This document shows, piece by piece, positions 1-41,626 of a stretch of 41,626 nucleotides of DNA. The translations under genes and the position numbers were made by a program. The notes under the pieces were generated by a model. That model searched no databases and had not been told where the DNA came from. It was given only the letters and a program-made list of their open reading frames with translations. Position 1 is the stretch's first letter; each line of letters opens with the position of its first letter. Source of the DNA: Irineochytrium annulatum (lineage: Eukaryota > Chytridiomycota > Chytridiomycetes > Chytridiales > Chytridiaceae). Location of the stretch: contig JADGJL010000112.1 of NCBI GenBank assembly GCA_027600665.1, positions 1 through 41,626 on the forward strand, given 5' to 3'.

Positions 1-109
1 GGTCGGGGACGATGGGTTTGTGCAGGGACCCGGACGAGGTGGGGACGGCAGTTGGGTTGCCGCTCGCATCCGCGGGGGCGTCAAGCGCGTCGTAGGGGTT
101 GGAGTGCAT
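1..109 (-). CDS. N-terminal fragment of unidentified protein
   Basis: The minus strand is open from an ATG at 109-107 to the window edge, about 36 codons. The peptide begins MHSNPYDALDAPADASGN and continues with Pro, Ser and Thr-rich sequence. No domain is visible in this stretch. The NPYD near the start loosely recalls NPF-type endocytic motifs, but that is too weak to name a family. The stop of the neighbouring hydratase gene lies at 360, on the same strand and upstream of this start, so about 250 bp separate the two genes. The start is the first ATG in the open frame; a further upstream exon cannot be excluded. Confidence 0.4.
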   Translation of the reverse strand, partial: MHSNPYDALDAPADASGNPTAVPTSSGSLHKPIVPD

Positions 110-359
110 GGGAATGGACACCACGGAAGTTTGACACCAAGGGTTTACTAACCCCAATGTCCACAAACCAAACCAACTTCTTTCAATGAAATGCCATCCA
201 TTCAAATCCAATACAATCAACGAGCAACAAAAATAACAACACATCACACAATGCGTCCACACGAAACTAAACAGAAGAAAATATCACACATCCACTCCCC
301 TTGGCCTAAACTCGATCCCACCCTACCAGCCGTCAAGCTGTATCGTTGGCCCTCCTCCC

Positions 360-1872
360 TTACAACTTGCTCCCCTCCCTCTTCAACACAACAACACCCC
401 CCGCAATGACAACCCTGTCCTTAACCCACGCCTCAAACGCCACCACTACATCCCCCTGCTCCCTCTTGACCTCCTCCGTCCCCTTCCCATCCACAACCCA
501 CATCCTCGTCTCCACGCTCTCCCCCATGTAAACGGGGCTCGCGAACCGTCCCCTGACGCTCCTGAACCTGCTGACGTCGTTCCCGCCAACGGCCTGAAGC
601 ACGGCCGCGGAGCTGATGCCGAGCGTGCAGAGGCCGTGCAGGAACGCGCCGGACATGCCGAGGCGCTTGCCGATCGAAGGGTCGGCGTGGAGGGGGTTGT
701 AGTCGCCCGACAGGCGGTAGAGGAGGGCCTGGGTCGGGAGGATCGGAGTGACTTGGGTGTGATCGGGAGCGCGCTGGGGGATGGGAATGTTGATGCCACG
801 TGGGCGCTTAGGGCCGTTGAAGTTGCCAGCACCGATGACGAAGGCGGAGGAGGTCTAACAAAGGTGATTAGAGATGAAGTTTGAGACTTGCAACCGCAAG
901 AAGTGCATACCATGCGAACAAGGGGGGTGCCCTTGGAGTCGACCATCGTGGTCTCGGACTCAGTGATCATTCCCTTGCCTAAATAGGTGGGTTAGTGTTT
1001 AGAAAGTGTGGCACTGCATCGAGACCAAAAATACAAATCGTACCGGCATCATAAACGCCAATCATCTTGCCCTTCAACGTGAACTTTCCACCCTGCTTGG
1101 GAAGCGGGGCCAGCAGCTCGTACGACTGATCACCGTGGACGAGCTTGTTGAGGTCGATCTTAGGAAGGCCGGGTATATCGAACGCATTCGCAGTCATCTT
1201 GGCGTACGAGTTCACGTCCTGGTGGTCGCCCTTGAGGGGCAGGACGAGGGCGTAGGTCGGGAACGCGGCGAACTGCTTGTCTGATTTGTCGGGACGATTA
1301 TACAATGTTAATAAAGCAGATCCCGCGAAAAGCGGAAACAAAGAGAGACGGCATGAACGCAGGAGAAAGGTCCGGGTGATCACTCGAACAACGCGACAAG
1401 TGACACTCACCAAGCTCATAAGTGTAGCGCAGATCTTTGATCCCGATGCCAAGGGCGTACAAGATGAGGTCACTGTTATTACAAGCAATCAGCAACATGA
1501 AAGGACACGGCATAAGGTAAAGTACACGGCATAAACATGGTCACGTGTGTGGGTTTCGGTTAAATTGGGGTGCCTAACCAACGAAGAGCGCGACGCAAGG
1601 ATGAAGATTCAACTCACCGCGTGTTGTAGGTGACGGTCTGGTCCGGGTAAGCGTGGCCGACGGCCTTGGAGACATCGACGGTGTTGGAGGGAGCCTGTTC
1701 AAGAGAGCATCAGGAACAAACCGAGGTTTGAAAGCGAGCGAGGTCTCCAGCCGCGCAACCGATCTGACGGCGAAAGCCAGACCGCTCAGCCATCCATGGC
1801 CCCGACGTCGCGATCAAGCCGCGACGACGACGACGCCCGGGAGGCCGGGAAGGGAAGGCGTTCGCTCACCAT
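360..1872 (-). CDS. Peroxisomal enoyl-CoA hydratase 2 (MaoC / hot-dog fold)
   Basis: Six exons give 313 residues: 1872-1870 (ATG only), 1694-1618, 1472-1411, 1280-1044, 978-911 and 854-360, all phase-consistent. The family hydrates trans-2-enoyl-CoA to (R)-3-hydroxyacyl-CoA in peroxisomal beta-oxidation. An N-terminal hot-dog-like half (about residues 2-140) is followed by a MaoC half containing GDYNPLHADPS; D200 and H205 match the catalytic Asp and His of hydratase 2. The protein ends in Ser-Lys-Leu, a canonical PTS1 import signal. In fungi this domain is usually the C-terminal part of the multifunctional enzyme Fox2; here it stands alone, as in plant ECH2. The one-codon first exon is the least certain part: its ATG abuts a good GTGAGC donor. 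The gene is head-to-head with the reductase at 2034. Confidence 0.88.
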
Positions 1873-2033
1873 TGCTTGGAAGTCGGTTGAAGTTGAAGCG
1901 TGTCTTGTCTTCGGTTGCAAGTTGAAATGCCGAATAGTGATTTCTGCCGAGCCGAATCGTGACCTTCATCGTCAACTGCATTCCTCATCCTCATCCTCGT
2001 CCTCAACCGGCTTCCTCCCTCAACCATCCAGCC
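1873..2033. promoter_or_regulatory. Shared divergent promoter region of two peroxisomal genes
   Basis: Only 161 bp separate the proposed starts of the hydratase (minus) and the reductase (plus). The stretch holds pyrimidine-rich CCTCATCCTCATCC runs just before the plus-strand ATG. No TATA box or fatty-acid response element could be recognised with confidence. Co-regulation is inferred from the shared interval and the shared peroxisomal signals. Confidence 0.45.
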
Positions 2034-3427
2034 ATGCAGGTCGCGCCGGGCATCGAGAAGATCAGGTTCGTTATCCTGACCGCCTTCTTGCGGTCGCGCA
2101 CTGTGTGTTGATCAACATTCATCGTACCAGCTTCCGCAAATGGACCGTCGTCAAGCTCTCGTCCAACTTCGACGAGGCCACGAGGCTCGACACCGCGACC
2201 GTGGACTCGTTGATTAAGAAAATGAAGCCTTCCGGTATTGCAGTGTTTTCTTCCATCGTTCCTTTTCGTGTTCTTATTCTAACTGGTGTGTGTGCGCCAA
2301 CCAGATATCATCGTCCACAACGCCTACGTCGCCATCAACGCCTCCGACATCAATTTCACGGCGGGACGATACGACCCCAAGCTCCGCCCGCCCTTCGACT
2401 GCGGGTTCGAGTCGCTCGGCACGGTCGTCGCCGTCGGCGCGTCCGTGAACGGCATCAAGCTGGGGGACAGCGTCGCGTGCATGAGCTACGGCGCGTTCAC
2501 CGAGTATCAGCTGCTGGACGCGAGGGTCGCGATCAAGGTCGCCAGCAAGAGGCCGGAGGTGTTGGCGTTGCTCGTCAGCGGGTTGACGAGCAGCTTGGCA
2601 TTGGCGCATCAGGGCGCTATGACCAAAGGGGAGACGGTATGTGAAAGAAGCTCATGCGCAAGGACAAGGCGAGCACGTACTTATGATTTACTCTCTCCAA
2701 CAAACAGGTCTTGGTCACAGCTGCCGCCGGCGGCGCGGGCCAGATCGCCGTCCAGCTCGCCAAGCTGGCCGGCAATCACGTGATCGGCACCTGCTCCTCC
2801 GCGTCCAAGGTGGCCTCCCTGAAGTCCCTCGGCTGCGACCGCGTGATCAACTACCGCGAGGAGAAGATTTCCGACGTGCTTCGCAAGGAGTACCGTAAAG
2901 GAGTCGACATCGTGTTTGAGAGCGTGGGCGGGGAGACGCTGAAGGAGTGCATGGCGAACCTGGCCGTGAAGGGACGGTTGATCGTCATTGGCGCGATCAG
3001 CAACTACGCGAATGAGAGCAGCGGGGGGCCGATAAATTCGTTCAAGGGGATTTGGCCGGATAATATCCCGACTTACGAGGTATTGTGGCTATTGCTCTCT
3101 CTGCACGCTACCCGTCATTCCCTATTCCTCACCACTGTCTTTTGTCCCCGATCTAAAACCCCTCCCCACCCCCTTCCTCACGATAAATAGCTTCTCGGGA
3201 AATCCACGACGGTTGCTGGCTTCTTCCTGAACCACTACACTAAGGAATTCCCTCAGCATCTGAACGCCATGCTCAAGCTCGTGCAGGAGGGGAAGCTCAA
3301 GGTCCTGCTGGACATGGGCGACTTCCAGGGCGTCGAGAGCATCCCGAGGGCCATCAAGCATTTGCAGACGGGCGGGAACACGGGGAAGGTCATCGTTCCG
3401 CTTGGGAGGGAGGGGGCGAGGTTGTAG
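2034..3427 (+). CDS. MDR-family NAD(P)H quinone/enone reductase, PTGR3/ZADH2-like, peroxisomal
   Basis: Five exons (2034-2065, 2131-2234, 2305-2636, 2708-3079, 3191-3427) give 358 residues, typical for the family. The N-terminal GroES-like half carries NAYVAINASDINFTAGRY, the usual substrate-side motif of quinone-oxidoreductase-type MDR enzymes. The Rossmann half has AAAGGAGQIAVQLAK, the nucleotide-binding glycine motif. No structural or catalytic zinc ligands are seen, as expected for zinc-independent members. Family members reduce alpha,beta-unsaturated ketones or quinones with NADPH. The C-terminus is Ala-Arg-Leu, a valid PTS1 variant, so import into peroxisomes is likely. That matches the animal PTGR3/ZADH2 group and the neighbouring hydratase. 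The exact substrate cannot be told from the sequence. Confidence 0.88.
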
Positions 3428-4088
3428 ATAATTTTTGGACTTCGTTGGGAGTTTAGCAGTTCAGCTGCTGGAAAGCGGGTGTCCGTTCGAGTTACTTTTT
3501 TTTTTCTTTTGTTAGTGGAAGGATTCTGTTGTTGATGGATCGAATAATCAGCATTGCAATAAAACCCTGTGACTGCTAGGCCATGGGCACGTTCTTTCAT
3601 CGAGACTGATGAGGCTTTGAGATGCCATGTAAGATAAACAACATTTAAAGGTTTGTAAAGATTTATCGTACAACACAAAACATTGAAAGAGCATGCAAGA
3701 CTTTCATCATGGCAACACGAAATGCTTTCTTTCATCCAACCGCGGGCAACAGCAACGTCGTGACTCATTCCGAGACTCCTCACCGATCGGGCAGATGTGG
3801 TTTTGTCGGTTCGAACGGTCATATTCAGATGATGTATTTATCTATACGTCGTCCCCGCAGCCAACATATCACCCTCCTTCATGGCGTCCGCGCCACTATC
3901 GATGATGCAGGGCAGGGCGGCGGCCTTCGTAAGCTCCTGCGATAGGATGTCGTGGATCGACATCTGGATCGCTCTTTGGGGACAGAGGAGGGACGTAAAG
4001 CCAGGCCGGGCAGATATCCACTTCCACAGTCTGATGGGTGGTAGATGGCAAACTGGCAGCAGTGTTGACATCACCACTCGGCCAAGAC
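3428..4088. other. Intergenic: 3' UTR of the reductase and upstream region of the TIR gene
   Basis: Besides the poly(A) signal there is no supported gene. A 79-codon minus-strand frame (4077-3838) overlaps the presumed 5' region of the TIR gene. It has no recognisable domain and is not called. An in-frame ATG at 4038 could extend the TIR protein by 17 residues. Confidence 0.5.
3558..3563 (+). terminator. Poly(A) signal AATAAA of the reductase gene
   Basis: AATAAA lies about 130 nt after the stop codon of the reductase, on the same strand, following a T-rich tract. Confidence 0.5.
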
Positions 4089-7000
4089 ATGGAAGCCCTC
4101 GCCGCGCTCCTCAACCGGCCGCGGGTGGATCCGTCGTCGCTCTGGACGACCCTCCGCGTGGTGACGTCTTCCTCCTCCTACCTCATTCCATGCGCACCCG
4201 GCCACACGATCGCCGACCTGATCGAGTGCCTCGGCAGGCTGGTCCTCGACTCGCCAACCTCGCCCCACTCGATCCCCGCCGTCGTGAGGACGGAGCAAGG
4301 CGATATCTGCGCGCCGGAGCATCTTGTCGCCAGCATCCTGACCGACGGGGCCACCGTGCTGGCGCTGACGGTCGAAGAGGAGGAAAGGAGGGTCGAGAAC
4401 GCCGCTGTCACGGCGGCCGCGCATCCGTTCTTCAACGCGACGACGGGTGCACGTGTTGTTGGGAGGGGCGGCGTCGCGGGCGGGAACGCGTTGGCGATCG
4501 AAGCGGGAACAGGGCGCGGCGCTGGCGCGATGGTCGTGAGGGAGAAGACGCCAGAGCCGGGGAAGGGAAGGGGAATCAGCCTGTTCCTGTCGTACAGCTG
4601 GGCGAACTCGGCCGAGGCCGTCGGTGAGAAGGCAGTTGGCGTCTGCGACCCGAGGAATGTGCGGAAATACCTGGGGGAACAGGGCTTCACGGACGTTTGG
4701 ATGGATGTCGAACGGTATGTACCATCGTATACACAGGTTTTTCTAGCAAATCTCCGAGGTAGCTGATTATGATATCACATGATAAACAAGGCTCAATCCA
4801 GGCGGGGATCTCTTCGAGCAGATCGCCAACGGCCTGATGGCGGCGGAGGTCTGCCTCGTATGTGTAAGCGACGAGTATGCTGCCTCTCAGAACTGCCAGC
4901 GCGAGCTCAACTTCGCTGTCAACGTTCTGGTAAGTATCTGGCCGTGCGACATACTTCCGTCGGGTACAACAAGAAAACTCACATGTATATGTATGATGTT
5001 AGAAAATCCCGTTCGTGACCTTGGTCGTCGGCCGGGGTTTCGGGTGGCAGAAGACGAAAGCGGGACTCTTGATCGGCGACCAGCTCTATGTCGAGGCGCT
5101 CGAGGCTGAGCGGCTCGAGAGCAAGCTCCACGACGTCATCGCCGCCCTCGACCGCATGATCATGACGATCGAGCCCGTGGAGGTCGCCGTCGACGCGCCC
5201 GTCGCGCTCCTGGAGAGCGCGGAGGTGCCGTCGGCGTTAGCGTTGTCAGCCACCGACGGGAGGCCCGCGGATGACATCGGTTCACAGGCTGGTGCCCCGC
5301 CGCCAGGGCAGGACGGGGTGGACGCGATGAGGCACGGCGCCGGCGCCAGCCTGAAGCTCAACGTCGGCGACGTGGTCGAGTGCGCGCGGTGGCGGATGAT
5401 GCACAATAAAGCGAAGCACGCGTTTTTCACGCTGGGCGGCCTGCATTGGGAACCCGTGACGGTGTGCGAGATCGGCCCTGTGGTCGGGGGCCCGTCCGAC
5501 GGCGGCGAGGACGAGCGCAGGACCGATGACCGGCCGCGGTGGATTCCCCGGGCCGCTGGGGTGGCGGGTCATGTTGCGGCGGCAGCGGAGTGGAAACCGT
5601 TTCAGGCGTGTCGGATGATCAAGGTCCAGTTTGGCTCGCGGGTGGTCTATACGCGCGGGAGCGTGCTCATGGACGAGGAGCGGATGGAATGGGTCGAGGA
5701 GACCATGCTTCGGATTCGCCTGGGCGCCATCAAGGATTTCCCGCGCCTGATCCCCGGCGACATGGTGGAGCTGCACCAATTCGTGCAAAGAGGTGTCGAC
5801 AGGGAGGATGGCGTGTCGGCGGCTGGGGAGGAGACGGCGAGTTTGGCGCCGAGCGGGCCGTCCGAGAGCGTGGTGGAGGATGGTTTGGCGGACGCGCTGG
5901 ATGAGGACCGGGACACGTATGATTCGTGGCCGGCCATGATTCATAGCGTCATGCCGGATGACACCTATCTCGTGCGGATGGGGTTCGGGTTCTACGTCAT
6001 GAGGGAGAGCAGAAACTTTATCGGATCGTTGAGGTTGACTCATTCGCGTATGATGAGGCCCGGCATAGACCCAAGACTGATCAGGATCATGGATCAGCTT
6101 AATGACGGGGTATGTGTTTCAACTGACTTTGTTCTAGTTTGTCGTATGACATTTCTTGAAACACTCGCTAATTTGTTGGTGATATGGCAGGAACGTTTTG
6201 TGGTGCCGACGGGAGCAATTGTCAGAGCAGAGCATTTGAAAAAATTCGCTGACACCACTGAAGCCGTTACGCTTGACAGCCTAAAAGCGCAAGCAACGGA
6301 GAGGTGGCGGGCAGCTCAGCCGAACGCCTTTGCAATTACACCTTGCACGGTTTGGATCTCGCATCCGTTGGAAAATCTATCTCCGAGAGCTGCTCATAAG
6401 CTAGACTACATAGCGTACTATTTAAGAAACGTCGGCATTAACGTCATATTGGCAAAAGAGGAAATTGCGAAAGACCCGCACGCGGACAAGCTTGTCGCCA
6501 TCTTGGGCGGAATGATGCAAGGTCAGGCTTTGAATGCCATACCTTTTACCTTAACGTTTAGTTTACCAGCTGACGTCTGCATATTCTTTCTGACGACCGA
6601 GTACTTGAATTCCCAAATGCTCCTCATTGAAACGCGGCTGGCTAGGTCGAATCTGGAGACCCCCGTCGTTTTTGCTGTCATCGATCCGATATCGGAAGGC
6701 CCTAGCGCCAACATCCTCCGCCTCCTTAAAACTCGCAACTCAGACGTCTACGACCTTTCGGTCATATCGCTGTTCAAAACCCGGTGCTTCAGCATCTCCC
6801 TCCGCGTCTCTGCAATAGCTGCCGAATATGCCCAAGCGGTCCCGCAGCCGCCAACCGAGGATGTCAACAAGGTCGTGATTGTCCCGAAGCCGACCACCGT
6901 CGAGTGCCTCGTTGGCGTGACGAAGCTTGTCCGCATCGAAGGCGATACCGCGTGCGTCCGCCTCGGCGCGCTCGTGTGGATGACGCATTCGGTCGTGTTC

Positions 7001-8259
7001 TGGCCCGGTGGCCACGAAGGCGTTCAGCCCTTGGCCGTGCTGCCCGAGAGCGGGACCTCGTGGAATTCGAACAGCGGGTGGATTGGCGTCGAGAACGAGA
7101 GGAGGAACTTCTCGTGGAGGTGGTGCAGACACCTAAGAGTCGTCCGGAATCCCGACGTCGGGGTGAAGTATGAGGTTGGCGAGAAGGTGGAGGTTAGGAT
7201 GGCGTGGCGCGGGAACGCGGGGCCTGTTGCAATGTGGTAGGTTTGCCGGCATGGACGTCAATGTAGGATGTTCACATATTCGTCAGGTGGCCGGGCTCGG
7301 TCGACTCAATCGACGGCGAGGGTGAGTACGTCGTGTCTCTGGCAAACTGCGACGAGAACGTGGTGAACGCGCCTCAGATTCGCGTGAGACCAAAACGCCT
7401 CCGTCGTGGCGACTCGCGTTCCTTCGAGTGGCCTATACGTGCACTCCACGTCGCCCCGTCTGGAATCGTCAGCCCGCGGTTAGCGTTCGATACAATGTAC
7501 TTCAGCGGCCGAGAAGCCGGCACTAAGGAGGGGCGGATGTGGTCGCAAAAGCCGGTGCAGCACCCAATGAACTACGGGACCTCGCCTGGCAGGCACAACA
7601 AACACCCAGAGGAGCCGGTTCACGCTTATTACGGCTTTGTGGTGAAGCACGACCGCGAACCCTTTTCGTCTGAGTCGTTCATGAAGGATGTGATCGTGGA
7701 GGAGGAAGGATGCGTCATTACGTTCGCTGGGGACGTCCCGAGGAGGGTCCTCGCGCGAGACCCAGTCCGATATAACGAAGCTTGTTACATCGAGGTCGAC
7801 ATCGTGGACGCTGGTTGGACCGTGGAGAAGGGGTACTCCGCGTTTGCTTTTGGCATCGCGACGCCTGCCGAGGCCCCCTTTTCAATGGCAGGTTGGGGTC
7901 GGAAAAGCGTGGGTTACAACAGGTTCGCTTCGCTTTCTTTGCTTGCGCGCACGTACTAAACCACCGTTCTCAAATTTTTTCTCGCATTCAACAATAGCCT
8001 CAATGGCGTGCGTGTAAAGGAGGGAAAGATAAGCCTTTTGATTGCGGGTAGACCTTTCGGCGTCGGCGACACAGTTGGTGTAGGCACGAATGGACATTTA
8101 AATCTTTTCTTTACACTGAATGGGGAGCTCGTGGATCGGCACGTCACCCGCGGTTGGAGTGCGCCGCCTTACTTCGTGCTGAGCTGCGACGGTCGTGGTA
8201 AAGTAGTGGTCAACACAGGCAGCAGGCCGTTTAAGTTTAATGTCTCCAACATGAAGTAG
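4089..8259 (+). CDS. Multidomain TIR - TIR-like - Tudor/agenet-like - SPRY protein
   Basis: Six exons (4089-4714, 4791-4929, 5003-6109, 6191-7236, 7287-7922, 7998-8259) give 1271 residues. TIR1 (about 163-270) opens with SLFLSYSW and has VWMDVERLNPGG and SDEYAASQNCQREL. E247 sits where catalytic NADase TIR domains carry their glutamate. Residues 420-620 look beta-rich and unassigned. A second, divergent TIR-like block (about 676-795) starts VWISHP and has TTEYLNSQMLLIETRLA, with a Glu at the matching place. Residues near 925-985 (YEVGEKVEVRM, then GSVDSIDGEGEYVVSLA) resemble a Tudor/agenet fold. The C-terminal 140 residues form a SPRY domain (GYSAFAFGIATP, GWGRKSVGYNS, LFFTLNGELV). SPRY domains usually bind protein partners, so a receptor-like TIR effector is plausible; no ligand is implied. 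ATG 4089 was chosen for its better context over ATG 4038. Confidence 0.8.
6110..6190 (+). other. In-frame 81-nt intron without a stop in the TIR-SPRY gene
   Basis: GTATGT at 6110 and CAG ending at 6190 bound 81 nt, a multiple of three with no stop codon. Splicing joins NDG to ERFVVPTG; retention would insert 27 mostly hydrophobic residues between TIR1 and the TIR-like block. Both products stay in frame. Splice signals match the gene's other introns, so removal is favoured. Confidence 0.65.
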
Positions 8260-8800
8260 AAGTGGACTTTTCTAGTTATTTTAATGTATGCATTTAACCT
8301 GTGTCGGGGCAACAATAAAGGGAGTAATTGGATATTGGACGCAACTATTGGTATATTCCAACTTATCAAAGTCCCTCTGTAAGGTATAACCCCAACGACG
8401 CATTTAAGAGGCCTCGTACGGCGGCGGTGGCCGCTCGCCGTCAGCGTGCGCCTGCGGACGCGGCCGACAAAGGACCGCTCACGTTACCGTCCTCAACTGC
8501 TATTATGTTCATCAAATCAGCTTTAGCGACCGGTCGCAAGCACTCGGACCCTCAGTTAAGGCGGTACGTTCAAGAGCGGGGCGCGTTGTGGCTATACCGC
8601 TTTATTAAAGAGGAAAAATGATGAAGAAGGACCATAACTATAGGCAGATTCTTGGAAACGGCGCGCATAACGGTCCTCGAGTCGAAAAGAACTGCAGCCA
8701 GCACCCTCCGAAAGGTCTTTTCTGCTAAGCGGCATATGTAACATTGAAACGACGGTCTAAGAATGCGAAAGACAACGGAAAGCTAAGAAATGTCCCGCAT
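8260..8800. other. Tail-to-tail intergenic region with an unassigned 97-codon frame
   Basis: This lies between the 3' ends of the TIR-SPRY gene and the adenylate kinase gene. A plus-strand frame at 8328-8621 encodes 97 residues, rich in Ala and Arg, ending LWLYRFIKEEK. It starts inside the TIR gene's 3' region, and no domain or splice partner was found. I see no convincing gene here. Confidence 0.4.
8314..8319 (+). terminator. Poly(A) signal AATAAA of the TIR-SPRY gene
   Basis: AATAAA 55 nt after the stop codon, on the same strand. Confidence 0.5.
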
Positions 8801-11800
8801 TCACCACGCCTCGAAACACTTCATCGTCGCCTCCGTGATCGACTCCACCTCCCCGTCGGCTGGTATCCGCCGCACCCTGCCCTCCGCCTCGTAGTGGCTA
8901 ACGACGGGCATACTAGCCTCGTGGAATGTCGTGAGACGCTTCTTAATACTTTCGAGGTTGTCGTCGGCCCGCCCGCTCGTCTCGCCACGCTTCAGGAGCC
9001 GCTTCTCGAGGACCTCGTTTGAGGCGTCAAAGAAGAGGACGAACTTGCAGGGACCGATCGTTTCCTCGAACTAAATTTGCTTTTGCGTTAGTTGTTTCGT
9101 TCCAAAATATCACCACTCGCCTTTGCCGCTTGATCCATCGTCCGCGGGAAGCCGTCAATCAAAAACCCAGGAACCTTCCCGCGGTGTTCCTCCATCGCAA
9201 ACACTAAGAGGCCGAGCGTTACCTCCTGTGAGATGTAACAGTGTAAGCGCCTCCTTTGTATCCCTGGATATACAAACCAGTGGCACCATCTTCCCCTCCT
9301 TCATGGTCTCCTCCAACTCAAGCCCGAGCGGCGTCCCCTTTTTCACTTCGTCCCTGAGCAGATCTCCAGTTGACAAATGCGCGAAGCCGAGCCCAGCGAG
9401 TCGATCACACTGTGTGCCTAAACGAAAAACATAACGCGTCTTTAGACGGCATTAAGGGGACAGCAGTACAAACCTTTCCCTGACCCAGGCCCGCCAAGAA
9501 CGAAAACGATCTTCTCGTTCTCGAATGGCCTCGTCAAAGGCGCAAAAATGCGCCTCACCTGTGTGTACACGTTTTCGATCGTGTCCGTCGATTCGATTCG
9601 ATGGACGATGTCATTGAAGTAGTCGACGACGGGCATCGACTGGTCTTGGAACGTCTTGAACCGCTTACGGATCGTGTCGATGTTGTCGTCGGCCCTCCCG
9701 GAAGTCTTGCCGCGCTCGAGAAGGCGCTCCTCAAGGGTCTCGAGGGGGCAGTTGAAAAATAGGACTGGCAAGTATTAGACGTTAGCTCAACTCTTGCTGC
9801 GCTTTGACTCACTTTTGCTCGGCTTCGCCACGCTGCTCTCGAAGTACTTCGCCTGCTCCAATGCACGGGGGAACCCGTCTAGAGGCGATTAACGATTGAA
9901 ACGCTCTGCACGCCTACCAATAAGGATCCCGGGTGCCTGAATGTTGGCATTAATCGCGTTTCTAAGGAGGCCAATCGTGATTTCCTGCAGCGTCCACAAG
10001 TTAGACCTCGTATCGCACGAAGTCAAACACTAACCATTGGTACGATCTTCCCTTCCTTCATCATCTCACCGCACATCTTGCCAACGTCCGTCCCAGCGTC
10101 TACCTCCGCCCTCAGAAGGTCGCCCGCGGAAAGGTGGGCGTAGTTAAACTCGGCCGCGATCTTGGCGCACTGAGTCCCTTTCCCTGAGCCGGGTCCACCC
10201 AGGACGAAAATAAGGTTATGGTGGTCAATAGGGAGCTCGATCGGCTTTGTCGGGTCAACGAAGTGGCCACGCGTATTCATGTAGACGTCATCCACAGGCG
10301 CGACCGACGAGATCTGGCAGAGTACGCCGCTTAACGTCGGTGCCAGAAAACGGCATCAAATCAAAAGGGTATACCTTGACGCATTTCCCCATTTCCTTAA
10401 AGTGGTCGATTACGGGCATGCTGGTATTTACAAACGTCCTGAACCGCTTCAGAATGGTCTCGATATTGTCGTCCGCGCGTCCACTCGTCTCCCCTCTCTT
10501 AAGTAAGCGCTGCTCGAGAATATTCTCCGGACAGTCGAAGAATAGTGCGAACCGGCACGGCGCCACCGTCCGCTCGAACGCAATCGCCTGGTCCAGCTGG
10601 CGCGGGAAGCCGTCGATCAAGAAGCCCGAGGAACCGGAAGAGGCCTCCATCGCCTCTTTAAGAAGCCCGATCGTTACCTCCTATTATGGGCGTTAGTAGC
10701 GTAGGAGCGAGGAAGGATTTACCATCGGCACAATCTTCCCCTCCTTCATTAGCGTATCAAGCTCCTTAGCCCGCGCTGACCCGCTCTCCACCTCAGCCCT
10801 CAAAAGATCACCGGCCGATAGGTGGGTGAGGTTGAATTCCTTTGCGAGGCGAACGCACTGCGTTCCCTTCCCACAGCCCGGTCCACCTTTGTCACAAACG
10901 TTAGTATATCGATTAAGCCCCGTTCCAGAAGCTCGCACCTAGAACGAAGACAATGTTCTGCCACTCCGGGCCCCTCGTCTTCGCAATTGGCTTTGTCGGG
11001 TCAACGAAGTGGCCTCGCGTCGCCGTGTAAACGTCTTCAACCGGCGCGACAGAGGAGATCTAAATGCATGGCTGCTTAACACCCGGTGCCCTCGAATCAC
11101 GTCCAACAAGAACATGATATTTACCTGGACGCATTTCCCCATCCCCTTGAAATGCTCGATGACGGGCATGCTGGTATTTACAAACGTCTTGAACCGCTTC
11201 ATAATGGTATCAATGTTGTCGTCCGCGCGTCCACTGGTTTCTCCCCGCTTCAGCAGGCGCTGCTCGAGGACGTTCTCGGGGCAGTCGAAGTACAAGGCCA
11301 TCCGGCACGGCGCCACAGTCTCCTCGAACGCGATGGCCTGGTCCAGTTGGCGCGGGAAGCCGTCAATCAGGAAGCCGGAGGAACCGGAAGAGGCTTCCAT
11401 TGCCTCTTGCAGAAGCTTGATCGTCACCTCCTGCGGTACCCGGTCAGCAGTTTCTTCGGCCGAAAAAAGAAGGCGAGGAAACGTTACCATAGGCACGATC
11501 TTGCCCTCCTTCATCAGCATGTCGAGCTCCTTGGCCCGCTCGGACCCGCTCGCCACCTCGGCCCTCAGGAGATCACCGGCCGAGAGGTGGGTCAGGTTAA
11601 ACTCCTCTGCGAGGCGGACGCACTGCGTTCCCTTCCCACAACCGGGACCACCTTTTGCAAGAAAGACCGGTTAGAGTAACTGCGTGTTGGATAACAAATA
11701 ACAAGGATTCGCACCGAGAACGAAGACAATATTCTGCCATTCCGGACCCCTCGTCTTCTCCGGCTGCGGAATTGCCGGCAGGGCAGACTTCGGCTTCTGT

Positions 11801-13356
11801 ACGGGCGCGGCCACGGCCACGGGTGCCGGAGGCTCAGCCGACGACATTCTCATCGGCGATTGTTGTGGCGCGGGAATGAGCGCCATTGACGAGATCTCCT
11901 TCGAGATGGGAGGCAGCGGCGCCTTCTTCGCCTCCACGATGCCGCCTGCGCCCGCCTTCGCCCCCGCATCACCACCGTCAACAAACACCGCCCTCGTCTC
12001 GGCATACACCTCCTCAATGGTCTTGGTCGACGAGATCTTGACGACGCGGCCGTCAAGCTCGTAGTGGTCGACGACGGGCATGGACTGGTCCTCAAACGTC
12101 TTGAAGCGTTTCTTGATCGTGTCGATGTTGTCATCCGCGCGGCCAGAGGTCTTGCCGCGCTCCAGGAGGCGCTCCTCAAGGACGTTAAGCGGGCAGGAGA
12201 AGAAGAGGACCAAGCGGCAGCGGCCGATCACACGCTCGAACTCGTAGGCTTGCTCGAGAGCCCGAGGGAAGCCATCTAAGGTGAGATGTATTAGGGCACA
12301 ATGCAGGAGTTATTAACAACAGGATACACACCAATGAGGAATCCGGGGGTATCGGCGTGTTCCAGCATCGCCTTCTTCAGCAACCCAATCATGATGGCCT
12401 TAATGTGCCGTAAGTTAGCACGGCGTCCCATCCAAGAGAGTTTGAGAGCCCACCTGCGGCACAATCTTCCCTTCCTTCATCAAATCGCCACACTGCCTTC
12501 CAATCTCGCTCCCCTTGTCAAGCTCGGCGCGTAGCAGGTCTCCGGCTGAAAGATGCGTATAGTTGAATTCCTTTGCTAAGCGCACACATTGAGTCCCCTT
12601 TCCGGAGCCGGGTCCGCCTAGAAACTCGTTAGTTCATATTCCACGCGTAAACCACGGATCGCGAACAAGAATTTACCTAGGACAAAAATGACGTTGGGAT
12701 GGTTTAACGGGGGGCTGTTTGATGCCGTGTCGAAAACTGCGGACGGCTTTGTCGGTAAGACAGGCAAGGGCTCCTTCTGCTTCAACGACGCGGTCGCGGC
12801 CGGCGGGAGCACCACGTTGTTTGACGTGCCCGACACCACGGCGTGGACCCCCGACCCCGCCGCAACGGCTGGGACGATGGCGGATCCCTTCGCTGTCAGG
12901 GTAAGCTGCTTCGCCTGGATATCTGGCATCATGAACGCGCCCTTCACGGGCGGCAGAAGCGGAACCGTCGGCATGTTGTGGTGCGGCTTCCCCTTTCCAA
13001 CGACGAAGCTAGGGCGGTCGACGACGCCCGCCTTTTTGTGATTCTCCTTCCGCTTGTTAGTAGCTTCCTTTGAAGGCACGGGAATGAACGCGTCCCAGGG
13101 TATTCGCAATTTCCCGCCCAGCATGTCCGCTTTTCTAAGCTTTCCAATACACTCTTCGATGTAAGCGAGGGGGTCCTCCGGACGGGCGAAGGTGAGACCG
13201 GTGAGAATACTCTGCAAAACACGCGAGTTACGATTAACCGTGCTCTAGGGAAGACGAAGCCGTTCAAACCTCAAGAATCTGGTTGATATGCTTTCGCTCA
13301 AAGTAGTCGCGGGCCTCCTGCTCCATCTCGGAGTGGATGAAGCTTTGGATGTTCAT
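8801..13356 (-). CDS. Five-domain adenylate kinase with N-terminal RIIa-type domain (AK5/flagellar type)
   Basis: Seventeen phase-consistent exons, from ATG 13356 to TGA 8801, give 1230 residues. Adenylate kinases interconvert ATP, AMP and ADP. Residues 1-75 ([20 protein letters not shown] region) match the RIIa-like N-terminus of AK5, which docks to scaffolds in flagella. A Pro/Ala-rich linker follows, then five complete kinase domains with P-loop lysines at K214, K478, K675, K870 and K1059. Each keeps the P-loop (GGPGSGKG or GGPGCGKG), SAGD or STGD, DGFPR and the lid sequence RG(K/E)TSGRADDN, so all five look catalytically competent. Exons: 13356-13270, 13211-12677, 12617-12454, 12398-12332, 12275-11715, 11651-11488, 11430-11125, 11059-10939, 10886-10723, 10680-10375, 10313-10035, 9984-9918, 9878-9813, 9764-9474, 9417-9278, 9225-9121, 9070-8801. 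A zoospore-flagellum role is inferred. Confidence 0.9.
9071..9120 (-). other. Probable GC-AG intron in the adenylate kinase gene
   Basis: On the minus strand the exon ends in CAAAG followed by GCGAGT, and the next exon begins after TTTAG. Using this GC donor keeps phase 0 on both sides and joins DQAAK to FEETIGPC, which restores the normal kinase core. The nearby GT (GTGATA) would break the frame. Confidence 0.7.
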
Positions 13357-13809
13357 CGCGCCGTTGTGACCTCCCAGGCTTCCTCACACAGGGATCGCGT
13401 TTCTTTTTCCAGCAGCTCAACGCGACAACGGCACGTCAGCACACGTCCCGCACGAGTCGTCGGGAAGGACTTGACGCGTCAACAGAGGAGACTTGTCGCC
13501 AGCGACAGCAGCGCAGCGATGGCTCGATATCACAACGGTCCTCGAACGGTCTAGCTTGCGTCTCGAAAACGCGACTTATCCAATCCGGTAGCGCGGCCCG
13601 GCCCCGCCGCGCTGCGCGTGCTATTTCTTCGCTATTGTCCATTGTTCGGATCGCGCCTGACCAGATCGCCGTGGTAGGTTCCGGTGTGGAGGTAGTACCA
13701 CTCGGGACGCGCGTCGATTACGTCGAGGCGGTAATCCTCGGGGCGCGGTGATCCCGCAGGCGAAAGCAAGTCGCGACCTCGGCATGGTGATGGCGTGAAT
13801 TATCGAAAA
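13357..13809. promoter_or_regulatory. Divergent intergenic region between adenylate kinase and ACP-like genes
   Basis: The two genes point away from each other, so this 450-bp GC-rich stretch should hold both promoters. A 68-codon minus-strand frame (13642-13436) shows no domain and is treated as a chance frame. No clear motif was recognised. Confidence 0.4.
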
Positions 13810-14541
13810 ATGAGGCCATCATCCTCGCTAGCGCGGCTGGCTCCAGCCCGTCCGATCCCCACGGCGCTGGCTGCCATCCTCCCGAGGCCGCATCTCCGGC
13901 CGATCCGGCAGCTGTTCTCGGTCACCTGCCGAACACCGTCGTCATCGCCCGCATCGATGTGCGCGAGGTTGGCGTCTCGGCCCGCGGGGCTCGCGGCGAC
14001 GGCGGGGATGGGAGGCTCGATCGTTCCTCGCCGGAATGTCATGAGGAAGCCCGTGAAGCCGAAGAAGTACTGGAACAGGCGGGATATCGAGCTGAAGGTG
14101 CTGGACATTCTGTTCGACCATGCGAAGATCCCAGAGGAGCAGGTGCGAACGGACGAAAGGGCAGCGCTCGCTGCTGTTTAAAGGATGATGCCTGACCTTT
14201 TCTCTTGGATGAACGCAGATCACGCTTGAGGCGAACATAGTCAACACGTTGTTTATCGACTACAACGACAGGTGAACCCGAACATTTCCCACTCTTTTTT
14301 AGGCGCTGCGATTACTAACGGGCGTTCGCGCAGATACGGGTTGATGGTGGACGTTCAAGTGGCCTTTGAATTTGAGCTTGGCGAAAGGTGCGCTTTGTCT
14401 GTTGTTACTTTATATGCTTTCCCAGCCAAATAACCGTTTGCGGTTTCTAGAGAGCACATGCGGGACTTCAAATCTGGGCGGGAGATTGTCGATGTTGTGA
14501 TGGCAATCATGGAGGAAACTCACCGGCTACAGTTTGATTAA
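13810..14541 (+). CDS. Mitochondrial acyl-carrier-protein-like protein lacking the carrier serine
   Basis: Four exons (13810-14142, 14219-14271, 14334-14387, 14451-14541) give 176 residues. The first 80 or so are Arg/Ser/Pro/Ala-rich with almost no acidic residues, a likely mitochondrial presequence. The C-terminal 80 residues follow the ACP pattern: an N-terminal helix (RRDIELKVLDILFDHAKIP), a middle helix (VDVQVAFEFELGE) and a last helix (SGREIVDVVMAIME). In working ACPs the second helix begins with Asp-Ser-Leu, whose Ser carries phosphopantetheine. Here the aligned stretch is NDRYGLMVDVQ with no Ser, so it probably cannot carry acyl chains. Such a protein could still have a structural role, as ACPs do in complex I, LYR-protein or mitoribosome assembly. 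That is inference. Exon phases fit throughout. Confidence 0.65.
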
Positions 14542-15171
14542 CGGCGGCCGATTACTTTGTCTCACCTGGGGCTCGGCAAGGCCTCAAAAGTGGGAGCCGT
14601 TGGTATTAGAGGTTCTTTTACCCATTATTTTGCTTCGTTTTTCCAATAAATCCTTTATGGCTTGATTACAACCCTACTTTTGTTTCATTAATTGTCGGAC
14701 TGCGGACACAAATTGCAGGCGTGAACTATTGCCCCTTTTTTGAGCCGGGATGTATGTTACGCCTTGAGACTTCAGCCACAACAAACTGATAATACCTTAC
14801 GTTGACGTTGGAGCAAACCATCAACGATAAAAAAAACTAAGTTACTGTGCGATATTTGTTTAAGTAAAATACGTGCGTGGACGTTCGCGAAAGTAGCAGA
14901 ATTACAAGGCAAATAGAAATTAAGGAGCTCACTCGTTGGGATCTAGAAGAACGATGTGTTAAAAACGAATAAGGTGACAACGTCCACATAGTTGAGAGCA
15001 ATAAAGAGTTTGTCAATAACAAGCAAGAGAAGAAATGTTTTTAGCGGAAATGTCCGATAAATCAAAGCTACAGGGTAAGAAGCATATTGTGAAAGCATGA
15101 AAGCATCACCACGTTCCGAGGACAATAAACCAAATAAAGATAAAGAGAGACCCAGCCAGCTAATTCGCCTA
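14542..15171. other. AT-rich tail-to-tail intergenic region
   Basis: This lies between the convergent ACP-like and RRM genes. AATAAA at 14645-14650 is the likely poly(A) signal of the ACP-like gene, about 105 nt past its stop. The rest is AT-rich; two short minus-strand frames near 14.8-15.1 kb are low-complexity and hydrophobic, with no support as genes. Confidence 0.5.
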
Positions 15172-18091
15172 TTACTCCTCCTTAACCTCCGCCCTCAGCC
15201 TCTCCAGCTCTCTAGTAAGCCCATCACACATCCCCCTAACCTTATCCATCAACCCAACAAGCGACTCAAGCTTGCCCTTGTTCTCCCCCTCATTGCCTCC
15301 GCGTTTCATCCGGTCGATCCCGACCTCGAGCTTCGACATGCGTTCGACGAGCTGCTCCAGCTCGCCCTCGGCTGACCGCACGCGCCGCTCATGCGGCGTC
15401 AACTCGGGCACCGCCTCCGGGACCGGGTCGACATCGTACGTATCCACGCCGGCGGCGGGGGCGATCTCTGGCGCAGGCGCCTCCTCGACTGCCTGCGCCT
15501 CCTCGGTTACGATGACATCAGCGCTCTGCTCCTCGGACGGGTGCTCGGCAACATCCGAAGCCTTATCACCCTTCTTCTTTTCAACCTCCTCTTCCGCAGC
15601 GCAATCGACCTCCTTCTCCACAACCTCCGTGCTCGCCTCTACGGACCGCGGAACCTCCTCACCCTTCGCTTTCTCGTCCACCTCCTCTTTCACCGCCTCC
15701 GGCACACCCCAATCATCCACTGCCCCCTCCTTCAGAACACCCGAAAGCGGCGCGGACACCTGCGACGACGAGCCCCACAGATGATCGTCCGCCGAACCCC
15801 TCCGGCCCTCATCCGCGCCCTGCGGGATCACGACGCTCAAGCTACCGTCCTCAACGGGCTTGGGCGCGAACGCGAACGGGTCCGACGGGATCCCGTCGCC
15901 TAGGTCCGCGTCCGTGTCCTCGTCGACCTCGGGGACTGGCTCGGGCGTCGCGACGATGGCCGTCCGCTGCTCAGCACCGGTGGGTGCGGGGCCGGAAGTC
16001 GGGGACGCCCAGGAGGGGACGAATGACGCTACGTTCGGGTTAAAGGAGGTCGCTGACGAGCTGCTGGGCGTGCGGCGCGGTTGTTGCTGCTGATGTTGCT
16101 GATGTTGCTGATGCTGCTGCTGCTGCTGTTGCGCCTGCTGCTGGGCGGCAACAGCGTCGGGGCTCTGCCAATCGCCCGGCGCGGATGCTAAGGACGACGA
16201 TGAGGCCTTCCGGGAGGATCCGGACATCATCATCATCGAGCTCGCGCGTCGGACAGTGGGGTGCGTCGCTGCGGCCGCGGCCGATCCGGCGGGGTTCCAG
16301 CCGCCCGATGTGGCGGCGACGTTGGTGGCAGAGGCGTTGGAGGGTGTGCGATCGATGGGTGCGACGGGAGATGCCCACGGGTCGGCGGACTGGGGCGGAT
16401 GGTGGCCGTGGTACTGCCCAGAGGCGGACCATATGGATGACATGGTTGTCGCGGTGGAAGTTGTAGAGGCGTTCGAGGGCGTACGGGCCCAGAGGTCGAG
16501 GGAAGTGGTAAAGGATTGAGCAGGATGTTGGTGGTGGTGGGAGGTAGAACCCTGAAATTAAAAAGTTAACATGAAGGTTACAGTCGGATAACAGCTTACC
16601 ATTGGAGCGGGCCCGTCTTCGACCATCGTGATCAGACTCTCCTCCCACTCCACCGGGACCTCACCCTGCATTCGAAAAACGCAGCTTACGCTTCCGTATC
16701 CCCCGCCCAACTGATCCCGCACGTCGTAGCCGTCGTACACGGCCTTGGCATGCGTAACGTTTTGGAAAAGGAGGAACAGCTGAAGAGGTGCGCCTGGCTT
16801 CATCACGAGTCTAAGGTCGTGAAAGCCATCGACGCCGGAGAGGAGCGCGCGAAGCTGGGCTTCGTCAGTAAAAGCCGTGTTCCGTACCAGAAGGACGTTG
16901 GAGATCGGTTTCTGAAAGTCGCAGCAATGATAAGTTTTCCTGATGTAATTCTCTCCCGTGGCGAAAGAATACATACCGGGTGCCCACCGTTAATTTTATT
17001 GCTCATCGCCCTGGTCGGAAAGTGCTCCGCTCCAGAGCTGACCCCAACGCGAACACCACCGTTCGTGATCACCTCCCTCAGCGCCCCATTGACGCTGCCC
17101 GGTCCACCCTGCATCGGCACCCCGGGTACGCCGAACCCGGCCCCATACGAGTTCGCCTTCCTCAGCCCGCCCCTCGACGATGTGCCCGACGCAGCAGACG
17201 ACGCGGAGCCGTTGTTGTGATGGCTCCGCGACATGGCCGGCGGTGGCGACGGCGCGCCGTACCCGCCGTGTCCAAGAGCCCAATTGGGACCTACGAGGCC
17301 CGCGGACCCGTTTGGCATTGGCATCATCATCATCATCGGGTTGTTGCTCCCGTTGCCGCTGGGCATGTACATCCCACCCGGGAGCTGCGGCGAGAGGCGA
17401 CCGGCGGGATGCTGGCCCAGAGCGCCGGCGAGATGTGGACCGCCGTGACCCTTTTTCGAGAACACGCTGAAGACGTTCGTGGTCATGTTGAAGTTCTCCA
17501 ACGCCGCCCTCGCGCTCTCGACGTCGCGGAAGTGGATCCAGCTGTGCCCGCCGTCGAAGCTGACGCGCTCAAAGCCCGGCAGGGTGTCGAGGTACCTCCT
17601 GAGCTCGGACTCGGACCAGTACAGCGTGGACGCCCAGATGACGCGGGACGGCTCACCCGTCTCGCGGATGAGCTTCTGCTCGGGCTCCTTGCGGGCGTAG
17701 ATGGCCGAGGGGAAGGAGTGGGAAACGATCGCCATGGCCGCGTGGGCGCATTCGAGGTCACGGAGGACGATGCGGAAGTTGGCCTGGCCGAACTGGATGC
17801 GCACGAAGCCCTGGAGGCGGTGGCAGATGGCCATGATGTCGGCCTTTTCGGCGAGGGAAGGTTAGTGGAAGGCCAAGCTAGGGAGTGGCACTCTCGCGAT
17901 AAAAACGCACCTTGTCCAGCAGGCCGAATCCGTTCACGTAGATCGTCCTGGCGGGAAAGAGCGGTGGTCAGCACAGGCGTCCGAGGTAGCTGTAGAGGTC
18001 GCTCTCACCTTGACCGTTCCATGAAGGAGGCGTTGCTTCCGGGCCCGGCCATCGACTGGTGATGCCCGGCCATGGACAGATCCTCCATCAT
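15172..18091 (-). CDS. Three-RRM, Gln-rich RNA-binding protein with C-terminal coiled coil
   Basis: Five exons (18091-18009, 17947-17911, 17843-16977, 16911-16600, 16551-15172) give about 892 residues. RRM1 spans about 28-95 (TIYVNGFGLLDK, then GFVRIQFGQANFRIVLRD). RRM2 spans about 100-180 (VIWASTLYWSESELRRYL, then HSWIHFRDVESARAAL). A Gly/Met/Pro/Asn-rich linker precedes RRM3 at about 330-400 (NVLLVRNTAFTDEAQL). The second half is disordered, with a Gln/His tract near 566-594 and a long acidic Glu/Val-rich stretch. A Leu-heptad coiled coil occupies about 824-892. RNA binding is well supported; the RNA target and process are unknown. The polyQ tract and disorder suggest an mRNP-granule protein (inference). 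The start is uncertain: two adjacent ATGs at 18091 and 18088 were taken, and the frame stays open further upstream. Confidence 0.75.
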
Positions 18092-19035
18092 CGTTGGGGT
18101 GACCGAGAGAGCGACAGGGACAGGGTACTGACGGCGACGGCGGGCGGTCCGGCTCCGGGGGCTCGCTGCACTAAGGCAAAAAAAGCTTTGAGCAAAGGCT
18201 GCAGGCCGGGGTCCCACCTGGTTGAAACAGGTCCCAGCGCCAACCCCCGACGCCAACGAAGCCTTCGCGCTGGACGACTGCTGAACGCTGGATGCTGGAT
18301 GCTGTACGCTGGTCCCCCGCGAGCCCGGGATGAGCTCGCTCATCCAACTCCCGGACATCATCTGGACTCGCAAGGTGGGCGGTGATCCAGGCGAGGTGGT
18401 GCGCGGAGGCTGGCATCGCGTCGCTGCATCCTTCGCCTCGTCGCGTCAAGAGCTTCCGTCGCCTCCCATCGTTACTCGAGCAGGCATGGTACTGACTGAC
18501 GTTTTGTCGACGCCAACATCCTTTATAGTCAACGCTCTTCATCGGCGCCGGGCAACAGGCCGGATAGCCGGCCGCTCGCCCGTGATCGCATCGCTACTTC
18601 GGACGCGGTTCAACACTGAGCCTTATCACGCGCGGTCCCATCAGGATAGGTGCTCCCCTGAAGATGTCCGGTGATTATAGGTGACCCGCGGACCGTGTGT
18701 CAGGGATGCAGATAAAGGGGATGCAGATGGAGGTCATGTTGTGCGTCAGTGCGGACGCCCCGACGTGCCACTCCTTAGGGGGCGGTCTCTCATACGGCGC
18801 TGTCGCCGCCATGGTTGCATGGTTGCTGGTGCAAACGTAGTGCATACGGGCCCAACGCAGAGGCAAAGGACCGGCCACGATGAATTTAAGTAGTAAGGAC
18901 CTTAATATAATTCACATGTATCTGCATTACGTGAGATGACCCACGTTGCTTTTGTAGCACATTACGGAGCCGGTCGGCCGAACCCACCGGACATCCATTT
19001 TCGTGGTTGCTTACTCGTCGCTCGCTCGCTCGCTG
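18092..19035. other. Divergent intergenic region between RRM and ALDH genes
   Basis: This 940-bp GC-rich stretch separates two genes transcribed away from each other. An open minus-strand frame up to about 18373 could extend the RRM protein N-terminally, possibly through another intron ending TTTTGCCTTAG, but no consistent splice phase was found. A CTCGCTCGCTCGCT run lies just before the ALDH start. Nothing else is recognised. Confidence 0.4.
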
Positions 19036-20706
19036 ATGGCCCCGCACCAGATCGTTGCCCCGCACACGCAGGCGGTGATCGCCGCCGTCGAGGAGGCCTC
19101 CCTCCCAGAGGCCCTCGCCGTTCTTGACGCGGGCCGGGCCGCCCTCCCGGCCTGGCGCAGTACCCCGCTCCCCCGTCGGATCGAGCTCGTCGCCAATATG
19201 GTCGACCGCTTCATGGCCCACCGCGACGAGATCGCCAACGAGCTCGCGGGCCTGATCGGACGGTATACCTTATCGTCGGCATTCCTGTTTTTCTTGGAGT
19301 TTTGATCGTGAAGGCAACAGTCCCCTCCGGCACTGCCAGAACGAGCTCAACGGCTTCCACGAGCGCGCCACGCACCTCCTCTCCATCGCCCCCACCGCCC
19401 TCTCGCCCACCACCCTCCCCGAAAAGCCGGGCTTCAAGCGCCACATCACCCGCGAGCCTCTGGGCCTGGTCCTCCTGATCTCGGCCTGGAACTACCCGCA
19501 CCTCATCGCCGTGAACGGAGCGCTACCGGCCCTTCTGGCGGGCAACGTTGTCGTCGTCAAGGCCGCGCCGCAGACGTACCCGTGCGGCGAGTGGTGGAGC
19601 AGGTGCGCGAGGGAGGCCGGGATTCCGGAGGGGGTTGTCGGGACGTTGAAGGCCGGGCATGCGGTTTTGGCGGATGTGTTGAGGGACCCGAGGGTGGATC
19701 ACGTGCATTTCACGGGGAGTGTTAGGGGAGGGAGGGAGGTCGCGAAGGTGCTTGCCGGTCGATTCATCGGTAACGTTTTTTTCCTTTTTTTTACCCATAC
19801 GTCACGATCGCTAACAAGAGTTATGTGGTGCAGGTCTCGGCCTGGAGCTTGGCGGTAAAGATCCCGCCTACGTCCGCGCGGACGCGGACCCGGCCACGGC
19901 GGCCGAGAACATCGTGGACGGGGCGTGCTATAACTCGGGGCAGAGCTGCTGCGCCGTTGAGAGGGTGTACGCGCACGCGGACGTGTACGACAGGCTGGTG
20001 GAGGAGTGCGTCAAGGTCGTGAGCGGGTATAAGCTTGGTGACCCTTTCGACCCGCAGACGAGTTTGGGGCCCGTCGTGAAGGCTGAGGCGGCGGAGGCGA
20101 TTAGGGAGCAGGTGGAGGATGCTGGTGCGTTGCTATTTTGTTAAATTCTTTGTTGGTGTTGATCGCTGCCACCAGTTTCAAAGGGCGCAAAGAAGCTCGT
20201 GGACGAGTCCCTCTTTCCGCTCGCCAAGAAGGGATCGGCCTTCGTCGCCCCGCAAGTGCTCGTGAACGTCGACCATTCCATGAAGATAATGAAAGAGGAG
20301 ACCTTCGGACCCGTCTTTGGGATCATGAAGGTGACTTTAACGTACTAATGGCCGCCTGTTAACATATTGCTTTAGGTAAAATCGGACGAGGAGGCCATTA
20401 AACTCATGAACGACTCTGAGTTTGGCCTGACGGCGTCAGTCTGGACAAAGGACAACGAGAAGGCCGAGGAAATCATGAGCCAGTTAAGAATTTATGCTTA
20501 TGCTCGTTGTTCTTTGCCGTCTGACCTTTTGCCTTTTGTTACTCCCCAGACTGGACGCCGGGACCGTGTTCCTCAATCGGTGCGACTATCTCGACCCAGC
20601 TTTGCCCTGGTGCGGGTGGAAGGATTCGGGTCGCGGCATCACGCTTTCGCATCTGGGATTCGACGCCGTGACGAGGCCGAAGGGGTTCCATATGAGGATG
20701 AATTAG
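19036..20706 (+). CDS. NAD(P)+-dependent aldehyde dehydrogenase
   Basis: Six exons (19036-19262, 19321-19769, 19834-20124, 20176-20330, 20376-20482, 20550-20706) give 461 residues with consistent phases. It oxidises aldehydes to acids. Hallmarks in order: ISAWNYPH (cofactor floor), FTGSVRGG (Rossmann turn), LELGGKDP with general base E230, NSGQSCCAVER with nucleophile C264, EETFGPVF, and the C-terminal NRCDYLDPALPWCGWKDSGRG. The GQSCC block followed by AVERVYAH resembles the semialdehyde / betaine-aldehyde-like branch, but substrate cannot be fixed from sequence. At 461 residues it is slightly short because the N-terminus is compact. No targeting signal is evident, so a cytosolic enzyme is likely. 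Intron 5 uses a weak GTTAAG donor, chosen because it alone restores MSQLDAGTVFLN. Confidence 0.9.
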
Positions 20707-20728
20707 ATCCCGCGCGTTGGGTTTGGCG

Positions 20729-20734
20729 AATAAA
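20729..20734 (+). terminator. Poly(A) signal AATAAA of the ALDH gene
   Basis: AATAAA 22 nt after the stop codon, on the same strand. Confidence 0.4.
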
Positions 20735-20962
20735 GAATGCTTTCTATGTTAGAAGATACATGCGTGTTCGGTCAGGTCAGCTAGTTAAGGCCAATTAGCA
20801 CCGCATAGGCGGCGACGTCCTGATGTCCGACTCGCTCGACCTCCGATGACAGTCTGGCGTCACGATGTCGCGCCTACCCTCCCTCACCGTCGGTCTGGGT
20901 GATGCTTTTTAATATTTATGATGAAGGCGTTTCATCAACGATTCCCTTGCCTCCCTCTTAGA

Positions 20963-22280
20963 ATGGCAACCACGACGGCCAACGAGTCCCTCACCCCGCG
21001 AGCCCCGGCGCCAGCGACCTCCCCGTCCATCACGCTCCCTCCGTCGTTCACCCCCGCGGTCGCTCCCAACGCGGCCGACTGCCTCTTCGTTTCCGCGCTA
21101 GCCGCCCTCGCGAACCCCGCCGCAACCGTCCCGGTCAACTGCTGCCTCTGGCCCGGCGTGAGATGCAGCGGTGGATACTATGTCACGGACATTATCCTGA
21201 CGGACGCGATGCTGGGGATCACGGGTACGCTGCCCGCGGACGGTTGGCCAACCTCGCTGGTCCATTTCCACCTCAACTCCTTCACGGCGCTCACCGCGTT
21301 GCCGAGTGGGCTGAGGGGCCTGTATGTTCGCCCCGTTGTTTTTGCATCAGCGCTGAACGATTGTTTTTTCTATGGTTAGGAACCTCGCTAACAACGGCCT
21401 GTCGGGCGCGATTCCGGACCCTTGGCCGGCGTAGCTTACTAGTCTGTAAGTATAGTCCCCGCCGCACTCCCCGCGCCGTCTTTGCTTACAACTAAACTAT
21501 GTTTTTGCGTTGGACGTTATATACAGCGATTTGAGGACAAACTTCCTGACGGGAACTATCCCCGCGTTGCCCATACCGCTGGGTGCCCCGTAAGTTTATA
21601 AACGACGGCGAGTGAGGAAAGGGCGAGAGATAGGAGGGAGAGACTGCCCATGAGGGTGAAGAGCGGATTGGACTAATATTCACGACCCCCCCCAAAAAAA
21701 AAAAAGAGCACTGCGATCCAACTCCATCTCTGGCACCATCCCGCCTTCCCTCCCCGTCTCCTTGACCGGGCTCGACATTGGCGGGAACATATGATCTCGG
21801 GCTCTTTGCCGTCTCTTCTGGCTCCATCGTGTATCTGTGAGTGTTTGTTTGACTTTTAACTGTCGGTGGACAACCCACCTCTTACAATCCATTTTATTAA
21901 AGTAATGTCGCGACAAATCGACTTTCGGGGACTATCCCGCCACTACCGCGCGCGACCAGCATGTAAGGCGAGGGCTCAGACCTGAGACCACTTACTTCCA
22001 TTTGGCAGAAACCTGGCCGCGAACGCGTTTGTCGGGGTTGTGCCCAACATAACGGACTCGTTTGTCCAACTGTAAGATGACAACTTTTAAATACTCTCCC
22101 GTGTTTCTTCTGTGACATTCAATCAGCAACCTCAACGGCAACGCGCTATCGGGCGCCATCCCAACCGGGATTCAGTCGACATGCGCAATAGGATTAGTCG
22201 TTAAGGCGCGGACTAGTGATGAGGCAGTAAAAGGAAGAAATAAAGAGATACGTACACAGCAGGTGGGGTGCCCGGGTTAG
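20963..22280 (+). pseudogene. Decayed leucine-rich-repeat gene (receptor-like ectodomain)
   Basis: The first exon encodes an LRR N-cap (DCLFVSALAALANP, then CCLWPGVRC) and a first repeat. Later repeats lie in separate short exons, each starting NLANN-, DLRTN-, NVATN-, NLAAN- or NLNGN-like and continuing L(S/T)GxIP. Exon borders fall at the same place in each repeat (phase 2). Lesions: an in-frame TAG at 21432-21434 in the second repeat; a shift near 21787-21794, where AACATATGATC puts a TGA in frame before an ISGSLPSLL repeat; and a phase mismatch at the next junction. The frame ends at TAG 22278 without a membrane segment. Other genes here use TAG as a stop, so recoding is unlikely. It is probably a broken paralogue of the next gene. 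Confidence 0.6.
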
Positions 22281-22406
22281 TGATCATTCCCCTCCGGCGT
22301 GTTCCGGGCAGCGAGAGTTTAAGATGTTGGTGGGGATGGCGGCTTGCAGACTGGCTTGTATTTGTAGCTGTCTGGTTTTTGGTGGCTTGTCACCAGCTCG
22401 TGTGCA

Positions 22407-24159
22407 ATGCGTCGGCTCGTCCAGACGGACTGCCTGTTCCTCGGCCAGCTGACGGGCCTGGCGCTGCCGACCCTAACCTCGATCTCGACGGTGTGCTGCG
22501 GGTACAGCCACTCCGATGTCGACAGGGCCGCGACGGTCGGATGCGACGAGGAGGGATACATGACCGAGTTGTGAGTTTCTTTTTGGCGATGATGGCCGCG
22601 GAGATATGAGGAAGTTGTTGCCTTCCGTGAGTTCGTTTTGGCAAGGACGAGCGCGGAGTCGTCCGGAGAAGACGCGCCCCCATTTGGAAAATCTTCTTCC
22701 TTGCTCCTGGGACAGACTAACTAACCTCTCGCACCCTTCAGGTCCCTATCCGCCGCCCACTCTCCCAACATCACAAACCTCTTCCCATCAACAGGCTGGC
22801 CCCAGTCCCTGCGCACCCTTGCCCTTGTACAAATGCATCTAACGGGTACGATCCAGGACTGGGTCTCCTGGGCCGCCATACAGACGGCCATTGGTAACGC
22901 CCTGCCGTCCCCGCTCGTGTCTGTCGATCTGCGGGAAAACGCGTTGTCTGGGAGCATACCGGAATCGTTGCCTCCAGGGCTCACAGCTTTGTAAATTCCT
23001 TCATATTAACGTACCAAGGGGCCAATACTCATCAAATTGCTCTAGGAACCTGGCGACGAACTGGTTCAGCGGCCCCATTCCGACGCCACCACCGTCGCTG
23101 TCTACATTGTAGGTCCATTTCTCGTTCGCTTAGGCTCTTATCTGACGGGCGCTCAGCATCGTGAACAACAACAACCTCTCTGGCACCATCCCTGCCACTC
23201 TCCAACGCCTCTGCCAGCTTACACACCCGGCATGCCCATCCTGGTACTCCTCCTCGCCCGTTTTTTCTCAATGCTAACATGATCTTTGGCAGTGATTTCG
23301 ACCAAAACGCTCTCCTGACGCCCTTCGCCTTTTCGAACCCGACGGCGTGCTCTGCGGCATCACTGCCGTTCAACGTGGCGCTGATTGCGTCGCTCGCGGC
23401 CCTCGCGGTGGTTGTGGCGCTCGTGGGTCTGGTGGTAGCCGCATTTGTCGTGCGGCGACGGGGCGCGAGGGAAAAAGGGAAAGCAAACCAAGATTCTGAC
23501 CGCTACCACGACGCCTCGACGTTTGCGCAGACACCGCCCACGTCGGCCGCGGAGCACGCGCCCCTACCCATTGAAGCCGAGAAGGCTGATGACGCGATCG
23601 CTGTGCCAGCCACCGCCTCCAAAGCATCCGGCACGCTGTTCGGACCCCGCGTTGGCACCGTCGGGGGTGACAAGTCCACCACTCCGCCGGTCCGATTGCT
23701 ATACGGGGGACGGCTCTTTGGCCCCCGCCGTCGTCGACGTCCGGCGCGATCGTGGCGGAGTCCTCAAGCGGTGCCGGCGAAACCGAGGCCGACATAGTGT
23801 TTTGGACGGTCGACGACGTGACGGCTTGGCTAGGGAGCCTCCACCTCCGCCCGGACGTCATCGACAAGTTCAAAGGTACGCTCTCGCGGGGTTTTTTCGT
23901 ACAAAAATGTTGAGACTCATTCCGTTCCTTCCTGGCAGCGGGCTCGATCGACGGCCCGAAGCTTCTCACGTTGACGGACGACGAGATGCGGTCGCGACTG
24001 GGCCTCACGTCCCGCGGCCAGCGGGACTCAATCCGGTTTGCCATCCGAAAATTCGGTGGGGGCGGGCGCGTGGGCGACGGGATGGAGGATAATGTGGACG
24101 ATCCCGTGCCGCCCCCGTATCAGGCCGACGCGGCTGGGATAGATTCGGTCGTCGCTTGA
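22407..24159 (+). CDS. LRR - transmembrane - SAM receptor-like protein, one frameshift
   Basis: Exons 22407-22570, 22742-22990, 23046-23108, 23157-23243, 23293-23875 and 23939-24159 carry an LRR N-cap (TDCLFLGQLTGLA, then CC), several LGTIP/SGSIP-type repeats, one strong membrane helix (LPFNVALIASLAALAVVVAL onward), a basic stop-transfer run (VRRRGAREKGK), a disordered tail and a C-terminal SAM domain (WTVDDVTAWLGSLHLRP, then LTLTDDEMRSRLGL). It ends with a PPPYQAD motif, a possible WW-domain ligand. The frame breaks at a five-G run near 23705-23709. One extra G would restore GGTALWPPPSS, matching NALWTASND of the paralogue at 24.6 kb. That is either an assembly error or early pseudogenisation. 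The signal peptide and true start are unresolved: a hydrophobic frame upstream (from about 22324) is out of phase. Confidence 0.55.
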
Positions 24160-24623
24160 GGGGGTTGTTGAACGGGAACTGTACGGCCCAGTGGGATGGG
24201 CTTCACAGGCGGTCCTTTACAAGCAGATGTGGCAACGTCGAACCGGCCCGTTTTCCTCACGCAGCGACCATGTTGGCCTTGATGCGCGCGAAGCGCGGGG
24301 TGTTGGCTGAGGAGCCGCGGTGCCGAAGAGCTAGCAAGTTGCTTCCCAGCCCCGCATCGTGTGCAATCAATGGCAGACGACATTGCCTGTTCTATCCTTT
24401 CTCCTTTTTCTTTTCTCCCCGAATGCCTGTACACTATGGAATGCCGGTGGCGTCTTTATTTGTGTTTATCTCGTATTTATAATATTAATAAAGTTAGCGT
24501 TAACATAGCAATTTAGTCTCTAAGAACTTAACAACGTAGTGGCTTAAGGCTTGTCGTTCGTGGCTTGTTCGCCGCTTATTCATCCCTGCTGGTCATTCAC
24601 AGTCGATCCGGACGTCTCAAGGC
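24160..24623. other. Intergenic region between SAM paralogues
   Basis: Contains AATAAA at 24487-24492, a candidate poly(A) signal for the upstream LRR-SAM gene about 330 nt past its stop, in an AT-rich stretch. No gene is seen. The last part may hold degenerate 5' sequence of the next SAM paralogue. Confidence 0.4.
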
Positions 24624-25578
24624 GTGACGGAGCTGGGTTGCAGCAGGCGGATGCGGACGGATGCAGCCGCAGTCACTACATGGTATGTATGTTTTCTGCC
24701 GGGATCCCTGCTCAATTGTTCTGTTCTTCTATTATGCGATGATGAAGATGGCTACGACTTGACGGGGGCGCCTGCCGGCCCGCCAAAGGCCACTGACATA
24801 ACTACGGTTTCGACGAACGCACCCCCGTCGGCGATCTTGTCGACGCCCGCAGTCGCCGGCGTCACGGTGGCTGGCGCGGCAGTTCTGTTGGCGGTTGCAA
24901 TTGCGGGGTGGTGCCTTCTCTTTGCGCGCAGCAGGAGGAGGGGCAGGGAGATCAAGGAGGTCGGCGGCATTACTTCAGCAGTGTCGACGGCCGTGGCAGC
25001 GCCAAGTCCGTTAAATACGACCACATTGGTTGGGCTGAACGGCGGCGGGGAGAACGCTCTGTGGACTGCATCGAACGACGGGCCGGCACCGCGACGTGTT
25101 CTTGCCAAAGCCATCCCCGCTTCCTCCAATCCGCGCTCCGATCGACTCCTGCCAGATCCCGTGACCTCCATCGCAGGATCGTCGGACGACGTCGTCATCT
25201 TGTTCCCGGAGAAGAAATCGTCCCTCGATCCCGCGGACTGGTCCGCGCACGACGTCGCGTCCTGGCTTTGGGAAATGGGTTACGGGACGGAGCTTCTGAG
25301 GACGTTCTGGGGTAAATGCCTTCGCTCGTTCNNNNNNNNNNTTTTTGTGTGGGTTGTTGTTTTTGTTTGTAGAGAACAGCGTGGACGGGCCGGTGCTACT
25401 GGCGCTTACGGACGAGGTGATGCGAGGGCGGCTGCGGATAGCGTCGGAGCCCGCGAGGGATCTTTTGAGCATGCAGATTGGGAGATTGAGGCGTGGAAGC
25501 GTGGCGCGGGGGACGAGTGGAGCGTTTGATGGTGGGCTGGAGCCGCCGCCGTATCAGGCCGACGTGGCGTCGATTTAA
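24624..25578 (+). CDS. Transmembrane - SAM protein, truncated paralogue without LRRs
   Basis: Two exons (24624-25311, 25373-25578) are called; the intron contains the 10-N gap. The protein has a Thr/Pro-rich outer stretch and one membrane helix (AVAGVTVAGAAVLLAVAIAG) followed by a basic run (FARSRRRGRE). A disordered cytosolic segment leads to a SAM domain (DWSAHDVASWLWEMGYG, then VDGPVLLALTDEVMRGRL). The C-terminus PPPYQADVASI mirrors the neighbour's PPPYQADAAGI. About 300 residues are visible, and the LRR ectodomain of the paralogue is absent. The first 35 codons look non-coding (CSRRMRTDAAAVTTW), so the true N-terminus may lie in an upstream exon or be lost. Function is unknown; SAM domains polymerise or recruit signalling partners. 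Confidence 0.5.
25332..25341. other. Assembly gap (10 N)
   Basis: Ten undetermined bases lie within the intron of the SAM paralogue, between the GTAAAT donor at 25312 and a T-rich tract before the acceptor at 25372. The gap size is probably nominal, so the intron length is unknown. Confidence 0.95.
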
Positions 25579-26181
25579 CGGGTTGTTGCGGCGTCGATAC
25601 GAACTACGGCCAACGGCTCCATGAGCTCGACTGGACCCTGTAACGAGAATTGTGGCGACGGATGGCGACGATTTCGATGTGCTGAAGCACCGGCTACACA
25701 ATTCTGCCATGCCTTATACTGGCTGGCGACTTCAAGTGTGTGATCCGCCTAGGCACAAGACCGAGACCCAACCGGATTTTAGGCAGCTGGATTGTCGGCA
25801 GGTTGGGAGACAAGGGTAAATAAGAATGGTATCCGCCTTGGAATGGGATGCAGCGTCAAGCTCAAGTCAAGTTTCGTTTTAAGACGATTATGCACTCCAA
25901 GGACCGATTTACTTTTTCATGCATGATTCTTCGCTTGTGCGCTGTACTTAAGGGTAGCAATAGAAACATAGAAGGCAGCGGAACCATGAGCCAGTCATGG
26001 TGCAGTTGGCGCTCCACGAGCAGCGGAAGTCATTACTGTGTCGGCAAAGGACTCAGATTTCATGCATTAGATCGTTTGTATTAAACGTAATAAATGAGCA
26101 AATAGTTATACAAGCAGACAAGCGCGAGATGCAAAGAACCTATTGAACAGATAACCTTTCCACGTGGTCGATGTGATCCCA
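25579..26181. other. Tail-to-tail intergenic region
   Basis: This lies between the SAM paralogue (plus) and the protoglobin gene (minus). No gene or RNA was recognised. The sequence is of mixed composition and becomes AT-rich near 26080-26150. Confidence 0.45.
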
Positions 26182-27093
26182 TCACCTTTTCAGCAAGTAG
26201 CCAGCGATGAACGCAACCGCGCAAACGGCGACCCCAACCCCAGCTATCACCGCGTTCGAGAGCAACCCGCGCGCGCTCGCGTGGTGAACCTTCTTGACAT
26301 TGGCCCTCGAGTCCGGCAGCTCGTTGCCATCGGTGACGTAGTACTGCGCGAAGAGGTCGTTCTGGATCCAGAGCAGCTTGTTGAACGCCAGCAGGGTGCG
26401 CTTTATCGCGTCCTTGTCGAGAGGGAGGTCGGAGACGGCGCCGATGACGACGTTCTCGACGAAGGTGAGGAGGGCGTTGATGTGGATGTACTCGACGTTG
26501 ATAGACGTCTTCTTGGTTGGGTTTTTGGTGTGGATCTAACGTAGGCGAGTTTTAGCGACGAGTTGGAAGGTGGGTTGGTGTTCGAATGAGCATTTACCAG
26601 CGCGACCCAGTCGAGGTACTTGACCGTCGCCGGTCCGTAGTCGGCGGTGACGAGCTTGCGAAGGTACTTTGAGAGCATATCCTTTCGGAACTGTATCTGC
26701 TCGCTACAAAAGAGATTTTAACGCATGCCCGCATGGTACAGCCCATAGCTAACCCAGAACGAACCTGGTCTGCTTCAACGCGGCCGCGTCCACGACCACG
26801 CTGCCGTTAAAGCCCTCCATCCGGTTGGCGAACACCTGCTTCGTGATGTCGAACGAGAAGAGCTTCGCGTAGACTGTTTGCATTGCCGACCGACTTTCAG
26901 TGACCAGCTATCCGAACAAAAAAGAACACGATAGCATACCAGCATCAACGACAACAGGGACCAGCGGCTCGATGTGCGCGGCCGAATCCCTGATGGCCTT
27001 GACGTCCTCGGGTCCAAAGTCGACGAACTTAGCGACGTAGTTGAAGCGGTACTCGAGGTCGGTGTAAAGGCGGTCGCGGTCGACGTGCTGCAT
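26182..27093 (-). CDS. Tail-anchored protoglobin / globin-sensor protein
   Basis: Four exons (27093-26940, 26873-26765, 26703-26598, 26535-26182) give 240 residues with consistent phases. The first 195 residues follow the protoglobin / globin-coupled-sensor pattern: an N-terminal helix (DRDRLYTDLEYRFNYVAKFV), FGPEDVKAIRDSAAHIEPLV, then VVVDAVYAKLFSFDITKQVF. The segment TVKYLDWVALIHTKNP has H125 at the expected proximal haem ligand position. A last long helix is FNKLLWIQNDLFAQYYV. Such domains bind haem and O2, NO or CO. A single hydrophobic helix at about 218-238 (NAVIAGVGVAVCAVAFIAGY) precedes the final Leu-Leu-Lys-Arg, giving a tail-anchored layout with the globin in the cytosol. No output domain is fused. 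Membrane-tethered gas sensing or NO detoxification is inferred. The target membrane is unknown. Confidence 0.8.
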
Positions 27094-28118
27094 GTTGGCT
27101 CGGCGTTGATTGACTTGATGGGCTGGCTATAAGGAAATCGCGTCGTTCTACTTATACTGTCGACCAGCCTGGAAACCTCCGGAATTCGGCTCGGTGGTCG
27201 GCCAGTGAACCAAGAAACGAGAAATACGAATTGAGGCTGCGCCCGACTTCTCCCGACTTCACGCGCTCCACCGCCAACCAGTGCCAGCAAGCGCCACGGG
27301 GGCAGAGGCCGCTATGAAGACTGAGGCCGTTGGGACGGGCTGGTCGCCACCATTTGATTGGGGAGAGAACTCCTCAGGCCGAGGCAGGGGCCTTTAACTT
27401 CAGCGAGGTCCTGCAACGACCTTACCCTGGGACCTGGCTGACGACGGCGGTTGAAGAATTTAAGTGTGATTCACCACCGTCACGTCAGCTCCATGCTCGC
27501 GCATTCCCCGTCAATGTAAACCCGCCCTACTTGACTAACACATCGCGGAGATAACGGACGTAGGTACTGGAGGGGACGACACGGCGGACTCAATTAGAGC
27601 TGAGGCGAGCGTGAGAAAGAGGAGTCGAAGCCGGACCCGTGTTAGCAGTCAGCCTTGTTTGTGGGAAGCGAACTGCTGTCTGCGGTCGGGTGCAAACGGT
27701 CGTTTGGAATCTTCAGTGGCGACGATGGCTTTTCGGGACCTTAAAGAAAACATGTTAGGCCCCATCCTCACTGACTTCGAGGTGCCATATACGACGGAAG
27801 TAAGCTGACGAATTTCTTAATACACTATGCTTTTTATTTTTTCAATTTTAGCTTTATATACATGTTCATTATGTTCCTGCATTTGCTTCATTACACTCAG
27901 CAGGCAAGCAGTACAAAGATGCGCCGCGGCTTTTAATTTATCCTCTTCCCTAAATGGATTTAAAGTACCAGCTCAACTTCTGATAGGAGTGTCCATGTAG
28001 ACGATGACTGCGTTACCCGAATCGAGTAGAGATATTGAGTTTCGAAAATAAGGCAGATGGAAGAATGAGTTTGACGACGTCGCCCATGAGGCTAAGTAGT
28101 ACGGACTGGTCATCGCAG
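27094..28118. other. Intergenic kilobase with no supported gene
   Basis: This is the promoter side of the protoglobin gene and the 3' side of the TIR-ankyrin gene. A short plus-strand frame ending near 27808 includes MAFRDLKENMLGPILTDFEV followed by GAAGTAAGC, which could be a first coding exon with a donor. No continuation exon was found downstream, where the sequence is AT-rich. No RNA gene was recognised. Confidence 0.4.
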
Positions 28119-31100
28119 TTAACATGCGAGGCCGTTTAACCACGCCTTGGTGGCCTTCCCGGTGCTACACTGGTCATTGATCAAATCCACCGGTAGCTTC
28201 CCATCCTTATCCCTCGCCCCGACATCCACCTTCTTCTCCACCAGGAGCTTGACAAGCTCGACGTTGCCGGTGACGCACGCGGCATGAAGCGCCGTCCTCC
28301 CGCGATTCCCCTTGACGTTCAGGTCGGCACCGCCCGCTATTAGCGCCCGCATAACCTTGATAGCCCCGTCGTGATCCGCGAGCCCCGCTGCATGCAGTAC
28401 GGCCGTGTCGCCATCGTGGTTCCGCAGGGCGGCGTCGGCCCCGGCCTCCAGCAACGCTGAGACGGCGCCGGCGTGGGCGCAGAAGACGGCCCGGCAAAGC
28501 GCCGTGTTGCCGTTGGCGTCGACCGAGTCGACGTGGTAGCCTGCAGCCAGGAGGCTCGAGATCATTGGGAGGTTGCCGGACCTGGAGGCGGCGTGCAAGG
28601 GGTTCAGGATCGGCCGGCGGGCGCACGCCGGGTCGCTCGGACGGGGGATCATGGAGGAGGCATCGGATAGTGGGATGCCAAAGTGGTCGGCGAGCCAACG
28701 GGCCGACCGGTCGCTGCCTCTCGCGCGAGCGTAGAGCACTAGGGCGCCGCGAGCCTCGTCGTTGGCGAGGTGGATGTCGTGTTGTTGTGATCGGGGTCGG
28801 AGGGCGATCGCTTCCAAGAGGAGCTTGACCGCGTCGACGCTGTCGGCGTTCAAGGCCGCCATAAAAGGGTCGACGTTATAGCAGTCGGGAAGCAACGGGT
28901 CCGCGCCGTTGGCAAGCAGGAGCTTAACCGTGTCGATGTGACCGTACCATGCGGCAACCCGGAGGGCCGTCATTTTCCCTTGCGTGACGGCGTCGATTGA
29001 AAAGGATGGCGATGGCTTAAGAAGATCGTACACCTTTGCGGCAAGCATCGAATCGCTCTGCCCGGAGGCCACGTGCAGAAGATTCCAATTGCGCCGCGTC
29101 AAGATATCGATCTTGGCCTTGGTGCGCAATAACTCAAAAACCTCCACGTTCGACGTTTGCACCGAGTGGAATATAGCCGTCATGCCCGCGTTGTCGGCAA
29201 CATCGATGGTACCAGGGGTATGCTCCAGAATCTTCTCCACCATCGTCCTCGAGCATATCAACGACGCACAGCAAGAGATTAGTGGAGTGGCGCCATCCGT
29301 GGTTGTATGCTTCAGCGAGGCCTTGCTCCCCAGCAGTAGGCCGAACATCTTGTCGTCTCCCTTCTGGCACGCTAGAATTATGGGCGTGATCCCGTCATCG
29401 TCGGAGGTGTTGACGTCGGCCCCGCGCCTCAGCAGCTCAGCCATGACTCGATGACCGTCCTGTTTGGCGGCGATGAGGAGCGGCGTTTCATGGCGGAGGT
29501 CCACAGCGTCCAAGTCTGGTTTTGCATCCAACAACATCGACGCAACGTCGCTAGACTTGAGGTCTGATCAAAGCATGCAATTAGAGAACCAGGTGAAGTT
29601 TCCACAAATCAAGACAACGTGCGTGCTTACTAGCTGCAAGGTGCAACGGCGTCTGCTTGTTAAGGTTTCGCGCCTTCACATCGGCGCCCTCAGCGAGGAG
29701 GTATTTCACTATGTCCTTCTTCTCCAACTCGACCGCTTCAAAGAGCGGCGTATTCCCCTTCCCATCCAGCGCCATAATTAGCGCGGGGCACGCCAGAACG
29801 ACCTCCTGGACAATCCTTAGGGTGGAGCGCTGGACGGCGATGTGCAGGACGGACCGGTTGTCACCCGACTTCATTGTCAACACCGGCTCGCTTTGGAGCA
29901 GACGCTTGACGGCCTCGAGATTGTTCGAGGAGACGGCGTCAAAGATGTCCTTTATCGTGTTGCTAGGAGCCGTCGCGATCTGCGCCGCGCGCCGCCGGCT
30001 GTCGAGTTCCGCCTTAACGGTCTTGATGATGTTGCCGTATAGTTCATGGAGATTGTCGGTAAACCTTGCATCAATATAACTTTGGAGTGAACTTAGAAAA
30101 AGCAACAAAGCACGCAAAACTGCTTACAGGTCCTCCGCAACCTCCATGCCCAGCCATGTTTGTTCCCACGGCCGGGTCGGTTTTCTATACATAATCTCTT
30201 GTCAACCTCAACAAAAATACACTCGCTGTACCTGTTTGCAAACATGCCCCCAGTGCGGTCGAACTTTGCGGCGATGACCTCCCGCTGCTCATCGGTATAC
30301 CCGACTGCAAGCATTTATCAAAATTGGAGATGCCAAAACAGAAGTAGAACTCGCACCGATGACGGGTACGATCTTCAACCCCATCTTCTTTGCAAACTGG
30401 AACTCCTTTCTACAATTCGCGCTCGCGGCGTACTCATCGCTGATGTGCGCCACGACGACGCCGGCCTCGTCCCGGATCGCGTCCACCAGACTGTCGATCA
30501 GCGGGTGGCCGAACCCAAGCTGATCAACGTCCAGCCATGGCGACATCTGCTCCTCGCGAAGCCGGTACGCCAGGGCTCGTGGGTCGTGCCTTTACATAAG
30601 TCAAAAGGTCAAGTTTTTGTGGAAAGTGAAGAAACACTCACTTTCCGGCAGCCGCCGCGGCCCACGGAGCAGCGACTTTCGCCGACAGCTGCTTTTCCAT
30701 CTCGGACCTGAATGATGTAAGCAATCTGCGGGCTGCCGCACAGCGTTGCGCAAAGCACTCACCGCGAGTTTAGCCAGCAGTAACTAATGAAGACCTGCGA
30801 AGAACATGAGTTAACATCACCCAAAAATTGACGGCTCACACCTTATCATGACCCTGCATCTCCTTCTGAAGTCCAGGTGTGTATGCGCTAGCCGAGGACG
30901 GCGACGGCGACAGATGACGCGCCAGGGGGTAGTCAGTCGAGATCATTTCCTCCGGCGGCTGTCTAATTGGTAGTTGTGACCTCTGTGACCTCGAGATGGC
31001 GTCCACCCCGCTCACGACGGCGGGATCTCGCAAGCCAGCCCTCATCTCCTCCGCCAAAGCCGCGACCCTGTCCGCGAGCGCGCCCAGCATTTTCTCCTCC

Positions 31101-31339
31101 AGTTGGTCGAACCGTCGCTCGAGCCACTCCATCACGGCCTTGTCGTTCACGTCGGGGCCCCTCTGCATCTGGATGCGCTCCTGGAACGCCAGCACGGCCT
31201 CCAGCGACCGCTGCTGGTGGAGCAGCATCTCCTTCACGAGTCTTTCCTGGGCCTCCCCGCGGCCCTGTTCGATGTCGAGGACCTTCTGGACGATGGCGGC
31301 TGCTGGGTCGACTGGAGTGACTCGCCTGCGGAATATCAT
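28119..31339 (-). CDS. Coiled-coil - TIR - ankyrin-repeat protein
   Basis: Eight exons (31339-30842, 30794-30763, 30707-30642, 30589-30357, 30304-30232, 30184-30128, 30079-29631, 29563-28119) give 950 residues, all in phase. Residues 1-130 are a charged coiled-coil segment (MEWLERRFDQLEEKMLGALA region). The TIR domain (about 167-285) has VFISYCWLNSR, WLDVDQLGFG and SDEYAASANCRKEF. E261 aligns with the catalytic glutamate of NADase TIR domains. About 12-15 ankyrin repeats fill residues 361-945 (NTPLFEAVELEKKDIVKYLL, GRTALHAACVTGNVELVKLL and others). The TIR block resembles TIR1 of the 4-8 kb gene, including the shared SDEYAAS-x-NC motif. The layout suggests a sensor or scaffold (ankyrins) with a TIR effector and an oligomerising N-terminus. 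NADase activity is inferred, not shown. ATG 31339 was chosen, but the frame is open upstream. Confidence 0.85.
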
Positions 31340-31410
31340 TCTTTCAAGCCTTTGAGCGCGTTCTGAAGCAATGGAAAGACATCGCAAACGCCTCGAACAC
31401 CGCCACTGCC
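31340..31410. promoter_or_regulatory. Very short divergent promoter of TIR-ankyrin and F-box-like genes
   Basis: Only 71 bp separate the two proposed start codons. Either both use a compact bidirectional promoter, or one transcript starts inside the other gene. No motif was identified. Confidence 0.35.
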
Positions 31411-32898
31411 ATGCTCGACTCCGACGCCCTCCGCTGCATTCTCTCCCACCTCGACACCACCACCCCCGTCGGGCGCACCGCCCTCCTAGCCTGCATTCTC
31501 TCTTCCTCTCATCTCTTCTCCATCGCCGCACCCCAACTCTGGTCCCGGCCCGGCCTCACCCTCGACCTCGACGGGAGCGTCCACCGACACCCGGAGCACG
31601 GGAGAACCTTTGACCCCGGAGCCGCTTTCGCGTCCGTGAACGTTGAGCCGACCTCCATCAAGATCGCCGCAGGGGTGTTGGCCGGAGAGGCAGTGGACTG
31701 CAGGTCGACGGTGGGGCGGTGGCACATGTACCTGCGGTGCGTGCGGCGTATAAGGATAAAGCATCGGCAGGATTTATCGGACGCCGCGTCGCTGGTGGGG
31801 CGTCTGGGACCGTTGGAAAGCGTGATGATCGACGGGAGCGACCTAAAGTTCGTCGATGAGGCGGATCTGGAGGCCGGCCTCGGCTGGCTCCTGGACCTGT
31901 TGAAGCAAACCTCGGCCAAGCCCGCGGTCGTCCCCGAGCTCCACATCCATGAATCATGGTTCCTCCTCAGCTACTTTATTGACACGCGGGCCATTGAGCG
32001 GCTCAGAATCGACGGCTCGCGCGCCTCAATGTCGGAGATCTTATCCAAATGCCCGAACCTGCAATCGTTGACAATCGCCCCCAACGCCAAGGCGTTGTCA
32101 GATGCCGAGCTGGCGCTCATCGCCAAACACCCAACCATGAAGACATTCAGATGGGACGCGGAAGAAGCGACGAACGTGGATGCGTGCCCTTCCTTCCTCA
32201 CGGCTCTGAAATGCCGCGCCCGGAACGGTCGCAACGAAGCCTTGATGAAGATGATGGACATCGCATGTGCAAACATGCGGGAGCTCGATGTCACCGTGAA
32301 CACCATCACGGAGCCCCTGACGACCCGCCTCGTCGCGCTGCAGGCGTTGCGGACGCTGCATTTCAGGGTGGAGTTCGCGAGAGCAAACTGGGATTGGCTG
32401 ATGGCCGCGCTGCCAAAGCTTCCATTACTCGAGAATCTGGGGCTCTACCTAATCGCCCACGGTCTGACGGGCCGCCGCTGCGATCTGACGTTTGACGACC
32501 GCGCGTTCTCACGTCCCTTGCGTCTGAAGTCCCTCCGAACGTCCGAAATCGACGTCACGCTCTCAACTCTTTGGTCCACCCTTGCACACCTCGACGTCCG
32601 CCACGGCACGCTGACGATTGATTCCTCATCGCCCGCGTTCACGCGGCCGGGAACATTGACGCTCGAGCGTCTCTGGCTCCAATGCACGTGGGTGAAAGCG
32701 CTGGACGGGACGGCGTACCACGAGGAGTTCGCGAAAATGATCGAGGATGAGGGCGTGATGCCGTGGCTTTGTGACGTGTATCTGATGGCATTTTGGCAGA
32801 GGTGGGTGCAGGGCGGGAGGAAGGATGTGAGGACGCTGGAGGTTTGGAGGAAGGGGGTGGAGGGGAGGAGGTTGGTGTTGAAGTTTGAGGCGATGTAA
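31411..32898 (+). CDS. F-box-like / leucine-rich-repeat protein
   Basis: A single exon encodes 495 residues. The N-terminus (DALRCILSHLDTTTPVGRTA, then LACILSSSHLFSIAAPQLWS) reads as a diverged F-box, the Skp1-binding module of SCF ubiquitin ligases. The rest shows irregular LRR-like segments (CPNLQSLTIAPNAKALSDAE, LRTLHFRVEF, LPLLENLGLYLI) of the type fungal F-box proteins use for substrate binding. Chytrid genomes carry many single-exon genes of this type. The family level is moderately sure; the substrate is unknown. It is head-to-head with the TIR-ankyrin gene. The start is the first ATG before the F-box and the stop is TAA at 32896. Confidence 0.7.
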   Translation: MLDSDALRCILSHLDTTTPVGRTALLACILSSSHLFSIAAPQLWSRPGLTLDLDGSVHRHPEHGRTFDPGAAFASVNVEPTSIKIAAGVLAGEAVDCRSTVGRWHMYLRCVRRIRIKHRQDLSDAASLVGRLGPLESVMIDGSDLKFVDEADLEAGLGWLLDLLKQTSAKPAVVPELHIHESWFLLSYFIDTRAIERLRIDGSRASMSEILSKCPNLQSLTIAPNAKALSDAELALIAKHPTMKTFRWDAEEATNVDACPSFLTALKCRARNGRNEALMKMMDIACANMRELDVTVNTITEPLTTRLVALQALRTLHFRVEFARANWDWLMAALPKLPLLENLGLYLIAHGLTGRRCDLTFDDRAFSRPLRLKSLRTSEIDVTLSTLWSTLAHLDVRHGTLTIDSSSPAFTRPGTLTLERLWLQCTWVKALDGTAYHEEFAKMIEDEGVMPWLCDVYLMAFWQRWVQGGRKDVRTLEVWRKGVEGRRLVLKFEAM

Positions 32899-33340
32899 AC
32901 GCATAGAAATCACAGCCAGGAGTTAATAATAATGGATAATTTTACTGTATGGCGAAATATGTAATAATGCATGGGATTATTATGATGTACGGCAAAAATT
33001 GCAAGCAAAAAACTTTTTTAAAGCCTTCCACCAAGATTCTCTCTACAACACGGGCGGACCCATCACACCCCAACCACCAGCAATCACACGTGAACACGGA
33101 ATATCTTCCAGATGGCTCGGCCTTGACAACGGGGCGCGAACGACAAGGGAACGTCTTAAAAGGACGCTTCCGGCACCAGGCCTCTTGGCAATGAGCGTCA
33201 TGACGCGGAGATTCGTCGCCGTCCCGAGAAATGAGGGGGTGGGGGTTGGGGAAGGGAGATGGAAGGATTTAATGCAACGCCGATGCCACTACCTTGAGTG
33301 GAATCGCCGGGGCGCGTCTGCGGCCTCCACCTGAACGGAT
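32899..33340. other. AT-rich intergenic region
   Basis: 3' flank of the F-box-like gene; strongly AT-rich at 32920-33030. Two short overlapping frames at 32949-33334 have no domain. No gene is seen. Confidence 0.45.
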
Positions 33341-33544
33341 AAGGGCGTGACCGAATTGGGTTGGTCGAACATCGCGGTGGACCGACACGCCACCATGAAG
33401 GACGCTGTGAGACCTTCCAACGCTCTGACGGATCTCGTCGTGACCTCCACCGTGTCCGCGTCCGATAATAATGCCGCCCTGCTTTTCTACGAAACGATAT
33501 CGTCCCTCGACCCCGCGCGATGGTCCGGACACGACTTCGCGTGA
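33341..33544 (+). pseudogene. Relic of a SAM-domain receptor paralogue
   Basis: An open frame from GVTELGWSN to a TGA at 33542 contains SSLDPARWSGHDFA. This matches SSLDPADWSAHDVA at the start of the SAM domain in the 24.6-25.6 kb gene. The upstream words also match (GVTELG in both). The frame stops just where the SAM helices should follow, so only about 65 codons remain. Several short indel-like differences separate the two. It is read as a dispersed, truncated duplicate about 8 kb from the cluster. Confidence 0.55.
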
Positions 33545-33767
33545 TACGGGACTGACCACACTGTCAGTGCGTCAAATTCCCTTCACATCCATTTTTAATA
33601 TTACTGCTGCCAACTGTGGAAGTGGAACTTCCGCGGAATACGCGTCCCGGTTATAAATTTTATTGGCAAAACGGCGTGTCCATATCAATTTTGGTGGCAA
33701 GACGAAAGAAACAACAAAAATGAGGGAAAAGCTCACGTTATAGACATATCACATGGGGGGGTATCCT

Positions 33768-35235
33768 CTATTCGCACACCATGAACGGCTCTGCCGCCAT
33801 CACATTCGGTTGCGCATCATTCGGTTGCGCATCAAACCGCTCCTCCAGCTGCCTCCTCGCGGCCCTCTTCTGCATCCTCCTCCCGAACTTCCTGAGCCTC
33901 ACCACCTTCGCCACAATCAACCCCAAAGATATCACGACGCAGTACGCAATGTACGTCCCCACGCTCGCGTACGTCCCGATCCGATCCCACCCGACGGTTG
34001 CCGCAAGCAGCTGCCACCCGCCATTCACGCCCCCTTCCTCCGGGTTGCAGCAGTCGAGGTACCACCACGTGGCGTTGACGTCGTACACGCCGTCGGAGCC
34101 CTCCGACAGGTCCACGCCGGACGACAAGGTGGTTCTAAAGTGGTGGCGCTGAAAGTGAACGACGGAGCGGGAGAGGAGGCCGAGGGACATGACGAGGAGG
34201 ATCACGGTGGCGGTGAAGAAGAAGGTGCGGATGTGAAGGGAGTTGCCAGCCTTGTAGATGGCGTAGCCGATCCCCGCGCCACTTGCGAGGCCGACGATGG
34301 CCGCGAGGGGGATCGTGGCTGGGTCGCTAGAGATGCCGATCTGATAAAAGGCAAAAGCGGGGGTGGTCAGTTACGTCCGCATATTGAAAGGAAATAAAAA
34401 CGGTGACGGAACGCTCACCCCGCCGATGAAGACAAAACACTCGAGGCCTTCGCGCAGGACGGTGACGAATGGTAAGATAAACATGGAGTAGCCGGAGGTC
34501 CCGGACTTGATGATAGGCTCGTCGATGGCCTTCTCCTTCTCCTGCTTGTCGACCGTCCCGTCCGCAAGGGTGGCGACGCTAGAGTCCTTCGCGTCCACCG
34601 CAACTTCCTTCTTCCCCGCAAACTTCGTCTTCAGCCACTCAAACGCTCTCGCGGACATGCTCTGGTTGGATGACGTAGAGCTGACGGAGGCGGCGTCAAC
34701 GTCGTCACCGGGGGCAGCCGTCACGTCAAAGTGCTTCCGCAACCTCTTGTGCCACTTCTTAGTCAGCTCTTCGGCCTGGAGGAACGTGAATGCGAGGAAC
34801 GTGAGAAGAACGGCGGCCAGAAGACCCTCGGTGCCTTCCCAAAGGTCTTCCGCGGTTTCCCTGTTACATGAAACTCTGTCAGCATCATTGGCCTTTTTTC
34901 GACGAATGTCATTCTGCACAGATACGCACCACAGGTTCGTGGCATACTTGAACCATACGACGAGGAATGCAGTCCCGACGACCACGCTGATGGCGAGGGC
35001 CAATCCGGTGCCGAGCCATACAAAGCCGGTCATTCGCTTCCTTATGGATGTACCGGGCTCGAACGATTGATGGATGAAGGACAGGAGGACGGCCAGGATG
35101 ATGGTGGCCTCCACGCTCTTTTTCCGCGAACGAAGCTCCATCAGCGGGCGCGGCGCGAGAAGCAGCGAGGTAACGATCCCCAGCACTCACCTCGCGTAAG
35201 GTCACGAAGAAGATTGGCACCGAGAAGCCGAACAT
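33768..35235 (-). CDS. High-affinity iron permease, FTR1 family
   Basis: Four exons (35235-35191, 35117-34930, 34860-34419, 34340-33768) give 415 residues, close to yeast Ftr1. FTR1 transports Fe3+ across the plasma membrane after a partner ferroxidase oxidises Fe2+. Both iron-binding REXXE motifs are present: RESVE at 14-18, formed across the first splice junction, and REGLE at 214-218. Around seven hydrophobic helices are visible. A long Asp/Ser/Lys-rich cytosolic loop (about 130-200) separates the third and fourth helices, and a basic tail (RKFGRRMQKRAARRQ) follows the last. The start ATG 35235 leaves a very short N-terminus, as in other FTR1 proteins; a further upstream exon ending at a TAG acceptor is possible. 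The gene is head-to-head with the peroxidase / multicopper-oxidase gene at 35476, the arrangement expected for partners. Confidence 0.92.
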
Positions 35236-35475
35236 GATGAGGAGAGTGATCTATGAGGCTGCAGGGCCGTCGGGGAAAGAGGGAAAGATGTGGTGCTCGG
35301 GGAATGTGGGAGCCAACCGCTGTTCCGTTCACCCTTGAGATGCTTCTGACAATTGCTTGTGACAATTTACCATCAAATATGAAACCCGATGAAACACTAG
35401 TCGAACACGCTGCTGATCGCGTTGCAGAAGTTCAGAAGTTCGAAGCTCGAAAGGGAGCAGCTCGTTTATTCCGCA
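35236..35475. promoter_or_regulatory. Shared divergent promoter of FTR1 and the peroxidase-oxidase gene
   Basis: 240 bp lie between the two start codons. No clear GATA-type iron-regulator site was recognised by eye. Co-regulation is inferred from the arrangement, which recalls linked ferroxidase / permease pairs in other fungi. Confidence 0.5.
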
Positions 35476-38400
35476 ATGGTCGTTCAGGCGTCAGTCTTAC
35501 GGGCGTCCGTCGCCTGCTGCCTGCTCGCCCTCGTGCATAAGGCCTCATGCGCTCCCCCCAACTGGCCTTCACCGGTCTGGGACGAGATGGAGGAGATCGT
35601 CTACCAGATGGATGGCTACCGCTCGCTCGGCTTTGCTCAGCGCTTGAACCTGGTCCCATGCAATGCCCAGGTGAGATCGTCGTGCCGTGTGAGCGCGTGA
35701 AGGCCGCAAAAAATCCTTATTTATCGTGTGTGATTTATAGAATGCCGTCAACCTGCGTATCGGCTTTCATGACATGACCGGCCACGATGCCGCAAACAAA
35801 CTGTGGGGTATCGACTCGTCGCTTCGATGGGAGCTGGATGTGGAGGCAAACAGCGGGACCTTCGGGCCCGTCTTCGAATCCTTGACAGACTTTGTCAATG
35901 CCCGCGTGTCGCACTCCGACCTCTTGGCTGCAGGTCTCGGCGTGGCAGTCGCAGCCTGCTCGGGTCCCTCCCTGCCCCTCCGTATCGGCCGCGTCGACGC
36001 CACCGGCCCGTCCCCGAACATGGTCCCAAACACTTTCGATTCCTTCGAAGATATCCAGAGGAATTTCTCTCACTTTGGCTTCTCGCCCTCCGAGATGATC
36101 TCGGTCATCGCGTGCGGCCACACCCTCGGCGGCGTCGAGTCGGACGAGAACCCGGACATCGTCACGGACTCTGATAAAGATTTCTTCGACACCACGAACC
36201 TCATCTACGACCACACTGTCGTCAGCGAGTACATCTCGGGACACACCGGGAATCCCCTGGTGTCGGGCCCGCCTAGGACCGACTCGGACATGCGCATCTT
36301 CAGCTCGGATGGCAATGCGACCATCGCGAAAATGAACTCGGAGCCCGCTTACTTCAGCACGTGCACGACCGTGCTGCAGAAGATGGTCAACAGCGTCCCC
36401 GCGGAGTCGGTGTTGTCGAACTTGATGGAGCCGTACGACGTCAGGCCCGTGGGCATCGGCTTCGACGTTGACGATGAGGGGAAGCTTTTGTGGAACGGTG
36501 ACGTGAGGGTTAGGACGACCGTTGTACCTTCGGACGCCATAAAGTCCGTCACGCTGACCGCGAGGGATGAGAGCAAGAAAGTTGCCGTGTACGAATTGGA
36601 TGCTGTTGAGGGGGGGAATACGACGGGAGGGTTCCCGCAGGAAAGCTTTCAGGTTTGTGGATCTGACTTCATGTTTCCATTCTGCGCCTCAGTGTCCGTC
36701 TTAACCGTATATCCGTCATATAGTTTTACTCCATGCCTAGGGCGGTAAACAGCACCTCGGTCGCCTCATTCTCCGTCGCAATTACCTACAACAACGGCAA
36801 AAGCACGAACTTTACCAGCAATGGAACATTTTTCCCCGTCCAAAGCAAGGCGTTCTTCTCCGCGTCTCGCAGCTGCGTGGGTTTGAGCGATGCTCTTAAC
36901 ATGACGGCCACCATTGTTGCGGCGGTTAGTATCACTATTTCAAACTTTGCTCTCCCCTCATTAAGACTAAGTTGTGTTCACATCTCAGGTTCGAAAAGAG
37001 TTTGCCGACGCGCCGGTCTACTTAAACCTCACAACCGGCGTGCGCGACGATGACGGCGCCATCCCAGGTGTCGAGCTTGTCCAAGACTCCATCAAAATGA
37101 TCCAGATGGGAGCAATACAACCAGCAGCAGCAAGCGGCGACGACAAGGCGGCCGCGATCCCCGGCAACGCGACGTCCCCCTCCTCCTACGTCTTCTTCGT
37201 TGCCAACATCTCCTTGACGGCTTGGGCGAAATACCAGTCTACTTTCGACATCACCGTCCCCAAACACAACATCACGGCCCCTTTCAACAAGCTCGTTGAC
37301 ATCCTGGATCAGCCTTGTGCCCCCGCCACTGTCGCGCTTGATTGGAGGATCACCTATGTGAACGCGGCACCCGCAGGCGTGAAGGCGCGGCGGGTCATTG
37401 GCGTCAATGGGCTTTGGCCAGTCGCGCCTGTTTATGCGAATGTGGGGGACACGATCGCGATCAAGATGGTATGCTTGTGCGTCGACGTTTTTTTGTAATC
37501 AGGACGGCTCTGATGGTAATCGCGTTTTTTCTTAGACGAACCAGCTGGATGTCCCGACGGCTCTTCGGCTGCATGGCATCACAGATAAAGGATCGGCGCA
37601 GTACGATGGAACTCCCTTTGTCTCGCAATGGTATGTTTCGTTTACTTTGTAGTCGTGTTGCAGGCTCCTAACCTTCACTTCAAAGCGCCGTGCCGCCGGG
37701 TGCCGATATGGTGTACACCGTGACCCTCAACCAGACCGGCACTTTTTTTATCAACGGCAACCATCAGGTCTGAGCTTGACTATTTTGCCGGCCGACTCCC
37801 TGTAAAAAAAAAATCGCATAGCTTAACTCGCATATTTCATGGTAGGGACAAAGCGTCGACGGACTTCGTGTGCCGCTTATCGTCCGAGGCGTGCAGGACG
37901 CGAAGTACAGTGCCGAGCATGTCGTCCGCCTCTCCGACTGGTACGACGACGACTATAGCACCATGTTTTCAAATGTCCTGAGCACCAAGAACCCCGTTGG
38001 CACACTGCCGATGCCTGGTACGTTGTTGCGATGTACTTTTGGCTTCATTGTTTGAGGCTATTGTTGTTCTTACTCCTAAACCGCCAGCCGCCATTTTGGT
38101 CAATGAGGGTGATGGTGCCCCGCTTGCGTTTGACCCGTATCGGGTGCACTCGGTTCGATTGATTTCGATGGCTTCGCAGGTTACACTGCAGGTAGCGATT
38201 CAGAATCACAACATGACTATTGTCGAGGTCGATGGGGTATGTGATTCACGTAACAAGGGATTTTTTTTGACCATATTCGGATAGGTCCCGGTTCAACCCT
38301 ATGAAGTTAGCGGGCTGACCATCGCGCCGGCGCAGCGGTATGGGCTCCTGGTGTACGGGGTCAAGCAGACGAGCGACTCGGAGAACAACTATTTGTTACA

Positions 38401-39528
38401 AGTCACGCAGAATGGCTTTGACGCAACCGAGGGCCAGATCGGATTGAGTAAGTGCGACTCTTTTTGTTTTACCTCTTTTTCTTGTTTGTCTAACCACTTT
38501 ATGATAGATGCGACCCTGGTACTCTCCTATGACCCGCAAAACCCCCTCGTCAACTCGTCAACCGTTCTGGATGCCTCGGAGAGCACGGGCGACGGCGCCA
38601 CCTATGACGATTTCTCCGCGTACCAGGACCTCGTGCCATTGGACGACATCCCAGCTCTCGTCCCCACACAGCGGATCACCCTCCGGGCCACTTCGCAAAT
38701 GATGGCGGATGGAACGAGTCGCGGAAGCTTCAACGGCGTAGCGTATTTAACCCCCGCCGTGCCGTCGCTCATGACGGCGATGTCAATGGAGACGGACGCC
38801 CTGAAGAAGAACCCGACCGTTTACGGATCCAGCACTAACCCCTTCATCCTCGACGACGGTGGCGTCACCGAGCTTACGGTTCTGAACGATAACGTCAACG
38901 ACCGCTCTTGTGAGTTCTTGTTCCCCGCTTCCTCCATCACATTTTTAAGTGAGGTTTTACTTCGTAGTCCACCTGCATGGCCACCAGTTCCAGATTATCG
39001 CCATGGGGAAGCTGCCCTACGCCGCGAGCAAGTTACAGGAGCCCGACGAGAGCCCCATGCGGCGGGACGTCATCCTTATTCCGGCGTACAGCTACGCCGT
39101 CTTGCGGTTTGCGAACGATAATCCGGGGGCGTGGAAGTTTGAAAGCAGCATGCCGTTCCTTCGTATGTGTACCATTCCCTACATCTAAGAAAGTATCCTC
39201 TAATTTCATCCTGGTAGGTGACTCGGGCCTGGCCGCTACCTTCATCGAGGCGCCGACGCTGCTCCCGTCCACCATTGATTACACCTTCGCGGCCACCTGC
39301 AAGGCGCAGAACATTAGCGTGACAGGAAACGCGGCCGGAAAGGCTGGCGCCGACATGAGTGGGTACGTCACAGGCCCGGGGCCGGCGACCATGGGGATCA
39401 CGGGGGCGTTTTGGGGCACGATATTCGGATGCGGGGCGTCGGTGGTGGTGTTGTTTTCTTCGGTTTACTTTTTCCATGTCAAGGATGAGGTGTTGTATAA
39501 ACGATTAGGAGGCGAGGTGATTCAGTAA
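35476..39528 (+). CDS. Haem peroxidase fused to a degenerate Fet3-like multicopper oxidase, membrane-anchored
   Basis: Twelve exons (35476-35670, 35741-36652, 36724-36924, 36989-37468, 37536-37630, 37686-37767, 37846-38017, 38088-38236, 38285-38447, 38508-38909, 38968-39162, 39218-39528) give 1118 residues, all in phase. A signal peptide (about 1-26) leads to a class II-like haem peroxidase (about 40-330) with distal R71/H75 in [12 protein letters not shown] and proximal H192 in [12 protein letters not shown] beta-rich tail typical of fungal secreted peroxidases follows (to about 500). Then comes a three-cupredoxin oxidase fold (about 515-1025) with Fet3-like landmarks ([35 protein letters not shown]). 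One membrane helix lies at about 1075-1101. Exon 36989-37468 encodes both the peroxidase tail and the oxidase start, so the fusion is not a join of two genes. Most copper ligands are lost (see findings). Probable plasma-membrane partner of FTR1. Confidence 0.85.
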
Positions 39529-39996
39529 AAAGGCCCTCATAGTCATGGCAAGCGTCATTGCTACTACTTGTATCTCAATAGTATTAAATTTTTACCTCGT
39601 TGTTGCGTTTTCTATGACAGCTTACTGGATCACTTTTATTATCGACAACCTCTTTAGAACGACAACGGTCGAAGTTCCCTCGAGCGCATTGACGGGTCAC
39701 ATTGCGTTGACTGCAAGCGATTTTCTCACCTTGGCAAGGGTGTGCGTCCGTAGACGAGGTAGGAGATCGAATATGTCTTGACTCACTTCCTGGCCGCAGG
39801 CCGGGGCGGAGGTGCTGCGACAGAGCACAAACTGAGGTAAGTCGGCGTCAGGCTGGAGGCCTCACAAACATTCAAGCACAGCCGCATACAAACAGGAAAA
39901 TTTGGAGGCAGCCCTTGCGAGCCGTTTGTAGATGCGGCGAGCCTAGGGTTAAGGTTAAGGTTACAAGGGTCGTCAAAACAGCCCCTGGTCACCCAA

Positions 39997-40090
39997 CCTG
40001 AACGGCTGAATATTTTGTCGAGGTCAAATAACAAAAAAGTTTCTTAATACCATGCTGAAGATGCCTGCAAAATTTGGTGGTCGCCTTTTG
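39997..40090 (+). repeat. Diverged repeat unit, copy 1
   Basis: Begins CCTGAACGGCTGA and reaches GGTCGCCTTTT at 40079, 82 nt further on. The interior has an AAAAAAGTT block. Confidence 0.45.
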
Positions 40091-40146
40091 CTCCTGTGTT
40101 TAGTTATAAGCGTAAATAGCGGGAAAGCTCCAAAAGTAGGATAACT

Positions 40147-40242
40147 CCTGAACGGCTGATCATACGCCAAAAGTCCCAGTACAAAAGTTCTTTGCAATAA
40201 CTGTTTTAATTAGTAGAATTTCGTTTTTGAGGTCGCTTTTTT
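40147..40242 (+). repeat. Diverged repeat unit, copy 2
   Basis: Begins CCTGAACGGCTGA and reaches GGTCGCTTTTTTT at 40231, 84 nt further on, with an ACAAAAGTT interior block. Confidence 0.45.
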
Positions 40243-40445
40243 TGTTTTCGGCGAGTTATTTCCGCGTAAAGTTGAATGGCACGCGGCTGTCAACGTCGCC
40301 AATCTGATGTCATCGGCCCGTTTCCTGAGCAAGGTAGACTCCACAGACTGGTGGACCTTGAACTAAATTTATTTTGGACATCGGCAAAGGCAATTTGGCC
40401 CGCTTTATATGTCCTTTGTTCCATTTGAACTCATGGATCAGAACT

Positions 40446-40540
40446 CCTGAACGGCATGTCACAGCTCTGTGATCTCAGTAGCAAAGTTACTCAAAAAGAT
40501 GGGTTTTATATTCAGGTTTTCAATTTCGGAGTCGCCTTTC
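40446..40540 (+). repeat. Diverged repeat unit, copy 3
   Basis: Begins CCTGAACGGCATG and reaches GAGTCGCCTTTC at 40529, 83 nt further on, with a GCAAAGTT interior block. Confidence 0.45.
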
Positions 40541-40825
40541 GTGTTTTGGACCAGCTGCTGTGCTTTTTGTGTCGGTGGCTTGAATGGCCTGAAAAATGTT
40601 TAGGGGCTTGAGCGGCTTGAGAGGTGGCTTGTACGAGTGACGGAAAAAGTTGAAGTCCTTTTTAATTTCGTTTTTTATATTTATATTTTAATTTTATTCT
40701 TCTTGGTTGCAGAAATTACATTGGTGGACAAGAATATTTTTAGTTTTTAATGGCTGACAAATAATAGGTTAACATGCAAATGCAAACTACCATGCAAAAA
40801 GAGATGACCAAAAAAGAGATAAGGA

Positions 40826-41338
40826 CTAATAAATCAATAACTCCTTCACATAAAGCAAATACGTTCCTCTGGTATCAGTCCCATTCCAGAAAAACCAATT
40901 GTTTTGCAGCAGCTGCAAAACACCATCATTTTTAATGCCGTCGTACTCATACCACGTCTCCCCAATCCTCACAGATGATAAGAAATGACCAGGCTTGTAC
41001 TTTATGACCGCAGCTATCTTAAAAGATGCCTCCGCAACATCTGATGCTTCGTTCAAAGTTACTGTTATCTTTTCGTCAATTGCACATTTCAAATCAGTGA
41101 TCACTTCTGGTACGGCATTGGTGCAAACGATGAGGAGCTGCGCTTCACCGTCATAGCTGCGTCTTCGCAAACATTCAGCTCGTCCACACTCAGTGCACGG
41201 GGTTTTGGAGGTTCGAGATTGGAAGTCGTTCAGAATAACTTGGACGCTAGAGCTTCTCTGACCATCACCCTCCGGCATCGCTTGGTCAATATTGATCCCC
41301 AATGTGATATCTTGGTGTTCCTCGTATTGTATGTACAA
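40826..41338 (-). CDS. C-terminal part of a USP-like ubiquitin protease, probably mobile-element associated
   Basis: An uninterrupted frame of 170 residues runs from ATG 41338. Its second half reads FKIAAVIKYKPGHFLSSVRI, then ETWYEYDGIKNDGVLQ. This is the His-box and Tyr-Asp-Gly end of the USP (C19) peptidase fold. The Cys-box half is missing, so it is a fragment or the last exon of a longer gene. A CTECGRAEC cluster upstream resembles a USP zinc ribbon. Orphan USP-like modules of this type often sit in fungal transposons. The AT-rich surroundings and the endonuclease-like frame next door fit that reading, which is inference. Confidence 0.5.
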   Translation of the reverse strand: MYIQYEEHQDITLGINIDQAMPEGDGQRSSSVQVILNDFQSRTSKTPCTECGRAECLRRRSYDGEAQLLIVCTNAVPEVITDLKCAIDEKITVTLNEASDVAEASFKIAAVIKYKPGHFLSSVRIGETWYEYDGIKNDGVLQLLQNNWFFWNGTDTRGTYLLYVKELLIY

Positions 41339-41355
41339 AGCACAATACGGGCAAA

Positions 41356-41370
41356 GGGGTTAGGGTTAGG
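41356..41370 (+). repeat. Short telomere-like TTAGGG run
   Basis: GGGGTTAGGGTTAGG, about two units of the TTAGGG telomere repeat, lies between the USP-like frame and the endonuclease-like frame. Confidence 0.5.
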
Positions 41371-41381
41371 CACCTGGCGCA

Positions 41382-41626
41382 ATGAATCAGGCGACAGGGC
41401 GGCGAGGCCGTGATGGCATTGCCCTGGTGGAGAAAGCAGCAGACATTACTACGCAAATTGTGGAAGAGGACACAGAGAAATTCTGGGTTGTTACCAAACT
41501 TGGCGATACATATTTCATTTGGGTTTATTTACCCCCACGCATTACTAGAGCCCATGGTGTCCACCCAGCGCTCACACGTTTTGCGGAGATGACTCAGAGG
41601 CTATTGAGAGACCACGCAGGCGCCCC
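41382..41626 (+). mobile_element. Start of a retroelement-type endonuclease (EEP-fold) frame, cut by the window edge
   Basis: From ATG 41382 the frame is open for 81 codons to the edge, with an in-frame TAG just upstream at 41367. The text GRRGRDGIALVEKAADI, then KFWVVTKLGDTYFIWVYLPPR resembles the middle of APE-type endonuclease / exonuclease / phosphatase domains in non-LTR retrotransposons (strand, loop, then the VYLPP strand). The catalytic N-terminal Asn/Glu and C-terminal Asp-His motifs are not in view, so this is a partial or truncated copy. The match is by pattern only. Confidence 0.4.

Follow-up and report, generated by a model that had tools for sequence, protein, structure and literature searches.

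A haem peroxidase fused to a Fet3-like region that has lost most of its copper ligands, beside an FTR1 iron permease gene in the chytrid Irineochytrium annulatum

Introduction

High-affinity reductive iron uptake in fungi is copper-dependent, Fet3 being a copper enzyme, and in Fet3-type ferroxidases ten histidines and one cysteine bind four coppers. In yeast, the hand-off of iron from Fet3 to Ftr1 and the role of E185, D283 and D409 in the Fet3 iron site have been described, and Ftr1 has been reported not to import Fe(III) supplied from outside (PMC11817551). A motif scan is reported to have found one copper signature missing from some members of the fungal ferroxidase clade (PMC7594830), thus partial losses of copper signatures were known before. 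The multicopper-oxidase fold, or similarity to it, without metal sites is also seen in insect MCORP and in SufI/FtsP of E. coli, which belong to other lineages than the fusion described here. SufI is not known to contain copper, and we know of no peroxidase fusion or iron-permease linkage for either protein. A multicopper-oxidase-like structure has been described for SufI (PMC2661564), and MCORP is an essential protein in which many ligands are missing and oxidase activity was undetected (PMC4203857).

Hybrid B peroxidases (HyBpox) have been described as secreted, with varied non-catalytic C-terminal domains (PMC5571214); their features include RxxFHD, proximal and C-terminal motifs (PMC8945051 section 3.4), a chytrid clade has been described as basal among them (PMC8945051 section 3.3), and they have been discussed as a defence against reactive oxygen species (PMC8945051, PMC5571214). 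The members described in these accounts end in sugar-binding-type or WSC domains, and none is said there to carry a cupredoxin domain (PMC8945051, PMC5571214, PMC4232752). Here we analyse a window, that is, the whole stretch of 41,626 nucleotides of contig JADGJL010000112.1 of I. annulatum, in which a Hybrid B-like peroxidase is joined to a Fet3-like region next to FTR1.

Results

The fusion gene (35476-39528, plus strand; Table 1) has 12 exons and 11 GT-AG introns of 48-78 bases, with splice sites assigned by eye on the genomic sequence, and encodes one open protein of 1118 aa. In order, this protein comprises a signal peptide, a haem peroxidase, a Hybrid B-like motif region, three cupredoxin domains of the Fet3 kind and, towards the C-terminus, a hydrophobic helix. 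Pfam places the peroxidase domain (PF00141) at residues 69-199 (E 3.9e-14), and three cupredoxin domains follow in Fet3-type order, Cu-oxidase_3 (PF07732) at 557-670 (E 1.5e-23), Cu-oxidase (PF00394) at 679-825 (E 8.6e-27) and Cu-oxidase_2 (PF07731) at 898-1028 (E 2.8e-23); the stretch between peroxidase and cupredoxin domains gave no Pfam match at E up to 10. All five NCBIfam families returned were multicopper oxidases, every score being far under the cut-off, and AlphaFold gave a mean pLDDT of 34.5 for exon 2 alone, too low for use. Hydropathy is highest in two windows, residues 2-20 and 1083-1101, the latter an anchor-like helix with a hydropathy of 1.86, and these signal-like and anchor-like ends agree with the secreted, putatively membrane-anchored layout that an earlier note on this DNA had proposed.

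Table 1. Positions of the features of the FTR1/fusion locus within the window
Feature	Position	Strand	Remarks
Duplicated FTR1 + fusion unit	33706..39638		5.9 kb; copy on contig C951 at 89% identity
FTR1 iron permease	33768..35235	-	exons 35235-35191, 35117-34930, 34860-34419, 34340-33768; 415 aa; RESVE and REGLE
Spacer between the two start codons	35236..35475		240 bases; presumed shared promoter
Exon 1	35476..35670	+	signal peptide and start of peroxidase domain, residues 1-65
Exon 2	35741..36652	+	peroxidase core with R71, H75, H192; Hybrid B-like motif at 314-325
Exon 3	36724..36924	+	region C-terminal to peroxidase core; without Pfam match
Exon 4	36989..37468	+	junction exon: 110 residues confined to the two fusion copies, then cupredoxin 1 start
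Exon 5	37536..37630	+	cupredoxin 1; first copper motif HxHG replaced by RLHG
Exon 6	37686..37767	+	cupredoxin 1; NGN in place of the second copper motif HxH
Exon 7	37846..38017	+	cupredoxin 1 end and cupredoxin 2 start
Exon 8	38088..38236	+	cupredoxin 2
Exon 9	38285..38447	+	cupredoxin 2
Exon 10	38508..38909	+	cupredoxin 2 end to cupredoxin 3 start; H413 position at exon end is R
Exon 11	38968..39162	+	cupredoxin 3; HLHGH retained; HCHIEWH replaced by ESSMPFL, reaching exon end
Exon 12	39218..39528	+	cupredoxin 3 end, hydrophobic helix 1083-1101, short tail, stop

A second copy of the fusion, on another contig (G000:C951), has its 11 introns at the same positions, shares the frame, and differs at 55 of 1118 aligned residues. 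The earlier note's claim that both halves lie in one protein is borne out by the continuous 12-exon reading frame together with this diverged copy, and the exon said there to bridge them (exon 4) is open throughout in both copies. In a search of the same genome, which gave four matches to this exon in total, its residues 1-110 were covered solely by the window and the second fusion copy, and its residues 111-159 and 117-157 matched the unfused Fet3-like genes on C642 and C499. In the region linking the peroxidase part to cupredoxin 1, no strongly hydrophobic, signal-peptide-like stretch was found (best 0.84, in residues 437-560), and only Met 473 and 476 precede Met 596. One might suspect that two adjacent genes were merged in the model, or that the assembly is chimeric, given splice sites set by eye and a gene model drawn from genomic sequence. 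However, a diverged copy that keeps all introns and the frame makes a chimera or two split genes unlikely, the two copies that share these introns sit on separate contigs and are not identical, their exons showing 45 to 270 substitution-level differences, the junction exon is open in both, and neither a signal-like stretch nor a suitable start precedes the oxidase part. We thus reject this explanation as very improbable, and the fusion of a peroxidase to a Fet3-like region is confirmed as real.

In the peroxidase half, R, H and H were found at positions 71, 75 and 192, as the earlier note had read them; these three are the haem residues that were examined, the printed PDB alignments stopping short of the proximal aspartate. 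The distal Hybrid B motif R-x-x-F-H-D is matched by LRIGFHD at 70-76, the proximal motif [LM]-V-A-C-G-H-[TV] agrees with VIACGHT at 5 of 7 positions (ACGHT exactly), and the C-terminal motif [LIV]SFxGx[IV]R[VI]RTT is found at 314-325 with 8 of 10 fixed positions, a score that none of 2000 shuffled versions of the protein reached. With its signal peptide, RxxFHD, ACGHT and a partial C-terminal motif, the fusion would fit the Hybrid B peroxidases. The Mn-site residues of versatile peroxidase VPL2, namely E36, E40 and D175, align (by eye) to A64, V68 and E198; unlike Class II Mn and versatile peroxidases, the fusion thus has an acidic residue at only one of the three positions (E198), and no known metal-oxidising haem-edge site is visible in this half. 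Relatives of exon 2 were also sought in collections without fungi, where none of 71 pattern matches in genome contigs and none of 14 in viral contigs could be confirmed.

Kinship of the second half to Fet3, also claimed in the earlier note, is upheld by the three cupredoxin domains and by Fet3p (1ZPU) as best PDB sequence match (E 2e-64), but the view of it as a working multicopper oxidase or ferroxidase is not supported, the loss of most copper-binding residues having gone unnoticed in that note. Of the 11 copper ligands known from yeast Fet3p, eight are replaced, identically in both fusion copies, among them all three type-1 ligands (H413, C484 and H489 to R, S and L), and H83, H416 and H418 survive; the numbers are those of Fet3p, each falling on H or C of Fet3p in the alignment. 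The acidic iron-site residues E185, D283 and D409 read L, D and N in both fusion copies and E, D and D in the unfused genes on C642 and C499 of the same genome, which retain 11 of 11 copper ligands. Given the loss of eight ligands, we reject a working copper ferroxidase, and the oxidase half is predicted to be catalytically dead. The earlier model in full, with an active haem peroxidase and an active copper ferroxidase in one chain, could draw on the Pfam cupredoxin domains and the Fet3p match, but with the ligands replaced in both copies, the type-1 site included, we find it hardly credible. While the locus resembles Fet3p/Ftr1p in its three cupredoxin domains, C-terminal hydrophobic helix and divergent intact FTR1 neighbour, it differs in lacking these ligands and two of the three acidic residues, and in that the oxidase part has no visible signal peptide of its own and follows a stretch of about 550 residues that includes a haem peroxidase.

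The adjoining FTR1, to which the earlier note had pointed, proved to be an intact, divergently oriented permease gene (PF03239, E 2.3e-44; two RExxE motifs in the translation), and no GATA-type site (HGATAR) was found in the spacer. Since E185 and D409 are lost in the fusion, a yeast-style hand-off to FTR1 (PMC11817551) would require other residues. An ordinary FTR1/FET3 pair on C642 has the same divergent order, and 2 of 3 introns of its oxidase gene match fusion introns in residue and phase, as read by eye.

FTR1 and the fusion were copied together as one unit; over the 9959 bases that were compared, the flanks of the two units are unrelated. That the second copy is simply an allele of the window was rejected because the sole flank searched (26000-33500) gave only 68-77% matches (seven other matches, the longest 2045 bases at 69%) against 89% for the unit. 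Between the two fusion copies, dN/dS was 0.106 for the whole protein, 0.027 for peroxidase residues 26-290 and 0.087, with dS 0.42, for residues 628-1060 of the copper-less half; for FTR1, dN was 0.034 and dS 0.27 (NG86). Purifying selection acts on both halves, and a decaying pseudogene is contradicted by the value for residues 628-1060. The copies are unusually similar in their 5' half, dS being 0.05 for residues 291-540 (dN/dS 0.49, from very few changes) against 0.42 for 628-1060; gene conversion is probably behind this similarity, which weakens the selection test in that part.

Discussion

The best reading of this locus, to which we assign a probability of roughly 45%, is a surface-anchored, copper-free partner of FTR1, in which a Fet3-derived scaffold holds a haem peroxidase oxidising Fe(II) with H2O2. 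We propose that a secreted, Hybrid B-like haem peroxidase may have become the N-terminal part of a duplicated Fet3 gene linked to FTR1, the start and signal peptide that this Fet3 gene once had being gone; the absence of both ahead of the oxidase half, the ordinary pair on C642 and the shared introns are counted in favour of this reading. The Fet3-derived half would have lost its copper sites and kept its three-cupredoxin fold and membrane helix, most likely because it continues to dock with FTR1 or to escort it. In this way the peroxidase would be positioned over the permease and, using H2O2, might oxidise Fe(II) delivered by putative surface ferric reductases, a haem and peroxide step taking the place of the one that needs copper in reductive iron uptake. 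Caveats on this reading are a haem edge that appears to have no recognised metal site, the lost acidic iron-site residues and the single genome on which it is based; peroxide-driven iron oxidation is still possible, and would run through the haem half alone. More tentative is the fuller claim of a copper-free, H2O2-driven ferroxidase-permease system of a zoosporic fungus, in which the grafted haem peroxidase would replace Fet3 copper chemistry in the same polypeptide and feed Fe(III) to FTR1, allowing uptake under shortage of copper or O2, or where peroxide is supplied by the surroundings. Dps is known neither as a haem enzyme nor as a membrane protein. Dps-type oxidation offers a precedent for H2O2 as an Fe(II) oxidant in biology (PMC6675082), and the analogy with the fusion is limited to this chemistry.

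The main alternative to Fe(II) oxidation is that peroxide is removed next to the permease: the copper-less Fet3 half would escort or hold FTR1, the peroxidase would clear H2O2 nearby and spare Fe(II) Fenton chemistry, and FTR1 would run without a ferroxidase or on Fe(III) made elsewhere. Such an arrangement gives all parts a use, accords with the missing metal site at the haem edge and the lost acidic residues, and fits the association of Hybrid B peroxidases with reactive oxygen defence (PMC8945051, PMC5571214). Rhizophagus FTR1 has been described as functional in yeast without a ferroxidase (PMC11836134), a precedent for such uptake, and FTR1 linkage is thus no proof of ferroxidase function. 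On the other hand, the peroxide-removal model leaves unexplained why the peroxidase shares a chain with an oxidase remnant instead of being separate, and yeast Ftr1 is said not to import exogenous Fe(III) (PMC11817551); we regard it as possible but rather doubtful. That the protein is simply an anchored cell-wall or surface peroxidase, with the cupredoxin part a mere stalk and anchor and FTR1 a functionally unconnected relic of the ancestral pair, would suit the varied non-catalytic C-terminal domains of secreted Hybrid B peroxidases (PMC5571214) and the loss of copper and iron sites. However, FTR1 is intact and was duplicated jointly with the fusion, and low dN/dS across the entire cupredoxin part would exceed the expected need of a stalk, thus we consider this unlikely.

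A permease-linked Fet3 relative that lacks its copper sites but has a haem peroxidase is a natural test of whether cofactor and oxidant of iron uptake are exchangeable, and the copper-free uptake claim is amenable to testing in yeast. The same fusion also probes whether the Fet3 fold serves chiefly as an FTR1 scaffold, and it offers a clear example of an apparently dead enzyme domain maintained by selection within a novel fusion protein, for which the genome itself supplies intact relatives as controls.

This genome still has two Fet3-like genes in which every ligand is present, one beside its own FTR1, thus copper-based uptake has not been replaced genome-wide. A signature scan of further multicopper-oxidase genes, two at C196 and one at C538, found that each contains HxHG, HPxHLHGH and HCHxxxH; for the second HxH signature, the pattern matched one C196 gene but not the C538 gene, and in the other C196 gene the signature was recognised by eye in a match in an adjacent frame.

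Results

The gene encodes one protein, as the earlier note had claimed, since its 12 exons give a single frame of 1118 residues with no stop inside. R71, H75 and H192 of the peroxidase are all found at the positions proposed, and the top two hydropathy windows (residues 2-20 and 1083-1101), fitting a putative signal peptide and C-terminal membrane helix, match the secreted start and membrane anchor suggested previously. The exon named as spanning the fusion point indeed does so: in searches of the own genome, the starts of Fet3-like genes on contigs C642 and C499 are matched by exon residues 111-159 and 117-157, and its first 110 residues match only in the window and in a second fusion copy (four matches in all). 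No second signal peptide was seen ahead of the oxidase part in a hydropathy and methionine scan of residues 437-560, because the best hydropathy window there reaches only 0.84 and, from residue 437 up to 596, methionine occurs only at 473 and 476.

Features of the fusion gene and its neighbour
Feature	Position	Strand	Description
FTR1 permease	33768-35235	-	four exons, 415 residues, RESVE and REGLE motifs
Fusion gene	35476-39528	+	12 exons, 11 GT-AG introns of 48-78 bases
Exon 4, with peroxidase/oxidase junction	36989-37468	+	
Haem peroxidase domain	fusion residues 69-199		Pfam
Three multicopper-oxidase domains	fusion residues 557-670, 679-825, 898-1028		Pfam

Across the genome (26.9 Mb, 1082 contigs), one further copy of the fusion was found, on contig C951, where a single BLASTN match links positions 2037-7921 of a 9959-base stretch to window 33706-39638 (89.1% identity) and the remainder of the stretch has no BLASTN match in the window; the duplicated unit contains hardly anything besides FTR1 and the fusion. 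That the C951 copy is the other allele was rejected, because nothing comparable was found in the genome for the flank 26000-33500 (seven other matches, 68-77% identical), and mis-assembly as the source of the fusion would need two occurrences with an identical junction. All 11 introns lie at the same positions in both copies with GT-AG ends, exons are 87-98% and introns 56-95% identical, and the sole coding indel is 6 bases in exon 12, in frame. The fusion proteins differ at 55 of 1118 aligned residues, with dN/dS (NG86) of 0.106 overall, 0.027 for peroxidase residues 26-290, 0.087 for oxidase-half residues 628-1060 and 0.487 for residues 291-540, the last a weak estimate with dS only 0.05. 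The FTR1 copies differ at 27 of 410 residues (dN 0.034, dS 0.27, NG86). As the 5' halves of the fusion copies are more alike than the 3' halves (introns 2-4 92-95%, intron 1 82%, introns 5-11 56-84% identical), a recent gene-conversion patch is suggested there. Short telomere-like stretches lie a short way past the duplicated unit in the window, at 39945-39963 (AGGGTTAAGGTTAAGGTTA) and 41356-41370 (GGGGTTAGGGTTAGG).

PDB matches of the peroxidase half were topped by fungal class II peroxidases (best 1.8e-10), and the PDB alignment shows no conservation of the versatile-peroxidase Mn-site residues. Section 3.4 of PMC8945051 gives as marks of Hybrid B peroxidases RxxFHD, a proximal [LM]VACGH[TV] and a C-terminal motif, the latter reported there among peroxidases only in this group, at whose base section 3.3 places a chytrid clade. 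The fusion carries RxxFHD; its proximal VIACGHT fits at 5 of 7 positions, and its counterpart of the C-terminal motif agrees at 8 of 10 fixed positions, a score that none of 2000 protein shuffles reached (best 7). Exon 2 gave five matches in its own genome, namely the window, C951 and three of only 29-33% identity, thus no close unfused relative was found by this search. Contig C968 (9094-10935) has two strong peroxidase-family matches side by side and on the same strand; both span the greater part of the model, apparently arranged as in catalase-peroxidase.

The oxidase half has yeast Fet3p (1ZPU) as its best PDB match. Ligands were scored in an alignment of the fusion, the 1ZPU chain and the unfused Fet3-like proteins of C642 and C499, using the Fet3p copper-ligand numbers, each of which lands on H or C of Fet3p. 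The multicopper oxidase named in the earlier note did not hold up, by its sequence, as a working enzyme: only 3 of 11 copper ligands (H83, H416, H418) are left, with the type 1 (H413R, C484S, H489L), type 2 (H81R) and type 3 (H126N, H128N, H483E, H485S) sites all altered, and both copies are identical at every scored copper-ligand and iron-site position. Of the acidic iron-site residues named in PMC11817551 (E185, D283, D409), the fusion retains D283 and has E185L and D409N; C642 and C499 retain all three and 11/11 copper ligands. Most copper signatures were also present, by pattern scan, in the three remaining oxidase genes (two on C196, one on C538); the C196 genes form a tandem pair with HxHG, HPxHLHGH and HCHIEWH signatures.

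Discussion

With 8 of 11 copper ligands plus E185 and D409 replaced, the oxidase half, by its sequence, could not act as a multicopper ferroxidase, and its low dN/dS indicates that it is maintained. The start codons of FTR1 and the fusion are 240 bases apart, and the FTR1 loop carries DLSE (loops matched by eye to yeast Ftr1), where yeast Ftr1 is described in PMC11817551 as carrying DASE. A stretch of contig C642 bears an ordinary pair, FTR1 (1532-2751 of that stretch, -) and a Fet3-like oxidase (3267-5317, +), in the same divergent order as in the window. Two of the three introns of this oxidase coincide by eye in residue and phase with fusion introns, one where KM|TN stands against VM|RN, the other within the F shared by SFHLHGH and PFHLHGH; the fusion therefore most likely derived from a duplicated FTR1/FET3 pair, with a peroxidase added in front. 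The C642 pair, all copper ligands in place, serves as an internal control.

In yeast, Fet3 oxidises Fe(II) and hands Fe(III) to Ftr1, and each needs the other for correct trafficking, according to PMC11817551. At the window locus, judged by sequence, the copper chemistry has been lost, fold, anchor and permease are retained, and a haem peroxidase has been gained. We tentatively propose, at a probability of about 0.45, that the Fet3-derived scaffold would hold the peroxidase at FTR1, where it would oxidise Fe(II) with H2O2, the simplest account using all parts. Alternatively, the peroxidase may remove H2O2 beside Fe(II) and take no part in oxidation, a possible, somewhat less likely reading that fits almost as well; Rhizophagus FTR1 is reported in PMC11836134 to function in yeast without a ferroxidase, thus any oxidase would be less needed.

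Relatives of multicopper oxidases that lack copper have been described before, and so have Hybrid B fusions. No peroxidase/multicopper-oxidase fusion was described in the titles or abstract beginnings found, a search mostly outside the subscription literature, and within these limits a copper-less relative joined to a Hybrid B-like peroxidase beside FTR1 appears new.

Matches to a radial spoke protein family in the genome (best E 9.5e-51) fit a flagellated, chytrid-type fungus, in keeping with the assumption of the earlier note. At window 28122-29567 (-), an open frame encodes ankyrin repeats (PF12796, E 5e-53).
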